Below are positions 1-64,000 of a stretch of 64,000 nt of DNA, one piece after another. Under the pieces are notes generated by a model. It did not search any database, was not told the origin of the DNA, and saw nothing but the letters and a program-made list of their open reading frames with translations. A program made the translations under genes and the position numbers. Every line of letters begins with the position of its first letter. The first letter of the stretch is position 1. This stretch comes from Comamonadaceae bacterium (GTDB lineage: Bacteria; Pseudomonadota; Gammaproteobacteria; Burkholderiales; Burkholderiaceae_C), in NCBI GenBank assembly GCA_947455465.1, contig CANGNS010000017.1, forward strand, positions 1 to 64,000, read 5' to 3'.

Positions 1-561
1 TACCGGGGCTACCACGTGTTCATGCGCGCCTTGCCCGAGATACTGCGCCAACGCCCCAATGCGCGGGTGCTGATCGTCGGCGCCGACGATGTCAGCTACG
101 GCGCCCGCCCGCCCGGCGGCCAGAAGTGGAAAGACATTTTTGCCGCCGAGGTGCGCCCCCAGATACCTGATGCCGACTGGGCGCGGGTGCATTTTTTAGG
201 GCACGTGCCCTACCAGCACTTCATACCGCTGCTGCAACTGAGCACCGTACACGTCTACCTCACTTACCCCTTTGTGCTGAGCTGGAGCCTCTTGGAGGCC
301 ATGAGCGCGGGCTGCGCCATTGTGGCCAGCGACACTCAGCCCTTAAAAGAAGCCATCGTGGACGGGCACAGCGCCATCCTCTTTCCCTTCCTTGACCATG
401 GGGCACTGGCCAGCAAGGTCTGCGCCTTGCTGCAAGAGCGGGCAAAGCGGCAAAGCCTAGGGGCCAATGCGCGGGCTTTTGCACAGGCTAACTATGACCT
501 GCGCTCGGTGTGCCTGCCAAGGCAGCTGCAGTGGGTGGGGGCGCTGGGTAATCAATCCTAA
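1..561 (+). CDS. Glycosyltransferase, GT4-like (3' part, copy 1)
   Basis: This is the C-terminal Rossmann half of a GT-B fold glycosyltransferase that would move a sugar from a nucleotide donor. The frame is open from base 1, so the 5' end lies outside the window; 186 residues are visible. The stretch YPFVLSWSLLEAMSAGCAIV followed by a conserved EAIVDG is the usual donor-binding region of GT4 enzymes, with the Glu of LLEAM in the expected place. Bases 1-60 are almost identical to 16,429-16,488 in a second copy, so the N-terminal half is probably like the one readable at 15,751-16,428. The acceptor is unknown. A role in glycosylating a surface protein or polysaccharide is only inferred from the RTX-type gene nearby. 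Confidence 0.85.
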   Translation, partial: YRGYHVFMRALPEILRQRPNARVLIVGADDVSYGARPPGGQKWKDIFAAEVRPQIPDADWARVHFLGHVPYQHFIPLLQLSTVHVYLTYPFVLSWSLLEAMSAGCAIVASDTQPLKEAIVDGHSAILFPFLDHGALASKVCALLQERAKRQSLGANARAFAQANYDLRSVCLPRQLQWVGALGNQS

Positions 562-617
562 ATATATCTTTACCGGCGCGTAATCCTCTGGGGCATATGT
601 TCACCTAAGATCACGCC

Positions 618-977
618 ATGCCAAGCCAGTTACTTAATGTGAGTGTGATGCAGCGCCTTGTGCGCTTTGTCTGCCTTGCATTGCTGGCCACACAGCTGCT
701 GAGCGGGGCCCAGCTGGTCGAGAGCGGCTTAGAGCGGGCGCAGTTTTATGCAGGCACCTGCCTGTCGGCCGATCCAGAGTGCTCCATGAGCGGGCACCAG
801 GTTAAACTTGGTGACTCCCCCAGCCACCTGCTCAATCTGGGCGTTCACCTAAGCGGCTTGCTGCCCCTGCAAGAAACACTTGAGCCCAGCCAAGCCAAAG
901 CACCTCAGGTGGCCAAGGTCAACTCGCTTGCCATCCTTCTTTTTGTGTCCTTGATAGACCACCCTCCCAAGGCCTGA
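618..977 (+). CDS. Possible small exported or membrane protein
   Basis: This is a 119-residue frame that I do not recognise. Its N-terminus reads like a signal peptide or single membrane anchor, most clearly if translation starts at the second Met (position 648), which gives MQRLVRFVCLALLATQLLSG. Two cysteines follow about 50 residues in, and a second hydrophobic stretch lies near the C-terminus. No strong ribosome binding site is visible, and the codon use is less convincing than in neighbouring genes. The gene lies 57 bases after the glycosyltransferase. It may be real, but a chance frame cannot be excluded. Confidence 0.35.
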   Translation: MPSQLLNVSVMQRLVRFVCLALLATQLLSGAQLVESGLERAQFYAGTCLSADPECSMSGHQVKLGDSPSHLLNLGVHLSGLLPLQETLEPSQAKAPQVAKVNSLAILLFVSLIDHPPKA

Positions 978-1067
978 ACATATTGTGCACGTAGGCGGTG
1001 CGCTAGTTCACCTGGCGCGCTCATCGAATGTTTTACGCAGAATGTTTTATGTAAGGGGAAGGAGCCC

Positions 1068-1601
1068 ATGGCCCCCAATATCGAAAGAGAGCGAGCGCTC
1101 GTTGATGCGCTGGCCAACGCCTATTACGAAGTGCTGGACCAGGGCTACCGCACGGGCTGCATGCTCACTGCCAGTGTGTCATGCGCGGTGCTGGAGCACT
1201 TTGGGGTGCAGGCGCAGGTCACGCCCTGCCAAGTCTGGTACAGCCTGGCGCACCACAACTACGTTGTGGGCTTTGTTGGCAGCGCCCCCCAAAAGGATAA
1301 GTGGGACGGACATGTTGTGTGCACCAGCACCAATTTCTTGCTCGATGCGGCTTTGTTCCACTTCAAACGCGAGTTTGATATGGATGTGCCTTGGGTGGCC
1401 TCTGTGCAGCGCATACCGGTGGCCAGCCAGATGATGGCCCGCTATGAGCTGCCCAGCGGCCAGAGCCTTAAGTGGCTCAACCCGCCTCCGGGCAGCGATA
1501 CGCAATACCCCGAGGTGCCCAAGGGCTTGGTGCAGGAGTTGGCGGGGAAGCTTGTTGAGCGGTTGCAGGCGGTAGCGTCAGTGCCTGAACGAAGCAGATA
1601 G
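1068..1601 (+). CDS. Hypothetical protein with conserved-looking Cys and His residues
   Basis: The gene encodes 177 residues and starts at an ATG preceded by a clear AAGGAG ribosome binding site, which decides the start. I do not recognise the family. A Cys in TASVSCAVLEHFG, a His in DGHVV and an Asp in NFLLDAALFHF occur in the order and approximate spacing seen in papain/transglutaminase-fold cysteine enzymes. That fold is an inference from pattern only. There is no signal peptide, so a cytosolic location is likely. It lies 34 bases upstream of the T7-like polymerase gene on the same strand, so the two may be transcribed together. Confidence 0.7.
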   Translation: MAPNIERERALVDALANAYYEVLDQGYRTGCMLTASVSCAVLEHFGVQAQVTPCQVWYSLAHHNYVVGFVGSAPQKDKWDGHVVCTSTNFLLDAALFHFKREFDMDVPWVASVQRIPVASQMMARYELPSGQSLKWLNPPPGSDTQYPEVPKGLVQELAGKLVERLQAVASVPERSR

Positions 1602-1635
1602 CAGTTCGACTTTTTCTGTTGGGGTTATTAGGGCA

Positions 1636-3237
1636 GTGCGAAACCAGTATGCTTTGCGACAGCACAAAAGTACTTCTTATATGACTGTTCCAGAAAAACT
1701 AATAGAAATGCTCGACGAATTAATCCCTGACTTTGCAGACGAGAAATACAAAAGATCGTTTGCACAAATGTTGTGGATGGCTGCCGGGCAAGAACATAGC
1801 CATCGTTATTACGAGAACGCGATTACCTTGCATTCCGAGGAAGTCCATAAAATGTTTAAGAATGCCAAGAATTTCTTCGATGGCAATCGCGGACACAATG
1901 GGAGATATTTTCGAGTATCGCGCTTTAGCAACTTCTCGGGTGATCCCGAGTTGGATTACACCAACGGCTACGAGCCACGTCCTTGGATGCGGGCCGTACT
2001 CAACGGATATTTGGAAGCAAATGTCGGCGCAGAGTTCAGGGATGGAAGAGGTCAACTTCACAAGCCACCAGTTTCCATTAGACGCACCGATAGCCGTGGT
2101 AACCGTATCAAGCGATGGCAAGATGTTGAAGTTCGAAATCTAATTCCAACGGTTCTCGTAAATCTTCGGCTTATGGCTGATCGCATCGATCTGATGCTTC
2201 AGGCCAATACACAAGGACAACTGCCAGAAAGCTACAAAAAGGCGTACAGTAAAAATATGAGCCAGTTGCAAGTCTATTTGGACGATACGCACACACTCAT
2301 CCGACAAGCCGAGCATTTCGGTGGCCTACCAATTCAATACGTGCAGTCCAACACGGGTCGGCTCTACGCCACGGGGGTGAACGTTCAGGGTTGCAAGCGT
2401 CAGATTCGGCATGCCGCTTTGGTCGGCTGCTATGACTACGACATTGCCGCTTGTCACTTTTCTATCCTGACGCAAATGGCGGCGAAATTCGGCCTGAAAT
2501 GCGACGCCATTGACGATTACATTGCCAACAAGGCTCAGACCCGACTGGATCTGTCTAACATGCTGGGCGTGGAAGTTGACAACGTTAAAACGGTTTTAAC
2601 GGCGATGGCGTATGGTGCACGGCAGTCACTCGACCCACGGGATGCCATTGCCAAAGAAATTGGCCAAGAAGCTGCTCAACACTTTTACGGATTGGATCTA
2701 TACAAAGCCCTCAAAAATGACATCAGCAAGGCCACAGACAAAATTCTGAAAGCGCACCCGTTGGTGAAGCAACGGTTTATCAATTCGATTGGCAAAGAGT
2801 TAATCGTCACGCGCAAGAAGCAAAAAGTAGCTTTGAAAGATATCGAGCGCCATACGAAGATGTCACATTTGCTGCAAGGGGTCGAAGCTGCCGTGCTAGA
2901 GGTCGCCGTGCGTACATTCCCCAGCAATATTGTGTTGCTTCAGCATGATGGCTTTACGACAACAGGCCCCATCGATTTGGCCGTTCTTCATGCTGCGGTG
3001 AAGGAGCAAACGGGCTACGTTTTGAAATTTGAACAGGATCTGGTCACTATGCCAGATCCCGATTTTGATGCAGATTTTGCTAGCATTAAGACAAAATTAA
3101 AGAAGCGTGAAAAAGTCAATGTACACGCGGGGTTACAGGTGTTCTGGGGGTCGCTTTCACGCACTGTAGGGGTTGGTCTTGATGACCTTCTCCCTCCGAA
3201 TCCTCTGCCTTTGGACGAAGTCGAAACTCCATTTTGA
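1636..3237 (+). CDS. Compact T7-type single-subunit RNA polymerase-like protein
   Basis: The 533-residue product carries, in order, the signature motifs of phage-type single-subunit polymerases. A DxxGR-like element reads SNTGRLYA (residues 238-245), with Ser in place of the Asp. Motif A is YDYDIAACHFSIL (266-278). Motif B, KTVLTAMAYG, has K318 and Y326-G327, the same Lys-to-Tyr spacing as K631/Y639 of T7 RNA polymerase. Motif C is LLQHDGFTT with H437-D438. T7 RNA polymerase has about 880 residues, so the N-terminal promoter/RNA-binding region here is much reduced. A family A DNA polymerase-like palm is the main alternative. The start is uncertain: GTG at 1,636 or ATG at 1,681. Base composition is clearly more AT-rich than the host core. 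Substrate and role are unknown. A hairpin array lies directly downstream. Confidence 0.75.
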   Translation: MRNQYALRQHKSTSYMTVPEKLIEMLDELIPDFADEKYKRSFAQMLWMAAGQEHSHRYYENAITLHSEEVHKMFKNAKNFFDGNRGHNGRYFRVSRFSNFSGDPELDYTNGYEPRPWMRAVLNGYLEANVGAEFRDGRGQLHKPPVSIRRTDSRGNRIKRWQDVEVRNLIPTVLVNLRLMADRIDLMLQANTQGQLPESYKKAYSKNMSQLQVYLDDTHTLIRQAEHFGGLPIQYVQSNTGRLYATGVNVQGCKRQIRHAALVGCYDYDIAACHFSILTQMAAKFGLKCDAIDDYIANKAQTRLDLSNMLGVEVDNVKTVLTAMAYGARQSLDPRDAIAKEIGQEAAQHFYGLDLYKALKNDISKATDKILKAHPLVKQRFINSIGKELIVTRKKQKVALKDIERHTKMSHLLQGVEAAVLEVAVRTFPSNIVLLQHDGFTTTGPIDLAVLHAAVKEQTGYVLKFEQDLVTMPDPDFDADFASIKTKLKKREKVNVHAGLQVFWGSLSRTVGVGLDDLLPPNPLPLDEVETPF

Positions 3238-3487
3238 CTTTAAGTTGGATTAGGTTCGGAGTTTGATGTGGTTTGAGTGCCGAGGGGTTCTTGAGCATTG
3301 TTGTCACTTGTGGTCCATTGGCAATGCCAGTCCTAAATTGGCGTCATCTTGAAACTACCCCCCCAAATACTCAACCTCAATCGGATTGGGCCGAATTTGG
3401 GCTAGTCAGTGTTCGACTAATTCGCGGAGTTGCTGCTAATTTCAAAGGGCATAAGCAATTATCCTAAGTAAGCCTTAGGTGAGCAGC

Positions 3488-3502
3488 CTCGATTTAATCG
3501 AG
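3488..3502. repeat. Hairpin repeat 1 (TTA loop)
   Basis: CTCGATTTAATCGAG folds as a perfect 6-bp stem (CTCGAT/ATCGAG) around a TTA loop. It is the first of three copies in this gap. Confidence 0.7.
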
Positions 3503-3542
3503 TTTACAAAAAACTTACACGGGTTAAGGATTGGTTCCTATG

Positions 3543-3557
3543 CGCGATTTAATCGCG
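3543..3557. repeat. Hairpin repeat 2 (TTA loop)
   Basis: CGCGATTTAATCGCG has a perfect 6-bp stem around TTA. Compared with repeat 1, both outer stem positions that changed did so on the two sides together, so pairing is kept. This points to selection on structure rather than on sequence. Confidence 0.7.
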
Positions 3558-3621
3558 GTAGAGTCAGATAAATCCATCGGTAGTTTTAATTACTTGAAGC
3601 CGCATTCTCAATACTTCGAGG

Positions 3622-3636
3622 CGCGGTTTAACTGCG
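3622..3636. repeat. Hairpin repeat 3 (TTA loop)
   Basis: CGCGGTTTAACTGCG keeps the TTA loop and a 6-bp stem in which one pair is a G-T wobble on this strand. Spacing from the previous copy is 79 bases, and 55 bases separate copies 1 and 2. The spacing is therefore irregular and unlike a CRISPR array. Confidence 0.6.
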
Positions 3637-3687
3637 GGCACAAGTGATCTGGTAACTTGGATTGACGTTATTAACTACGGTACTGCC

Positions 3688-3720
3688 CAAGTATCAAACT
3701 AGTCGCGCTTGATATACTTG
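3688..3720. repeat. Inverted repeat at the 3' end of the AbiE operon
   Basis: CAAGTATCAA (3,688-3,697) faces TTGATATACTTG (3,709-3,720), a 10-bp match with a 2-base insertion. It overlaps the last codons of the leftward gene. The 8-mer AGTATCAA (3,690-3,697) recurs at 8,218-8,225 in the palindrome at the integrase promoter, so the two ends of the integrase-to-AbiE operon share this sequence. It could be a terminator stem, a regulator site or an integrase site. No T-run follows on the minus strand. Confidence 0.45.
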
Positions 3721-4472
3721 TTCATACCTACGACCAACTCCCGGTCGGCCTTCCTCTGGGCCACTGCCTTGTTTGTCCTGTACCCCGTGGTTGTGGGCCG
3801 ACCGCTTTTGTTTCTCTGGGGTGGAATTTCTTGTACTACTGGGTTTTGTATTTTTTCTTGACCACCCCCAGCCTGCGCGATTACGGCTTGCCCCAGCACC
3901 TGTATGTGCTGCACTTGGATCACTTGGTTGCCACCGCCTTGCAGCTTTTGCAGCGTCAGTGCCGTGCGAGAAAATACATCCATCAGCCGCGCAGAGGCCC
4001 GAACCTTCTTGATGGCTACGTCTGCGTCCCTTTCCGAATTGGATTCAGCCAGCAACTCCATCGCTCTCTTGTGCCCGGCAGCCAGTTGGTGGGTCAGCAT
4101 TTTTTGGACAGCGCCCTTAGCCCCACTATCCTGCGCCGTCTCAATCCCTAGCTCCAGTACGCCAGCACGCTCAATTAAGTTAGACCTTTGGACGCTTGCG
4201 CCTAGGTTGAGCAGGTCGGAATTGTTCAGCGTCAATTCCAGCCCTGGCAGTCCTTCGTGTAGCGGCGGGACAATCTCGCCTCCAAGGCCACTTTGGAGAG
4301 GCTCAACCGGCGTCATTAAGGCATGAGCCTCCTTTTCCATCGTATTGGCCAATTCCAAGTCAAACCCCTGGCGCACCCGGTCATGTGCTGGCGCCAAGGC
4401 CCTAAGCCGCTGCGCCTCTTGCTGCTGGTGTATGGCAGTAACGACGCGGTTTATGCATGCTCTGTCTTCCAT
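3699..4472 (-). CDS. AbiE-operon third gene, mobile-element protein of unknown function
   Basis: The gene encodes 257 residues when started at the ATG whose A overlaps the last base of the abiEii stop (TAATG), an arrangement typical of translational coupling. A start 11 codons upstream (4,505) is also open. No enzyme motif is visible. The middle is helical, with LMDVFSRTALTLQKLQGGG and a Gln/Val-rich QVIQVQHIQVLGQAVI segment. That pattern resembles small conserved proteins I recall beside integrases in other proteobacterial mobile elements. The C-terminus is basic, with many Arg and Lys, and may bind nucleic acid. Two-gene AbiE modules normally end with abiEii, so this coupled third gene is an unusual addition. 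Confidence 0.7.
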   Translation of the reverse strand: MEDRACINRVVTAIHQQQEAQRLRALAPAHDRVRQGFDLELANTMEKEAHALMTPVEPLQSGLGGEIVPPLHEGLPGLELTLNNSDLLNLGASVQRSNLIERAGVLELGIETAQDSGAKGAVQKMLTHQLAAGHKRAMELLAESNSERDADVAIKKVRASARLMDVFSRTALTLQKLQGGGNQVIQVQHIQVLGQAVIAQAGGGQEKIQNPVVQEIPPQRNKSGRPTTTGYRTNKAVAQRKADRELVVGMNKYIKRD

Positions 4473-5329
4473 TATTGCCTCGCTATTAATAGAGGTAATA
4501 GCCAAATGCGCAGGCTTTGGATAATGTCAGCCAATGCCATGTCTTCTAACTGGTTCTTCTTGAGAAAACTCTGCCATTGGCGCTGCTTGGATTGATCGCT
4601 AGAGAATTCGTCGCTGAGTCCTACGGGTAGGCTTGCCGGCAATAAACGTCCACGACGCTCAAATGTTGCCGCGATTGCATGGCGCAATACCTCGAGATCA
4701 AATTCACCATGTTGGTGCAACACCCATAAATCGAAGTAGTCTTTCATGCGTGAGTTGGCAATACCCAGCGTAACAATGGTCTCTGCCTTTTCTGCGACAA
4801 CCGTGTATCTTGGGTATACCCTGAGTACGGGTGCAGAAAATTCCTTCAAAAGTACAGGGTACGTAGCCAATTCTGGGGCTGGTGTGACCGCGTCACCGTA
4901 GCCGATGTCGACCTGGACAGCGGTGCGGGCGTTACCCAACAGGGCAGTCATGGTGACCCGGATACCTCCGTAGTTGGCTTGCTTGCGGATTTCTTCTGCT
5001 GCAACACTGTCGGCCAAGAAGACCATTGCATCATCAGCCTGCACATGACATAGGTCTTTGAATACATCAATGACCAATGGCAATTCGGCCAAGCCAAACC
5101 CCAATAGATCAATGTCACGTGTCGGGCGCAGGGGCACATCAAACCACAGATCAAACAGCAAAGCGCCCTTGAGCAAGAAGCTGTCGGCATGCTTAGATAT
5201 GTGCAGCCTGTATAGCAATCTCTCCAGTGTGAACTTGGTGAGCACCTGCCCGTAGTCACGACCCTGCGCCTTGGCAAGGTTCAGGAGGCGGGCCTGCACC
5301 GACGCAGCCAAATTCTTTTGGTCGCTCAT
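4472..5329 (-). CDS. abiEii: AbiEii-type nucleotidyltransferase toxin
   Basis: This is the toxin of a type IV abortive-infection toxin-antitoxin pair, a minimal nucleotidyltransferase expected to stop growth when phage infection or loss of the antitoxin releases it. The product has 285 residues. KGALLFDLWFDVPLRPTRDI carries the nucleotidyltransferase signature: Gly with hydrophobic residues, then the metal-binding Asp pair in TRDIDLLGF. VVAEKAETIVTLG and RMKDYFDLWVL further on are the conserved AbiEii/AbiGii motifs with the catalytic Lys and Asp. The start is the ATG overlapping the antitoxin stop (ATGA at 5,326-5,329). An ORF start 15 codons upstream would lie inside the antitoxin gene and is not needed. 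It is translationally coupled to both neighbours. Confidence 0.93.
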   Translation of the reverse strand: MSDQKNLAASVQARLLNLAKAQGRDYGQVLTKFTLERLLYRLHISKHADSFLLKGALLFDLWFDVPLRPTRDIDLLGFGLAELPLVIDVFKDLCHVQADDAMVFLADSVAAEEIRKQANYGGIRVTMTALLGNARTAVQVDIGYGDAVTPAPELATYPVLLKEFSAPVLRVYPRYTVVAEKAETIVTLGIANSRMKDYFDLWVLHQHGEFDLEVLRHAIAATFERRGRLLPASLPVGLSDEFSSDQSKQRQWQSFLKKNQLEDMALADIIQSLRIWLLPLLIARQ

Positions 5330-5922
5330 GTCAGTGATTCCAAATAAGCTCGCATAACGTTCTCTACCCGACATACCTTGGCATAGCGGTGCAGTTCGTC
5401 CATTGTGATCCGTTTTGCATTCCAGGCCTCACGTAGGGCCTCCATCGCTACATCCAGACCAATCTTGTGGCGAAATTTAAAGCAGTCAGCAATGGTCTTA
5501 CCCAGATCGGTAACTGTGATATTCATGTCGCCTTCAATGGTCATAGATTCAATGCCTTCATGTAACAAGTTCTGCGTAGATCGAATGACGTGAAGTGGTG
5601 GGTAGTGAATTTTTGGTGCTCTGGCCTTGTGGTCGATGGCGATCCAGACCTCGTGCGGACTCTGTGTTGTCAGTCCGTGCAGCCTTAGCGCAGTGAGTAG
5701 GCAAAAGACAACCTTTGGTGATCGACTGGCAACTTGGGCCAAGCCAGCATCCTGTGTTGGAGCGTAGTTGGCTGGCGCATACAGACCTCTTGCGATGCGC
5801 AGTATTTGGCCCTCCCGTGTCATGGATGCGATGGCAACGCGCGTATATCCCATAGCCTGTAGGTCGCGGGTGCGCATCAATCCGGTCATGGGTGGAGGGT
5901 AGGTTGCCCGAGGTTCAATCAT
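5326..5922 (-). CDS. abiEi: AbiEi-type antitoxin and autorepressor
   Basis: This 198-residue protein is the antitoxin partner of AbiEii. The N-terminal part (about residues 12-60, from LMRTRDLQAMGYTRVAIASM) is the winged helix of AbiEi proteins, and RIARGLYAP is its wing. The remainder is the AbiEi C-terminal domain that neutralises the toxin in characterised systems. Members of the family repress their own operon by binding inverted repeats. A matching 12-nt inverted repeat lies 10 bases upstream (5,932-5,975). The ATG at 5,922 is used here; internal Met codons at residues 12 and 16 are possible starts. Confidence 0.92.
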   Translation of the reverse strand: MIEPRATYPPPMTGLMRTRDLQAMGYTRVAIASMTREGQILRIARGLYAPANYAPTQDAGLAQVASRSPKVVFCLLTALRLHGLTTQSPHEVWIAIDHKARAPKIHYPPLHVIRSTQNLLHEGIESMTIEGDMNITVTDLGKTIADCFKFRHKIGLDVAMEALREAWNAKRITMDELHRYAKVCRVENVMRAYLESLT

Positions 5923-5931
5923 TAACTAGCC

Positions 5932-5975
5932 TTACAATTTGTCGGCAAATATATATTATCTATGACATTTTGTAA
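5932..5975 (-). promoter_or_regulatory. Predicted AbiEi operator and promoter
   Basis: TTACAATTTGTC (5,932-5,943) and GACATTTTGTAA (5,964-5,975) are inverted arms matching at 10 of 12 positions, separated by an AT-rich spacer. Read on the minus strand, the spacer contains a TAATAT-like -10 element. Position just upstream of abiEi fits the negative autoregulation known for AbiEi proteins. Confidence 0.6.
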
Positions 5976-6148
5976 ATTGGCAATCGGTGTAATGCCCTGA
6001 GCGGCTTTATGGAGTCGCGACCGAGCAGTGCAATGCAGGCTTGGATAACCTTTGCGATCGAGAATGTTGCATCTGGTGCTCCACCCAACCTACACAGTGC
6101 TTGGCACCTTGGAGGGGTAGATAAATCACATCTATTTCGATGGCCATG
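5976..6148. other. Short intergenic gap between the ParB-like gene and the abiE promoter
   Basis: No gene or clear terminator is seen here. The leftward integrase/ParB-like transcript must either end in this gap or read into abiEi. Confidence 0.4.
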
Positions 6149-6964
6149 TTAGGACTTTCGAAAATCTTGCTCCTGCATCTGACGGTAGGAGTCACATTGC
6201 TTTTGTAACCGCTTGACCATCTTCACTGCTTCGGCTTTTTCATCCATCAACGCAGTAAAGCGCACTTCCAGTGCAACGTATTGATTATTGAGCCGCTTGA
6301 TCTCTGCATACGCGGCTGCTAAACGATCATCGGCTTGCAAAATATTTTCTATTGCTTCCCGGTCGGCCTGCTCAGCCGACTCTGCTGCACGCAGTTCCTC
6401 CTCATTTGGCCCAAAATCTTCGTAATTGCCATGGCTGGATTCCGAAGTCTGTAGTCGGACTACATCACTCCTACTTGCAGTTTTTGCTTGCGCCGAATTT
6501 TCTCGGTTGATTCGTTGCTTTTCTTTCGTTTCTGGTCTACGAAGGGCGCCTACGAAAGATCGCGATACGTGGCACAGATTAGCAATCTCATGATCTGATT
6601 TACTTTTGTGGCGATCCAAACTCAAAGCTGTTGTAACTTGTTTCGCTTTTGTTGCATTGTCTCGATTTAGGCCATGGGTCGCGTTAGCCCCTAAGGCTAA
6701 ATCTTGAGCGTCATCTTTGGTGCCGGTTATCGCTTGTATGCATACTTCTTGGAGGCCCAATTCCATCATCGCGGCATGGCGATGAAATCCATCCCATAGC
6801 CAGTGACTTTGGCCATCAAAAACCGTCCGCAAAGGGGGAAACGGCTCCTGATTAGAAATGTCAATTTTGTATTGACATACGATATCTGGATCAATACGCT
6901 CACGCAACTGATGTTCGGATGAAAGTCGGATCGCGTCAAGAGAAATCCAATGGTTTTCTTTCAT
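6149..6964 (-). CDS. ParB/sulfiredoxin-fold DNA-binding protein of the integrative element
   Basis: The product has 271 residues. The N-terminal ParB-like nuclease/CTPase fold is recognised by WLWDGFHRHAAMMELG (about residues 55-70), the counterpart of the family's DGxHR box. A KorB/ParB-like helix-turn-helix region follows (SDHEIANLCHVSRSFVGALR). The C-terminal third is an acidic and then strongly heptad-like coiled coil (about 190-270). The gene begins 14 bases after the integrase stop, with GGGAG upstream of its ATG, so it is in an operon with the integrase. Such proteins often accompany integrases and may act in element maintenance or control. No ParA partner is present, so classical partitioning is unlikely. 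Confidence 0.82.
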   Translation of the reverse strand: MKENHWISLDAIRLSSEHQLRERIDPDIVCQYKIDISNQEPFPPLRTVFDGQSHWLWDGFHRHAAMMELGLQEVCIQAITGTKDDAQDLALGANATHGLNRDNATKAKQVTTALSLDRHKSKSDHEIANLCHVSRSFVGALRRPETKEKQRINRENSAQAKTASRSDVVRLQTSESSHGNYEDFGPNEEELRAAESAEQADREAIENILQADDRLAAAYAEIKRLNNQYVALEVRFTALMDEKAEAVKMVKRLQKQCDSYRQMQEQDFRKS

Positions 6965-6978
6965 GGTGCGGTCTCCCT

Positions 6979-8178
6979 TTAGCGCATATAGGTTGCCTGA
7001 TCGGCAAGCATTGGCATTGGCAAGAACATTCCCCCAACAGCCCGCGTCGCCGCATTAGACGCATCCAGCAGGGTGTGCTGTGACAGATGGCTATACCGCT
7101 GAGTCGTCTTGATCTGGGTATGCCCCAGGAGGTGCTGCACCTCGTAGAGCGTGCGCCCGGCATTGACTAAAAATGATGCAAAACTGTGTCGCAGGTCATG
7201 TATCCGGAGATCTGCCAGGCCCGCAGCCCGCCTTGACGTGTCCCACGACCCTTGGACCGTCACATACGGCTTCTGGGTCTTGGGGTTGGCAAACACCCAA
7301 GCGCACCCCCCTATACGGGGAACCGACTGGAGCACCGAAATAGCCCCATCGCTCAGGGGAACATGCCTAGCCCTCCCCAACTTGGTCGTGTGGATGCGCC
7401 AAGAGCGCCGCTCAAGGTCAACATCCTCCCAGCGGGCGTCCAGCACCTCGCGTTTTCTGGCCCCCGTCACTATGAGCATGGGCACGATGTAGCGCAGCAT
7501 AGTGTTCTCGGACTTGAGCAGTACGCCGTAGAGCCTTTGGGCCTCCTCGGTGCTCAGGTAGCGTGATATCTGGTTGTCCTCCTTGAGCAGAGGGTAGCCG
7601 GCAGTGGGGTTCTTGCTTATGCCTGGCGTCTCCCACTTCAGGGCCAGATTGAACATGTAGCGCAGCAAAATGAGCAGGCGGTTGCACGATCCCGGCGCGT
7701 GGGTTACTTGGTGTCTGGACAGGAGGGTGATCAGGTCGGCCTTTGTGACCTCATCTAGGTGCTTATTGCCCCAGTGACGTTCGACGTGGTTTTTATAGAG
7801 CGCCAAATCAATGGACCAACTCCGTTTGTAGCCTTTGACGTAGGGTATGTACTGTGAAAACACGAACTCGGACAGGGTGGGGCAGTGCTTGGCATCAGAC
7901 TGATGCTGGCGGATATCTTCTCCTAAGACTGATCGTGACCTGAGCGTGTTGGCCATCTGCCGTGCTTGGTCTAAACGAAGATCATCGGCGTGGCCAATTT
8001 TGTGCTGGCGCTGCACCTTGCGTTGATCGACGTAGCGCAGCCCAAAGACCCGACTTCCGCTGGGTCGGACGTCCAGAACCAGCCCCCTGCACCCTGTATC
8101 GAAGTAGGTAATTTTGGCCATACCGGCGGGGCAAGCGGCACTGGCAACAAAGTCCTTGGTAAGCAGCACTTTCGGCAT
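6979..8178 (-). CDS. Tyrosine site-specific integrase
   Basis: This 399-residue recombinase should integrate and excise the element. The N-terminal arm-binding domain is followed by a core-binding SAM-like domain (about 100-190) and the catalytic domain. The catalytic residues R241 (VTGARKREVL), H327 and R330 (HDLRHSFAS), H353 (GHTQIKTTQ) and the nucleophile Y362 (RYSHL) are all present, so the enzyme looks intact. It is the first gene of a leftward run that continues with the ParB-like gene and the AbiE genes. No tRNA gene lies at either end, so the target cannot be read directly. Confidence 0.95.
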   Translation of the reverse strand: MPKVLLTKDFVASAACPAGMAKITYFDTGCRGLVLDVRPSGSRVFGLRYVDQRKVQRQHKIGHADDLRLDQARQMANTLRSRSVLGEDIRQHQSDAKHCPTLSEFVFSQYIPYVKGYKRSWSIDLALYKNHVERHWGNKHLDEVTKADLITLLSRHQVTHAPGSCNRLLILLRYMFNLALKWETPGISKNPTAGYPLLKEDNQISRYLSTEEAQRLYGVLLKSENTMLRYIVPMLIVTGARKREVLDARWEDVDLERRSWRIHTTKLGRARHVPLSDGAISVLQSVPRIGGCAWVFANPKTQKPYVTVQGSWDTSRRAAGLADLRIHDLRHSFASFLVNAGRTLYEVQHLLGHTQIKTTQRYSHLSQHTLLDASNAATRAVGGMFLPMPMLADQATYMR

Positions 8179-8196
8179 GAATTTAACCCTAACTAT

Positions 8197-8225
8197 TTGA
8201 TAGTATTGATATCATATAGTATCAA
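8197..8225. promoter_or_regulatory. 29-nt palindrome between integrase and XRE-like regulator
   Basis: Outer arms TTGATA and TATCAA enclose inner TAT and ATA blocks around the centre GATATC, forming a long imperfect palindrome. It lies between the divergent integrase (starts 8,178) and regulator (starts about 8,251-8,269), the usual place for an operator controlling both promoters. The right arm shares AGTATCAA with the inverted repeat at 3,688-3,720. Confidence 0.6.
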
Positions 8226-8250
8226 TTAAAGTAAGTAAAGACTTTTTTAC

Positions 8251-8538
8251 TTGCCATACAATTTCGGAGTGATTTCGCACCAAACGCCCCAGCACATAGC
8301 CTCCGCAATCCGAGCCGCTCGTGGGGCCTTGTCGTGGTCACAGGTGGAGTTAGCAGCCCACTCGGGTGTCTCTACGCCGACGATCGCAAGGATCGAGGCG
8401 TGCTTGATTAGTCCCAAGATGGAGACGGTCAGCAAGATTTTTCGGGCGCTGGAAGAGGGGGGTGTCTATTTCGCATGGACGGCTCCGGGCGTGTACACCA
8501 TGAACGCCTCGCTGGTTAAGCGCACGACGCCTCGTTAA
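8251..8538 (+). CDS. XRE/Cro-type helix-turn-helix regulator
   Basis: This small protein of at most 95 residues has a clear HTH_3 domain: AARGALSWSQVELAAHSGVS, then TPTIARIEACLISPKMETV and a final helix. The short C-terminal tail (FAWTAPGVYTMN) is typical of phage- or element-borne XRE proteins of this kind. The start is uncertain, with TTG at 8,251 or GTG at 8,269 and no strong ribosome binding site. It is divergent from the integrase across a 29-nt palindrome, so it probably represses integrase and itself. Confidence 0.8.
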   Translation: MPYNFGVISHQTPQHIASAIRAARGALSWSQVELAAHSGVSTPTIARIEACLISPKMETVSKIFRALEEGGVYFAWTAPGVYTMNASLVKRTTPR

Positions 8539-8748
8539 GTGCTTCTCTGGGATGGTCTGTAGGCAGCCTGTAGGCGGACGCACAGGAGAATCCTTAGTTC
8601 CACGCTGTCGGCGAACAGGCAAAAAACGCAAAATGTTGGCTTTTAATGCGTACCAACGTGCCCAGCTGTAGGCTATCGATTTAATATCACTTAAGATACT
8701 TTAAAAATCTAATAAAATCAATAACTTATCTTTTTTGGTCCTAGGTGT
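8539..8748. other. AT-rich junction between the element and the RTX-type gene
   Basis: No gene is supported here. CGATTTAAT at 8,677-8,685 repeats the core of the hairpins at 3,488 and 3,543, but the right stem has decayed. The composition shifts sharply at about 8,745, where RTX-type coding sequence begins. This may be the right boundary of the inserted DNA. Confidence 0.45.
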
Positions 8749-8778
8749 ATCACTACCGGCGGTGGCAACGACACGGTC

Positions 8779-11700
8779 GTGGTCTCCGGCACCGGAAACA
8801 ACACAATCAGCGTGGGCGCGGGCACCGACATCGTCACCGCTGGCTCGGGTAATGACACGATCATAGTTGGCTCTGCTGCACTGGACACGACAGACCGCAT
8901 AAATGGAGGCGACGGCGTGGACACGCTGGTTATCAGTGGCGACGGCAACGTTATTAATTCCACCAACGTGGTTGGCATTGAGAAGTTGGTTCTCAACGGA
9001 ACAACGGTCACCATTGCAGACTTGACTTCCTTGGCTGCCCTGCAATCCATCAGTGGTAAGACAACTAGCAGCGAAGTCACAATCACCGTTGCCAACGGTG
9101 ATGTGGTGGATCTGACGGGCCTAGCGCTTACCACGCTCAAGAGCATAACTCTTTCTGGCACTGCTACCACGGTCACTCTTAAGGCAAACGCTGCCGATTT
9201 TGACGCTGTTGCTGCTATCTTGAAGACTAGTGGGGTCACGACGGTTAACCTGTCTACTGACATCGCAGGCTTCAAGGCGCTCAGCACTGCTGACACTGGC
9301 ATCAACGGAACTAAGACAGTAACTGCTTCTGTGGCTGACCTGATAGCCAACAAGTCATCACTAACAGGCGCAACATTGGCGGTCAGCGGAAGCATTACCG
9401 GCGCTGACGCATTGGCCTTGGCCAACGCAGGCATCACTGCCTCGAGCACGGTAAGCATGTCCGTGGCTGACGTAATCACGACATTGCAGTACCCCGATCA
9501 GGTTGCTGCTTTGTCTGGCGCTAAGCTGCAGATCACTGGAAACGCCACTTATGCGCAGTACGCCACAATTATTGGTAACACCACCATTGCTTCGGCCCTG
9601 GGAGCTGCTTATAGCTCGTCGACTGGTGGATACAAAGGTGTCGCGATCGTCGATACAACTACTAACTTGGCTGCGGCCGCTACCGCTATCAACACGGCAA
9701 TCACGGCAACTACGTCACGCACAGTAGGGACGGCTGCCATCAGCGGGGGGGCTGCATTGTCTGTGTCAGACGCTACGGCATTAAAGACCATTACTGGCGT
9801 AACAGGCTCATATACTGTCTCTGATAGTGCGTCCGCCGTAAACTCGGTAATTACAAGTGTTAGTTCGTTGCCTGCTGTTCTTACAGGAGCTGCATCAGTT
9901 TCACTGCTCAGTGGTAGCCGCACAGCCTCAACTGTCGCTGACGCGTTGGAGCTCAAAGCCCTTGGCTCTAAACTCGTTGGTGGCTATGACTTGGCTATCT
10001 CTACCGGAGATGCTACTGGCTCTGCAGATGGCCTGAGTGCAGTTGCAGGCGCAACTAAGGCGACCCTGACGGGCACGGTTTCTGTTTCCCAGCTGAACCA
10101 GATTCTGGCTGCCAACAGCGCAGCAACGGTGTCCATACTCAAAGACAGTCCACTCAATTTGGTTGCTGGCTCCTCCTTGCTCTCGGCAGCTGCCCTTGAC
10201 CTACAGATTGAAGGAACAGTTACTACTGCTCAAGCCAACGTGATTAACCCCGCGTTGAAGACTATCCTCGCTAAAACCGGGGCACACACCGCATATGGCC
10301 TTGCTGGTGTCGTATACACAAATGGTTACGCAATCTCTGATGCCTCTGCTGCGATCGTAAGTAGTGCTAACGCGACCACAGTTAAGGGCGCCAAGGCAGT
10401 TACAGTGACTAACGCTATGTCGTTGGCGGACGCGACTTCGCTTCGTGCATTGGCTGACGCCTCAAATTCGGACAATCTTGCACCCTCGGCACTTACCTAC
10501 AGCGTATCAGACTCGGCTTCGACACTCGCCTCTGCTTTATCCGCATCCAGTAACACGACCACAGTTTCTGTTTTGGCGGGTGCGACGGTTGTTGCTGCCA
10601 CCGGCACTGCTACGGTTGCGCAAGCTAAGATTCTGGGAACTACGTATAACTCGGCAGCGCAGGTTGACTCCTGGGCGATTAGCGATACCGTTGCCAAACT
10701 TTTTGGATCGGCGACTGGAACTTCTCTTGTTTCTGACGTTACAACCGCAAAGACATTGGCGACATCACTTTCGGTGCAAGGAGCCGTTTCAGTTGCTCAA
10801 ATGACTGCGCTGAAAGCTGTGACAAATACGGCCAGCACACCGGCACTTATTTTCGACAACGTTTACGCCATCTCTGACAGCTTAGGCGCGCTTGCCACCC
10901 AGACAAGTAACAGCGCAGTACCGTTAGTCGCAGCGACCTCTATTACTGCGACGGGTACAGCAGCGGTGTCTAATCTGGCTAGCCTGAAAACTCTGAACGA
11001 TGCCTTGACCTTGGCAGGAAAGGCAGCTGTCAGCTACACCTTGAGCGATACATACGCCAACGTTGTGGGGACTTCTGCGCTGGGTAGTTCAACTGCTACG
11101 GTCGTGGCGACTGCCAAGTCGGCGAGCGCTATTACGGTTACTGGGAATTTCACAGCTAGCGATACCAGCGTTATCAGTGCAGCCAATTTACTGGACCTGG
11201 CTGACAAAGCTGGAACTGCGAATTACTCTGTCGTTGTGACCTCGGCCGCAACAGATATCGCCACCCAACAGGCAGGCGTCCTCAACAATTCAAAGATCAG
11301 CAAAATCATCGCGAGCGATGCCAGCTTGTCTGTATCTGGCGCAAATACCTTGTTGGCTGCCGTTGGTACAGCGGTTGCTTCGAAAGTTGAATACAACCTC
11401 GTTGATACTTCAGCTAACCTGCTCGCAACGGCAGACAGCGGTACGGTGCTTGGAGCGAAGAATATTCAAGCGTACGACTCGACAACCAGTGCCACACAAC
11501 TGGTCAGTGTTGCTGATGCGCAAAAGCTCCTCAACCTTACAGGGGCGAGCGGAACTGTTACCTACAGTGTTTCTGACACATACGCTAACGTTGCAGCTAA
11601 CCCAACGGTAGCAGATGGTGCTAGTGTAATTACCGTTACTAATAGTGCTCTGACTGCCGCTCAGTACGACAATCTGATCAATTTAGGCAAGGCAACTTCA

Positions 11701-14700
11701 ACGGTCACTACCACGGTAACCCAGAAGAACGTTAGCGATACCGCGGCAAATATCTCATCGGCAACGGTTCAAACGCTTGCAGCGGCTGGAACAATAAGTA
11801 CAACGGATGTAGCCAAGGTCAACCTGACAGTCGCGCAGGCTGAAGCAGCCAACAGTGGTACTGTATGGAAATTTGCAACATCCGGGCTGCCTGGCGGTGT
11901 ATCTAAAGTGCAAATTGCTATTGTCGACACCGCAGCGAATCTCCTTGCTGCGCTGGCGAACTCCACAACGTCCTATACCAACCATACGCAAGATGCATTT
12001 CTACTGGCGTCTGGCACTCAGAGCAATGGCGCTCAGTATTTGGTTAAAACCTCTGATGTCGCTACGTTGACTGCTGCCCAGATGACCAGCTTGACTGGAA
12101 TTACGAACGTCTCGGCAAGCTACAACCTCTCTGATACAGCTGGCTCATTGACAAATAGTAGTAACGTGGTAATTGCTGGCGTCTCTACAGCAGGCTCCGT
12201 GACCGTTACCAGCTCAAGCAGTGATCTAACAACAGCAGCTAAGGCCAAAGCCATCTACGACGCAAACAGCAAAGTGTCTTTTGCAGTCATAACTGACGCA
12301 GCAACGGCCATCGGTGCGTCGACTGGATCTGGAAGTAGCCTGGTTTACACCTATGCTGCGGCTGAGTCCAAAGCAAGTTCTGTTGTAGTGACCGGGACCC
12401 CTTCCGTGTCACAAATGACAGCAGCTAAAGCGGCAGTCGGCACGACCCCAATAACTTACAGCTTGTCTGACACAGCTGAGAACTTAAACACCACAGCTGG
12501 TAAGGCGCTGTTGGCTGGTGCAACTGCTATTACGCTGGATACGTCGAGTACTGCAGCTATGGTCTCTGAAGCGGTTTACTTGAATCAATTCGATAGCAAG
12601 ATATCTGCTGACTACAAAGTTGCAGGCACAGCAGCTGACTTGGTAGCCAACCTGCAGGCTGTGAAAGATGCTGCTGGCACGAGTGCTAATGTTTCGGTCA
12701 GCAGCGGCAAAATGTCTGTCGCGCAGTACACGACCCTCAAGGGCGCCTTTGCGGCGAATTTACAGGGTAACTCAACTACCGGTGGCGTCCATTACGAAGT
12801 TACTGATTCCGCCTCTGCCATTGCGACTTACCTTGGGGCAGGTAATACCCTGGCATCCATAAGTAGCGTTGCTGGAACCTTTGCGCTGACGGCAGATGCT
12901 ACCGTTACTGCTGCTCAAGCGGCGACGCTGCAAGCGGCTAGTATTACTGCTGTTAAGGTGGTAGACACAGCTGCAAACTTGTTGGCTGTTAGCCTCACCG
13001 GTCAGACAAGCTATACGGTTACTGATACAGTCTCTCTGGGTGTCGCTAGCCAGCTCTTTTCTGCTCAGTCTGGGGTCAACATTAACTCGATCGCAACTAC
13101 GGCAAGTAGCTTCGCCACCGCATACACCTTTAATAGCAACGCAGGTGTCGCTGCCCAAAAGGGTGCAATGCTCAAAGCAAAGAGCCTGACTGTGGACGGA
13201 GTTGCCGTTACCCTGGGCGCTAAGGATGATATCCTGTTGGCAGGATCCACGTACAAAGGCAAGATCATTGGTACTGTCAGTGAGATCAACGCACTGCCTG
13301 CCAATATCAAAGCAGCTGCCGGTTACGTCATCGTCGACGCCTACGCAAACATCACTGCACCGGCGAACACAGCCTTGGTTGCAGCAGGATCGGGCTACAT
13401 CATTAAGGACACTGGAGACAACTTGACCGCAGCTAGCACTACGGTGTTGGCCTCAGCAGCTGGCTGCCTGGGAATTGAATTCCAGGGCGATGTCAGTGTT
13501 GCTACTGCTAGCACTGTGCTTGCTAGAACGAATGCCACCGCGTTGTACAGTTTGGCAGACTCTGCGGCAAACCTCGTACCCTCTGGATCTGTTGCTTCAA
13601 GTGTGGCACTCGCTACAAAGGTGACGGTGACGGGTACAGCAACCACTGCACAGGCTGATTTGCTGTTCGCTGCAAATACAGCAACGACCGTTAATGTGGT
13701 GGACACGGGATCATTAATCGCCGCCTCCAGCAATATCAACAAGATGGCCTCCATCGTTGCTGATTCAAACCTGAGCGTAGCAGGCATACAGGCGATCAGT
13801 CTGACTGAAGCCAACACCTTGGTTCGTAACAAGGCCGCTGGCGCATCCTTGACGTTCAACGTTGATGCAAGTGCCGCAGATATAGCTGCTGCCGTGACAA
13901 GCACCTCGACAACAGCTGCTAATGCTGCAACGCTGTCTGCCGCTGGGACTATCACCGTAACTAACGGTGCATCAGGAACGGCAGCGCTCGCACCTGCTGC
14001 CAAGTCATTGGCAACGCTAAATATTACTGGCGGTTATGCAGTCTCTGACACTGCAGCTAATTTGACTGACACTTCTGTAGTGGGACTGTCAGATCTGGCC
14101 AAGGCAACAGTCGTAAAGGTTGTTAACAACGCGACGGATGCCACCTATGCGCAAGCGGTGATATTGGAAGGCCTTGCAAATATGGAGAAAGGGACCGGTG
14201 CTAACGCTTCCAAGTTCAACATCGATATTGGAGACACTGCCAAGGCGCTGGCCTCTGCCTCGGCGGCTGTGTTGGATGCCATTACTAGCGGTAACAGCGT
14301 TAGTGTGCTGAGCTACACGACTGCTCTATCAGCGGCTGAGGCTTCCAGCCTGGCGGCCGTGGATGCAGCTTCGACAAACTTGAGTACAACTGCTGCGGGC
14401 GTGATAGTTTCGGATACATCTGCCAACATACTTGCGCCTGCCAATGCCTCGGCTGTTGCAGCTGTCGGTAGTGTTACTGTTACCGATACTGTATCTGTCG
14501 CAACGTTGAGTCAGGTCAAGACTGCGGCTACCGCAGCCTCCTCGATAGCTTACAAAATAGCTGACTCTGCTTCTAACGTAATTGTTGCTGGTGGAACGAC
14601 GGTAAACAATGCCACGTCAGTGCAGGTTGCGGGAGTTGTGACCGTGCAAGATGCAGCCTCTATCTACAGCTTTGCTGCGGCCACTGGCGGTGTTGATCCA

Positions 14701-15558
14701 ACGACATCAAACCTCAAGTATGCTCAGATTATTGGGACCGCTGCTGATTTAGTGTCCGCCAACGGACTGGCGACGGGTGTCACTGCGCTGAGCAAGGCAA
14801 CAGCTGTCTCGCTAACTGGAACCGCAACCATCGCTAACGACAAAGCCGTTATCAGTTCGGGCAAATTGGTTGGTGGATACGCTATTGCGGATTCGGCTGC
14901 AGCCCTCCTGGCAGCTATCGGTAACGCCGATAAGTCTGTTCTAGATGGGGCGACGTCGGTTGTTTTGTCCTCGACGAATACTGCATCCGTCTCGCAGGCT
15001 ACGGTTATTGCTTCGCAACTTAGCAACGAGGGTGCATTGGCTATCCAGGATACCGCAAGCAACCTGAATGCAAGTACTGCCAGCAGCACGGTTTCTTTGT
15101 CGGCTTCTGTAATCGTGAACGGTGGTACCGGCAACGATAACCTTACGAACATCACCACCTCCAAGGTCACCTATGCAATGGGTGCCTTGGCTAATATGGT
15201 CGGGGCAACTCAAACATCTAGCGCTATCACCACAGGTTTGGATGTGCTGCGTCTTAAGTCGGGTGATAAGGTTGATCTGAGCGGCATCGCCGATTTTGAT
15301 GCAGGCACCGGCGCCGCTGCTTATTTGACTCTGAATGCCAATTCAACTCTCGATGCTGCTGAGTACCAACTGACACGTGGTTACCTCGGTGCGGATGGTA
15401 GTTTTGTGGCATCTTCTTCGGGTACTGATACCCTGTTGGAGATTGGTACAGATTCCACCGCAGGAGCGGATCAAGTAATTGTTTTGGTCGGAGTGAGCGC
15501 AGTGACTGCTGTCAACAATGGCAGCACTGGGCAAATCGTTGGCTTTATAGCTGTCTGA
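8779..15558 (+). CDS. Giant repetitive RTX-type secreted/surface protein, probably 5'-truncated
   Basis: The open frame encodes about 2,259 residues. It opens directly inside glycine-aspartate nonapeptide repeats (SVGAGTDIVTAGSGNDTIIV) of the RTX calcium-binding type. Tens of imperfect units follow, each pairing a SDTAANL-like segment with a VTVTGTATVAQ-like segment. The composition is rich in Ala, Ser, Thr and Val and nearly free of Cys and aromatic residues. The C-terminal 100 residues (LRLKSGDKVDLSGI onward, ending VGFIAV) resemble type I secretion substrates. GTG at 8,779 is the only candidate start, with no ribosome binding site, yet RTX-like sequence continues in frame upstream to about 8,749. 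Loss of the true 5' end is therefore likely. It is lower in GC than the core genome. A surface-layer or adhesin role is inferred. Confidence 0.75.
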   Translation: MVSGTGNNTISVGAGTDIVTAGSGNDTIIVGSAALDTTDRINGGDGVDTLVISGDGNVINSTNVVGIEKLVLNGTTVTIADLTSLAALQSISGKTTSSEVTITVANGDVVDLTGLALTTLKSITLSGTATTVTLKANAADFDAVAAILKTSGVTTVNLSTDIAGFKALSTADTGINGTKTVTASVADLIANKSSLTGATLAVSGSITGADALALANAGITASSTVSMSVADVITTLQYPDQVAALSGAKLQITGNATYAQYATIIGNTTIASALGAAYSSSTGGYKGVAIVDTTTNLAAAATAINTAITATTSRTVGTAAISGGAALSVSDATALKTITGVTGSYTVSDSASAVNSVITSVSSLPAVLTGAASVSLLSGSRTASTVADALELKALGSKLVGGYDLAISTGDATGSADGLSAVAGATKATLTGTVSVSQLNQILAANSAATVSILKDSPLNLVAGSSLLSAAALDLQIEGTVTTAQANVINPALKTILAKTGAHTAYGLAGVVYTNGYAISDASAAIVSSANATTVKGAKAVTVTNAMSLADATSLRALADASNSDNLAPSALTYSVSDSASTLASALSASSNTTTVSVLAGATVVAATGTATVAQAKILGTTYNSAAQVDSWAISDTVAKLFGSATGTSLVSDVTTAKTLATSLSVQGAVSVAQMTALKAVTNTASTPALIFDNVYAISDSLGALATQTSNSAVPLVAATSITATGTAAVSNLASLKTLNDALTLAGKAAVSYTLSDTYANVVGTSALGSSTATVVATAKSASAITVTGNFTASDTSVISAANLLDLADKAGTANYSVVVTSAATDIATQQAGVLNNSKISKIIASDASLSVSGANTLLAAVGTAVASKVEYNLVDTSANLLATADSGTVLGAKNIQAYDSTTSATQLVSVADAQKLLNLTGASGTVTYSVSDTYANVAANPTVADGASVITVTNSALTAAQYDNLINLGKATSTVTTTVTQKNVSDTAANISSATVQTLAAAGTISTTDVAKVNLTVAQAEAANSGTVWKFATSGLPGGVSKVQIAIVDTAANLLAALANSTTSYTNHTQDAFLLASGTQSNGAQYLVKTSDVATLTAAQMTSLTGITNVSASYNLSDTAGSLTNSSNVVIAGVSTAGSVTVTSSSSDLTTAAKAKAIYDANSKVSFAVITDAATAIGASTGSGSSLVYTYAAAESKASSVVVTGTPSVSQMTAAKAAVGTTPITYSLSDTAENLNTTAGKALLAGATAITLDTSSTAAMVSEAVYLNQFDSKISADYKVAGTAADLVANLQAVKDAAGTSANVSVSSGKMSVAQYTTLKGAFAANLQGNSTTGGVHYEVTDSASAIATYLGAGNTLASISSVAGTFALTADATVTAAQAATLQAASITAVKVVDTAANLLAVSLTGQTSYTVTDTVSLGVASQLFSAQSGVNINSIATTASSFATAYTFNSNAGVAAQKGAMLKAKSLTVDGVAVTLGAKDDILLAGSTYKGKIIGTVSEINALPANIKAAAGYVIVDAYANITAPANTALVAAGSGYIIKDTGDNLTAASTTVLASAAGCLGIEFQGDVSVATASTVLARTNATALYSLADSAANLVPSGSVASSVALATKVTVTGTATTAQADLLFAANTATTVNVVDTGSLIAASSNINKMASIVADSNLSVAGIQAISLTEANTLVRNKAAGASLTFNVDASAADIAAAVTSTSTTAANAATLSAAGTITVTNGASGTAALAPAAKSLATLNITGGYAVSDTAANLTDTSVVGLSDLAKATVVKVVNNATDATYAQAVILEGLANMEKGTGANASKFNIDIGDTAKALASASAAVLDAITSGNSVSVLSYTTALSAAEASSLAAVDAASTNLSTTAAGVIVSDTSANILAPANASAVAAVGSVTVTDTVSVATLSQVKTAATAASSIAYKIADSASNVIVAGGTTVNNATSVQVAGVVTVQDAASIYSFAAATGGVDPTTSNLKYAQIIGTAADLVSANGLATGVTALSKATAVSLTGTATIANDKAVISSGKLVGGYAIADSAAALLAAIGNADKSVLDGATSVVLSSTNTASVSQATVIASQLSNEGALAIQDTASNLNASTASSTVSLSASVIVNGGTGNDNLTNITTSKVTYAMGALANMVGATQTSSAITTGLDVLRLKSGDKVDLSGIADFDAGTGAAAYLTLNANSTLDAAEYQLTRGYLGADGSFVASSSGTDTLLEIGTDSTAGADQVIVLVGVSAVTAVNNGSTGQIVGFIAV

Positions 15559-15572
15559 TAACGGTATATTCT

Positions 15573-15592
15573 CCCCTCACCTCGGTGGGGGG
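15573..15592 (+). repeat. Stem-loop after the RTX-type gene
   Basis: CCCCTCACCTCGGTGGGGGG can form up to nine pairs with one G-T pair. It lies 14 bases after the stop codon and may stabilise the mRNA end in tandem with the terminator downstream. Confidence 0.5.
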
Positions 15593-15610
15593 CGGAAATT
15601 AGCTTCAGCA

Positions 15611-15642
15611 CCCCCGTCTCTCAAAAGGAGGCGGGGTTTTTT
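15611..15642 (+). terminator. Rho-independent terminator of the RTX-type gene
   Basis: A GC-rich stem (CCCCGTCTC facing GGAGGCGGGG across TCAAAA) is followed by a run of six T. It is a well-formed intrinsic terminator 52 bases after the stop. Confidence 0.85.
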
Positions 15643-15671
15643 CATTGCAGCCAAGCTTTTGGTCAGGCTTT

Positions 15672-15687
15672 AACATCACGTGGTGTT
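15672..15687. promoter_or_regulatory. E-box-like palindrome upstream of the second glycosyltransferase
   Basis: AACATCACGTGGTGTT is an imperfect palindrome with one mismatched pair, 63 bases upstream of the pseudogene start. It may be a regulator site for the glycosyltransferase transcript. The regulator is unknown. Confidence 0.35.
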
Positions 15688-15750
15688 AGCGATTTTTGAA
15701 CGCGTACAGCCAATCACGGCTGTGCCTAAAATAGACAAGAGGACCAGCCC

Positions 15751-16780
15751 ATGAACATCCTCTTCATCCACCAAAACTTTCCCGGCCAGTTCAAACACCT
15801 GGCCCCGGCCTTGGTCGCCCAAGGCCACAGCGTTGCGGCCATGGTCATGCAAAAGGCTGCCAGCACCCACTGGCAGGGCGTGCGCCTGTACCCCTACAGC
15901 GCCAGGCGGGGTAGCACGGCAGGTGTGCATCCGTGGATAGCAGACTTTGAGACCAAGACCATCCGCGCCGAGGCCTGCTTTGGGGCCGCGCTGGCGCTGC
16001 GCGAGGGGGGCTACACGCCTGAGGTCATCATCGCCCACCACGGCTGGGGCGAGAGCATGTTCCTTAAAGAGGTCTGGCCCAAGGCCCGCCTAGGCATCTA
16101 CTGCGAGTTCTACTACCGAGGCGAAGGGGCGGACGTGGGCTTTGACCCCGAGTTCCCGTCCAGCGACCCGGGCGAAGCCTGCCGCCTGCAACTCAAGAAC
16201 CTCAACAACCTGCTGCACTTTGAGCTTGCCGATGCCGCCGTCTCCCCCACCGCCTGGCAGGCCAGCACCTTCCCCGAGCCCTTTGCCTCCAAGATCACGG
16301 TAGTACACGACGGCATAGACACCCAAGCAGTAGCGCCCAAGGCCGATGTTCGAGTCCCCCTGACTAAAGACCTCACCCTCACACGAGAGGACGAGGTCAT
16401 CACCTTCGTCAACCGCAACCTGGAGCCTTACCGGGGCTATCACGTGTTCATGCGCGCCTTGCCCGAGATACTGCGCCAACGCCCAAGGCGCGGGCTGCGC
16501 CATTGTGGCCAGCGACACTCAGCCTTTACAGTAAGCCATTGTGGACGGGCTGACCGGGCTGCTGGTGCCGTTCTTTGACCCTGCTGCGCTGGCCGCCAAG
16601 GTGTGCGCGTTGTTGCAAGACCTGGCCAAGCGCCAAAGCCTGGGCGCCCATGCACGCGCGTTTGCGCAGGCCAACTACGACTTGCGGGCCGTGTGTTTGC
16701 CCGCTCAGTTAGAGTGGGTCGGGGCCTTGGGCTCCGAGTCCGCCTCAGTTAACATCTCCACGGAACCTTCCCATTCATGA
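15751..16780 (+). pseudogene. Glycosyltransferase, GT4-like (copy 2, decayed)
   Basis: The N-terminal half is intact (MNILFIHQNFPGQFKHLAPA onward, about 245 residues) and aligns to a GT-B fold glycosyltransferase. At 16,488-16,494 the sequence jumps: relative to copy 1 (bases 1-561), 244 bases between two GCGCGGG heptamers are missing and a nearby C is lost, shifting the frame. The remaining C-terminal part continues in another frame from about 16,499. It also carries an in-frame TAA at the position of a Glu codon in copy 1 (PLKEAIVDG becomes PLQ-stop-AIVDG). The last codons overlap the ATG of the next gene (ATGA at 16,777), a relic of coupling to the cyclophilin gene. Confidence 0.9.
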
Positions 16781-17607
16781 AAAACAAGTTTTATGGTGTA
16801 CTCGCCCTCAGCCTGGCCCTGGCCGCTTGCGGCGGAGGCGCCAGCGATATCAAACCCCAAGTGACGGCCATCAAGGTCGCCGCGCTGCAATACGGGCGCT
16901 CGGCCACCATCTACCTGGGCGGCGCCGACCTGCGCAACACCATGCAGGTCGATTCCGGCGGGGCCTGCACCTCCCCCAGCTTTGCCAGCACCAGCACGCC
17001 CGATATGGCGGTGCTCAATTGCAAAGTAGCCCAGGTGGGCGACTTTGTGCTCTCCATCAAGTCCGCCCAGGGCGACGCGGTGTATTCCACCACCCTGACC
17101 GTGCCCAAGCCCCAGGTGCTGCTGTCCACCGGCAGCAACTCCATCATCCTGGAGCTGGACCCAGCCAATGCGCCCGTCACGGTCAATAATTTTCTGGGCT
17201 ATGTCAACAGCGGCTACTACACCAAGACACTGTTCCACCGCGTGATCGCCGGCTTTGTCGTGCAGGCCGGTGGCTATACCGCAGGCTTGGTCAAAAAAGC
17301 CGGGCAGGGCGCGCCTATCGTTCTGGAGACCAAAAAAGACGGCCCCTCCAACCTGCGCGGTACGGTCGCCATGGCCCGCACCTCTGAGCCCAACTCGGCC
17401 ACCTCCGAGTTTTTTGTGAATCTGGTGGACAACAAGTTCTTGGATTTCCAAAGCGCCGCAAGCCCGGGCTACGCGGTTTTTGGCAAGGTGACGCAAGGTC
17501 TGGACGTCATTGATGGCATTGCCACCCAGACCACCGGCAGCCTCAACGGCTTTAGCGATGTGCCGCTCACCGACATCACCATCACCACGGCCCTGCAAAT
17601 CCAATGA
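16777..17607 (+). CDS. Cyclophilin-type peptidyl-prolyl isomerase, lipoprotein
   Basis: The enzyme catalyses cis-trans isomerisation of proline peptide bonds, here in the periplasm. The N-terminus is a lipoprotein signal with the lipobox LALAAC, so the mature protein should be membrane-anchored. Residues of about 25-110 form an uncharacterised extension. The cyclophilin domain covers roughly 112-275, with the catalytic region FHRVIAGFVVQAGG, then GTVAMARTSEPNSATSEFF and FGKVTQGLDVIDGI. The family core is normally about 165 residues, so the first third is an added domain. It starts at the ATGA overlap with the decayed glycosyltransferase and overlaps the next small gene in the same way. Confidence 0.92.
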   Translation: MKNKFYGVLALSLALAACGGGASDIKPQVTAIKVAALQYGRSATIYLGGADLRNTMQVDSGGACTSPSFASTSTPDMAVLNCKVAQVGDFVLSIKSAQGDAVYSTTLTVPKPQVLLSTGSNSIILELDPANAPVTVNNFLGYVNSGYYTKTLFHRVIAGFVVQAGGYTAGLVKKAGQGAPIVLETKKDGPSNLRGTVAMARTSEPNSATSEFFVNLVDNKFLDFQSAASPGYAVFGKVTQGLDVIDGIATQTTGSLNGFSDVPLTDITITTALQIQ

Positions 17608-17810
17608 AGCTGCATTTCAGCCCCCAGTCAGAGCCTAGCGCCGACGAACTAGCCGCCGAATTGGCGCAAATCGAGGCCGAGTCCATCGGCTGGACACCCC
17701 TGGAGCCGGGCGCCTACCTGCACCTGGGCGACCCCAACGCCACCGTGATCGAGGTGGTCGGCGTGCCCCATGCCGACATGAAGGGCATGACGGTTTTGCT
17801 ACTCAGTTAG
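17604..17810 (+). CDS. Small acidic protein of unknown function
   Basis: The product has 68 residues, starting at an ATGA overlap with the cyclophilin stop, which supports translational coupling. No family is recognised. The sequence is acidic and has no signal peptide or membrane segment, so it is probably cytosolic. It faces the CocE-type hydrolase gene tail to tail across 11 bases. Confidence 0.6.
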   Translation: MKLHFSPQSEPSADELAAELAQIEAESIGWTPLEPGAYLHLGDPNATVIEVVGVPHADMKGMTVLLLS

Positions 17811-17821
17811 CAGCGATCGGA

Positions 17822-19840
17822 TCAGAGCAGGCGCCGTTTGACTTTTTCGTCCCAGTGGCGCACCAGGATTTGCTTTTTGCCCTCGTAGGCCTCTAGCCGC
17901 CCGGTGATGTGAAAGTGCGTGGCCGTGGCCCGCATGCTGGAGTAGGTCTCGGTGCGCGTCACCCAGTTGCCGCGCGAGGTCTCCATGCTCCAGTGGCATT
18001 CTTGGCGCGCCGAAAGCGGGTCCTCGGGCAAGATGCTGTACGACTCACGGCCCCGACCCCAGGTGGTCAGTCCATGGTCCAGGTTGGTGCTGCGGCCAAA
18101 GTCGTCCTCAATCACCATGCGCCGCTCGCCGGTGGCTTGGTCAATCCTTACCTCCCGCTTGTTCCAGGGCGCGTCTAAGGTCTTGAGGCGCACCGGTGCA
18201 GCCGCTTCGGGCGGGGCAAACTGGGGCGCTTTGTCGCCGCGCTTTTTGGCGCGCACTGGCAGGTCGATGTGGCTGGCGCCGCTGTGCACCGTCAGCGTCA
18301 CCGGCTGGGGCGCGGGCCAAATCAGCGGCCAGTAGCTGGTCGAGAGCGAGACGCGCAGGCGGTGCCCTTTGGGCACGCGGTAGGCCACATCGTCGAGCTG
18401 TATGCGCACCGTGTACACCTTGCCTGGCTCCAGGGCCTGCGGCTGTTCGTGGCTGGCCGTGCCGTGCAGGTGCGTGAGGTTGGCCACTGCATAGGTCAGA
18501 CGCGACACAGCGCCGTCGGGCCAGATGCTGTTAAGCCGCACCGCCACGTTGGCTACCGGCTGGTCCACGCTCAATTGCAGCGTCAGCACGGGCGCGCCCA
18601 TCAGGTCGATGTCTTGCTTCAAGGCCGCGCCGTCAAAGGTGAGTGATCCCGAATCGTCTTGCCGCTGGTCGCCCGGGAACTCGGGCCCCAGCCAAATAAT
18701 GCAGTACTCGCCACTGTCCGCGCCGGTGTGCTGGGGGGAACGCACCGTGTGTTTGGCCTTGGGTGCGCTTTGGCTGGCGAGCCCCTGGGCATTCAGGTAC
18801 AGGCGCTGGCCTTGTGCGGCCTGCGGCCAGGCGCTGTCGCCCACCCAGCGTCCGCCAATATGCGTCACGCTGGCGCCCGGGCGCGGTATGTCCATGATGT
18901 AGGTGCGAAACGCCGGTTCCTGCTCCACGCCTGTGGGCGCGTCTTTGAGCCAGCGGTCCCACCAGCGCAGCGCTTCTTGCAAAAAGCCAATGCGCGGCTC
19001 GGGCACCGCAAAGTGCGGGTACTTGTGCGCCCAGGGCCCGATGATGCCCTTGACCGGCGCCTGTACCGTGCCCACCAGGCGCGGCACGGCATTGGTGTAA
19101 GCGTCGTTCCAGCCGCCCACGGCCAGCACGGCGGCCTTGATGGCACCGATGTCTTCATTGACCGAGCCGCGCTTCCAGTAGGCGTCGCGGTGCGGGTGCT
19201 TAAGCCAGTCGATGGCCAGCAGGGGCTCGGCCTTCAGGCGCTCCAGCCACATGGCGCGCCAGGCTTTGCCCACCAGCGCCGGGTCTGGCGGGCGCGAGGA
19301 GTAGCCAAACATGGTGGCCGACCAGCCCATGTTTTCCGAGAGCAGGCAGCCGCCTTTGAAGTGAATGTCGTCGGTGTAGCGGTCGTCGGTAGAGCACAGC
19401 GTAATGATGGCCTCCAGGCCCTCGGGCTGGCGCGCCGCCACTTGCAAACTATTAAAGCCGCCCCAGGAGATACCCATCATGCCGATGCGCCCGGTACACC
19501 AGGGCTGCGCACGCAGCCAGGCGATGACCGATTCGGCGTCTTGCAGCTCTTGCTCGGAGTACTCGTCGTCCATCAGGCCTTGCGAGTCGCCGTTGCCGCG
19601 CATGTCCACACGGATGCAGGCGTAGCCGTGCCCGGCCAGGTAGGGGTGGGTGAGGGCGTCGCGCACGATGGTGCCGTCGCGCTTGCGGTAGGGCAGGTGC
19701 TCCAGGATGGCCGGTACCGGGTTTTTGGCCGCGTCTTTAGGCAGCCAGATGCGCGCCGATAGCTCGACGCCGTCGGGCATGGGAATGATTTGGTGGGCGA
19801 TTTCGCGCACTTTGCGCGGGAATTGGCGGAGGGTTTTCAT
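17822..19840 (-). CDS. CocE/NonD family serine hydrolase
   Basis: This 672-residue enzyme belongs to the X-Pro dipeptidyl-peptidase/cocaine-esterase family and should hydrolyse ester or acyl-peptide bonds. The alpha/beta-hydrolase core (about 20-330) shows the nucleophile elbow GISWGG, a catalytic Asp candidate in GGWNDAYTN and a His in GPWAHKYPH. The C-terminal beta-sandwich of the family follows (about 360-560). No signal peptide is visible, so it is probably cytosolic. The extra C-terminal 100 residues, rich in charged residues, are common in proteobacterial members. The natural substrate cannot be read from the sequence. It is divergent from the HyuA-type gene. Confidence 0.9.
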   Translation of the reverse strand: MKTLRQFPRKVREIAHQIIPMPDGVELSARIWLPKDAAKNPVPAILEHLPYRKRDGTIVRDALTHPYLAGHGYACIRVDMRGNGDSQGLMDDEYSEQELQDAESVIAWLRAQPWCTGRIGMMGISWGGFNSLQVAARQPEGLEAIITLCSTDDRYTDDIHFKGGCLLSENMGWSATMFGYSSRPPDPALVGKAWRAMWLERLKAEPLLAIDWLKHPHRDAYWKRGSVNEDIGAIKAAVLAVGGWNDAYTNAVPRLVGTVQAPVKGIIGPWAHKYPHFAVPEPRIGFLQEALRWWDRWLKDAPTGVEQEPAFRTYIMDIPRPGASVTHIGGRWVGDSAWPQAAQGQRLYLNAQGLASQSAPKAKHTVRSPQHTGADSGEYCIIWLGPEFPGDQRQDDSGSLTFDGAALKQDIDLMGAPVLTLQLSVDQPVANVAVRLNSIWPDGAVSRLTYAVANLTHLHGTASHEQPQALEPGKVYTVRIQLDDVAYRVPKGHRLRVSLSTSYWPLIWPAPQPVTLTVHSGASHIDLPVRAKKRGDKAPQFAPPEAAAPVRLKTLDAPWNKREVRIDQATGERRMVIEDDFGRSTNLDHGLTTWGRGRESYSILPEDPLSARQECHWSMETSRGNWVTRTETYSSMRATATHFHITGRLEAYEGKKQILVRHWDEKVKRRLL

Positions 19841-19958
19841 GGCCGCAGACCTTAGCCGGGCCCGCCGGCCCTGTCAAATCGGGAAAACCATGTGCGCCGG
19901 GCGGGGGCGCGCGTCTGGTCACAATAGAGGCTTTGCGCTGCGCGGCCACCGTCTTTTC

Positions 19959-21953
19959 ATGCATCCATCCTCTCCCCAGTACCTTGTTGGCGTCGACACC
20001 GGCGGCACCTATACCGACGCCGCCATCATCGAGGCGGCCGGCCAGCGCGTGATCGCCACGGCCAAGTCCATCACCACCAAGGGCGATTTGTCCATCGGCG
20101 TGGCCGACGCCATCACCCGGGCCATGGCTGGCTTGCCCCAGGGCCTGCATCCGCAAGACATTGCGCTGGTCTCGGTGTCCACCACGCTGGCCACCAACGC
20201 CGTGGTCGAGGGCCACGGCAGCGCCGTGGGCGTGCTGCTGGTGGGCTTTGACGCCAGCATGGCCGAGCGCACCGGCATTGCCAAAGCCTTTCCTGGTATG
20301 GCGCTGGCGCGCATTGCCGGCGGCCACGACCACAACGGCGAGCAAGCCCAGGCGCTGGACCTGGACGCCCTGGACGAGGCCATTGAGCAAATGGCGCCGC
20401 ACGTCGACGCTTTTGCCGTAGCCGCCGCTTTTGCGGTGCGCAACCCGGCGCACGAGCAACGGGTGCGCAGCCGCATCGTCGAGAAAACCGGCAAGCCCGT
20501 CACCCTCTCGACCGAACTGTCCTCCAGCCTGGACGCGCCCCGACGCGCGCTGACAGCTACGCTCAACGCGCGCCTGATCTCGCGTGTTACGCACCTGATC
20601 GAGGCGGTGCAGTCGGCCATGGCGCGATTGCATATCGCCTGCCCGCTGATGATCGTCAAGGGCGACGGCACGCTGGCGCTGGCGCACAGCGTGGCCAAGC
20701 GGCCTATCGAAACCGTGCTCTCGGGCCCGGCCGCCAGCCTGGTGGGTGCGCGCTGGCTCAGCGGGCTGGACAACTTCATCCTGTCGGACATGGGCGGCAC
20801 CACGACCGACGTGGGCGCGCTGGTAGACGGGCTGCCCCGGGTCAACCTGGAAGGCGCCGAGGTCGGCGGCTGGCGCACCATGGTGCGCGCCATCGATGTG
20901 CGCACCATCGGCCTGGGCGGCGACAGCGAGGTGTCGCTGGCCGCCAACGGCAAGCTCGAGGTGCGGCCCCAGCGCATCGTGCCCGTGTCTTTGCTGGCGG
21001 CGCGCTACCCGCAAACCCTGGCCATGCTGCAGGCCGACCTGGCCGATGTGGAGGGCGGCAACTCCATGCAAGGGCGCTTTGTGCTGCTGCCTTTTGGTGC
21101 CAAAGGGCCGCGCCTCTCGGACGAACTGTTGGCGCGCGAGAGCGAGCTGCTCGCCCAGGTGCGCCCCGAGCCCACGCCGCTGCGTACTTTGGCCACCAGC
21201 ATGAATGCCACGCGCGCCATCCAGAGCTTGCAGCGCAAGGGGCTTATTCAGGTGGCCGGCTTTACCCCCTCGGACGCCGGCCATGTGCTGGGCCTGCAAG
21301 ACAACTGGTCGCGCGAAGGCGCCGTGATGGCCGCGCAGCTGGGCTGCCGCCTGCGCGAGATGAAGTTCCCCTCGCCCGAGCGCACCGAACAGTACGCCCG
21401 CGATGTCTGGAGCGAAACCGTGCGCCTGAGCGCGCGCGCCATTTTGGACACCGCCCTGGGCTTTAGCCTGCCCGATGACCGCATCAGCCAGGCCGTGTGC
21501 AGCGGCCAGGCCACGCTGGGGCTGGCGCGCATCAGCATCAAGCCTGCGGTGCCGGTGGTGGCCGTGGGCGGGCCGGTCAAGGTGTTTTATGGCGAGCTGG
21601 CGCGCCGCCTGGACTGCGAGGTGGTTTTCCCGCCGCATGGTGAGGTGGCCAATGCTGTGGGCGCGGCCACCGGCGTGGTGGCTGCCACCGTGCTGGTGGA
21701 GGTGCATGGCGACGGCAGCGGCGTGTTTCGGGTGATGGGCGCGGGCCTGAGCCAAAGCTTTGGCCTGGCGGCCGACGCTCTGCAAGCGGCCGAGCAGGGC
21801 GCCCGCGCCGCTGCACTGGCCGCCGTGCAAGCCATGGGCGCACCGGCGCCCGAGGTGGAGGTTTCTGTAGAGAAAAAATACTTTCCGCAGGCTAAAGATG
21901 AGCGGGGCTTGATGGAAGCGGTGTTTACCGCCCGGGCGGTGGGCCGGCCCTAG
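19959..21953 (+). CDS. Hydantoinase/oxoprolinase family protein (HyuA type)
   Basis: The product has 664 residues and is an ATP-dependent hydrolase of the HyuA/AcxA fold, which opens cyclic amides or carboxylates small ketones. The N-terminal actin-like nucleotide-binding signature is VGVDTGGTYTDAAI, directly after the chosen ATG. LSGPAASLVGARWL and SDMGGTTTDVG are the second phosphate-binding loops. The open frame extends further upstream to 19,707, but the family start aligns with MHPSSPQYLVGVDTGG. The HyuB/AcxB partner that normally lies downstream is absent. The substrate is therefore unknown, and the protein may work alone or with a partner elsewhere. Confidence 0.88.
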   Translation: MHPSSPQYLVGVDTGGTYTDAAIIEAAGQRVIATAKSITTKGDLSIGVADAITRAMAGLPQGLHPQDIALVSVSTTLATNAVVEGHGSAVGVLLVGFDASMAERTGIAKAFPGMALARIAGGHDHNGEQAQALDLDALDEAIEQMAPHVDAFAVAAAFAVRNPAHEQRVRSRIVEKTGKPVTLSTELSSSLDAPRRALTATLNARLISRVTHLIEAVQSAMARLHIACPLMIVKGDGTLALAHSVAKRPIETVLSGPAASLVGARWLSGLDNFILSDMGGTTTDVGALVDGLPRVNLEGAEVGGWRTMVRAIDVRTIGLGGDSEVSLAANGKLEVRPQRIVPVSLLAARYPQTLAMLQADLADVEGGNSMQGRFVLLPFGAKGPRLSDELLARESELLAQVRPEPTPLRTLATSMNATRAIQSLQRKGLIQVAGFTPSDAGHVLGLQDNWSREGAVMAAQLGCRLREMKFPSPERTEQYARDVWSETVRLSARAILDTALGFSLPDDRISQAVCSGQATLGLARISIKPAVPVVAVGGPVKVFYGELARRLDCEVVFPPHGEVANAVGAATGVVAATVLVEVHGDGSGVFRVMGAGLSQSFGLAADALQAAEQGARAAALAAVQAMGAPAPEVEVSVEKKYFPQAKDERGLMEAVFTARAVGRP

Positions 21954-22116
21954 CGCTGCGCGCACCAAAACAAGGCGTTTTGACGCGCGCCCGTGGCCCG
22001 CGTCTTGCTAGTGCATGAATACCTGCAGCCCACGGCTGCAGGGGCCACAATGGGCTTGTATTCTTTGACGCCTTTTCTTTGACGCTTTTCATGCGCGCCA
22101 GCGCCGGTTTGTCCCC

Positions 22117-25100
22117 ATGTCTATCCACGTCGCTCTGAACCACGTCACCCACTACCGCTACGACCGTCCGGTCCAGCTCGGCCCGCAGGTGGTCCGCCTG
22201 CGCCCGGCGCCGCACTGCCGCAGCAAGCTCTTGTCCTACAGCCTGCGCATTGAGCCCGAGGGGCACTTCATCAACTGGCAGCAAGACCCCTTTGCCAACT
22301 ACCAGGCGCGCCTGGTGTTCCCCGAAAAAACCCGCGAATTCAAGGTCAGCGTCGATCTGGTCACCGAAATGGCGGTGTTCAACCCCTTTGATTTCTTTTT
22401 GGAGCCCTCGGCCAAGCAGGTGCCGCTGCGCTACGAGCCGGCGCTGCGCCGCGAGTTGCAACCCTATTTGGTGCGCCTGCCGGCCAGCGCCGAATTTGCC
22501 GCCTACCTGGCCACGCTCGACGCGGGGCCTACCGACACCATCGATTTTTTGGTCGCGCTCAACCAGCGCCTGCACCAGGACATTGCCTACCTGATCCGCA
22601 TGGAGCCCGGTGTGCAAACCCCGCGCCAGACCTTGCAATTGCGCAGCGGCTCCTGCCGCGATTCGGCCTGGCTGATGGTGCAGCTGCTGCGCCACCGGGG
22701 GCTGGCCGCCCGCTTTGTGTCGGGCTACCTGATCCAGCTGGTGCCCGACGTCAAGTCCCTGGACGGGCCCAGCGGCACCGAGGTCGATTTCACCGATTTG
22801 CATGCCTGGTGCGAGGTCTATTTGCCCGGCGCCGGCTGGGTGGGGCTGGACCCGACGTCGGGCCTGTTCGCGGGCGAGGGCCATATCCCGCTGGCGTGTA
22901 CGCCGCAGCCGGCTTCGGCCGCGCCCATTGAGGGCTTGATGGACCAGGCCGAAGTGCATTTTGACCACCGCATGACGGTGCAGCGCATCCACGAGTCGCC
23001 ACGCGTCACCCGCCCTTACACCGAGGCGCAGTGGGCCCAGGTGCTGGCCGCTGGCCAGGCCGTCGATGCCCGCCTGCAAGCGGGCGATGTGCGCCTGACC
23101 ATGGGCGGCGAGCCCACTTTTGTGGCCGTGGCCGACCGCGACGCGCCCGAATGGAACACCGACGCCCTGGGCCCGACCAAGCGCGGCCTGGCCACCGAAC
23201 TGGTACACAAGCTGCGCGCCCGCTACGGGCAGGGCGGCTTTTTGCATTTCGGTCAGGGCAAGTGGTACCCCGGCGAGCAATTGCCGCGCTGGGCGCTGAG
23301 CATTTACTGGCGCGCCGACGGCCAGCCCTGCTGGCGCAACCCCGCGCTGTTTGCCGACGAATCGGCCGCAGGCACCAGCACCCCGGCCGACGCGCGCCGC
23401 TTCATGGACGCTTTGTGCCAGCGCCTGCAATTGCCCCCCGACGCGCCCATCGCCGGCCTGGAAGATGTTTGGTACTACCTGTGGCGAGAGCGCCAGTTGC
23501 CCATCAATGTGGATCCGCTCGATGCCCGCCTGGACGACCCGATGGAGCGCGCCCGCCTGCGCCGCGTGTTTGGCCAGGGCCTGGCGCACGCGGTGGGCTA
23601 TGTGCTGCCCCTGCAAGCCGGCCCGGCCGGCCTGGGCGCAGCGCGCTGGCAAACCGGGCGCTGGCAACTGCGTGATGACCGCCTTTTCTTACTGCCCGGC
23701 GACTCGCCCATGGGCTGGCGCCTGCCCTTGGATTCGCTGCCGTGGCAAGCGCCCGCAGAGCGCACCGTGCTGCACCCGCAAGACCCGTTTGCGCCGCGCC
23801 AAGCACTGGCTGCGCGCACGGACAGCGCGGCGGTTCGCCCCACACCGCCCCAGCCCGGCCCGGCTCCGCTCGACGCAAGCGCCGCGCCAGTGCGCACCGC
23901 TTTGTGCGTGGAGCTGCGCGATCCGCGCCGTGCCCACGGCGCACACCAGCCCACCGAGGCGCCCGTCCAGAGCGGCGTCATTTATGTTTTTATGCCCCCG
24001 TTGGCCGCGCTGGAGGACTACCTCGATTTGCTCGCTGCCGTCGAAGACACGGCGCAGGCGCTAGGCCTGCCCATGGTGCTCGAGGGCTATGCGCCACCGC
24101 GCGATCCGCGCCTCAAGCTCTTGCAGGTGACGCCCGACCCCGGCGTGATCGAGGTCAACATCCACCCCGCGCACAACTGGGGCGAGTTGGTGGAGCACAC
24201 CGAGTTTTTGTACCAGGCGGCTTTTGAGACGCGCTTGTCGGCCGAAAAATTCATGACCGATGGCCGCCACACCGGCACCGGCGGGGGCAACCATATCGTC
24301 ATGGGCGCGGCCACCCCGGCCGACAGCCCGTTTTTGCGCCGGCCCGATGTGCTGGCCAGCCTGTTGCTGTACTGGCACAACCACCCCAGCCTGAGCTATT
24401 TGTTCAGCGGCCAATTTATCGGCCCGACCAGCCAGGCCCCGCGCGTGGACGAGGCCCGCAATGACCAGCTCTATGAGCTCGAAATCGCGCTGCACGAAAT
24501 CGCCCGCCAGCAAGCCTGGCGCGCCGGCGCGGCGCAAACCGGCCCGCAGCCTTATATGGCGCCCTGGTTGCTGGACCGCACGCTGCGCAACATCCTGACC
24601 GATGTCACCGGCAACACCCACCGCAGCGAGTTTTGCATCGACAAAATGTATTCGCCCGACAGCAGCACCGGGCGCCTGGGCCTTCTGGAGTTACGCGCCT
24701 TTGAAATGCCGCCGCACGCCCGCATGAGCGTGGTGCAGCAGTTGCTGCTGCGCGCGTTGGTGGCGCGCTTTTGGGAGCAGCCCTACAGCGCCCCGGTCAC
24801 GCGCTGGGGCACCGAGCTGCACGACCGGTTTTTGCTGCCCTATTGGGTGCAGCGCGACTTGGAGGACGTGCTGGCCGAGATGCGCCAAGCTGGCTTTGCG
24901 CTGCAAGCGGCCTGGTTTGCGCCGCACCTGGAATTTCGGTTTCCGCTGGTCGGGCAGTTCAATGCCAGCGGCGTGAACATCACTTTGCGCCATGCGCTAG
25001 AGCCCTGGCATGTGATGGGCGAGCAGAGCGCAGGAGGCGGCACGGTGCGCTATGTGGACTCCTCGCTCGAGCGCATCCAGGTGCAGGCCGATGGGCTCAA

Positions 25101-25494
25101 CAGCAGCCGCTATGTGCTCACCGTCAATGGCCAGCCGCTGCCCTTGCACAACACCGGACGCACCGGCCAGTGGGTGGCCGGTGTGCGCTACAAGGCCTGG
25201 AACCCGCCCTCGGCCTTGCACCCCTCGATTGGCGTGCACGCGCCGCTCACTTTTGACCTGGTGGACACCTGGATGCAGCGCTCGCTAGGCGGCTGCCAAT
25301 ACCATGTGGCGCATGCGGGCGGCCTGTCGTACGACAGCTTCCCGGTCAATGCCTACGAGGCCGAGGCCCGGCGCGTTGCCCGCTTCACGCCCATGGGCCA
25401 CAGCCCGGGCGCATTGCATCTGCCGCCCAATGCGGCGCTCGCGGCCCACCCGGAGTTCCCCTTCACGCTGGACTTGCGCACCGCCCCACGCTGA
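22117..25494 (+). CDS. Transglutaminase-DUF2126 fusion protein
   Basis: This 1,125-residue protein has an N-terminal transglutaminase-like domain (about 1-290). Its Cys-His-Asp triad sits in SGSCRDSAWLM, FTDLHAWCEVYL and GWVGLDPTSG. A large DUF2126 domain follows (about 330-1,110), which comparative studies group with glutamine-synthetase/amidoligase-like enzymes. Residues such as GGGNHIVMGAA and HRSEFCIDKMYSPD fit that domain. No signal peptide is seen. The next two genes on the same strand encode CP-ATP-grasp/alpha-E and a second transglutaminase, a conserved set thought to make and cleave amide or isopeptide links on proteins or small peptides. The precise substrate is unknown. Confidence 0.93.
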   Translation: MSIHVALNHVTHYRYDRPVQLGPQVVRLRPAPHCRSKLLSYSLRIEPEGHFINWQQDPFANYQARLVFPEKTREFKVSVDLVTEMAVFNPFDFFLEPSAKQVPLRYEPALRRELQPYLVRLPASAEFAAYLATLDAGPTDTIDFLVALNQRLHQDIAYLIRMEPGVQTPRQTLQLRSGSCRDSAWLMVQLLRHRGLAARFVSGYLIQLVPDVKSLDGPSGTEVDFTDLHAWCEVYLPGAGWVGLDPTSGLFAGEGHIPLACTPQPASAAPIEGLMDQAEVHFDHRMTVQRIHESPRVTRPYTEAQWAQVLAAGQAVDARLQAGDVRLTMGGEPTFVAVADRDAPEWNTDALGPTKRGLATELVHKLRARYGQGGFLHFGQGKWYPGEQLPRWALSIYWRADGQPCWRNPALFADESAAGTSTPADARRFMDALCQRLQLPPDAPIAGLEDVWYYLWRERQLPINVDPLDARLDDPMERARLRRVFGQGLAHAVGYVLPLQAGPAGLGAARWQTGRWQLRDDRLFLLPGDSPMGWRLPLDSLPWQAPAERTVLHPQDPFAPRQALAARTDSAAVRPTPPQPGPAPLDASAAPVRTALCVELRDPRRAHGAHQPTEAPVQSGVIYVFMPPLAALEDYLDLLAAVEDTAQALGLPMVLEGYAPPRDPRLKLLQVTPDPGVIEVNIHPAHNWGELVEHTEFLYQAAFETRLSAEKFMTDGRHTGTGGGNHIVMGAATPADSPFLRRPDVLASLLLYWHNHPSLSYLFSGQFIGPTSQAPRVDEARNDQLYELEIALHEIARQQAWRAGAAQTGPQPYMAPWLLDRTLRNILTDVTGNTHRSEFCIDKMYSPDSSTGRLGLLELRAFEMPPHARMSVVQQLLLRALVARFWEQPYSAPVTRWGTELHDRFLLPYWVQRDLEDVLAEMRQAGFALQAAWFAPHLEFRFPLVGQFNASGVNITLRHALEPWHVMGEQSAGGGTVRYVDSSLERIQVQADGLNSSRYVLTVNGQPLPLHNTGRTGQWVAGVRYKAWNPPSALHPSIGVHAPLTFDLVDTWMQRSLGGCQYHVAHAGGLSYDSFPVNAYEAEARRVARFTPMGHSPGALHLPPNAALAAHPEFPFTLDLRTAPR

Positions 25495-25513
25495 GCGCAG
25501 CAGCGATACTCGC

Positions 25514-28045
25514 ATGATGGAAGCCCCCAGCCCCTTGCCCGCTTTGCCCGACGGCGTGCCTGCGGTGGCCAGCGCCACTGCGCAAGGCCCTTGGTCTGCG
25601 TTTATGGCGCATCTGGGGCCCCAAGCCCAAGCCGGTTTGTCTGCGCGCATGGCCCAATTGCAACGCCAGGTGCATGACAACGGCGTCTCCTACAACGTGT
25701 ATGCCGATGCCGACCGGCCCCAGCGCCCCTGGGCGCTGGACTTGTTTCCGCTGATCGTCGACGCCCCCAGCTGGCGCCAGATTGAGCGCGGCGTGCAGCA
25801 GCGCATGCGTCTGCTCGAGCACACGATGGCCGATGTCTACGGCCCCCAAAACTTGCTGCGCAGCGGCATGCTGCCGGCCGCACTGGTGCAAGGCCACCCC
25901 GGCTACCTGCACGCCATGCAAGGCGTCGCACCGGTGGGCGGGCGCCATCTGAGCGTGGCCGCCTTTGACCTGGCGCGTGGGCCCGACGGCGGCTGGTGGC
26001 TGCTGTCGCAGCGCACGCAAGCGCCCTCGGGGCTGGGCTATTTGCTGGAAAACCGGGCCCTGGTCTCGCGCCAGTTTCCTGATGCTTTTGCCGCCATGGG
26101 CGTGCAGCAAGTGGCCAAGGCCTACCAAAGCCTGCTGCGCGGCATCAGCGAGCGCGCCCCGGGCGGGGGCGATGCGCATATCGCCTTGCTCACGCCCGGG
26201 CCCTACAACGAAACCTATTTTGAGCACGCCTACCTGGCCCGCTACCTGGGCCTGAGTCTGGTGCAAGGCAGTGATTTGCTGGTGCGCGAGGAAAAGCTCT
26301 ACCTCAAAACCCTGCAAGGCCTGCAGCGCGTGCACGCCTTGCTCAAGCGCGTGGATGACGACTGGCTCGATCCGCTGGAGCTGCGCGCCGACTCCACGCT
26401 GGGGGTGCCCGGCCTGCTGCAGGCGGTGCGCCGTGGCAATGTGCTGCTGGCCAATGCGCCGGGTTCGGGCTTTTTGGAGTCCAACGCCTTGCTGGGCTTT
26501 ATGCCGGCCATGGCCCGCCAGGTGCTGGGCGAGGAGCTGCAACTGCCGGCGGTGCCGGGCTGGTGGTGCGGCGAGACCAGCGCCATGCATGCCGCCTTGC
26601 CGCGCCTGCACGAGTGCGTGATCAAGCCCAGCTACCCGCCCCACGCTGGGCGCAGCAGTTTTGAGCCGGTCATTGGCCGTGCGCTGTCGCAGCGCGAGCG
26701 CGACGAATGGTCGGGCCGCATCTTGCGCGACGGCGCGGCGCATACTTTGCAGGCTTTTTTGCCGCTGTCGCACACGCCGGTGTGGCAGGCGCAGGGCGAG
26801 GGCGGCAGCCTGGGCACGCGGCCGGTGATTCTGCGCGTCTTTGCCCTGGCCGATGAGGCCGGTGGCTGCACGGTGCTGCCGGGCGGACTGGCCCGCTTGG
26901 GTACGCCCGAAGGCATCGCCTCCATGCAGCGCGGCGGCAGCAGTGCCGACGTGTGGGTGCTGCCCACTACGCAGCCAGCGGCGCCCGAGGCCGCTTTGCC
27001 CGAGGCCTTGGTACCTCAAGAGCGCTTGCCCGAGGCCCCGGTGCTGGCCCGCGCGGGGGCCCCCGGTGTTGTGCGTACGCGCATCGTCACCAGCCGCGCT
27101 GCTGAAAATTTGTTTTGGATGGGCCGCTATACCGAGCGCACCGAAAACACCGTGCGCCTAAGCCGCGTGGCCCTCGATGCCCTGGGTGGCGAGGACCAAA
27201 GCTGCCAGCCTTTGCTGGCCTGGCTCAGCGCTTTGGCGCTGCAGCATGGCCTGGTGGCGCCGGGCGTGCCGCCGGCCCAGCAGGCGCGCCGCGTGTTCGA
27301 GCGGTCGTTGGTGGCCGGCGTGTGGGACACGCGCCACTGCACCGGCGTGGCTTTCAATGTGCAGGCCCTGGTGCTGGCCGCTTCGCGGGTGCGCGAGCGC
27401 ATGTCGCCCGAGCACTGGGGCTTGGTGATGCAAGCCCAGCACAGCCTGGCGCCACCGCAGGCCGACAGCGCGCACGATCCGGTGCAGGCCCAGCGCGTGC
27501 TGGTCCACACCAGTGGCTTGCTGGCGGCGCTGACCGGCGCCCAGACAGACCGCATGACGCGCGATGACGGCTGGCGCCTGCTCTCCATCGGCCGGCACAT
27601 CGAGCGCCTGGACTTTCTGGCCGGCGCGCTGGCGCAGGCGCTGCATACCGGCAGCTTGTCGGAGCAGGCCGGTTTTGACGCGGTGCTGGCCTTGTTTGAC
27701 AGCACGATCAGTTTTCATGCGCAGTACCAGCAAAGCCGCACCATGGACGCGCTGCTGGAGTTGGTGCTGAGCAACCCGGACAACCCGCGCTCGCTGGCCT
27801 GGGTGCTGCATACCTTGCGCGCACGCTTGCGCCGCATGGGTGATCTGGCGCAGGGCCGAACCGCCGAATTGGCCGAGCGCTTGCCGCAACTTCCCCTCCA
27901 AGCGCCATGGACTGGCGCGCACGACACGGCGCAGCTCAGCGCCCAGCTGCACGCCTGCCGCATGGCGGCGCGGGCCACTTCGGACGCGCTCAACAGCCTG
28001 TTTTTCGCGCACAGCGGTGACGCCTCCCAAAGCGTGGGGGCCTGA
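25514..28045 (+). CDS. Circularly permuted ATP-grasp and alpha-E domain fusion
   Basis: The product has 843 residues. The N-terminal half (about 30-500) is the circularly permuted ATP-grasp domain, with DLFPLIVDAPSWRQIERGVQ at its start and VIKPSYPPHAGRSSFEPVIG as a nucleotide-binding region. The C-terminal half (from TSRAAENLFWMGRYTERTENT, about 520-830) is the all-helical alpha-E domain. In many bacteria the two are separate genes, so this is a fused form. The start chosen is the first of two adjacent ATG codons, 20 bases after the previous stop; the open frame upstream overlaps the preceding gene. ATP-grasp enzymes form amide bonds, so this is the likely ligase partner of the flanking transglutaminase-like peptidases. 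Confidence 0.93.
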   Translation: MMEAPSPLPALPDGVPAVASATAQGPWSAFMAHLGPQAQAGLSARMAQLQRQVHDNGVSYNVYADADRPQRPWALDLFPLIVDAPSWRQIERGVQQRMRLLEHTMADVYGPQNLLRSGMLPAALVQGHPGYLHAMQGVAPVGGRHLSVAAFDLARGPDGGWWLLSQRTQAPSGLGYLLENRALVSRQFPDAFAAMGVQQVAKAYQSLLRGISERAPGGGDAHIALLTPGPYNETYFEHAYLARYLGLSLVQGSDLLVREEKLYLKTLQGLQRVHALLKRVDDDWLDPLELRADSTLGVPGLLQAVRRGNVLLANAPGSGFLESNALLGFMPAMARQVLGEELQLPAVPGWWCGETSAMHAALPRLHECVIKPSYPPHAGRSSFEPVIGRALSQRERDEWSGRILRDGAAHTLQAFLPLSHTPVWQAQGEGGSLGTRPVILRVFALADEAGGCTVLPGGLARLGTPEGIASMQRGGSSADVWVLPTTQPAAPEAALPEALVPQERLPEAPVLARAGAPGVVRTRIVTSRAAENLFWMGRYTERTENTVRLSRVALDALGGEDQSCQPLLAWLSALALQHGLVAPGVPPAQQARRVFERSLVAGVWDTRHCTGVAFNVQALVLAASRVRERMSPEHWGLVMQAQHSLAPPQADSAHDPVQAQRVLVHTSGLLAALTGAQTDRMTRDDGWRLLSIGRHIERLDFLAGALAQALHTGSLSEQAGFDAVLALFDSTISFHAQYQQSRTMDALLELVLSNPDNPRSLAWVLHTLRARLRRMGDLAQGRTAELAERLPQLPLQAPWTGAHDTAQLSAQLHACRMAARATSDALNSLFFAHSGDASQSVGA

Positions 28046-28962
28046 TGCATCTGCGCATTCACCACCAAACCGATTACCACTATGCTGCGGGCGTCACCAC
28101 GGCGCAGCACATCGCCCATTTGCAGCCGCCCGACACGCCCTGGCAACGCTGCACGGCGCACCGCCTGGACATAGGCCCGCTGCAGGCCGTCGTGCAAAGC
28201 CACCTGGATGCCTTTGGAAACCACTGCGCCTACTGGGCCATGGACGCGCTGCACCACAGCCTGACGGTCAGCGCGCACAGCGAGGTGCACACCCGCCAAG
28301 CCAGCGCGCAAGACGCCTCGCCCCAGGCCGATCGGCCCTGGGAAGGCGCGCGCGACTACGCCCAATACCGCGCCGGCCAGCCCGGTGACGCGGCCTGTGC
28401 GTTCGTATTTGCGTCGCACCATGTCCCCCTGCAGGCCGATTGCGTCGACTACGCCCGCCCCAGCTTTAGCAGTGGCCGTGGGCTGGACGCTGCGGCCATT
28501 GACCTGATGGCGCGCATGCACCGCGACTTTGCCTACGAGGCGCAAAGCACCGATATCCATACGCCGGTAGGGCAGGTGCTGGCCCAGCGCCGGGGCGTGT
28601 GCCAAGACTTTGCGCACCTGCTGTTGTCGTGCTTGCGCAGCCTGGGTTTGTCGGCGCGCTATGTGAGCGGCTATTTGCTCAGCGAACCGCCGCCCGGTCA
28701 GGCGCGCTTGCAGGGCGCGGACGCCTCGCACGCCTGGGTGGCGCTGTATGTGCCGCCGCTTGTGCCCGGTGGCCCGGGCCATTGGCTGGAACTGGACCCC
28801 ACCAACTGCCGCCACGGCTGGGGCACGCCCGGCCACGACTATGTGCGCCTGGCGGTGGGCCGCGACTTTGCCGATGTCTCGCCCCTGCGCGGCGTGTTGC
28901 AGGGCGGCGAGGCGCACAGCCTGCAGGTGCAGGTCACGGTCGAGCCGGTGGCCGCCGCCTAA
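28045..28962 (+). CDS. Transglutaminase-like cysteine peptidase of the ATP-grasp operon
   Basis: The product has 305 residues and begins at a TGATG overlap with the previous stop. A beta-rich N-terminal transglutaminase-associated domain (about 1-140) precedes the catalytic core. The triad Cys, His, Asp lies in RRGVCQDFAHLLLSCLRSLG, DASHAWVALYV and WLELDPTNC. It is the third gene of the conserved transglutaminase/ATP-grasp/alpha-E set and ends the operon. It probably hydrolyses, or transfers from, the amide bond made by the ligase partner. No export signal is seen. Confidence 0.93.
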   Translation: MHLRIHHQTDYHYAAGVTTAQHIAHLQPPDTPWQRCTAHRLDIGPLQAVVQSHLDAFGNHCAYWAMDALHHSLTVSAHSEVHTRQASAQDASPQADRPWEGARDYAQYRAGQPGDAACAFVFASHHVPLQADCVDYARPSFSSGRGLDAAAIDLMARMHRDFAYEAQSTDIHTPVGQVLAQRRGVCQDFAHLLLSCLRSLGLSARYVSGYLLSEPPPGQARLQGADASHAWVALYVPPLVPGGPGHWLELDPTNCRHGWGTPGHDYVRLAVGRDFADVSPLRGVLQGGEAHSLQVQVTVEPVAAA

Positions 28963-29033
28963 ACCCCTTCTGCTACAGTGGTCTTGCCGGCCCAGGCGAT
29001 GGGCAGGCACTCTTTATTTCGTTGGACCGATTG

Positions 29034-31085
29034 ATGCGCTTGCAAATTCGTACCTCGCAGGCCGTGCGCTTGCTGGCTGCGGCCACCATGGTGGGCGCTT
29101 TGCTGACCAGCAGCTTTTTGTTGTGGACTTTGCGCGAGCGCGAACTGGCCCACGCCCGCGCCGAAACCGTCAGCCTGGCGGCCATGTTCATCGAAGAGAC
29201 GCGCCAATCGCTGCAAGCCGCCGACAAAGTATTGCAAGGGGTGCAAGAGCGCTTGGGCACCGGTTTTGGCAGCACGATTTCCTTGGACAGCGATATGACG
29301 CAGCTGCTGCTGGCCACCCGGGTGGCCGGTATGCGCCAACTCCATGCCCTGCGCCTGGTCGATGCGCGCGGGCAGGTGGTCAACGCCTCCTTGCCCATTG
29401 CGGCCCAAGAGCGTGACGTGTCGGACCAAGCGTATTTCAAGGCATTTTCGGGGTCCCCACGCAATGGGTTTTTTCTGGACAAACCGCGCCTGGACGCCCG
29501 CAGCCGCCTGTGGTTGGTGCGCATGGCACGGCGCCTGGATGGTCCGGACGGCAGCTTTCGCGGTCTGGTGGTGGCCGATGTGGATGCGGCCCGCTTTGAG
29601 GCCTTGTTTATGCAAGCGCACCTGGACTATGTGCGTCCGATCGCGCTCTACGGTGTCGACGGTACGCTGATCGCCAGCCACCCCCACCGCGAAAACGATT
29701 TGGGTGCCCCAGCCCTGGAGCTCCAAGGCCAGGTACTGCCCACCGCAGACCAGGGCGTGCGCTCGCTCACGCACCAAAGCGGCGACGGCTCACGCCACCA
29801 GTTTGCGCTGGGGCGTATGGCTGATTTTGATTTGCTCGTCAGCGTCACCGATGACGAAAGCCAAAGCCTGGCCGCCTGGCGCGAAATTGCGGTGCCGATT
29901 GGCTTGGCGGTGCTGGTGCTGTGCCTTTTTACGGTGTTTGTGGCCTCGTTTTTGAGCCAAAAGCTCAGGCGCAAAGAGCTGCTGGAGGCCGCGCTCATCG
30001 ACGCCAACACGCGCTACCAGCACACGGTTGAATCGGTGAAAGACGCCATCGTTGCGGTCGATGTGGGCATGCGCATCCAAATTTTCAATCCGGCGGCCGA
30101 GGCCATGTTCGGCTACAGCGCGCAGGAGGCTATCGGCCAGTCGCTGACAATTTTGCTGCCCGAGCGCTCGCGTGCGCGCCATGACGCGCAGATGGGCGCT
30201 TTTGCCCAAACCACCGAAGGCCCGCGCACCATGGCCGCGCAGCTGGAGATTTTTGGGCGTCGGCGCGACGGCAGCGAGTTCCCGATCGAGTCCTCGATTT
30301 CCAAGACCGACATCGGCGGCCAGTTGCAAATGACCGCGGTGCTGCGCGACGTGACGGCCCAGCGCCGCGCGCGCAACGAACTCACCGCCATGAACCAAGA
30401 GCTGCGCGCGCTGTATGCGGCCCAGCAAAGCGTGCGCGAGGAGGAGCGCGCGCGCATCTCGCGCGAACTGCATGACGACCTGGGCCAGCAAATGACCGGC
30501 CTCAAACTGAGTCTGGCCTGGCTGGGTAACCGCATCAAGGAAGGGCGCGGCGCCGATGCCGACAGCGTGGAAGATATGCGCCGCATGCTCGATACGGCTA
30601 TCACCTCGGTGCGGCGCATCTCCTCGGAGCTGCGCCCGCAGATTTTGGACGAGCTCGGTTTTGGCGATGCGGTGACCTGGCAAATCCGTGAATTTACCAA
30701 GCACAGCGGCCTGGGCTTGTCCATCCACCTGCCCGCCCAGGACCGCGTGCGCGACCCGGCGCTGGCCACTGCCTTGTTTCGTATCGTGCAAGAAGCTTTG
30801 AATAATGTGGTGCGCCACGCAGCCGCCAAAAACTTGTGGGTCGAGCTGGTCTGCGAGGCCGAGGACCTGGTGCTGCGCGTGCGCGACGACGGCGTGGGGC
30901 TGGCCCCTACCGGCGGCCAGGGCGGCATGGGTTTGTCGAGCATGCGCGAGCGTGCCCGCGCCGCCGGGGCGCGCCTGGAGGTCATCAGCGCGCCCGGTAG
31001 CGGCTGTTGTGTGGAGGTGCGCATGGCCCTGGCCGATGTGCCGCAAGTGCGCCAGTTAGACCGCGCCAAGGAGCAAGACGCATGA
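29034..31085 (+). CDS. PAS-containing sensor histidine kinase, NarX/HisKA_3 type
   Basis: This 683-residue membrane sensor has a first transmembrane helix at about 13-35. A periplasmic double-Cache-like domain (about 40-290) follows, then a second helix (about 297-318, IGLAVLVLCLFTVFVASFL). A PAS domain comes next (about 335-450), and then the HisKA_3 dimerisation helix with the phospho-accepting His in ARISRELHDDLGQQMTGLKL. The HATPase domain (FRIVQEALNNVVRHA, RDDGVGL, GMGLSSMRERA) closes the protein. The open frame runs far upstream through the preceding gene, but the ATG at 29,034 begins the first membrane helix. It overlaps the response regulator by ATGA and is its obvious partner. The signal is unknown. 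Confidence 0.92.
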   Translation: MRLQIRTSQAVRLLAAATMVGALLTSSFLLWTLRERELAHARAETVSLAAMFIEETRQSLQAADKVLQGVQERLGTGFGSTISLDSDMTQLLLATRVAGMRQLHALRLVDARGQVVNASLPIAAQERDVSDQAYFKAFSGSPRNGFFLDKPRLDARSRLWLVRMARRLDGPDGSFRGLVVADVDAARFEALFMQAHLDYVRPIALYGVDGTLIASHPHRENDLGAPALELQGQVLPTADQGVRSLTHQSGDGSRHQFALGRMADFDLLVSVTDDESQSLAAWREIAVPIGLAVLVLCLFTVFVASFLSQKLRRKELLEAALIDANTRYQHTVESVKDAIVAVDVGMRIQIFNPAAEAMFGYSAQEAIGQSLTILLPERSRARHDAQMGAFAQTTEGPRTMAAQLEIFGRRRDGSEFPIESSISKTDIGGQLQMTAVLRDVTAQRRARNELTAMNQELRALYAAQQSVREEERARISRELHDDLGQQMTGLKLSLAWLGNRIKEGRGADADSVEDMRRMLDTAITSVRRISSELRPQILDELGFGDAVTWQIREFTKHSGLGLSIHLPAQDRVRDPALATALFRIVQEALNNVVRHAAAKNLWVELVCEAEDLVLRVRDDGVGLAPTGGQGGMGLSSMRERARAAGARLEVISAPGSGCCVEVRMALADVPQVRQLDRAKEQDA

Positions 31086-31735
31086 GTGCCTGGGAAGTTT
31101 TGGTTGCCGATGACCACGCCATCATCCGCGACGGATTGCGCAAAATCCTGGCCGATACCGGCGATTTCGTGGTGGCCGGCGAGGCGCCTAACGGCAACGC
31201 CGCCCTGGCCGCCGTGCGCGAACGCGACTGGGATGTGGTGATATTGGATATCTCCATGCCCGGGCGCAACGGCCTGGAGCTGATCAAGCTGATCCGCCAG
31301 GAACGTGCCCGCCTGCCCATCCTGATTTTCAGCATGCACCAGGAAGAGCAGTACGCGGTGCGCGCGCTGCGCGCCGGGGCCTCGGGCTATTTGTCCAAAG
31401 AGGGCGATATGGACTTGCTGCTGCCCGCTTTGCGCAAGCTGGTGGGCGGGGGGCGCTACATCAGTCCCAAAGTGGCTGAACTGCTGGCCATGGACCTGGC
31501 CCCCCAAGGCCAGGACCTGCCCCACACCAGCCTGAGCGACCGCGAGTTCGAGGTGTTCAGCCGCATCGTGCGCGGCGTCAGCCTGACCGCCATCGCCCAG
31601 GAACTGTCGCTGAGCATCAAGACGGTCAGCACCCACAAGTCCAACATCCTGCACAAAATGCAGATGGCCACCCAGGTCGACCTGGTGCGCTACGCCCTGG
31701 AGCACCAGCTCCTGGACGACTTGCCGCGCGACTAG
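31082..31735 (+). CDS. NarL/FixJ family response regulator
   Basis: The product has 217 residues, starting at the ATGA overlap with the kinase gene. The receiver domain (1-120) shows the acidic pair in VADDHAI, the phospho-acceptor Asp in VVILDISMPG and the Lys in GYLSKEG. The C-terminal LuxR-type helix-turn-helix is LSDREFEVFSRIVRGVSLTA onward, with IKTVSTHKSNIL as the recognition helix. The cytochrome genes begin 167 bases downstream, with a palindrome of the kind bound by NarL-type dimers between them. Control of the electron-transfer locus is therefore a reasonable inference. Confidence 0.93.
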   Translation: MSAWEVLVADDHAIIRDGLRKILADTGDFVVAGEAPNGNAALAAVRERDWDVVILDISMPGRNGLELIKLIRQERARLPILIFSMHQEEQYAVRALRAGASGYLSKEGDMDLLLPALRKLVGGGRYISPKVAELLAMDLAPQGQDLPHTSLSDREFEVFSRIVRGVSLTAIAQELSLSIKTVSTHKSNILHKMQMATQVDLVRYALEHQLLDDLPRD

Positions 31736-31770
31736 CCCGCGGCTTCCCACCCCCCCCAGCCCGTCGCAAT

Positions 31771-31786
31771 CTAGGAGTTTTCCTAG
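31771..31786. promoter_or_regulatory. Palindrome upstream of the cytochrome operon
   Basis: CTAGGAGTTTTCCTAG is a perfect 6-bp inverted repeat with a 4-base spacer, 115 bases upstream of the monoheme cytochrome start. NarL/FixJ-family dimers bind inverted heptamers of this general design. It is a candidate site for the response regulator encoded just upstream. Confidence 0.55.
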
Positions 31787-31901
31787 GCGCGCTTTCATCC
31801 CTGTCCGATAGCCGGGCCGGGCGCGCACGCGCACACTCGTTTCACTGACCAAAGGACCTGATCCAGCGGCCACGCAACCCTTTCCATGACGAGGTGAACC
31901 T

Positions 31902-32261
31902 ATGAAAAACGCAACGCTCTCCCGCACTTGGGGTGCCATCGCAGCAGCTGCTTTGCTGGGCGTGGCCCTGAGCGCACATGCCCAAGTCGACGCCGAGGCC
32001 GCCAAAGCCCTGGCCCGCCAAAACAACTGCCTCAAGTGCCACGCCATCGACAAAGACAAAGACGGCCCGGCCTACAACAAAGTGGCCGAGAAATACAAAG
32101 GCAAGGCCAATGCCGAGGCCCGTTTGATCGAGCACATCATGTCCGGCGAAAAAGCCAAGTTCCCTGATGGCCACGAAGAAGAGCACAAGATTGTGAAGAC
32201 CTCTCCGCCCAAAGACATGGCCCAGATCAAAAACCTGGTGCAGTGGATTTTGGCCCAGTAA
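31902..32261 (+). CDS. Periplasmic monoheme cytochrome c, MtoD-like
   Basis: The 119-residue precursor has a signal peptide ending near ALSAHA. The mature protein, about 93 residues, has one CxxCH heme site (NNCLKCHAID), and Met residues downstream can serve as the distal ligand. It is a class I c-type cytochrome. It lies first in a run with MtrA/MtoA-, MtrB/MtoB- and CymA-type genes, the same gene content as the mto locus of iron-oxidising Sideroxydans, where MtoD is the small periplasmic carrier. It would shuttle electrons between the outer-membrane conduit and the inner membrane. A ribosome binding site (GAGGTG) precedes the ATG. Confidence 0.88.
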   Translation: MKNATLSRTWGAIAAAALLGVALSAHAQVDAEAAKALARQNNCLKCHAIDKDKDGPAYNKVAEKYKGKANAEARLIEHIMSGEKAKFPDGHEEEHKIVKTSPPKDMAQIKNLVQWILAQ

Positions 32262-32311
32262 GCCGCTTGAGCTTGAACGCCGATTAGCGCATCTTTTTGA
32301 CGAGGAATACC

Positions 32312-33310
32312 ATGCACCTGCATCACAAATTTTGGGCCGCACTGGCACTGGCTGCCAGTTTGCTCGCGCCCGCTGTCTGGGCGCAAGACGCCAAGCCTGC
32401 CGATGCCACCAGCGCACTGGCCCAAGAAGCCCTCAAAAAGGACGCGGTCTGCACCAAGTGCCATGACGCCAGCGAAAACGCCCCGGTGCTGAGCCTGTAC
32501 CAAACCCGCCATGGCGTGCGCGGCGATGCCCGCACCCCGGGCTGCCAGTCCTGCCACGGCGCCAGCGCCGAGCATTTAAAGGGCAGTGCCACCAGCAAAA
32601 CCCGCCCCGCGCCGGACCATGTGTTCAAAAAAGGCGTGTATGCCGCCTCCAGCGACCAGGACCGCACCGGCCAATGCCTGAGCTGCCATAAAGGCGGCCA
32701 GCGCAATTTGTGGGACGGCGCCCAGCACCAAAGCGCCGGCGTAGCCTGCAATGACTGCCACGTCGTGCACCGCCCCAAAGACAAGCTGCAAGACAAGAAA
32801 ACCCAGGCCGAGGTCTGCTATTCCTGCCACAAAGACCAGCGCGCGGACGGCAAAAAAACCTCGCACCACCCGATTGCAGAAGGCAAAGTGGGCTGCTCAG
32901 ATTGCCACAACCCGCACGGCGCCAGTGGCCCCAAGCTGCTCAAGAAGAACACCGTGACCGAGACCTGCTACCAGTGTCATGCGGAAAAACGCGGCCCCTT
33001 CCTCTTCGAGCACCAACCGGTGACTGAGGATTGCGCCAACTGCCATACCCCGCATGGCTCCAATATTGCGCCTTTGCTCAAATCGCGTGCCCCATTCCTG
33101 TGCCAAGAGTGCCATGACGGCACCCATGCCAGCGGCACACCGGCCGGCCCCAATGCGGCAGGTCGCCAAGGTGGCCTGGCCTCGGTCAATGCCGCCACCC
33201 CCCCTGCAGCCCTGTACCCCAGCAAAAACCTGGTGGGCAACGCCTGCATGAACTGCCACCGGCAGGTGCATGGCTCCAACAGCCCCGCAGGCGGCTATCT
33301 GCAACGTTGA
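32312..33310 (+). CDS. mtoA: Periplasmic decaheme cytochrome c, MtrA/MtoA/DmsE family
   Basis: The 332-residue precursor has a signal peptide ending at AVWA. Ten CxxCH sites are present (CTKCH, CQSCH, CLSCH, CNDCH, CYSCH, CSDCH, CYQCH, CANCH, CQECH, CMNCH), the full count for this family. In characterised systems the protein sits inside an MtrB-type barrel and forms a heme wire across the outer membrane. The start is the ATG after GAGGAA; a TTG five codons upstream is also open. No surface MtrC/OmcA-type cytochrome follows, which resembles Mto and Pio loci more than Shewanella mtrCAB. Electron direction cannot be decided from sequence. The symbol is given by similarity of locus. Confidence 0.9.
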   Translation: MHLHHKFWAALALAASLLAPAVWAQDAKPADATSALAQEALKKDAVCTKCHDASENAPVLSLYQTRHGVRGDARTPGCQSCHGASAEHLKGSATSKTRPAPDHVFKKGVYAASSDQDRTGQCLSCHKGGQRNLWDGAQHQSAGVACNDCHVVHRPKDKLQDKKTQAEVCYSCHKDQRADGKKTSHHPIAEGKVGCSDCHNPHGASGPKLLKKNTVTETCYQCHAEKRGPFLFEHQPVTEDCANCHTPHGSNIAPLLKSRAPFLCQECHDGTHASGTPAGPNAAGRQGGLASVNAATPPAALYPSKNLVGNACMNCHRQVHGSNSPAGGYLQR

Positions 33311-33326
33311 GTGAAGGAAATACACC

Positions 33327-35654
33327 ATGTCTTCGAAACAACACGCTTTTGCCCTGAGCCGGGTGGCACGCGCCACACTGCTGCTCCTGTGCGCCAGTCC
33401 TTTGGTGGCCCTGGCCGCCGATGAGGAAACCGATGCGCTTACCCAAGCCTCCAGCACGCTGGAAGTGGGGGTGGCCAGCACCTCGCAGGCTTCGGCCAAG
33501 TTCGGCGAATACAACGGCCTGAACCAGGCGCAGGCCAGCCTGATCGGCAACTTCAGCCTGCGCGGCGGCAGCGCCTACGGAATGGGCGCGGGCCTGGGCC
33601 GTTGGGAGCTCGAGGGTAGCAATCTGGGCACCACCGCAGGCGCCATCGGCTTGCGGGTGAGCGAGCAAGGCCAGTGGAGCATTGGCCTGCGCTACGAGGA
33701 GTTGCGCCACAACCTGTGGGACAGCTACCAAACCCCGTATGTAGGCGCCAACGGCGGCAACAGTTTTACGCTGCCAGGCTTTGGGCTGGCGGCCAATACC
33801 ACCACTTTGACCACCGACCAGCTGGCGGCGTACCACAACCTTAATGTAGACAGCACGCGGCGCAACAGCGCGGCCAGTGCCAGCGTGGACATCAATTCGC
33901 GCCTGGCGCTCAAGCTGGACTTCAACCATCTGGAGCAAAGCGGCGCCAAGCTGATGGCCTTTGGCTCGGCGGCCTATGGCTCCACACCCGCGCCCGGCGG
34001 CGAAGTGGTCTCCATCCTGCCCAACCCGACACGCTACCAGACCAACAGCGTCAACGCCTCGCTGCAGTGGAGCGCCGACGGAGCGCACCTGAACGCGGCC
34101 TATTACGGCTCGTTTTTCCGCAACAGCGACGACCGGGTGATGTTCACCACCTACGCCGGTGCAGCCAACGCCCAAACCATGAGCACGCCCCCGGGCAATG
34201 ACTTCCACCAGCTCAGCCTGGGCGGAAGCTATCCGGTGGGCGACAGCACCCGCTTAAGCGGCACCGTCTCGGTAGCGCGCAATACCCAAAACGATCCCTT
34301 CGTGGTCGACGCTTTCATGTACATCACGCCCAGCGTGGCCGATGGCAATCTGAAGGCTTCGCTCAATGGCGTGGTGGTCACGCAGCATGCCGACCTCAAG
34401 CTCACCCAGCGCAGCAGCAAAGATGTGCAGCTGACGGTGGCTTGGAAATACGACTGGCGTGACAACCAAACCGAGTCCTCGGTTTACAACTTTCAGGCCA
34501 TTGGCGCCAACAACATCGCCAATTACCCCAACACGCCCCTGAGCACCAAGAAAAGCCAGGCCGAGGCGGCGGCTGATTACCGCATCGACGGCCAGCAAAA
34601 ACTGCGCGTGGGCCTGACCCACGACGAGCTCTCGCGCTGGTGCAAACAGTATGCGATTGGCGGCACCAACTACCCCGCAGGCACCAACTGCGTCGTTGCG
34701 GTGGCCACCAAGGAAGACAAGCTCAGCGCCAGCTACAAACTCGCCGCCAGCGAGGACGTTAACGCCAGCCTGGGCTACAGCGTCGGCAAGCGCCAAACCA
34801 ACTCCGACCCCAACGCCATCGTCGCCATGGTTGGCGTGCGCGGCGGTGATGTGGGTGCCGTGGTGGGCACCATCAAGGGCCTCAACGGCGGCGATTACCA
34901 GGGCTTTTACCCGGTATTTGACGCCAGCCGCACCCAGCAAATGCTCAAAACCGGTTTGAACCTGCAAGCGGCCGAGAACCTGAACCTGGACATCGGCGCA
35001 CGCTACACCGATGACAAATACGACTCCACCTACGGCGTGCAATCGGGCAAAAGCTGGGCGCTGCACTTGGACAGCGCGTACCACTACGCCGAAGACGGCG
35101 CCTTCACCGCCTATGCCTCACGCCAGTACCAGCAGCGTGATCTGACCGATTTGCAACGTTCGATCGCCCAGGGCGCCGGTGCGGCCAGTGCCACCGCCGT
35201 GGCTATTCCTGCCGGCGCGACCTGGACCAATGTGCTCAAAACCGACGAACTTTCGGTGGGTCTGAACCTGCGCCAAGGTGGCCTTGTAGGCGGCAAAGTG
35301 GAGATGGTGGCCGACCTGAGCTACTCGCTGGGCAGCTCCAACTACGCCACGGCGCTGAACTACAGCACCACGACGACCGGCGGCATTACGTGCGCCGACC
35401 CGCGCATCCTCTCTTGCGGCGCGCTGCCGGACGTACGCGCTGAACTGGCGGCCTTGAAGCTCAACGCCTCTTACCGCCTGGACAAGAGCAGCCAAGTGGC
35501 CCTGGGCTACCTCTACCAAAAGCTCTTGAGCACCGACTATTACTACAACGGCCTGGCTTATGGCTACAACCCCAACTCCATGTTGGCGACCAACCAGGTG
35601 GCGCCTAACTATGAAGTGCAGGTGGTGGCGGTCAGTTACCTCTTTAACTTCTAA
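33327..35654 (+). CDS. mtoB: Outer-membrane porin of the decaheme conduit, MtrB/MtoB/PioB family
   Basis: The 775-residue precursor has a signal peptide ending at LVALA. The rest is a large transmembrane beta-barrel: alternating amphipathic strands, many aromatic residues at strand ends and a final YLFNF at the C-terminus for Bam insertion. It follows the decaheme gene by 16 bases. In the family the barrel sheathes the decaheme protein and lets it cross the outer membrane. The CxxC pair near the mature N-terminus of Shewanella MtrB is not seen here, and the few Cys residues lie in the C-terminal half. Long loops rich in Gly, Asn and Ala suggest extensive surface exposure. Confidence 0.9.
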   Translation: MSSKQHAFALSRVARATLLLLCASPLVALAADEETDALTQASSTLEVGVASTSQASAKFGEYNGLNQAQASLIGNFSLRGGSAYGMGAGLGRWELEGSNLGTTAGAIGLRVSEQGQWSIGLRYEELRHNLWDSYQTPYVGANGGNSFTLPGFGLAANTTTLTTDQLAAYHNLNVDSTRRNSAASASVDINSRLALKLDFNHLEQSGAKLMAFGSAAYGSTPAPGGEVVSILPNPTRYQTNSVNASLQWSADGAHLNAAYYGSFFRNSDDRVMFTTYAGAANAQTMSTPPGNDFHQLSLGGSYPVGDSTRLSGTVSVARNTQNDPFVVDAFMYITPSVADGNLKASLNGVVVTQHADLKLTQRSSKDVQLTVAWKYDWRDNQTESSVYNFQAIGANNIANYPNTPLSTKKSQAEAAADYRIDGQQKLRVGLTHDELSRWCKQYAIGGTNYPAGTNCVVAVATKEDKLSASYKLAASEDVNASLGYSVGKRQTNSDPNAIVAMVGVRGGDVGAVVGTIKGLNGGDYQGFYPVFDASRTQQMLKTGLNLQAAENLNLDIGARYTDDKYDSTYGVQSGKSWALHLDSAYHYAEDGAFTAYASRQYQQRDLTDLQRSIAQGAGAASATAVAIPAGATWTNVLKTDELSVGLNLRQGGLVGGKVEMVADLSYSLGSSNYATALNYSTTTTGGITCADPRILSCGALPDVRAELAALKLNASYRLDKSSQVALGYLYQKLLSTDYYYNGLAYGYNPNSMLATNQVAPNYEVQVVAVSYLFNF

Positions 35655-35732
35655 GGCCCGCGTGGCCTGAGTCCGGACACTGCGGCCTGGGGCTTGCGAT
35701 GTCCATTCGTTTATATAAAAGGAGACAGTCCT

Positions 35733-36326
35733 ATGGAACAACCTAGTGGAACTCTGGCGCGTTGGTGGGCGGCCATCAACCGTCCCAGCACCCGTTACTC
35801 GCTACTGGCGATCTCCTCGATCGCCTTTGTGCTGGGTATTATTTTCTGGGGCGGCTTTAATACCGCCATGGAAGCGACCAACACCCTGGAGTTTTGCACC
35901 ACCTGCCATGAAATGCGGGACAACGTCTACCAGGAATACAAGGAAACCATCCATTTCACCAACCGCACCGGCGTGCGCGCGGTGTGCTCGGACTGCCATG
36001 TGCCCAAGGACTGGACGCATAAAATGATCCGCAAGATGCAGGCCAGCGGCGAGGTATGGGGTAAGCTTACCGGTACCATTGACACCAAAGAGAAGTTTGA
36101 AGCCAAGCGCATGGAGCTGGCCACCCACGAATGGGACCGCATGAAAAACAACGGTTCGCGCGAGTGCCGCAACTGCCACAGCTTCGAATCCATGAGCCCG
36201 GATCTGCAAAAGCAAACACCATACAAAAAGCATATGAAGGCCAAAGAAGAGGGTAAAACCTGTATCGATTGCCACAAAGGCATTGCCCATCATCTGCCCA
36301 AGGAATACGTCGATCCTGATGAATAA
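35733..36326 (+). CDS. cymA: Tetraheme quinol dehydrogenase, CymA/NapC/NirT family
   Basis: The product has 197 residues. One N-terminal transmembrane helix (about 25-47) anchors a periplasmic domain with four heme sites: CTTCHEM (with the CHxM pattern of NapC/NrfH proteins), CSDCH, CRNCH and CIDCH. Proteins of this family exchange electrons between the quinone pool and periplasmic carriers. Its place after the decaheme conduit makes it the inner-membrane end of the pathway, working as quinol oxidase or, in an iron-oxidising direction, as quinone reductase. The start is fixed by a strong AAAGGAG site. The preceding 78 bases after the porin gene hold no gene. Confidence 0.92.
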   Translation: MEQPSGTLARWWAAINRPSTRYSLLAISSIAFVLGIIFWGGFNTAMEATNTLEFCTTCHEMRDNVYQEYKETIHFTNRTGVRAVCSDCHVPKDWTHKMIRKMQASGEVWGKLTGTIDTKEKFEAKRMELATHEWDRMKNNGSRECRNCHSFESMSPDLQKQTPYKKHMKAKEEGKTCIDCHKGIAHHLPKEYVDPDE

Positions 36327-36334
36327 ACCCCTGC

Positions 36335-36949
36335 ATGCTGTCTGTCGCTGATCTGTCCTGCATTCGCGGCGACCGCACCCTGTTTCGTGGCCTTGGCTTC
36401 ACGCTCGAGGCCGGGCAGTGCCTGCATCTGCAAGGGGGTAACGGGGTGGGCAAGACCAGCTTGCTGCGCATCGTGGCCGGCTTGTCGCCCGCCGCCCAAG
36501 GCGAGGTGCGCTGGCACGGGGAGTTGCTGGGCAGCCCGGGCTGCCAATTGCCGGCCCAGCTGCTCTACCTGGGCCACCTGCTGGCCCTCAAGGACGAACT
36601 CAGCGCCGTAGAGAACCTGGTCTCTGGCAGCGCCATTGCGGGCAGCAGCGTAGGCGCCGCCCAGGCCTTGGACGCCTTAAAACAGCTGGGCCTGGCTGGC
36701 CGCACCGCCTTGCCCGTGCGTGTGCTCTCGCAGGGCCAAAAGCGGCGCGTCGCATTGGCCCGCCTGTTGTTGCAGCAAAACCCCTTGTGGGTGCTCGATG
36801 AACCCTTTGTGGCGCTTGATGCCGCCGCCCATGCGCTCATCGAGCAGGTCTTGCACGGGCATGTGGCCCGCGGCGGCATGGTCTTGCTGACCAGCCACCA
36901 GCCGGTCGACCTCGGAGCGCAGGTCCGCAGCCTGCGCCTGGACGCATGA
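36335..36949 (+). CDS. ccmA: Heme exporter ATP-binding subunit CcmA
   Basis: This is the ABC ATPase of cytochrome c maturation System I; with CcmB it drives release of holo-CcmE from CcmC. Its 204 residues show Walker A (GGNGVGKTSLLR), the signature VLSQGQKRRVALARL and Walker B (LWVLDEPFVALD). It starts 8 bases after the CymA-type gene and overlaps ccmB, so the whole maturation operon probably reads on from the cytochrome genes. Confidence 0.95.
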   Translation: MLSVADLSCIRGDRTLFRGLGFTLEAGQCLHLQGGNGVGKTSLLRIVAGLSPAAQGEVRWHGELLGSPGCQLPAQLLYLGHLLALKDELSAVENLVSGSAIAGSSVGAAQALDALKQLGLAGRTALPVRVLSQGQKRRVALARLLLQQNPLWVLDEPFVALDAAAHALIEQVLHGHVARGGMVLLTSHQPVDLGAQVRSLRLDA

Positions 36950-37611
36950 AGGCCGTCGCCGCCGTCCTGCAGCGCGACCTGCGCCTGGCCATGCGCCGCA
37001 AAAGCGAGGTGCTGACGGCCGTTTTCTTCTTTGTGGTGGTGGCCAGTCTGTTCCCGCTGGCCATCGGGCCCGAGCCGGACATGCTGCGCAAAATCGCACC
37101 CGGTATTTTGTGGGTAGGTGCTTTGCTGGCCAGTTTGCTCTCGCTGGGGCGCCTGTTTGCCGCCGATTACCAGGATGGCACGCTCGAGCAGATGGCGCTG
37201 TCGCCAACCCCCATGCCCTTGCTGGTCGCGGCCAAAGTGCTGGCGCACTGGCTGCTCTCGGGCTTGCCCCTGGCGCTGCTCTCGCCCGTGCTGGCCTTGC
37301 AGTTTGACCTGGACAGCGGGACGATGTGGGTGCTGTTTACCTCCTTGCTGCTGGGCACGGCGCTGCTGTCTTTTTTGGGTGCGGTGGGCGCTGCCCTTAC
37401 TTTGGGTGTGCGCGGGGGCGAGGTGCTACTCTCGCTGCTCATACTGCCTCTGTATATTCCGGCATTGGTCTTTGGCTCGGGGGCGGTGGAGGCGCAGATG
37501 GTGGGCATGGGCTATGGCGCCCAGATGTCCATCCTGTCGGCCATGCTGCTGTTGGCGGCATTTTTTGGCCCCTGGGCCTGTGCCTTGGCGTTGCGCATTG
37601 CGCTTGAGTAA
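36946..37611 (+). CDS. ccmB: Heme exporter membrane subunit CcmB
   Basis: The 221-residue inner-membrane protein has about six hydrophobic segments, beginning with a short cytosolic region (VLQRDLRLAMRRKSEVLTAV) typical of CcmB. GYGAQMSILSAMLLLAAFFG forms part of the last helices. It overlaps ccmA by 4 bases, and ccmC starts directly after its stop. It is the permease partner of CcmA in System I. Confidence 0.95.
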   Translation: MKAVAAVLQRDLRLAMRRKSEVLTAVFFFVVVASLFPLAIGPEPDMLRKIAPGILWVGALLASLLSLGRLFAADYQDGTLEQMALSPTPMPLLVAAKVLAHWLLSGLPLALLSPVLALQFDLDSGTMWVLFTSLLLGTALLSFLGAVGAALTLGVRGGEVLLSLLILPLYIPALVFGSGAVEAQMVGMGYGAQMSILSAMLLLAAFFGPWACALALRIALE

Positions 37612-38352
37612 ATGGAAAATTTCAAAATTCGCTGGTTTCATTGGGCTGCACCCCAAACCTTTTACCCCTTGGCGGGCCGGCTGTGGCCGTTTTTTGGCCT
37701 GATCGCGGCCGTTTTGGCGCTGGCGGCGCTGTATTTGGGCTTTTTTGTAGCGCCCACCGACTTTCAGCAAGGCGAGGGCTACCGCATTATTTTTGTGCAC
37801 GTGCCCGCCTCCTGGATGTCCATGGTGATTTACCTGGCCATGGCTTTTTGGGCGTTTTTGGGTTTTACCTTCAACACCCGCCTCTCGGGCATGATGACGC
37901 AGGCGCTGGCGCCCACCGGCGCCATGTTCACCTTTTTGTCTTTGTGGACCGGCGCTTTATGGGGCAAACCCATGTGGGGTGCCTGGTGGGTGTGGGATGC
38001 GCGGCTCACCTCCGAACTGATTTTGTTTTTCCTCTACATGGGCTACATCGCCCTGACCAGCGCCATTGACGATCCGCGCCGTGCCGACCGCGCAGGCGGC
38101 CTCTTAGCCCTGGTCGGCGCAGTCAACGTGCCCATTATTTATTTCTCTGTGAAGTGGTGGAACACCTTGCACCAAGGCGCCTCGGTCTCGGTGACCAAGG
38201 GCTCGAGCATGGCGCACACCATGCTGTGGGCCATGTTGCTGATGGCGCTGGCGTTTTGGGCCTACAGCATTGCCATGGCTTTGTACCGGGTGCGCAGCAT
38301 CATCCTGGTGCGTGAGCGCCATACGCAATGGGTGCAGGAGGTGGCGGCATGA
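37612..38352 (+). CDS. ccmC: Heme handling protein CcmC
   Basis: The 246-residue protein has six transmembrane helices and loads heme onto CcmE. The tryptophan-rich WWD-type domain is visible as GALWGKPMWGAWWVWDARLT, with His ligands in IFVHVPASW and in KWWNTLHQGAS. It starts right after ccmB and overlaps ccmD by ATGA. Confidence 0.96.
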   Translation: MENFKIRWFHWAAPQTFYPLAGRLWPFFGLIAAVLALAALYLGFFVAPTDFQQGEGYRIIFVHVPASWMSMVIYLAMAFWAFLGFTFNTRLSGMMTQALAPTGAMFTFLSLWTGALWGKPMWGAWWVWDARLTSELILFFLYMGYIALTSAIDDPRRADRAGGLLALVGAVNVPIIYFSVKWWNTLHQGASVSVTKGSSMAHTMLWAMLLMALAFWAYSIAMALYRVRSIILVRERHTQWVQEVAA

Positions 38353-38534
38353 TCTGGGAAAGCTGGGACGCTTTTTGGTCCATGGGCGGCTACGGCCCCT
38401 ACGTCTGGGGCTCGTATGGGGTGGTGCTGCTGTGTATCGCCATCGAAATTGTCAGTGCGCGCACCGCGCACAACGCCAGCGTGCAGTCCGTGCGCGCCAT
38501 GCAGGAGGAACCCGACCATGACGCCACGCCGTAA
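38349..38534 (+). CDS. ccmD: CcmD, small membrane subunit
   Basis: This 61-residue protein has one transmembrane helix ([20 protein letters not shown]) and a charged C-terminus. It stabilises the CcmABC complex and is needed to release holo-CcmE. The [21 protein letters not shown]-terminus is typical of CcmD. It starts at an ATGA overlap with ccmC and overlaps the ccmE start, so order and spacing agree with the rest of the operon. Confidence 0.92.
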
Positions 38535-38973
38535 ACGCTTTGCCATTGCCCTGGGCATTCTGGCCGTGGTGGGTGCCGTCACCGCGCTGGTGCTCAATGC
38601 TTTTCAGAGCAATTTGGTGTTCTTCTACACCCCCAGCCAAATTGCCGCCTCCGAGGCACCCACCGGGCGCACCTTTCGCTTAGGTGGTTTGGTGCAGGCC
38701 GGTAGCGTGCAGCGCGAAGGGGTGCTGGTGCGCTTTACCGTGACCGATACGGCGCAAAACGTGCCCGTGGAGTTCAGCGGCATCCTGCCCGACCTGTTTA
38801 AGGAAGGCAAAGGCGTGGTTGCCCAAGGCAAGCTCGAAGGCGGCGTCTTTCGCGCCAAAGAGGTGCTGGCCAAGCACGACGAAAACTACATGCCGCCCGA
38901 GGCGGCCCAAGCCCTGAAAAATGCCGCCCAGGCCAACGCCAAAGCGGCGGCCACGGTGGTCACGAGCCCCTAA
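38518..38973 (+). CDS. ccmE: Heme chaperone CcmE
   Basis: The 151-residue protein has one N-terminal helix (about 8-29) and a periplasmic OB-fold domain. The heme-binding His is in [13 protein letters not shown], where the downstream Tyr is also conserved. It binds heme covalently and hands it to CcmF. The true start is the ATG overlapping the ccmD end; the open frame upstream lies in ccmD. Confidence 0.96.
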
Positions 38974-38975
38974 CT

Positions 38976-40928
38976 ATGATTCCTGAAATCGGACACTTTT
39001 CCCTTTGGCTGGCCCTGGGGATCGCCTTGGTGATGGGCGCTGTGCCTCTGGCCGGTGCGCAAAGCGGGCGCGCCGACTGGATGGCCCTGGCCCGTCCGCT
39101 GGCCTATGCCTTGTTTTTCTGCGTGGCCCTGGCTTTTGGCTGCCTGGTCAGCGCCTTTGTCAACCACGACTTTTCGGTGGCCTATGTGGTGTCCAACTCC
39201 AACACGGCTTTGCCCTTGCAGTACCGCATAGCCGGGGTGTGGGGCGGGCATGAGGGCTCCTTGCTGCTGTGGGTGCAAATGCTGGCCCTGTGGACCGTGG
39301 CGGTGGCGCTTTTTAGCCGGCACCTGCCGCAGGCCGTGGCGGCGCGCATTTTGGCGGTGATGGGGTTGGTGGCGGTGGGCTTTTTGCTCTTTATGCTGCT
39401 CACCTCCAACCCCTTTGACCGCCTCTTCCCCGCTGCCCTGGAAGGGCGCGACCTCAACCCCTTGCTGCAAGACCCTGGCATGGTCATCCACCCGCCCATG
39501 CTGTACATGGGCTACGTGGGCTTTTCGGTGGCATTTGCATTTGCCATTGCCGCCTTGATTGGTGGCAACTTAGACGCGCACTGGGCGCGCTGGACCCGCC
39601 CCTGGACCACGGTGGCGTGGATGTTTTTAACCATCGGCATCGCGCTGGGTAGCTCCTGGGCGTATTACGAGCTGGGCTGGGGCGGCTGGTGGTTTTGGGA
39701 CCCGGTGGAAAACGCCTCGCTCATGCCCTGGCTGTTGGGCACGGCCCTGATCCATTCGCTGGCCGTGACCGAAAAGCGCAACAGCTTTAAGTCTTGGACC
39801 GTCTTGCTGGCCATCCTGGCGTTTTCTTTTTCGCTCCTGGGGACGTTTTTGGTCCGCTCCGGCGTGTTGTCCTCGGTCCATGCGTTTGCCACGGACCCCA
39901 CCCGCGGCCAGTTTATTTTGGCGTTTTTGGCGGTGGTGATTGGCGGCTCTTTTTCCCTGTACGCCTGGCGCGCGCCGGACGTGGGCATTGGCAAGCGCTT
40001 TGGCCTGTGGTCTAAAGAGTCCAGCTTGCTGGCCAATAACGTGCTGCTGCTGGTGGCCGCGCTGGCCGTCATGCTGGGCACTTTGTACCCGCTGGTGCTC
40101 GATGCCCTGGGCCTGGGCAAGATTTCCGTCGGCCCACCGTACTTTGACGCGGTGTTTATGCCGCTGATGGCGCCCACGGTGTTCCTGATGGGTATTGGCC
40201 CCTTGGCACGCTGGAAAGATGCGCAGCTGCCCGCCCTGGCCTTGCGCCTGCGCTGGGCGGCGGGTGTGGCGGTGCTGGCGGCGCTCTTGACCGGCTGGCT
40301 GGCCGGTGAGGTGCGGCCTGTCTCCACCCTGGGTTTGGTGATGGCGTTTTGGATCATGGGCTCGGTAGCGACCGATTTGTGGGGCCGCATGCATCCGCAG
40401 GGTACCGATTGGGCCCATGCCGGTGCGCGTTTGCGCCAAGTGCCGCGCGCGCTGGCCGGCATGATGGTGGCGCACCTGGGTATCGCTGTGTTTTGTATTG
40501 GCATAGTTATGGTCAAGACCTACGAGGTCGAGAGCGATGTCAAGATGTCCGTGGGCGATACCACCACGGTGCGTGGCTACACCTTCCGCTTTGACGGCAT
40601 CAAAGAACTGCAGGGCCCCAACTATGTGGCAGCGCAAGGGCAGATGCAGGTCAGCAAAGACGGCCGCCCTGTGGCCACCTTGCGCCCCGAAAAACGCATT
40701 TACCGCGTGCAACAAAACCCCATGACCGAGGCCGCCATCGACGCAGGCCTGACCCGTGACTTGTACGTCTCCCTGGGCGAAGCGGTCGACGGTGGGGCCT
40801 GGATTGTGCGGGTCTACGTCAAGCCTTTTATCAACTGGATCTGGGGCGGCTGCCTGTTGATGGCGCTGGGTGGTTTGCTGGCTGTCTCGGACCGGCGTTA
40901 CCGCCGTGGCCAGGGGGTGGCGCCATGA
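38976..40928 (+). CDS. ccmF: Heme lyase subunit CcmF
   Basis: The 650-residue polytopic protein ligates heme to apocytochromes. The WWD domain reads LGWGGWWFWDPVENASLMPW, and further conserved segments are WGGHEGSLLLWV and HPPMLYMGYVGFS with His ligands. More than a dozen hydrophobic segments fit the family, and a periplasmic domain lies near the C-terminus (about 530-610). It starts 2 bases after ccmE and overlaps ccmG. Confidence 0.96.
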   Translation: MIPEIGHFSLWLALGIALVMGAVPLAGAQSGRADWMALARPLAYALFFCVALAFGCLVSAFVNHDFSVAYVVSNSNTALPLQYRIAGVWGGHEGSLLLWVQMLALWTVAVALFSRHLPQAVAARILAVMGLVAVGFLLFMLLTSNPFDRLFPAALEGRDLNPLLQDPGMVIHPPMLYMGYVGFSVAFAFAIAALIGGNLDAHWARWTRPWTTVAWMFLTIGIALGSSWAYYELGWGGWWFWDPVENASLMPWLLGTALIHSLAVTEKRNSFKSWTVLLAILAFSFSLLGTFLVRSGVLSSVHAFATDPTRGQFILAFLAVVIGGSFSLYAWRAPDVGIGKRFGLWSKESSLLANNVLLLVAALAVMLGTLYPLVLDALGLGKISVGPPYFDAVFMPLMAPTVFLMGIGPLARWKDAQLPALALRLRWAAGVAVLAALLTGWLAGEVRPVSTLGLVMAFWIMGSVATDLWGRMHPQGTDWAHAGARLRQVPRALAGMMVAHLGIAVFCIGIVMVKTYEVESDVKMSVGDTTTVRGYTFRFDGIKELQGPNYVAAQGQMQVSKDGRPVATLRPEKRIYRVQQNPMTEAAIDAGLTRDLYVSLGEAVDGGAWIVRVYVKPFINWIWGGCLLMALGGLLAVSDRRYRRGQGVAP

Positions 40929-41455
40929 GGCATATGCGCTATCTGGTGCCTTTGGGCATCTTGCTGGTCTTGTTGTATTTTCTGCGCGCCGGCCTGAGCC
41001 TGAACCCGCGCGAGGTGCCTTCGCCCTTGATCGGCAAACCCGCGCCCGCGTTTTCGCTGGCCCGTCTGGACCAGCCTGCCGTGCGCATTGCCAAAGAAGA
41101 CTTGCGCGGCAAGGTGTGGATCTTGAACGTCTGGGCCTCCTGGTGCGTGGCCTGCCGCCAAGAGCATCCGCTGCTGGTAGCCTATTCCAAGCAAGCCCAA
41201 GTGCCGATTTATGGCCTGAACTACAAAGACGAACCGGCCGCGGGCCTCAAATGGCTGGCGGATTTTGGCAACCCCTACACCGCTTCGCTGGCGGACCGCG
41301 ACGGGCGCGTGGGCATCGACTTTGGCGTCTACGGCGTGCCCGAGACCTTCGTTATCGACGGCGAAGGCGTGATCCGCTACAAACACATCGGCCCGCTCAC
41401 CCCCGAGGTGCTGCGCGACACCATAGACCCTTTGCTCAAACAACTCCATGGCTGA
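40925..41455 (+). CDS. ccmG: Thioredoxin-like protein CcmG/DsbE
   Basis: The product has 176 residues: an N-terminal membrane anchor (about 4-22) and then a periplasmic thioredoxin fold with the active-site motif WASWCVACRQEHP. GVPETFVIDGEGVIRYKHIG is the conserved cis-Pro region. It keeps apocytochrome heme-binding cysteines reduced. ATGA-type overlaps join it to ccmF, and it overlaps ccmH by 8 bases. Confidence 0.96.
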   Translation: MRHMRYLVPLGILLVLLYFLRAGLSLNPREVPSPLIGKPAPAFSLARLDQPAVRIAKEDLRGKVWILNVWASWCVACRQEHPLLVAYSKQAQVPIYGLNYKDEPAAGLKWLADFGNPYTASLADRDGRVGIDFGVYGVPETFVIDGEGVIRYKHIGPLTPEVLRDTIDPLLKQLHG

Positions 41456-41939
41456 TACACGTTTTGCAGGCTCTGGGTGGCGCGCGCTGGTGCTGAGCGC
41501 CCTATTGGCGTGCGCCGTGGGCGCCGCGCTGGCCAATGAAGCGGCCCCCGCCAGTGCCGACCCGGTGCTCGAGGCGCGTGTGATGAAGCTCTCTAGCGAG
41601 CTGCGCTGCCTGGTCTGCCAAAACCAGACCATCGCCGATTCCCATGCCGAACTGGCCGTGGACCTGCGCCGCCAGGTGCGCGAGATGCTGCAAGCAGGCC
41701 AGTCTGACCAGCAAGTGATCGACTTCATGACCGCGCGCTACGGCGACTTTGTGCTCTACCGCCCGCCCTTCAAACCTTTGACAGCTTTGCTCTGGGTGGG
41801 GCCTGCCGTGATGGTTGTGGCTGGACTGGGAACGCTTTTTGTCGTGCTGCGCAGGCGCAGCCGCTTGGCGGACTCGGCCTTCGAAGCCGATAGCGCCGAT
41901 GGTGGCGACGACGCACCCAACGACCCGCACCTCTCCTGA
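41448..41939 (+). CDS. ccmH: Cytochrome c maturation thiol protein CcmH
   Basis: The 163-residue protein has a signal or anchor sequence at 14-30, the redox pair in LRCLVCQNQTIADSHAELAV and a C-terminal transmembrane helix (about 105-128). It acts with CcmG and CcmI in presenting reduced apocytochrome to CcmF. The C-terminal tail after the helix is acidic and variable. Confidence 0.95.
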   Translation: MADTRFAGSGWRALVLSALLACAVGAALANEAAPASADPVLEARVMKLSSELRCLVCQNQTIADSHAELAVDLRRQVREMLQAGQSDQQVIDFMTARYGDFVLYRPPFKPLTALLWVGPAVMVVAGLGTLFVVLRRRSRLADSAFEADSADGGDDAPNDPHLS

Positions 41940-41949
41940 GACCGCCTCC

Positions 41950-43134
41950 ATGACCGACGCTTTGCACCACCTTGTTTCTCCCTTTAAGCGCCAACTGGCG
42001 GCGCTGGCCGACCAGCATGCCGCCGGTGCACTAAGCCAGGCGCAGTGGGATGCGCAGCGCATCGCGCTGGAGCGCCGCCTGCTCGATCTGTTGCTGCACG
42101 ACACCGACACGCCCGAGGCTGCGGCCGGTGCTGCGCCGTCTTGGCGTTTGATGGCCGGTTTGGCGCTGGTGGTGGTGGCCATCGCGGCGGCAGGCTACGC
42201 CTTTAATGCGTCGCGCGGCCCCTTGGCGGGCGAGTCCGAAGGCGCCGACCAGGGCCCCAACTCGGCCCAGGTGGTCGCCATGGTGGAACAACTGGCCCAG
42301 CGCCTCAAAAGCAATCCGCAAGATGCCGACGGTTGGGCCATGCTGGCGCGCTCTTACAGCGTGATGGAGCGCAACGACGAGGCCTTGGCGGCCTACCAAA
42401 AAGCCATCGCGCTGCGCAAAGACGACCCGGGCCTGCTGGTCGATTACGCCGACGCCCTGGCCGTGAAAAACCAGCACAGCCTGCAAGGCGAGCCCATGGC
42501 GTTGGTGCAGCGGGCGCTGGCGATCAACCCCGACCATATCAAAGGCCTGGCCTTGGCGGGCACCGACGCTTTTGTGCGCAAAGACTTTGCCAAGGCCGTG
42601 AAATACTGGGAGCGGATCGAGCAAATCGGCGCACCCGAAAGCGTGCTGGTGCAGCGCGTGGTGGCCAGCTTGCAAGAAGCCCGCAAGTTGGCCGGCCTGC
42701 CGCCGTCTGCCAGCACCGCGCAAGCCCTTGCCGCCCCGCCGGCTGCGCCTAGCCAAGCCTCGCAGCCCGCAGCTCCCGGTGCGCCGGCAGCATCGATCAG
42801 CGGCACCGTCAGCCTGTCGCCCGCTGTGCGCGCCCAGGTCAGCCCCGAGGACACGGTATTTATCTTCGCCAAAGCCGCCGTCAATGGCCGCATGCCTTTG
42901 GCCGCCGAGCGCAAGCAAGTTAAAGACCTGCCTTACACCTTCACCCTGGATGACAGCAAAGCCATGTCGCCAGCGGCGCTGCTCTTGGGCGCCGGGCAAA
43001 TCATCGTCAGCGCTCGCGTGAGCAAAAGCGGCAACCCCATGGCCCAGCCGGGCGACCTGAGCGGCCAGTCAGGGCCGGTGGCTTTGGGTGCGCGCAACAT
43101 CCGCCTGGAAATCAAAGACGCGGTGGCGCCTTAA
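41950..43134 (+). CDS. ccmI: Apocytochrome chaperone CcmI, variant N-terminus
   Basis: The product has 394 residues. Usual CcmI proteins begin with two membrane helices flanking a cytoplasmic loop. Here the protein opens with a soluble segment (KRQLAALADQHAAGALSQAQ, the usual loop motif), and only one helix is visible (about 66-84, GLALVVVAIAAAGYAF). TPR repeats follow (about 105-250, AMLARSYSVMERNDEALAAY) and then a C-terminal periplasmic domain (about 280-394). An upstream in-frame extension exists but lies inside ccmH and adds no helix. It binds the C-terminus of apocytochromes. It is the last gene of the operon and nearly touches the convergent YqaA-type gene. Confidence 0.9.
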   Translation: MTDALHHLVSPFKRQLAALADQHAAGALSQAQWDAQRIALERRLLDLLLHDTDTPEAAAGAAPSWRLMAGLALVVVAIAAAGYAFNASRGPLAGESEGADQGPNSAQVVAMVEQLAQRLKSNPQDADGWAMLARSYSVMERNDEALAAYQKAIALRKDDPGLLVDYADALAVKNQHSLQGEPMALVQRALAINPDHIKGLALAGTDAFVRKDFAKAVKYWERIEQIGAPESVLVQRVVASLQEARKLAGLPPSASTAQALAAPPAAPSQASQPAAPGAPAASISGTVSLSPAVRAQVSPEDTVFIFAKAAVNGRMPLAAERKQVKDLPYTFTLDDSKAMSPAALLLGAGQIIVSARVSKSGNPMAQPGDLSGQSGPVALGARNIRLEIKDAVAP

Positions 43135-43139
43135 GTCGT

Positions 43140-43616
43140 TTAACCCAGGTGCTGCACGCCTTCAAAAAAGGCTGCCGTCAGCACGATGTAGCGCAAGAAT
43201 TTGCCGATCAACATATAGATTGTGCAGCGCCAAAACGGCATGTGCAGCCAACCGGCCACGCTGCACAAAGGATCGCCGATGACCGGCAGCCAGCCTAAGA
43301 GACAGGCCTTGGGCCCCATTTTTTCCAGCCAGCGCAGCGCGCGGTTTTCGGTGCTGCTTGGCAGGCTGCGGCTGGCCACGCGCCGGGCCGCGCGGCCCAT
43401 GGCGTAGTCCAGCACGCCGCCCAAGGTGTTGCCCACCGTGGCCACCGCAATCACGGGCCAGTACTGCGCCGGGTTCAGGTGAATGACGCCCAGCACCGCA
43501 GGCTCTGAGCCCATCGGCAGCAGGGTGGCCGACAAGAAAGAAATCACCAACACCGTGGACAGGCCGTAGGCGGGCAGGGCCAATATATCCAGCAGTGATT
43601 GCATCCAGACTTCCAT
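43140..43616 (-). CDS. YqaA/DedA-like membrane protein
   Basis: The 158-residue inner-membrane protein has four hydrophobic segments. FLSATLLPMGSEPAVLGVI and GNTLGGVLDYAMGR are conserved in the YqaA branch of the DedA/VTT superfamily. Members are linked to membrane homeostasis or lipid movement, but the exact function is unknown. It lies tail to tail with ccmI across 5 bases, so it is not part of that operon. Confidence 0.85.
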   Translation of the reverse strand: MEVWMQSLLDILALPAYGLSTVLVISFLSATLLPMGSEPAVLGVIHLNPAQYWPVIAVATVGNTLGGVLDYAMGRAARRVASRSLPSSTENRALRWLEKMGPKACLLGWLPVIGDPLCSVAGWLHMPFWRCTIYMLIGKFLRYIVLTAAFFEGVQHLG

Positions 43617-43737
43617 GGTCAGGGCAGTATAGGCAGAGCGTAAGGTGCTGAAATAATAGGCAGATACAATGCCCCTCCCTGCGCGGGTCTATAGACCGCA
43701 GCAGGGCCCGCCCGACTCCCCACCCGTCTTTTTACCC

Positions 43738-44835
43738 ATGCAAATCGGCCCTTTCCCCTTGGCAAACCCGGTGTTTGTCGCGCCCATGGCGGGTGTGACT
43801 GACCGGCCGTTTCGCCAGTTGTGTAAGCGCCTGGGGGCGGGCTATGCGGTGAGCGAGATGGTCACCTCGCGCCGCGATTTATGGGATTCGCTCAAGACTT
43901 CGCGCCGCGCCAACCACGAGGGTGAGCCCGGCCCCATCGCTGTACAAATTGCCGGCACCGACGCGCCCATGATGGCGCAGGCGGCGCAGTACAACATCGA
44001 ACGCGGCGCGCAAATCATCGACATCAATATGGGCTGCCCGGCCAAAAAAGTGTGCAACAAATGGGCGGGCTCGGCGCTGATGCAAGACGAGGCGCTGGCG
44101 CTGCAAATCATCGAGGCCGTCGTGGCCGCCTGTGCCGCGCACAGCGTGCCGGTCACCCTCAAAATGCGCACCGGCTGGTGCCAAAGCCAGCAAAACGCGC
44201 TGTCTATCGCCTTGGCCGCGCAGGCGGCGGGTGTGGCCATGGTCACCATCCACGGCCGCACGCGCGAGCAGGGCTACCGCGGCCAAGCGCGCTACGACAC
44301 GATTGCGGCGGTCAAAGCGGCACTGCATATTCCCGTGGTCGCCAATGGCGACATCGACAGCCCCTACAAAGCGCGCCAGGTACTGGCCGCTACCGGCGCA
44401 GACGCCATCATGGTGGGGCGCGCCGCCCAGGGCCGGCCCTGGATTTTTCGCGAGATCACGCATTTTTTGCAGACTGGCACGCTGCTGGCGCCGCCCTTGG
44501 TGCAAGAGCTGCGCCGCTGGCTGCTGGAGCACCTGGAGGACCACTACAGCCTCTATGGCGAGTACACCGGCGTGCGCAGTGCGCGCAAGCACATCGCCTG
44601 GTATCTGCGCAGCCTGCCCGGCGGCGAGGACTTTCGCCGTGCCCTCAATGGTCTGGAGAGCAGCGCCGCGCAAACGGCTGCCGTAGGCCAGTACCTGGGC
44701 CAACTGAGCCACCAGATGGACCGCCTACCGGCGGCCTATGACACCCAAGGACGGCGCCTGGATGCGCCCTTAGACAGCGAGAAAGAAGAGACCCCCATGA
44801 ACTCCCTCAGTGAGCGCGCCAGCCATGAGCAATAA
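43738..44835 (+). CDS. dusB: tRNA-dihydrouridine synthase DusB
   Basis: This flavoenzyme reduces specific uridines in the tRNA D-loop. The product has 365 residues. The TIM barrel starts with VFVAPMAGVTDRPFRQLCKR. The catalytic Cys is in INMGCPAKKVCNKWAGSALM, VTLKMRTGW binds FMN, and VVANGDIDSP and IMVGRAAQGRPWIF close the barrel. The open frame upstream (from 43,669) has no family match, so the ATG at 43,738 is chosen. dusB lies directly before fis, as in many proteobacteria. Confidence 0.95.
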   Translation: MQIGPFPLANPVFVAPMAGVTDRPFRQLCKRLGAGYAVSEMVTSRRDLWDSLKTSRRANHEGEPGPIAVQIAGTDAPMMAQAAQYNIERGAQIIDINMGCPAKKVCNKWAGSALMQDEALALQIIEAVVAACAAHSVPVTLKMRTGWCQSQQNALSIALAAQAAGVAMVTIHGRTREQGYRGQARYDTIAAVKAALHIPVVANGDIDSPYKARQVLAATGADAIMVGRAAQGRPWIFREITHFLQTGTLLAPPLVQELRRWLLEHLEDHYSLYGEYTGVRSARKHIAWYLRSLPGGEDFRRALNGLESSAAQTAAVGQYLGQLSHQMDRLPAAYDTQGRRLDAPLDSEKEETPMNSLSERASHEQ

Positions 44836-45058
44836 CAAACTAGATGAATGCGTGCGCGCCAGCCTGGAAGCCTATTTGCGCGACCTGGACGGCCTGGAGC
44901 CCCACGGCATGCATGACATGCTGGTGCGTGCCGTCGAAAAACCCTTGCTCGAAGTGGTGATGGTCGCCGCCGCCAATAACCAGTCCAAGGCCGCCCAGTG
45001 GCTTGGGCTCAATCGCAATACCTTGCGCAAAAAACTTGTGGAACACCATCTTTTATGA
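44825..45058 (+). CDS. fis: Nucleoid-associated regulator Fis
   Basis: The product has 77 residues. The C-terminal helix-turn-helix is [20 protein letters not shown], with preceding dimerisation helices ([10 protein letters not shown]). The N-terminal hairpin is short, as in other betaproteobacterial Fis proteins. It overlaps the dusB end and, by ATGA, the purH start. ATG at 44,825 is preferred over GTG at 44,810. It bends DNA and modulates rRNA and recombination sites. Confidence 0.93.
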
Positions 45059-46644
45059 ACGCTTTGCTTTCCGTCTCTGACAAAACCGGCGTCCTCGATC
45101 TGGCGCGCGCGCTGCATGCCCTGGGCATCCGCTTGCTCTCCACCGGCGGCACAGCCAAGCTGCTGGCCGACCATGGCCTGCCGGTGACCGAGGTGGCCGA
45201 GATGACCGGCTTTCCCGAAATGCTGGACGGGCGCGTCAAAACCCTGCACCCCAAAGTGCACGGCGGCCTGCTGGCCCGGCGCGATGTGCCTGCGCACATG
45301 CAAGCGCTGGCCGACCATGGCATCGACACCATCGACCTGCTGGTGGTTAACCTCTATCCCTTCGAGGCCACCGTGGCCCGGCCCGGCTGCACCTTGGAAG
45401 AGGCCATCGAAAACATCGACATCGGCGGCCCGGCCATGGTGCGCAGCGCCGCCAAAAACTGGAAAGACGTGGCCGTGCTCACCGACGCCAGCCAGTACGA
45501 AACCGTGATTGCCGAGCTGCAAACCCAGGGCGCGGTCAGCAGCACGACCAAGTTTGCCTTGTCGGTGGCGGCGTTTAACCGCATCAGCCAGTACGACGGC
45601 GCCATCAGCGACTACCTCTCCTCGGTGCAGCCCGATGGCACTTTGGCTGCCTTTCCCGGCCAGACCAATGGCCGCTTCGTGAAGTTGCAAGACCTGCGTT
45701 ACGGCGAAAACCCGCACCAGCACGCCGCCTTTTACCGCGATATGTACCCTGCGCCGGGCTCCCTGGTCACGGCGCAGCAGCTGCAAGGCAAAGAGCTGAG
45801 CTACAACAATATTGCCGATGCCGACGCCGCTTGGGAATGCGTCAAAAGCTTTGACACGCCGGCCTGCGTCATCGTCAAGCATGCCAACCCGTGCGGCGTG
45901 GCCGTGGCCCACGACGCCAGCAGCGCCTACGCCAAAGCCTTTAGCACCGACCCGACATCGGCTTTTGGCGGCATCATCGCCTTTAACTGCGAGCTCGACG
46001 GCGCCACCGCCCAGCATGTCAGCGCCCAGTTTGTCGAAGTGCTGATGGCACCGTCCTTCAGCCCCGAGGCGCTACAGACCTTGGCCCTCAAACCCAACGT
46101 GCGCGTGCTGCAAATAGCCTTGCCCTACGCCTTGGGCGGCGCAGCGCGCGGCACCAGCGCCTGGGACCTGGGGCGCAATGCAGTGGATGTCAAACGCATA
46201 GGCTCAGGCCTTTTGATGCAGACCGCCGACAACCACGAACTTACGCTGGCCGATATGCAGGTGGTCACCCAGGTGCAGCCCACCGCAGCCCAGTTGCAAG
46301 ACCTGCTGTTTGCCTGGAAGGTGGCCAAGTACGTCAAGTCCAACGCCATCGTGTTTTGCAAAGACGGCATGACCATGGGCGTGGGCGCGGGCCAAATGAG
46401 CCGGCTCGACTCGGCCCGCATCGCCAGCATCAAAGCCGGCCACGCCGGCCTGACCCTGGCAGGCACCGTGGTGGCCAGCGACGCTTTCTTTCCCTTCCGT
46501 GATGGCCTCGATGTCGTGGTCGACGCCGGCGCTACCTGCATCATCCAGCCCGGCGGCAGCATGCGCGACGACGAAGTCGTGCGCGCCGCCGATGAGCGCG
46601 GCGTGGCCATGGTGTACACCGGGGTGCGGCACTTTAGGCACTAG
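45055..46644 (+). CDS. purH: Bifunctional AICAR transformylase/IMP cyclohydrolase PurH
   Basis: The 529-residue enzyme performs the last two steps of IMP synthesis. The N-terminal IMP cyclohydrolase/MGS-like domain (1-200) contains [11 protein letters not shown] and [15 protein letters not shown]. The C-terminal transformylase holds the catalytic Lys-His in [13 protein letters not shown] and [17 protein letters not shown]. It starts within the fis stop (ATGA) and ends before a strong terminator. Confidence 0.97.
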
Positions 46645-46667
46645 GTCAGCGCCCCGCGCACCAACAA

Positions 46668-46694
46668 AAACGGCCCACCAGGGCCGTTTTTTTT
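46668..46694. terminator. Terminator between purH and hemL
   Basis: AACGGCCC and GGGCCGTT pair around an ACCA loop, followed by a run of T on the plus strand and preceded by A residues that give a U-run on the minus strand. It can therefore serve both convergent genes. Confidence 0.9.
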
Positions 46695-46711
46695 ACCTGC
46701 TCTAGCCGCAG

Positions 46712-48016
46712 TTACAAAGCCGACAGCACCTCGGCAGCGGCGGCCACGGTCTCGGCGATATCGGCTTCGCTATGCGCGCCGCTCATAAAGCCTGCTTCGT
46801 ACAAGGCCGGGGCAAAGTACACGCCGCGATCGAGCATGCCGTGGAACAAGGTGTTAAAGCGCTTGTTGTCGGTGCTGATGACTTTGGCATAGTTTTGCGG
46901 CAGCTCGGGGAAGAGGAAGAAGCCAAACATGCCGCCTTCGCTGTCGGTGCTAAAGGGCACGCCCGCTTGGTCGGCCGCGCCCTGCAGGCCGCGCATCAGT
47001 GACTGGGTGCTGGCCGTGAGTTGCTCAAAAAAGCCGGGCTTGCTGATCTCGCGCAAGGTGGCCAGGCCGCAGGCGGTCGCCACCGGGTTGCCCGACAAGG
47101 TGCCAGCCTGGTACACGCCGCCCAGCGGTGCCAAATGCTCCATGACGGCGCGCTTACCGCCAAATGCGGCCAGCGGCATGCCCCCGCCGATGACTTTGCC
47201 CAGCACCGTGATGTCCGGCGCAAAGCCGGGCAGGTCGCGGGCGTAGACGCTTTGGGCGCTGCCCAGGGCCACGCGAAAACCGGTCATCACCTCGTCAAAC
47301 ACCAAGAGCGCGCCGTGCTGCGTGCACAGCTCGCGGGCGCGCTTGACAAAGGGCAGCGAGGCGCGCACAAAGTTCATATTGCCAGCGATGGGCTCGATCA
47401 TCAGGCAGGCCAGGTCTTTGCCGTGCAGCGCAAAAGCCTCCTCGAGCTGCTGCAGGTTGTTGTACTCCAGCACCAGAGTGTGCTGCACCACTTCGGGCGG
47501 CACGCCGGCGCTGGTGGGGTTGCCCAAAGTGGCCAGGCCCGAGCCGGCTTTGACCAGCAGCGGATCGGCGTGGCCGTGGTAGCAGCCCTCGAACTTGATG
47601 AACTTGCTGCGGCCCGTGGCCCCGCGCGCCAGGCGGATGGCCGTCATGGCCGCCTCGGTGCCCGAGCTGACCAGGCGCACAATGTCCATGCTGGGCACGT
47701 GGCGCAAGATTTCTTCGGCCAGTTCGACCTCGCGCTCGGTCGGCGCGCCAAAAGAGAAGCCCTCGAGCAGCGCTTTTTGCACCGCTTCGAGCACCGCTGG
47801 GTGGCCGTGGCCCAAAATCATCGGGCCCCAGGAGCCGATGTAGTCGATATAGCGCTTGCCGTTGGCATCCCAAAAATGGGGGCCTTGGGCGCGGGACACA
47901 AAGCGCGGCGTACCGCCCACGGCTTTGAAGGCGCGCACCGGCGAGTTAACGCCACCGGGGATGACGGCGGCGGCGCGTTGGAAGAGTTCGAGGTTGCGGT
48001 CAGTGGCGGGTTTCAT
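46712..48016 (-). CDS. hemL: Glutamate-1-semialdehyde 2,1-aminomutase HemL
   Basis: This PLP enzyme makes 5-aminolevulinate for heme. Its 434 residues include [16 protein letters not shown] near the N-terminus, [14 protein letters not shown] and the PLP Lys in [20 protein letters not shown]. The ATG at 48,016 matches the family start; the open frame extends 35 codons further into thiD. The two genes overlap by 17 bases. Heme supply fits the heavy use of heme by the cytochrome locus, though the gene is a normal housekeeping one. Confidence 0.97.
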
Positions 48017-48953
48017 TGGGCGGTAGGTCAAAAAGAAAGGGTTGGTCGGGGTCGAGGGCGTCGTCGTCCTCGTCGGAATCGGTGTCGGCATGCGCCCAAA
48101 ACAGGCGGTCGGGCTGCACATGGCCCATGCCCGGGCGCAGGCCGGACTCTAGGCTGCGGTCCAGGTAGGTGAGGGCCTCGGTCACGGCCTCGCTCAGTTC
48201 GCTGCCCACGGCCACCAGCGCTGCCAGCGCGGCGGACAAGGTGTCGCCCGCGCCCACAAAGGTGGCCTCCAGGCGCTCAAATTTTTCGCTGCACAGCACC
48301 GCGCTGGCCGAGCACAGCACGTTGTCAATGAACTGATCGGCCGACGCGATGCCGGTAATCAAGGTGTAGGGCACGCCTAAATCCTGGGCCGCTTGGGCAA
48401 TATCGCGCGGCAGCGGCGGGGCGCCGGTGTGCCAATCGGGCAGCAGCCAGCGCACCAGCGTGCCGTAGTTGCCCACCAGCACCGTGGTTTGCGGCAGCAG
48501 CAGCTCGGCGCAGGCGTCCAGGTACTGCTCGATCTGGTCCTCGTTCCACCACGACAGCTCGGGCATGTAGGTGATCACGGGCACATGCGCATAGTCCGAG
48601 ACCAAAGAGGCAATGGCGCCCAGGTTGTCGGCGCTGCCGACAAAGCCGACTTTGAAGACTTCGGGGGCCACGTCTTCCAAGATGGTGCGCGCCTGCGCCA
48701 GCACCATGTCATCGTCCAGGGCAAAGTGGTCAGCAATGCTGCGGGTGTCGCGGGCGTAGACGCCGGTGGTCACCGGCATGGGGTGCACGCCCACCGAGGC
48801 CATGGCCATGCAGTCGGCCACGACGCCGGCTGCGCCACTGGGGTCGTTGGCATTGAAAACCATGACGCAGGCGACCGGGCCGTCCGCCGGCCCATCCTCG
48901 TCCAACAGGGCAATGGGTGCGGGGCCGCTGGATTCTTTATTGGAATTCTTCAT
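48000..48953 (-). CDS. thiD: ThiD-like hydroxymethylpyrimidine kinase (divergent)
   Basis: The 317-residue ribokinase-fold protein is related to HMP/HMP-P kinases of thiamine synthesis. Key segments are [20 protein letters not shown] near the N-terminus, [18 protein letters not shown], and [20 protein letters not shown] with the anion hole and catalytic Asp. The opening differs from the usual AGSDPSGGAG of ThiD, and an acidic tail ([12 protein letters not shown]) has been added. Substrate specificity is therefore less sure than the fold. The gene overlaps hemL and is first in the pair. ATG at 48,953 is preferred over the start 8 codons upstream. Confidence 0.8.
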
Positions 48954-49063
48954 GGTCGCGACAAGAATAAGGGGCACCGTAAAACCGCCAGGCGTCTGGC
49001 CCTGCGGGCCTTGCAGGGCGGCTATTTACAATCCGGCCATTCTATTCTCAAGGTAATAACGCT

Positions 49064-49237
49064 GTGACCGATACGAAAACCTGGATGTGCCTGATCTGCG
49101 GCTGGATTTATGACGAAGTCCTGGGAGCGCCCGACGACGGCATACCGGCAGGCACTTTGTGGGCCGACGTTCCCATGAACTGGACCTGCCCGGAGTGCGG
49201 CGCGCGCAAAGAAGACTTCGAGATGGTCCAAATCTAA
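49064..49237 (+). CDS. Rubredoxin
   Basis: This 57-residue iron protein is a small one-electron carrier. Two CxxC pairs bind one Fe: MCLICGWIYDE and WTCPECGARKEDFE, with the aromatic GWIYDE and the loop ADVPMNW typical of the family. It starts with GTG at 49,064; a later ATG (49,084) would remove most of the first strand. It lies alone between divergent thiD and convergent photolyase. The electron partner is not evident. Confidence 0.93.
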   Translation: MTDTKTWMCLICGWIYDEVLGAPDDGIPAGTLWADVPMNWTCPECGARKEDFEMVQI

Positions 49238-49245
49238 GGCGTGCC

Positions 49246-50724
49246 TCAGCCCGGCGCAGCGGCTTTTTTGACTACCGCATAGCGCGCCAGCGTGGCCGCC
49301 CGGGCCGTCGCATGGTCGACCACTGGATGCGGGTAATTCCCGCCTAATTGCACCCCCGCCGCCTGCAACACCAAGGCCGGCGCCAACCAGGGCGCGTGGA
49401 TATGTTTGGCGTCCAGCGCCGCCAGGGCCGGCACATAGCGGCGTATGAATTTGCCCGCCGCGTCAAACTTCTCGCTCTGGCTCATCGGGTTAAAGATGCG
49501 GAAATACGGCTGCGCATCGCAGCCGCTGGAGCTGACCCACTGCCAGCCGCCGTTGTTGGCCGACAAATCAAAATCGTTCAGGTGCTGGGCGAAATGGCGC
49601 TCGCCCCAGCGCCAGTCAATGCCCAGGTGCTTGACCAGAAAACTGCCCGCCACCATGCGCAAGCGGTTGTGCATATAGCCGGTCTGGTGCAGCTGGGCCA
49701 TGGCCGCGTCCACCAGCGGGTAGCCGGTGCGCCCCTCGCACCAGGCGGCAAAACGGCTGTGGGCGATATCGCCCTGTTCCCAGACGATGGCGTCGTACTC
49801 GGATTTGAAGCTGGCCCCCGCCACATGCGGGAAGTTGGCCAATATCTGCGCATAAAACTCGCGCCACACCAGTTCGGCCAGCCACACGCTGGCGCCTTGG
49901 TCGCCGGCGCGGTGCGCGGGCAGCGCCCGATTGACCAACTGGCGGATGGACACGGTGCCAAAACGCAAATGCACGCCCAGGTAGCTGGGCCCCTTGACGG
50001 CGGGAAAGTTGCGCGCCTCCTCGTAGGCGCGCATGCGCGGCGCAAAGTCGGCCAGCAGCGCCTGCGCACCCGCTGCACCGGGCAGGATGCCCAAGGCCTG
50101 CAGATTGGTCGGTTCAAAGCCGATGTCTGGCAGGCTGGGCGGCGGCTTGGCCAGGGCGGCCGGGCGCGGCACCAGGGCGCGGCCCAGGGCGCTGCAGTCG
50201 TGCTCGGGCACCAGCGCCTCGCCCACGCGGGCCAGCCAGGCACGCAAGTAGGGCGTGAAGACGCCGTAGGGCTTGCCGGTTTGGGTCAGAACTTCCTGGC
50301 GCTCAAAGACCACATGGTCTTTCACGCTGCGCCAGGCGATGCGCTGGCGTGCCAGCGCCGCTTGCACCTGGGCGTCCCGGGCCAGCGCCTGGGGCTCGTA
50401 GTCGTGGGCGCACACCACGGTGTGCACGCCCAGTTCGGCGGCCAGTTGGGGAATTTCATCGACGGCCCGGCCGTGGCGCACGATCAGGCCGGCGCGGGCA
50501 TGGCCAGCCAGTGCGCGCAGCTGGGCATCCAGGCCGGCCAGCGTGCCCAGGATGAATTCCACGCGCCGGTCGGCCCGGGGCAGGGCGTCCAGAATGTCGC
50601 TATCGAGCACAAAGACGCAGTGCAGGCGGGCGCCCGACTGCAAGGCGGCGGCCAGGGCGGCGTTGTCCTCTAAGCGCAGGTCGCGGCGCAGCCACACCAG
50701 TGCGCTGCTATCAGTGTTTTGCAT
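49246..50724 (-). CDS. phrB: Deoxyribodipyrimidine photolyase
   Basis: The 492-residue flavoprotein repairs cyclobutane pyrimidine dimers using light. The N-terminal antenna-binding domain starts SALVWLRRDLRLEDNAALAA. The C-terminal FAD domain shows WLAELVWREFYAQIL, GRTGYPLVDAAMAQL, MHNRLRMVAGSFLVKHL and NNGGWQWVSSSGCDAQPYFR, which carries Trp and Asn/Asp residues of the active site. The true start is the ATG at 50,724; an open extension of 97 codons overlaps yqgE. It is divergent from yqgE with only 21 bases between starts. Confidence 0.96.
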   Translation of the reverse strand: MQNTDSSALVWLRRDLRLEDNAALAAALQSGARLHCVFVLDSDILDALPRADRRVEFILGTLAGLDAQLRALAGHARAGLIVRHGRAVDEIPQLAAELGVHTVVCAHDYEPQALARDAQVQAALARQRIAWRSVKDHVVFERQEVLTQTGKPYGVFTPYLRAWLARVGEALVPEHDCSALGRALVPRPAALAKPPPSLPDIGFEPTNLQALGILPGAAGAQALLADFAPRMRAYEEARNFPAVKGPSYLGVHLRFGTVSIRQLVNRALPAHRAGDQGASVWLAELVWREFYAQILANFPHVAGASFKSEYDAIVWEQGDIAHSRFAAWCEGRTGYPLVDAAMAQLHQTGYMHNRLRMVAGSFLVKHLGIDWRWGERHFAQHLNDFDLSANNGGWQWVSSSGCDAQPYFRIFNPMSQSEKFDAAGKFIRRYVPALAALDAKHIHAPWLAPALVLQAAGVQLGGNYPHPVVDHATARAATLARYAVVKKAAAPG

Positions 50725-50745
50725 GCCTGTCGTTAAAATAGTGGT

Positions 50746-51345
50746 ATGTCCGGCGATTTTGCACTTACCAACCTCACGCACCATTTTTTGATTGCGATGC
50801 CCGGTTTGGAAGACGGACTTTTCTCCAAAAGCGTGGTCTACCTGTGCGAGCACAGCGCCCGGGGTGCTTTGGGCATCATCATCAACAAACCCGCCGATAT
50901 CAAGCTTACCGAGCTCTTTGGCAAGGTCGATTTGCCCCTGCGCCGTGCCGATTTGGCCCACGCGGCGGTATTTCAGGGCGGCCCGCTGCATGAAGAACGC
51001 GGTTTTGTGCTGCACGAACCCTTGCAGCCGGACGCGCCTGTGGGCGCCAGCGCCAGCTACGCCTCCACCATGGTGATACCAGGTGGCCTGGAGATGACCA
51101 CCTCGCGCGACGTGCTCGAGGCCATGTCCGGCGGCTGGGGCCCGCGCAAAGTGCTGGTCTCGCTGGGCTATTCGTCCTGGGGCGAGGGCCAGCTCGAGAG
51201 CGAGCTGCGCCGCAACAGCTGGCTGACAGTAGATGCCAAGAGCAGCCTGATTTTTGACACCCCCGTCGAGGAGCGCTACGACCAGGCGCTGGCTTTGCTA
51301 GGCCTTAAATCCTGGATGATCGCCCCCCAGGCCGGCCACGCATGA
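50746..51345 (+). CDS. YqgE/AlgH family protein
   Basis: The product has 199 residues, from LTNLTHHFLIAMPGLEDGLF to SSWGEGQLESELRRNSWLTV, which are the conserved ends of the DUF179 fold. The biochemical role is not settled. The gene precedes ruvX and overlaps it by ATGA, the order seen in many proteobacteria, here followed by pyrR-pyrB. Confidence 0.92.
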   Translation: MSGDFALTNLTHHFLIAMPGLEDGLFSKSVVYLCEHSARGALGIIINKPADIKLTELFGKVDLPLRRADLAHAAVFQGGPLHEERGFVLHEPLQPDAPVGASASYASTMVIPGGLEMTTSRDVLEAMSGGWGPRKVLVSLGYSSWGEGQLESELRRNSWLTVDAKSSLIFDTPVEERYDQALALLGLKSWMIAPQAGHA

Positions 51346-51767
51346 GCGCGCAGCCGCTGCCCCCGCCCGTGGTGCCGCAGCATTTGCAGCGTTTTATGGC
51401 GTTTGACTTTGGGCTCAAACGCACCGGCGTCGCCGTAGGCAGCCGCATGCTGGGCGGCGCCCAGCCCCAAGCCACCATCAACGCGCAGGGTGCGGCCCGT
51501 TTTGCCGATATATCTTTGCGTCTCAAGGAGTGGGAGCCCGACGCCTTGGTCGTGGGCGTGCCCTACCATCCGGACGGCGCGCCCCACGAAAATACCGTGC
51601 GGGCCCAAAAGTTTGGCCGCCAGTTGCACGGCCGCTTTGCCCTGCCGGTGTTTGAGGTGGATGAGCGCTACAGCACCACCGAAGCGCTGGCCGGCGGCGC
51701 CAAAGATGCCGATGCGGCCTCGGCCTGCATTATTTTGGAACAGTTTTTACGAGGCCTGCACCTATGA
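51342..51767 (+). CDS. ruvX: Putative Holliday junction resolvase RuvX/YqgF
   Basis: The 141-residue RNase H-like nuclease has acidic residues in FMAFDFGLKRTGVAVG, LVVGVPYHPDG and EVDERYSTTEA. YqgF proteins are implicated in 16S rRNA 5'-end processing. It overlaps yqgE and pyrR by 4 bases on each side. Confidence 0.93.
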   Translation: MSAQPLPPPVVPQHLQRFMAFDFGLKRTGVAVGSRMLGGAQPQATINAQGAARFADISLRLKEWEPDALVVGVPYHPDGAPHENTVRAQKFGRQLHGRFALPVFEVDERYSTTEALAGGAKDADAASACIILEQFLRGLHL

Positions 51768-52258
51768 ACCTGGTACTCGATGCCCAAGCTCTCTACCTGG
51801 AGCTGCTGCGCGGCGTGCGCGGCCTGTGCCAGCCTGGCAGCCGTTTGGTCGGCATCACCTCGGGCGGGGCCTGGCTGGCCGAGCGCTTGCAGGCCGACTT
51901 GGGCTTGGACGGCAGCTTTGGCACCATTTCCTCGGCCATGCACCGCGACGACTTTGCGCAGCGCGGCCTGGCAGCCGGGGGCAAAACCCATTTGCCTTTT
52001 GCCATCCAAGACGCGCATTTGGTCGTGCTGGACGACGTGCTCTACACCGGCCGCACCATCCGCGCCGTGACCAATGAATTGTTTGACTACGGCCGCCCGG
52101 CCAGCGTGCGCCTGGCCGTGCTGGTGGACCGGGGCGGGCGCCAGCTGCCCATCCAGGCCGACTTTGCTGCTGCGCGGGTCAGCTTGGCGCCCAAGCAGTC
52201 GCTGGCCTTGGCGCGCGACGCGGCGGGCGCCTTTAGCTTCGATGTGAAAGAGAAATAA
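51764..52258 (+). CDS. pyrR: PyrR bifunctional uracil phosphoribosyltransferase/regulator
   Basis: The 164-residue PRTase-fold protein has the PRPP loop LVVLDDVLYTGRTIRAVTNE. RPASVRLAVLVDRGGRQLPI is the PyrR-specific region that also contacts RNA in Gram-positive bacteria. No attenuator is visible upstream of this gene, so it may act mainly as an enzyme here. It lies 3 bases before pyrB. Confidence 0.93.
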   Translation: MNLVLDAQALYLELLRGVRGLCQPGSRLVGITSGGAWLAERLQADLGLDGSFGTISSAMHRDDFAQRGLAAGGKTHLPFAIQDAHLVVLDDVLYTGRTIRAVTNELFDYGRPASVRLAVLVDRGGRQLPIQADFAAARVSLAPKQSLALARDAAGAFSFDVKEK

Positions 52259-52261
52259 GCC

Positions 52262-53224
52262 ATGCTGCACCGACGCAATCCGCAACTGAACCGGCACGGC
52301 GAGCTGATTCACCTGCTCTCGACCGAGGGCTTGCCGCGCGACATCCTCACGCACATCCTGGACACGGCGGCGCAGTTTGTCTCGGTGAGCGACCGCGAGG
52401 TCAAAAAAGTGCCGCTCCTGCGCGGCAAAAGCGTGTTTAACCTGTTTTTTGAGAACAGCACCCGCACCCGCACCACTTTTGAGATTGCCGCCACGCGCCT
52501 TTCGGCCGACGTGATCAATCTGGACATTGCCCGCTCTTCGGCCTCCAAGGGCGAGTCTTTGCTGGACACCATCGCCAACCTGAGCGCCATGGCCGCCGAT
52601 ATTTTTGTGGTGCGCCACAGCGAGTCGGGCGCGCCCTACCTGATCGCCCAGCATGTGGCCCCGCATGTGCATGTGGTCAATGCCGGCGACGGCCGCCACG
52701 CCCACCCGACGCAGGGCTTGCTGGACATGTATACCATCCGGCACTACAAAAAAGACTTTAGCAATCTGACGGTGGCCATCGTGGGCGATGTGCTGCACTC
52801 GCGCGTGGCGCGCTCGGACATCCACGCCCTGACCACGCTGGGCTGCGCCGAAGTGCGCGTGGTCGGGCCGCGCACTTTGGTGCCCGCCGACATGGCGCAC
52901 ATGGGCGTGCGCGTGTTCAACGACCTGGAAGACGGCATCCGCGGTTGCGACGTCATCATCATGCTGCGCTTGCAAAACGAGCGCATGAACGGTGCCCTGC
53001 TGCCCACCAGCCAGGAGTATTTCAAGCGCTTTGGCCTGACGCCGGACAAGCTGGCACTGGCCAAAAGCGACGCCATCGTCATGCACCCCGGCCCCATTAA
53101 CCGGGGCGTGGAAATCGACTCGGCCGTGGCCGACGGCACGCAAAGCGTGATCCTGCCGCAGGTCACTTTTGGCATTGCGGTGCGCATGGCGGTGATGGGC
53201 ATCGTCGCCGGTAACGAAGCGTAA
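52262..53224 (+). CDS. pyrB: Aspartate carbamoyltransferase catalytic chain PyrB
   Basis: The enzyme joins carbamoyl phosphate and aspartate in pyrimidine synthesis. Its 320 residues include the carbamoyl-phosphate loop [38 protein letters not shown] and [11 protein letters not shown]. No pyrI gene is present. The dihydroorotase-like gene directly downstream is the type that forms a dodecamer with this class of PyrB. Confidence 0.97.
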
Positions 53225-53234
53225 GGGCCGCACC

Positions 53235-54551
53235 ATGACACTCTTGATTCGCAACGCCCGCCTGCTCGACCCCGCCACCGGCTTGGACGCGCCCGGCGCG
53301 CTCGCCGTGGCCCAGGGCCGCATCCTGGCCGTGGGCCAAGCGCCTGACGGTTTTGCCCCAGAGCGCACCATCGACGCGGGCGGCTGCATCCTCATGCCCG
53401 GCTTGGTAGACCTGTCGGCGCGCCTGCGTGAGCCCGGCCACGAGCACGAGGGCATGCTCGCCTCGGAGCTGGCCGCGGCGGTGGCCGGTGGCGTGACCAG
53501 CCTGGTGTGCCCGCCCGACACCGACCCGGTGCTGGACGAACCCGGCCTGGTGGAAATGCTGCGCTTTCGCGCCCAGAACCTGCACCAGGCGCGCGTGCTG
53601 CCGCTAGGCGCCCTCACGCGCGGCCTGCAAGGCGAGGTACTGACCGAGATGGTGCAACTGGCCGAGGCTGGCTGCGTGGGCTTTGGCCAGGCCGAAGTGG
53701 GCATCGCCAACACCCAGGTGCTGATGCGCGCCATGCAATACGCCCGCTCGTTTGGCTACACCGTCTGGCTGCGCCCACAGGAAATGCATTTGGGCAAAGG
53801 CGTGGCGGCCAGCGGTCCGCTGGCCACGCGCATGGGCTTAGGCGGCGTGCCCGTGGCGGCCGAAACCATTGCCCTGCACACCATTTTTGAGCTGATGCGC
53901 GCCACAGGCGCCCGCGTCCATTTGTGCCGCCTGAGCAGCGCCGCTGGCGCCGATCTGGTGCGCCAGGCCAAGGCCCAGGGCTTGGCGCTCAGCGCCGATG
54001 TCAGCATCAACTCGCTGCACCTGACCGATATGGACATTGGCTATTTCGACAGCCGCACCCGCCTGAACCCGCCGCTGCGCCAGCAGCGCGACCGCGAGGC
54101 TTTGCGTGCCGCCCTGGCCGATGGCACCATCGACGCGCTGGTCTCAGACCACACGCCGGTCGGCGCTGACGAAAAAGAACTGCCTTTTGCCCAAGCCGAA
54201 CCCGGCGCCACCGGCTTGGAGCTGTTGCTCAGCTTGGCGCTGAAGTGGGCCACCGACAGTGGTCTGCCACTGGTGCAGGCTTTGGGCTGCGTCACCCACC
54301 GCAGCGCGGCGGTGCTGGCCGGGCCCGAGCAAGACAGCAGCGACCATGGCGGTCAGCTGCGCGTGGGCGCGCCGGCCGATATATGCCTTTTTGACCCGCA
54401 AGCGGCCTGGACCGTCACCGGCGCGGCCCTGCGCAGCCAAAGCAAGCACACGCCCTTTGGCGGCTACGAGCTGCCCGGCCGGGTGCGCGCCACCGTAGTG
54501 GGCGGGCGTGTGGCCTACGAGGCGCTGCCGGCGGCGCACGGCGCCGCTTGA
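53235..54551 (+). CDS. pyrC': Catalytically inactive dihydroorotase-like PyrC' subunit
   Basis: The 438-residue protein has the amidohydrolase TIM-barrel fold. Where active enzymes read D-x-H-x-H-x-R-x-P-G, this one has LVDLSARLREPG, so both metal-binding His residues are gone. The Lys normally carboxylated is also absent (the region reads AGCVGFGQAE), while SDHTPVGADEKELPF is retained in part. In Pseudomonas the same gene arrangement encodes a structural PyrC' needed for PyrB assembly. The same role is inferred here, with an active PyrC encoded elsewhere. It starts 10 bases after pyrB and overlaps the acyltransferase gene. Confidence 0.9.
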   Translation: MTLLIRNARLLDPATGLDAPGALAVAQGRILAVGQAPDGFAPERTIDAGGCILMPGLVDLSARLREPGHEHEGMLASELAAAVAGGVTSLVCPPDTDPVLDEPGLVEMLRFRAQNLHQARVLPLGALTRGLQGEVLTEMVQLAEAGCVGFGQAEVGIANTQVLMRAMQYARSFGYTVWLRPQEMHLGKGVAASGPLATRMGLGGVPVAAETIALHTIFELMRATGARVHLCRLSSAAGADLVRQAKAQGLALSADVSINSLHLTDMDIGYFDSRTRLNPPLRQQRDREALRAALADGTIDALVSDHTPVGADEKELPFAQAEPGATGLELLLSLALKWATDSGLPLVQALGCVTHRSAAVLAGPEQDSSDHGGQLRVGAPADICLFDPQAAWTVTGAALRSQSKHTPFGGYELPGRVRATVVGGRVAYEALPAAHGAA

Positions 54552-55324
54552 GGGTGGCCTGGGTGGCTGCGCTGATGGTCCGCCTGCGTGGCGCCTGGCG
54601 CTTGCTCGCTTTGATCTTGCATTTGCTGCGCGGCTTGTGGATTATCCAAATGCGTTTTGGCCCCTGGCCGCAGGCCCGGCGCGACCAGGCAGTGCAGCAA
54701 TGGTCGCTGCACATGCTGCATATTTTGGGAGTGCAGCTGCAAGTGCAGGGCGAAGCAGCGCAGTCCGCGCCGGTGCTGCTGGTCTCCAACCATATTTCCT
54801 GGCTGGACATTGCCGTGCTGCACGCGGCGGTGCATTGCCGCTTTATTTCTAAAGACGATGTCCGCAGCTGGCCCCTGGTGGGTACGCTGGCCACCGCAGC
54901 GGGTACGCTGTACATCAGCCGCGCCTCGCGCCGCGACGCATTGCGCGTGGTGCACCAAATGGCGGCGGCCCTGCAAGCGGGGGACGTGCTGGCCTTTTTT
55001 GCGGAAGGCACCACCGGTGACGGCAGTACGGTGCTGCCTTTTCATTCCAACCTATTTCAGGCTGCGCTGGTGGCGCAAGCGCCGGTGCAGCCGCTGGGGC
55101 TGGCTTTTGCGGACGCGGCCAGCGGTGCGCCCAGTTTTGCGCCTTGCTACGTGGGTGAGGACACCTTGCTCGCCTCGGTTTGGCGCACGGTGTGCGCGCC
55201 GCCGTTGGTGGCGGTGCTGCGTTTTGGCCCTGCGCAGCAGGCCCAGGGGCGCGATCGGCGCCAATTTGCCGCCGATCTGCGCGCAGCCGTGATCGATTTA
55301 CGCGGCCCCGCGCCCCGGGGCTAG
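54548..55324 (+). CDS. 1-acylglycerol-3-phosphate acyltransferase family (PlsC-like)
   Basis: The product has 258 residues. A membrane-associated N-terminus (about 10-35) precedes the acyltransferase motifs NHISWLD (the HX4D catalytic pair) and FFAEGTTGDGSTVLPF. It probably acylates lysophosphatidate or a related lipid at the inner membrane. The start is a TTG overlapping the pyrC' stop or a GTG two codons later; neither is well supported by a ribosome binding site. Confidence 0.88.
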   Translation: MRVAWVAALMVRLRGAWRLLALILHLLRGLWIIQMRFGPWPQARRDQAVQQWSLHMLHILGVQLQVQGEAAQSAPVLLVSNHISWLDIAVLHAAVHCRFISKDDVRSWPLVGTLATAAGTLYISRASRRDALRVVHQMAAALQAGDVLAFFAEGTTGDGSTVLPFHSNLFQAALVAQAPVQPLGLAFADAASGAPSFAPCYVGEDTLLASVWRTVCAPPLVAVLRFGPAQQAQGRDRRQFAADLRAAVIDLRGPAPRG

Positions 55325-55633
55325 GCCCGCCTCAGCGGCGCGGACCTTGATGCGAATCGCGGTAACATCGTGGCCCTCGTGCGCCAGGCGCTCGAGCAGG
55401 CTGGGCAGTAACTGGCGTAATTTGGCGGCAATGGCGGTGCTATCGACCAAAAGGCACCAGGCGCTGCCCTCGACCGGCCCAGCCTGAACGCCAGCGCGCA
55501 GGCTGCGCGGCAGCAGGGCCTCAATACAGCGCAGCCGCGCCGTGGACTGCGCACCGAGGTCGGCCAAATGGGCCAGCATGGGCGCCTCCCGGCTGGCTTG
55601 GAGCACCGAGATCGAGGTGTGGGAGCGACGCAT
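55298..55633 (-). CDS. DciA-like protein (DUF721)
   Basis: The product has 111 residues. LLPRSLRAGVQAGPVEGSAW and LLVDSTAIAAKLRQLLPSLL match the DUF721 fold of DciA, the loader or operator of replicative helicase in bacteria lacking DnaC. The frame is part of a longer antisense run, but family similarity starts at the ATG at 55,633. It is divergent from the M23 peptidase and overlaps the 3' end of the acyltransferase gene by 27 bases. Confidence 0.78.
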   Translation of the reverse strand: MRRSHTSISVLQASREAPMLAHLADLGAQSTARLRCIEALLPRSLRAGVQAGPVEGSAWCLLVDSTAIAAKLRQLLPSLLERLAHEGHDVTAIRIKVRAAEAGLAPGRGAA

Positions 55634-55654
55634 GACAACAAGAGTGGGATAACT

Positions 55655-56587
55655 ATGCAATTGATTATCACGGATCCCCGGCTTTCCAAAAGCTATGTGC
55701 TGCAGACCAGTCTGGGCGGCTTGGTCCTGGGCTTTGCCGGTTTTTTTCTGGTGGCCAGCCTGGCTTCGGCCGGTATTTACCACTGGATTTTGCTCAAAGG
55801 CGCGCACGAGGGCTGGCCGGTTATCAGCACCGTGATGCGTTTGGTGGTGAAAGACGAGTTTGACCAGCGCGACCGCTATATGCGCGAAAACATCGAAGTG
55901 CTGGCCAAACGCATGGGCGAGATGCAGGCCAAACTGATGCAAATGGAGTCTTTGGCCGAGCGCGTCTCGGGCCTGGCTGGCATGGACCCGGCGGCCGTGC
56001 GTGGCAGCCCCGGGCGCGGCGGCACCCTGGTGCTGGGGCGCGACATGAGCTTGCAAGAGCTGCAAACGGCCATGGACCAGATGGAAGGCGACAGCGGGGC
56101 GCGCAACGACCTGATGACGGCCATCGAGTCGCGCCTGTTTGAGCAAAAAATCAAAAAAATGCTGATTCCCACCCAGTCGCCGGTACCGGGGGCGAGCACG
56201 GGCTCGGGCTTTGGCTGGCGTATTGACCCGTTTACCGGCATGAACGCCATGCACGAGGGCTTGGATTTCCCCTCCACCGTGGGGACGCCGATTTACTCGG
56301 CCGCCGGCGGCGTGGTGGTCACCCAAGAGGCGCATCCGCAGTACGGCCATGTGATCGAAGTCGACCACGGCAACGACTTGCTGACCCGCTATGCCCACGT
56401 CTCGCGCAGCTTTGTCAAAAAAGGCGATTTGATCAAGCGCGGGCAAAAAATCGCCGAGGTGGGCAACACCGGGCGATCGACTGGGCCGCACCTGCATTTT
56501 GAGGTGCTGGTGCGCGGCGTTCCCCAGGATCCGCAGAAATTTCTGGCCATGGGCGGCTCCAACGCCGCCAAAACGGCAAAACGCTAA
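55655..56587 (+). CDS. M23 family metallopeptidase (LytM-type)
   Basis: The 310-residue protein has an N-terminal membrane anchor (about 20-45), a coiled coil (about 75-115) and a C-terminal LytM domain. The zinc ligands lie in MHEGLDFP (His, Asp) and HLHFEV, with RYAHVSRSFVKKGD supplying the catalytic His. It acts on peptidoglycan cross-bridges or regulates amidases at the envelope. Its place before secA is usual in Burkholderiales. Confidence 0.93.
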   Translation: MQLIITDPRLSKSYVLQTSLGGLVLGFAGFFLVASLASAGIYHWILLKGAHEGWPVISTVMRLVVKDEFDQRDRYMRENIEVLAKRMGEMQAKLMQMESLAERVSGLAGMDPAAVRGSPGRGGTLVLGRDMSLQELQTAMDQMEGDSGARNDLMTAIESRLFEQKIKKMLIPTQSPVPGASTGSGFGWRIDPFTGMNAMHEGLDFPSTVGTPIYSAAGGVVVTQEAHPQYGHVIEVDHGNDLLTRYAHVSRSFVKKGDLIKRGQKIAEVGNTGRSTGPHLHFEVLVRGVPQDPQKFLAMGGSNAAKTAKR

Positions 56588-56608
56588 AATCGCGCACTTG
56601 GCCGGGAG

Positions 56609-56636
56609 GGCCGGCGGGCCTGTAGGCCGGCTGGCC
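56609..56636. repeat. GC-rich stem-loop upstream of secA
   Basis: Two arms of about 12 bases pair around a TGTA loop with one G-G mismatch and one wobble. No T-run follows. It may slow or end transcription from the peptidase gene or structure the secA leader, or it may be a chance GC-rich palindrome. Confidence 0.3.
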
Positions 56637-56719
56637 GCCACGGCCGCGCAATAACTTCACGACCGACTACCCAAGCGCTGTTTCGTGACCGAGGGAGGTC
56701 GCGCGCCAGCCCCATACCG

Positions 56720-59470
56720 ATGCCACTTACCTTTCTGACCAAGCTCTTTGGAAGCCGCAACGACCGCTTGCTCAAGCAATACCGTTCCACCGTGGCCCGC
56801 ATCAACGCGCTGGAGTCGCCGCTGGAGAGCCTGTCGGACGAGGCCTTGCGTGGCAAAACCACCGAGTTCAAAGCCCGTGTAGCCGCTGGCGAAACCCTGG
56901 ACGCCATCTTGCCCGAGGCTTTTGCGGTGGTGCGCGAAGGCGCCAAGCGCGTCATGAAAATGCGCCACTTTGACGTGCAACTCATGGGCGGCATGGCCTT
57001 GCACCAGGGCAAAATTTCCGAAATGGGCACCGGCGAGGGCAAAACCCTGACCGCCACCTTGCCCGTCTACCTCAATGCCCTGACCGGCCAAGGCGTGCAC
57101 GTGGTCACCGTCAACGACTACCTGGCCGGGCGCGACGCGCGCTGGATGGGCCAGCTCTACGGATTTCTGGGGCTGACGGTGGGCATCAACACCCCCCAGG
57201 CCCCGCGCGCCGAAAAACAGGCCGCCTACCAGTCCGACATCACCTACGGCACCAATAACGAATACGGCTTTGACTACCTGCGCGACAACATGGTCTACGA
57301 GGCGGGCGACCGGGTGCAGCGTGGGCTCAACTTTGCCATCGTGGACGAGGTGGACTCCATCCTGATCGACGAGGCGCGCACGCCGCTGATCATCAGCGGG
57401 CAGGCCGAAGACCACACCGAGATGTACGTGGCGATCAACCGCGTCATCCCCGCGCTTAAGCGCCAAGAGGGCGAGCTAGATTTGCGCACCGGCGAGGGCG
57501 TGATCACGCCGGGCGATTTCACGCTGGACGAAAAATCCCAGCAGGTCTTTTTGACCGAGCAAGGCCATGAAAGCGCCGAGCGCTTGCTCGCGGGCCTGAA
57601 CCTGATTCCAGCGGGCTCCTCGCTCTACGATCCGGCCAATATCGCGCTCATGCACCATGTGTACGCGGCTTTGCGCGCCAACCACCTCTACCACCGCGAC
57701 CAGCACTATGTGGTGCAGGACGGCGAGATCGTCATCGTGGACGAATTTACCGGCCGCCTGATGACCGGGCGGCGCTGGAGCGACGGTCTGCACCAGGCCG
57801 TCGAGGCCAAAGAGGGCGTTGCCATCCAGGCTGAAAACCAGACGCTGGCCTCCATCACCTTCCAGAACTACTTTCGCCTGTACAACAAGCTCTCGGGCAT
57901 GACCGGCACGGCGGACACCGAGGCCTACGAGTTCCAGGAAATTTATGGTTTGGAGACGGTGGTCATCCCGCCCAACCGCCCCAGCCGTCGCCAGGACCAG
58001 CTCGACCGCGTGTACAAAACCACAGCCGAAAAATACCAGGCTGCCATTGACGACATCCGCGAGTGCTACGAGCGCGGCCAGCCGGTGCTGGTGGGCACCA
58101 CCTCGATCGAGAATTCCGAGATCATCGCCCAGCTGCTGACCCAAGAAAAGCTGCCCCACCAGGTGCTCAACGCCAAGCAGCATGCCCGCGAGGCGGACAT
58201 CGTGGCCCAGGCCGGGCGCGCCAAGATGATCACGATTGCCACCAATATGGCGGGCCGCGGCACCGACATCGTGCTGGGCGGCAATATCCAAAAAGCACTG
58301 GACGAGGTGGCCGCCGACGAAGCCTTGGACGATGCGCAGCGCCAGGCGCGCCAAGCTGAGTTGCGCGCGCAGTGGGACGCAGACCATGCGCACATCACCG
58401 GCCTGGGGGGCTTGCGCATCATCGCCACCGAGCGCCATGAGTCGCGCCGTATTGACAACCAGCTGCGCGGCCGCTCGGGCCGCCAGGGCGACCCCGGCTC
58501 CTCGCGCTTTTACCTGAGCCTGGACGACGCGCTGATGCGCATCTTCGCCGGCGAGCGTGTCAAAGCCATCATGGACCGGCTCAAGATGCCCGAGGGCGAG
58601 GCCATCGAGGCGGGCATGGTCACGCGCAGCATCGAAAGCGCCCAGCGCAAAGTCGAGGCGCGCAATTTCGATATGCGCAAGCAGCTCCTGGAATACGACG
58701 ACGTCTCCAACGACCAGCGCAAAGTGATTTACCAGCAGCGCAACGCGATTTTGGACGCCACCGACTTGCAGGCCCAAATCACCTCGCTGCGCCACGGCAG
58801 CTTTGAAGACCTGGTGCGCGCTTATGTGCCGCCTGAGTCGGTCGAAGAGCAGTGGGACATTGCCGCTTTGCAAAAACAACTGGCCGAGGAATGGGGCATT
58901 GCCCTGGACCTGGCCGCGACGGTAGCCCAGGCCGCGTCCATTACCGACGAGGACATCGTGCAGCAAGTGGTCGCTGCGGCTGACCAGGCTTTTGAAGACA
59001 AGGTTGCGCAAGTGGGCTTTGACAGCTTCACCCAGTTTGAGCGCATGGTGCTCTTGCAAACCATCGACAGCCAATGGCGCGACCACCTCAGCGCCCTCGA
59101 TTACCTGCGCCAGGGCATCCATTTGCGCGGCTACGCCCAAAAGCAGCCCAAGCAAGAGTACAAGCGCGAGGCCTTTGAACTCTTTGGCCAAATGCTCGAC
59201 TCGGTGAAAAACGAAGTCACCAAGATTTTGATGAACGTGCGCATCCAGTCGGCCGAACAACTCGACGAGGCCGCCTTGGCCCTGGAGTCCAAGGGCGAAA
59301 ACCTGAGCAACGTCACCTACACCGCCCCCACCGACACCGGCGAGCCCGAAACCATTGCTTTGGCCGACCTGGCCCCCAGCGCCGCAGCCCTACCGCGCGT
59401 AGGCCGCAACGAGCCCTGCCCCTGCGGGAGCGGGAAGAAATTTAAGCAATGCCACGGCAAACTCGCCTGA
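56720..59470 (+). CDS. secA: Preprotein translocase ATPase SecA
   Basis: The 916-residue motor drives protein export through SecYEG. The first nucleotide-binding site is [14 protein letters not shown], the DEAD-type box is [20 protein letters not shown], and NBD2 has [33 protein letters not shown] is also conserved. The C-terminal zinc/SecB-binding tail is [19 protein letters not shown]. Length and domain order are normal. Confidence 0.98.
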
Positions 59471-59479
59471 GACCGCACC

Positions 59480-60709
59480 ATGCATGTTGATTTAGCGCCC
59501 CCCAACCCCGCCCAACTTTTCCCTATTGCCGGTGTGCGCATCGGCGTGGTGCAGGCCGGTATCCGCAAGGCGGACCGCAAGGACTTGACGGTGTTTTTGC
59601 TGGACGAGGGCACCAGCGTGGGAGCGGCCTTTACCGCCAACCGCTTTTGCGCCGCGCCGGTGCAGGTGTGCCAGGCGCATTTGGCGGCGGGTGGGCAAAT
59701 TCGGGCCTTGCTGATCAACACGGGCAATGCCAACGCCGGCACCGGCGCCGATGGCTTGGCGCGCGCGCGCAGCACTTGCGAGGCGCTGGCGCAGCGCCTG
59801 GGCGTCTCGGCGCAGCAGGTTTTGCCGTTTTCGACGGGCGTGATCATGGAGCCGCTGCCCAGCGAGCGCATCGTGGCCGGGCTCGATGCCGCCATCGCTG
59901 CCGCTGGCTCGGCGCATTGGCTCGATGCGGCCCAAGGCATCATGACCACCGACACGGTGCCCAAGGCCTACGGCGCGCAGCTGCCATTGGGTGGGCGCAC
60001 CGTCAGCATCACCGGCATCAGCAAGGGCGCGGGCATGATCCGGCCCAATATGGCCACCATGCTGGGCTTTATCGCTACCGACGCCTGCATCGCCCCGGCG
60101 CTGCTGCAGCCCCTGGCGCGCAGGCTGGCGCAGGCCAGCTTTAACCGCATCACGGTGGACGGCGACACCTCGACCAACGATTCCTTGGTGCTGATGGCCA
60201 GCCACCAGGCGGGCAACCCCGTAATTGATTCGCTGGACAGCGCTGACGGCCAGGCGCTGTACGCGGGCTTATTGGAGGTGGCGCTCAAACTCGCCCACGC
60301 CATCGTGCGTGACGGCGAGGGCGCCACCAAATTCATCACGGTGCAGGTCGACGGCGGCGCCAACACCGAGGAATGCAGCCGCGTGGCCTACGCGATTGCG
60401 CATTCGCCGCTGGTCAAAACCGCGTTTTTCGCCAGCGACCCCAACCTGGGCCGCATCTTGGCGGCCGTGGGCTACGCCGGCATTGCCGACCTGGACACCG
60501 ACGGTATCGAGCTGTTTTTGGACGATGTGCACGTGGCCACCCGGGGCGGGCGCAACCCGGCCTACCAAGAGGCCGACGGCCAGCGCGTCATGCGCCAAAG
60601 CGAAATTCGGGTGCGCGTGGACCTGGGGCGCGGCCACACCAGCCACACCGTCTGGACTTGCGACCTGAGCCTCGATTACGTGCGCATCAACGCCGACTAC
60701 CGCTCCTAA
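59480..60709 (+). CDS. argJ: Bifunctional ornithine acetyltransferase ArgJ
   Basis: The 409-residue precursor cleaves itself before the Thr in [20 protein letters not shown] and transfers acetyl groups in arginine synthesis. The C-terminal half has [16 protein letters not shown] and ends [15 protein letters not shown], as in the family. The start lies 9 bases after secA. Confidence 0.97.
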
Positions 60710-60720
60710 GCACTGCCGCC

Positions 60721-61611
60721 ATGGACCATCCACCTGCCAACTGGACCCCGTTTTTGCAGCGCGCCGAGCGCTTTATGGACCGTGTGGAGGCCGCGCTGCG
60801 CCTCGATATCGAGCAGCCCGACTGGGGCAGCGCCATCGCTTTTCGCTACCGCAAGCGCGTCTCGGGGCAGGGCTATATTGCGCCGGTGCAGCATGTGGGC
60901 GCCATGGCGCTGGCGGACCTGAAGGAAATTGATATCCAGAAGGAAAAAATCCGCCGCAACACGGAGCAGTTTGTGCTGGGCCACAGCGCCAACAATGTGC
61001 TGCTCACCGGCGCGCGCGGCACGGGTAAATCCTCGCTGGTGCGCGCCTGCCTGAACACCTACAGCGCACAAGGCCTGCGTTTGATCGAGGTGGACAAAAG
61101 CGATCTGATCGACTTGCCCGATATGGTGGACATCCTGGCGCAGCGGCCTGAAAAATTCATCGTCTTTTGCGACGACATGAGCTTTGAGCATGGCGAGCCG
61201 GGCTACAAAGCGCTCAAGTCGGTGCTGGACGGTTCGGTCTCTGAAACCTCGGCCAATGTGCTGATATATGCCACCAGCAACCGGCGCCATTTGTTGCCCG
61301 AGTACATGTCCGAGAACCTCACTTACCAGCACACCGAAAGTGGCGAAGTGCACCCCGGCGAGGGCGTGGAGGAGAAAATTTCGCTCTCCGAGCGCTTTGG
61401 TCTGTGGGTCAGTTTCTACCCCTTTACGCAGGACGAATACCTCACCATCGTGGCGCAATGGCTCGATGCCTTGGGGATGCCAGAGGCTAAGCGCAGCCGT
61501 TTTCGTGAGGAGGCGCTGATCTGGTCTTTGGAGCGCGGCTCGCGCAGCGGGCGCGTGGCCTGGCAGTTTGCCAAAGACTTTGCCGGGCGCCTGGATCCGT
61601 CGGTCCCATGA
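60721..61611 (+). CDS. DUF815 family AAA-type ATPase
   Basis: The product has 296 residues. Walker A is LTGARGTGKSSLVRACLNTY and Walker B is FIVFCDDMSFEHGE; VLIYATSNRRHLLPEYMSEN is a sensor-1-like region. The function of the family is not established. It starts 11 bases after argJ and overlaps the Nudix gene by ATGA. Confidence 0.92.
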   Translation: MDHPPANWTPFLQRAERFMDRVEAALRLDIEQPDWGSAIAFRYRKRVSGQGYIAPVQHVGAMALADLKEIDIQKEKIRRNTEQFVLGHSANNVLLTGARGTGKSSLVRACLNTYSAQGLRLIEVDKSDLIDLPDMVDILAQRPEKFIVFCDDMSFEHGEPGYKALKSVLDGSVSETSANVLIYATSNRRHLLPEYMSENLTYQHTESGEVHPGEGVEEKISLSERFGLWVSFYPFTQDEYLTIVAQWLDALGMPEAKRSRFREEALIWSLERGSRSGRVAWQFAKDFAGRLDPSVP

Positions 61612-62084
61612 ACGGCCCGCGCGCAGTCCAGGTGGCCGACGGCCATATTGCCCGCACCGAGGCCGGCGAGCGCAGCCTGACCGAAGTCGCCGTGGGCGTG
61701 CTGATCCGCCCTGACGGCAGTTTTTTGATGACCTCGCGCCCGGAGGGCAAAGCCTATGGCGGCTACTGGGAGTTTCCCGGCGGCAAAGTCGAAAGCGGCG
61801 AGTCCACCGAACAAGCCCTGTACCGTGAGCTGTACGAGGAGCTGGGCATTTGCGCCAGCCAGTGGGAGGCTTGGCGCAGCGAGGTAGTCGATTACCCCCA
61901 TGCCCTGGTGCGTCTGAACTTCTTCAAGGTCAGCGCTTGGACGGGGCAGCTGCAAATGCGTGAAGGCCAGCAGGCCCAGTGGCAGCGTTTGCCGGTGCAA
62001 GTGGAGCCGGTTTTGCCCGGTGCTTTGCCGGTGCTTGGTTGGTTGCTCGCCGAATCGGGCAGCGCCAGCGATGCGCTCGCCTGA
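61608..62084 (+). CDS. Nudix hydrolase, MutT-like
   Basis: The product has 158 residues. The Nudix box is GGKVESGESTEQALYRELYE followed by ELGI, with GGYWEFPGGK before it, close to MutT-type 8-oxo-dGTP diphosphatases. It would cleanse oxidised nucleotides. It overlaps the ATPase gene and ends 14 bases before the convergent yacG gene. Confidence 0.9.
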   Translation: MNGPRAVQVADGHIARTEAGERSLTEVAVGVLIRPDGSFLMTSRPEGKAYGGYWEFPGGKVESGESTEQALYRELYEELGICASQWEAWRSEVVDYPHALVRLNFFKVSAWTGQLQMREGQQAQWQRLPVQVEPVLPGALPVLGWLLAESGSASDALA

Positions 62085-62098
62085 GGCGGGCGCGGGCT

Positions 62099-62311
62099 TT
62101 ATTGCAGGGGCGGCCCGCCGTCCAGTTCGTCGCCCTCGGCGGGCGGTGCGGCTGCTACGCGGAAGGATTCGCTAGCCCAGGCGCCCAAATCGAGGTTTTT
62201 GCAGCGTTCACCGCAAAAAGGCCGGTAAGGGTTGCGCGCCGCATAGACGCTGTCGCCGCCGCACTGGGGGCAGCGCACTATTTTTTCAGGCACGGGCGCT
62301 GCGGCAGACAT
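62099..62311 (-). CDS. yacG: Zinc-binding gyrase inhibitor YacG
   Basis: The 70-residue protein has the four-Cys zinc site [10 protein letters not shown] and [16 protein letters not shown], followed by an acidic flexible tail. YacG binds gyrase subunit B. The start at 62,311 fits the family; the open frame continues 31 codons upstream without similarity. It follows zapD, as in other Proteobacteria. Confidence 0.92.
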
Positions 62312-62327
62312 GCAAGACCGGCGCCGC

Positions 62328-63083
62328 TCAGGCGCACAGGGACAGTTCAAAAGGCGTGTCGGTCGGGTTGCTATAGAGCTTGCCGTCGGCCTCGTGGCGG
62401 ACAAAACGGATGGAGGCCACCAAGCGGTTGGCGCTGATTTCGGGGATGGCGCCCAAGGTAGGGTCCAGCGCCAGGCGCAGCAGCTGAAAGGTGCGCCCTT
62501 GGGGCAGGTTTTGCTGGAACTGGCCGTTCAGGGCCACCATTTTTTGCGGCGCACCCGAGTCGCGCAGCAGGCCCAGCAGCAGGTGGATGCCATTAAACAG
62601 CGGGACCAGGCCGACCACCCAGTCGTGTAAATCGTGTTTACGCCGCTGAACACTGAGTTTTTGCCAGGCATGGTAGGCCGGCAGGTCAAATTCGCAGGTG
62701 CCGCCGGGGATGCTGGTGCGGCTGCGCAGGCTTTTGAGCCAGTCGTTTTCGCCCAGTTCCTGGCCCAGTTTGCCCGAGGCATTGGTCAGGTTGAGCAGGC
62801 ATTCTTCGAGTTGCTCGAGCAAGCGCTCCAGGACTTCGGTGGCGATGGCCGGGTTGCCGCGGTAGGCGGCCATGGTTTGGCGCTGGCGGTCCAGGTCTTT
62901 GAGAACGTCGGTTTTGAGGTCCGCCCGGCCGCCGACGTTGAGGATTTCAAACAGCGTGATCAGGGCGAAATGGTGGTCCAGCGCGTCATCGCGCTCCTGC
63001 AGCGTAAAGAGGCGGGCAAACAAATGCTCCAAACGCAAATAGGTGCGAATTTTTTCGTTAAACGGATATTCGTACAGAATCAC
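62328..63083 (-). CDS. zapD: Cell division protein ZapD
   Basis: The 251-residue protein cross-links FtsZ filaments at midcell. [20 protein letters not shown] is the characteristic N-terminus and fixes the start at a GTG (63,083), with a GGA element upstream. The frame also opens at a TTG two codons earlier. The middle is helical and the C-terminal beta domain ends [20 protein letters not shown]. It is in the usual pilD-coaE-zapD-yacG order. Confidence 0.95.
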
Positions 63084-63105
63084 GCGCAATTTTCCAGTGG
63101 CGGGA

Positions 63106-63708
63106 TCATATCTCTAAGTCGGGGAGCAACTGGCGCAATTGCGCCTTGAGCGCGTCAATTGTTGCCATTTCATTAAAAATAACGAAGTCTGCGCATTGGC
63201 GCCGGTAGCTGCGGCTGCTTTGGGCGGCCATGATTTGGCGCACCGCCGCAGGCTCCAGACCGCTGCGCTGCCCGACGCGGGCAATTTGGGTCTCCTCGCT
63301 GCAATCGACCACCAGCACCCGGTCTAGTTGGGGCCGCCAGCGCGGCGATTCGGTCAGCAAGGGCAGGTCCAGCACGATGTAAGCCACCTTGTCCGCTTGC
63401 GCCTGCGCGCTTTGGCGGGCGATTTCGGCGCCAATCAGGGGGTGCAAGATGCTTTGGAGCTGGGCTTTGGCCTGGGCGTCGCTAAAAACCCGCGTACGCA
63501 GCACATCGCGGTCCAGTACGCCGGGCGCGGACAGCACCGAGGGCCCAAAGGCCTGGGCGATGGCGGCCACGGCCGCTCCACCCGGTGCGGTGCAGGCTCT
63601 TGAAATGGCATCTGCGTCAATTACCACCGCGCCGCCTTGGGCCAGCAGGCTGCAGACTGTGCTTTTGCCGCTGCCGATGCCGCCGGTAACGCCCAAGCGC
63701 ATACTCAT
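63106..63708 (-). CDS. coaE: Dephospho-CoA kinase CoaE
   Basis: This enzyme performs the last step of coenzyme A synthesis. Its 200 residues include the P-loop [37 protein letters not shown] and [15 protein letters not shown]. The start overlaps the pilD stop by ATGA, which decides it over the ORF start 21 codons upstream. Confidence 0.96.
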
Positions 63709-64000
63709 AGTCCCACCGCCTGCAGCACCGACGAGGGCCCAAAAAGCAGGCACACCAGGCCGGCGCCGCACAAAAACGGACCAAAAGGCATGATGCCGCC
63801 TTCGCGCAAGCCGCCGCGTATTTTGAGCCCGATGCCTACCAGCGCGCCGATGACCGAGGACATCAGCACGATAGGCACCAGCGCGGTCCAGCCGAACCAG
63901 GCGCCCAGACAGGCCAGCAATTTAAAGTCTCCATAGCCCATGCCCTCTTTTCCGGTGGCCAGTTTGAAGGCCCAGTAAATGGACCACAAGGAAAGATAAC
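63705..64000 (-). CDS. pilD: Type IV prepilin peptidase PilD (3' part)
   Basis: The C-terminal part of an inner-membrane aspartic peptidase that cleaves and methylates prepilins. [20 protein letters not shown] carries the second catalytic Asp of the GxGD motif, and three hydrophobic segments follow. The 5' end is beyond the window edge. It overlaps coaE by ATGA. Confidence 0.93.

Follow-up and report, generated by a model that had tools for sequence, protein, structure and literature searches.

A gene close to the start of the window, by which we mean the whole 64,000-nucleotide stretch of Comamonadaceae DNA that was analysed (contig CANGNS010000017.1, assembly GCA_947455465.1), very probably encodes a TV-Pol-type polymerase of the family A fold class, which is borne by a mobile element, works on a single-stranded template, its most likely role being to prime and/or extend the DNA of that element. 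The class label TV-Pol-type is held with reservation because the arginine of the RxxxK motif in the fingers is missing. The original prediction had described the gene as a compact T7-type RNA polymerase. The observation was sound and the name partly wrong: the 533-aa protein is indeed compact, far below the 883 aa of T7 RNA polymerase, and it does fall, as a nucleic-acid polymerase, in the broad class shared by T7 RNA polymerase and DNA polymerase I (Pol I), but it is best described as an unannotated TV-Pol-type polymerase of the mobile-element kind. An unannotated gene family is thereby placed in a known polymerase class, and the reading as a T7 RNA polymerase is corrected. The coordinates of the gene, its elements and its neighbours are collected in Table 1.

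Table 1. Window positions of the polymerase gene, of the elements recognised within it and of the neighbouring genes.
Feature	Positions	Strand	Details
Probable TV-Pol-type polymerase gene	1636..3237	+	533 aa, GTG start; alternative start at ATG codon 16
N-terminal domain, approximately residues 1-172	1636..2151	+	Helices and short strands in the model; no match in Pfam
Predicted thumb, two long helices (residues 174-192 and 208-228)	2155..2319	+	From the model; position as described for TV-Pols
Predicted beta-hairpin with TGRL, residues 234-246	2335..2373	+	R242 corresponds to R668 of E. coli Pol I
Motif A, residues 266-278, YDYDIAACHFSIL	2431..2469	+	D269 corresponds to D705; H274 at the position of E710
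Predicted fingers, helices 290-297, 299-310 and 314-325, then Y326 G327	2503..2616	+	From the model and the alignment
HLLQGVEA, residues 411-418	2866..2889	+	Q414 G415 correspond to Q849 G850 of Pol I
Motif C, residues 434-442	2935..2961	+	H437 D438 correspond to H881 D882
Conserved gene, convergent with the polymerase gene	3699..4505	-	Also adjoins the closest homologue (L035)
AbiEii toxin of a type IV toxin-antitoxin pair	4472..5374	-	PF08843, E 1.2e-43
AbiEi antitoxin	5326..5922	-	PF13338, E 1.5e-8
Phage-type tyrosine integrase	6979..8178	-	PF00589, E 3.1e-30; PF13356, E 1.4e-10

The four motifs from which the original prediction was drawn, namely the GR element SNTGRLYA (residues 238-245), motif A, KTVLTAMAYG (318-327) and LLQHDGFTT (434-442), are all present in the order given, and comparison with control sequences confirmed that a serine replaces the first aspartate of the DWRGR element of T7 RNA polymerase. 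These motifs are not a product of chance, because seven residues (G241, R242, D269, K318, E417, H437 and D438) are invariant in all 29 aligned family sequences, the 533-aa protein included. This alignment omits the split genes L025 and L034, the partial matches L030 and L047, the cut or out-of-frame L046, the repeats L027 (for L042), L026 (for L045), L044 (for L025), L049 and L063 (both for L038), and the short loci L009-L023 and L056-L057. By its match to D705 of E. coli Pol I, D269 is the putative metal-binding aspartate, and catalysis would involve two metals. Of the residues D267 and D269 that had been proposed for mutation, D267 is not catalytic, its column varying among D, E, N and S across the family, whereas D269 does not vary. 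The HFS of motif A had been taken as a mark of T7-type enzymes, which does not hold: it lies at D+5 to D+7 in the 533-aa protein and at D+8 to D+10 in T7 RNA polymerase, and the same stretch reads HFS, HFA, HYA, HYS, HFD or HWQ, or is without the histidine, in the relatives (D-x4-H is kept in 20 of the 29 sequences). The spacing from lysine to tyrosine is as it was described, but E. coli Pol I has the identical spacing and also the HD of motif C. Since the named motifs are common to the family A DNA polymerases, they cannot separate T7 RNA polymerase from Pol I.

No functionally named family was returned for the protein by Pfam, PHROG or NCBIfam, and sequence searches against solved structures gave nothing useful. 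For ten relatives the matches were weak or to PHROGs without assigned function, among them phrog_34692, which is filled by gp30 of Ma-LMM01 and is matched by the protein of the Polaromonas plasmid pH8NP1 at E 1.1e-5. The plasmid records name the Polaromonas relatives "hypothetical protein" or "Clp protease N-terminal domain-containing protein"; the latter name may stem from a Clp_N match in pH8NP1's protein, which is weak, falls under the curated cut-off and was treated as spurious. Upstream of the GTG start no clear ribosome-binding site was seen, an AGGG standing merely 2 bases before it, and promoter and terminator scans remained at the level of shuffled sequence.

DNA and RNA polymerases were compared as profiles in a matched test, in which both sides were taken from the same four phages (T7, SP6, phiKMV and P-SSP7). 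With an 18-sequence profile of close relatives, the DNA polymerases were matched at a probability of 50% (E 1.6e-4) and the RNA polymerases at 0.6% (E 0.1); with the 29-sequence profile the values were 43% (E <= 2.5e-4) and 0.6%, respectively. Unrelated controls (four families of two to four sequences each) gave 0.1-1.5%, or 0.1-0.4% with the 29-sequence profile. Addition of the N4 and E. coli enzymes to the DNA side raised the probability to 88% for the 18-sequence profile and to 94% for the 29-sequence profile; the value of the latter against six family A DNA polymerases is 94.3%, with E 1.1e-7 over 218 columns. A 12-sequence profile matched five phage DNA polymerases only weakly (11%, E 0.0026) and four RNA polymerases at 0.2%. 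In the 29-sequence comparison with E. coli Pol I the following residues are paired: R242/R668, Q251/Q677, R258/R690, D269/D705, H274/E710, V314/R754, K318/K758, T322/F762, Y326/Y766, G327/G767, Q414/Q849, G415/G850, H437/H881 and D438/D882. The alignment of the narrower 18-sequence profile drifts off register at motif A and at D438, and the pairing at these two places therefore rests on the 29-sequence set.

The structure of the protein was predicted with AlphaFold2 from a 12-row alignment restricted to loci from the related-locus search and without L037 (which has one unknown residue) and L046, the rows of L042 and L045 ending where their tblastn match ends. The model has a mean pLDDT of 79.5 and a pTM of 0.67, with block means of 88-95 for residues 231-370, 85 for 371-390, 56 for 391-400, 80 for 401-410 and 90-96 for 411-470. 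In the model the elements follow each other as thumb, arginine-bearing hairpin, palm and fingers, which is the order of family A, the three predicted fingers helices coming after the palm strand 266-270. For the earlier check on whether the motifs fall in the active site, the evidence is this order of predicted elements. A structural match to a polymerase palm, proposed earlier as a check, was found by Foldseek among family A DNA polymerases: 74 PDB matches had E <= 0.001, the best 50 of 250 were all family A DNA polymerases, and the best of the matches listed was a Pol I structure (E 7.9e-8), although the TM-scores by query length to the DNA polymerases among these best 50 of 250 were only 0.32-0.41. 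In the viral library the best matches were uncharacterised phage proteins (top E 1.3e-15), and virophage replication proteins appeared within the first ten; a helicase/primase/polymerase of the Qinghai Lake virophage was matched at E 3.9e-8 and a DNA replication protein of Zamilon virophage at E 4.3e-8.

These results bear directly on the T7 reading, according to which a single-subunit RNA polymerase would transcribe the genes of the element from promoters of its own. In its favour, the succession of the motifs is compatible with T7, and the equivalents of E710 and F762 are missing, as they are in T7 RNA polymerase, where G542 and M635 stand at these positions. Against this, the profile match to the RNA polymerases (0.6%, and 0.2% with 12 sequences) is at the level of unrelated controls, no RNA polymerase occurs among the best 50 of 250 PDB matches, the hairpin carries TGRL as in Pol I instead of DWRGR, and the protein is shorter by far. 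The T7 reading was rejected on the matched profile tests together with the fold search, and it is very unlikely.

Relatives of the gene were found on two Polaromonas plasmids, in 11 phage records (Microcystis and Desulfovibrio), in 13 loci recovered when 84,980 species genomes were scanned by pattern, and in IMG/VR on two ring-like contigs and one contig carrying the Simplicispira gene. Of the Polaromonas plasmids pW9NP1 and pH8NP1, REP regions have been cloned and found to replicate in Polaromonas (PMC6015842). Three of the phage records were used (L005, L006 and L007), of which L006 and L007 are 98% identical and are counted as two. With the own genome counted each time, matches were obtained in 1 of 399 genomes of the order (single-protein query), 11 of 399 of the family (three-sequence query), and 1 of 369 of the class and 6 of 398 of the phylum (12-sequence query), tallies in which some matches are to more distant subfamilies and the queries differ. 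The tree, in which the deep branches are weak and the rows long, intermingles members from plasmids, rings and chromosomes. Among 31 loci, which differ in length, a resolvase-like cluster has members in nine and a ParA cluster in six; integrases lie near other relatives, and the 2008 paper on TV-Pols records comparable neighbours (PMC2579912). A viral search with the single 533-aa protein and scans with subfamily B gave no match, and a scan with the close relatives of L048 returned only L048 and the Simplicispira contig again.

The two ring-like contigs are small. L048 (1-10864) is 10.8 kb long with 55-base identical ends, and besides its TV-Pol-type gene it matches PHROGs for the small and large terminase subunits, portal, head protease, major head protein and ParA; by eye, no tail gene and no further replication gene was recognised in its ORF list. 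The contig as a whole has the look of a small plasmid satellite that encodes a capsid. Its terminase is similar to terminases carried by plasmids (best 71%, on a 41 kb Pusillimonas plasmid), and no near DNA match to L048 was found in the phage collection. L008 (1-11098) has 127-base identical ends, a TV-Pol-type gene and a resolvase-family gene, and one further gene is, by eye, tail tape-measure-like. The genome of the window itself encodes another polymerase, from a distant subfamily (G000 contig C1, 54181-55788; L002 913-2520; L033 9382-10989), with the motifs WEYDIRSSV, SFGAR and NVHDA. The profile of this second polymerase and three relatives matched the family of the 533-aa protein at a probability of 99% (E 6e-18).

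In four relatives (L003, L004, L025 and L036) a search with the L036 copy as query found a gene of 123-133 aa that lies directly upstream of the polymerase gene and is read from the strand of that gene. L003 and L004 are the Polaromonas plasmids, L025 is 11.9 kb long with 91-base identical ends, and L036 (4.6 kb) is presumably a plasmid as well, its contig end reading like an insertion sequence. Three of the four proteins match PHROG 378 (single strand DNA binding protein) at E 3.2e-5, 0.0015 and 0.0057; the fourth gave no match to it. In NCBIfam the L036 copy resembles a model for a phage replication protein (E 3.3e-7), with a score far under that model's cut-off, and a structure predicted from one sequence reached a pLDDT of 39.6. 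The gene is absent from the rings L048 and L008, and a scan with the SSB-like alignment gave no match. All examples in the available text of a survey of PolA-SSB primases are from Bacillota (Rice, 2023; PMC10061031), and the plasmid-type pairs, lying outside this phylum, may therefore extend the survey. The pairing of an SSB-like protein with the polymerase in these four plasmid-type relatives may well be new, and we regard it as a lead from sequence comparison and not as proof. A further gene of 203-255 aa is common to the same four relatives; it lies downstream of the polymerase gene, at about 0.1-0.3 kb in L004, L025 and L036 and at 2.4 kb in L003, and its L036 copy had nothing significant in Pfam or NCBIfam. 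In the window, the place upstream of the polymerase gene is taken by a 177-aa ORF (1068-1601) that ends 35 bases before it; by eye it resembles a Cys/His protein of papain or transglutaminase style, and it had no match in Pfam or NCBIfam.

The polymerase gene lies in a region of lower G+C content, with 49-57% in positions 1-16000 and 61-69% beyond. The contig begins at window position 1, and the left end of the island is outside the view. The earlier statement that no phage structural or replication genes lie nearby stands for structural genes, none of which was found by Pfam in nine nearby ORFs, but a phage-type integrase is present, and it possibly belongs to the same island or element as the polymerase gene. 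Flanking repeats of at least 18 bases that would resemble attachment sites were not found in positions 1-9000, where two short direct-repeat pairs lie inside genes. The conserved convergent gene beside the polymerase gene has a counterpart, within the set of 31 loci, in L035 alone, the closest homologue (49% identity). It evolves as a minus-strand coding gene, with 86, 62 and 126 mismatches at codon positions 1-3 over 206 codons, and it was found in 1 of 200 genomes of the family, the own one. Several other features of the surroundings were recorded. Two related glycosyltransferase genes (16-561 and 15751-16578) stand on either side of the region; positions 1-67 and 305-548 of the first match adjoining parts of the second, which seems to be about 240 bases short with its frame changed. 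An ORF at 6149-6964 (271 aa) looks, by eye, like a protein of ParB type and had no significant match in Pfam or NCBIfam. A repeat-rich ORF of 2259 aa (8779-15558) resembles, by eye, a secreted surface protein, and a large ORF of similar style occurs in L035 (6138-9074).

This neighbourhood raises the question of whether the polymerase serves in defence, acting against phages or plasmids instead of copying its own element. An AbiE pair lies about 1.2 kb from the polymerase gene in the window, another lies about 4-5 kb from the subfamily-B relative L031, and type I restriction genes occur near L024 and L026. A defence role was also raised for related primases, as far as the available text goes (Rice, 2023; PMC10061031). 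The relatives, however, are carried on plasmids of 7-12 kb, where they stand behind the SSB-like gene, and in phage-like rings of 11 kb, and TV-Pol elements had already been recorded in restriction-rich integration hot spots (PMC2579912), so that a defence role is unlikely.

It could also be that the gene is a remnant of a decaying element without present function. The contig starts at window position 1, neither an SSB-like gene nor a resolvase was seen beside the polymerase gene, and some relatives look broken: an insert of about 3.6 kb interrupts L034 (455-4102, genome G769), which belongs to the second subfamily, L046 is cut, and L040 has no N-terminal part and stands beside a transposase-like ORF. 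The 533-aa frame, on the other hand, is full-length and every residue invariant in the 29 is intact, which makes decay very unlikely. The description of the polymerase as "domesticated or element-borne" is accordingly kept in its second half, as the family is found on mobile elements; of domestication there is no sign, because the family-invariant residues are intact and the distribution of the gene is patchy.

As an enzyme of a mobile element, the protein would be a compact right-hand polymerase that joins nucleotides on a single-stranded template, which may be held by the N-terminal domain or by a partner protein. Its proposed role is the priming, the extension, or both, of element DNA during replication or transfer of the element; for priming we argue from analogy with the CCPol-MP primase and from the prediction made for TV-Pols in 2008. 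The choice of sugar is a separate matter. Position 274 is H in 20 of the 29 family sequences, V in 4, A in 2, Q in 2 and N in 1, and never E, and phenylalanine at position 322 occurs in 1 of the 29. The absence here of both residues by which Pol I rejects ribonucleotides, the glutamate and the phenylalanine, which are kept in the staphylococcal enzyme, looks new. With the equivalents of E710 and F762 missing, use of NTPs would be possible, and this is the live remainder of the idea of an RNA polymerase. The mostly proteobacterial branch to which the protein belongs, which has motifs of its own in D-x4-H (20 of 29) and E417 (29 of 29), could accordingly comprise sugar-relaxed or ribonucleotide-using primases of PolA type, provided in the plasmids with a dedicated SSB-like protein encoded upstream, a speculation to which we give a small but real chance. 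If it were true, these would be primases making RNA or mixed primers, intermediate in function, though not by descent, between the enzymes Pol I and T7 RNA polymerase, and PolA-SSB pairs would exist outside Bacillota. Should an enzyme without the E710 and F762 equivalents prime with NTPs, it would be a small natural enzyme in which to study what separates the DNA polymerases of this class from its single-subunit RNA polymerases. Compact systems for this purpose are available in the small plasmids and the phage-like rings of 11 kb on which the gene is found. To our knowledge, CCPol is the sole TV-Pol that has been assayed, and it differs from the 533-aa protein at the sugar-selecting residues.

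Among the known systems, T7 RNA polymerase shares with the 533-aa protein the broad class, the spacing from lysine to tyrosine, the HD of motif C and the missing E710 and F762 equivalents, and differs in having DWRGR where the protein has SNTGR, in its much greater length, in giving no profile match above the controls and in its absence from the listed fold matches. E. coli Pol I is closer, with counterparts of R668, D705, K758, Y766, Q849, H881 and D882 in register, but no nuclease domain was found in the protein, and E710, F762 and R754 are replaced by H274, T322 and V314.

The CCPol-MP and PolA-SSB primases of SCCmec and other Bacillota elements are described, in the available text of two papers (PMC7581432; PMC10061031), as family A domains on mobile elements, which is the arrangement seen here. 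The staphylococcal enzyme CCPol is a TV-Pol that can elongate existing primers and, together with its partner MP, synthesise DNA primers de novo; dNTPs are its preferred substrates, and it has the equivalents of E710 and F762 according to the available part of the report (PMC7581432), whereas the 533-aa protein is without both. Compared with the PolA-SSB primases as far as they are described in the available text, the SSB-like gene of the relatives lies upstream and not downstream, none stands beside the polymerase gene in the window, and a linked helicase was not found among the nine window ORFs scanned.

The closest known class is that of the TV-Pols, a family founded on proteins of Ma-LMM01, Sputnik, several bacteria including a Thauera species, and others (Iyer, Abhiman and Aravind, 2008; PMC2579912). 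They are carried by transposons, plasmids and viruses, have resolvases, integrases or transposases as neighbours and occur in restriction-rich integration hot spots (PMC2579912), so that the earlier remark that a described system of this kind was not known is answered; work on TV-Pols in Betaproteobacteria was not seen among the papers listed for the terms tried in the open-licence PMC literature. The founders are linked to the protein by sequence: a single BLASTP comparison with gp30 of Ma-LMM01 gave 27% identity over 172 aa (E 1e-9), tblastn in the phage collection matched Ma-LMM01 at E 3e-3, and the homologue of Thauera sp. 28 (L043) was matched by tblastn among candidate stretches at E 7e-53. 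Two differences concern parts that are described for some TV-Pols. The N-terminal domain consists of helices and strands in the model, and an all-helical one was predicted for a subset of the family (PMC2579912). The D5-like helicase that is fused or adjacent in a subset was not found by Pfam among the nine window ORFs scanned; near relatives, L038 has a gene for a DEAD/ResIII helicase and L043 one for an AAA ATPase, neither named D5. Several further features are those of the class. The arginine-bearing hairpin precedes the palm, with R242 in 29 of 29 sequences and paired with R668; the palm has its two conserved aspartates, D269 and D438, likewise in 29 of 29; three predicted fingers helices carry the invariant lysine; and the protein matches no nuclease domain, indeed no Pfam family at all, and has a mobile-element setting. 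For the thumb, which in TV-Pols consists of two antiparallel helices, two long helices are predicted in the right place. In the RxxxK motif K318 is kept in 29 of 29, while the arginine four positions before it is found in only 2 of 29 and is V314 in the 533-aa protein. This arginine is not treated as decisive for membership, because gp30 of Ma-LMM01, a named founder of the TV-Pol family, also has valine in that column.
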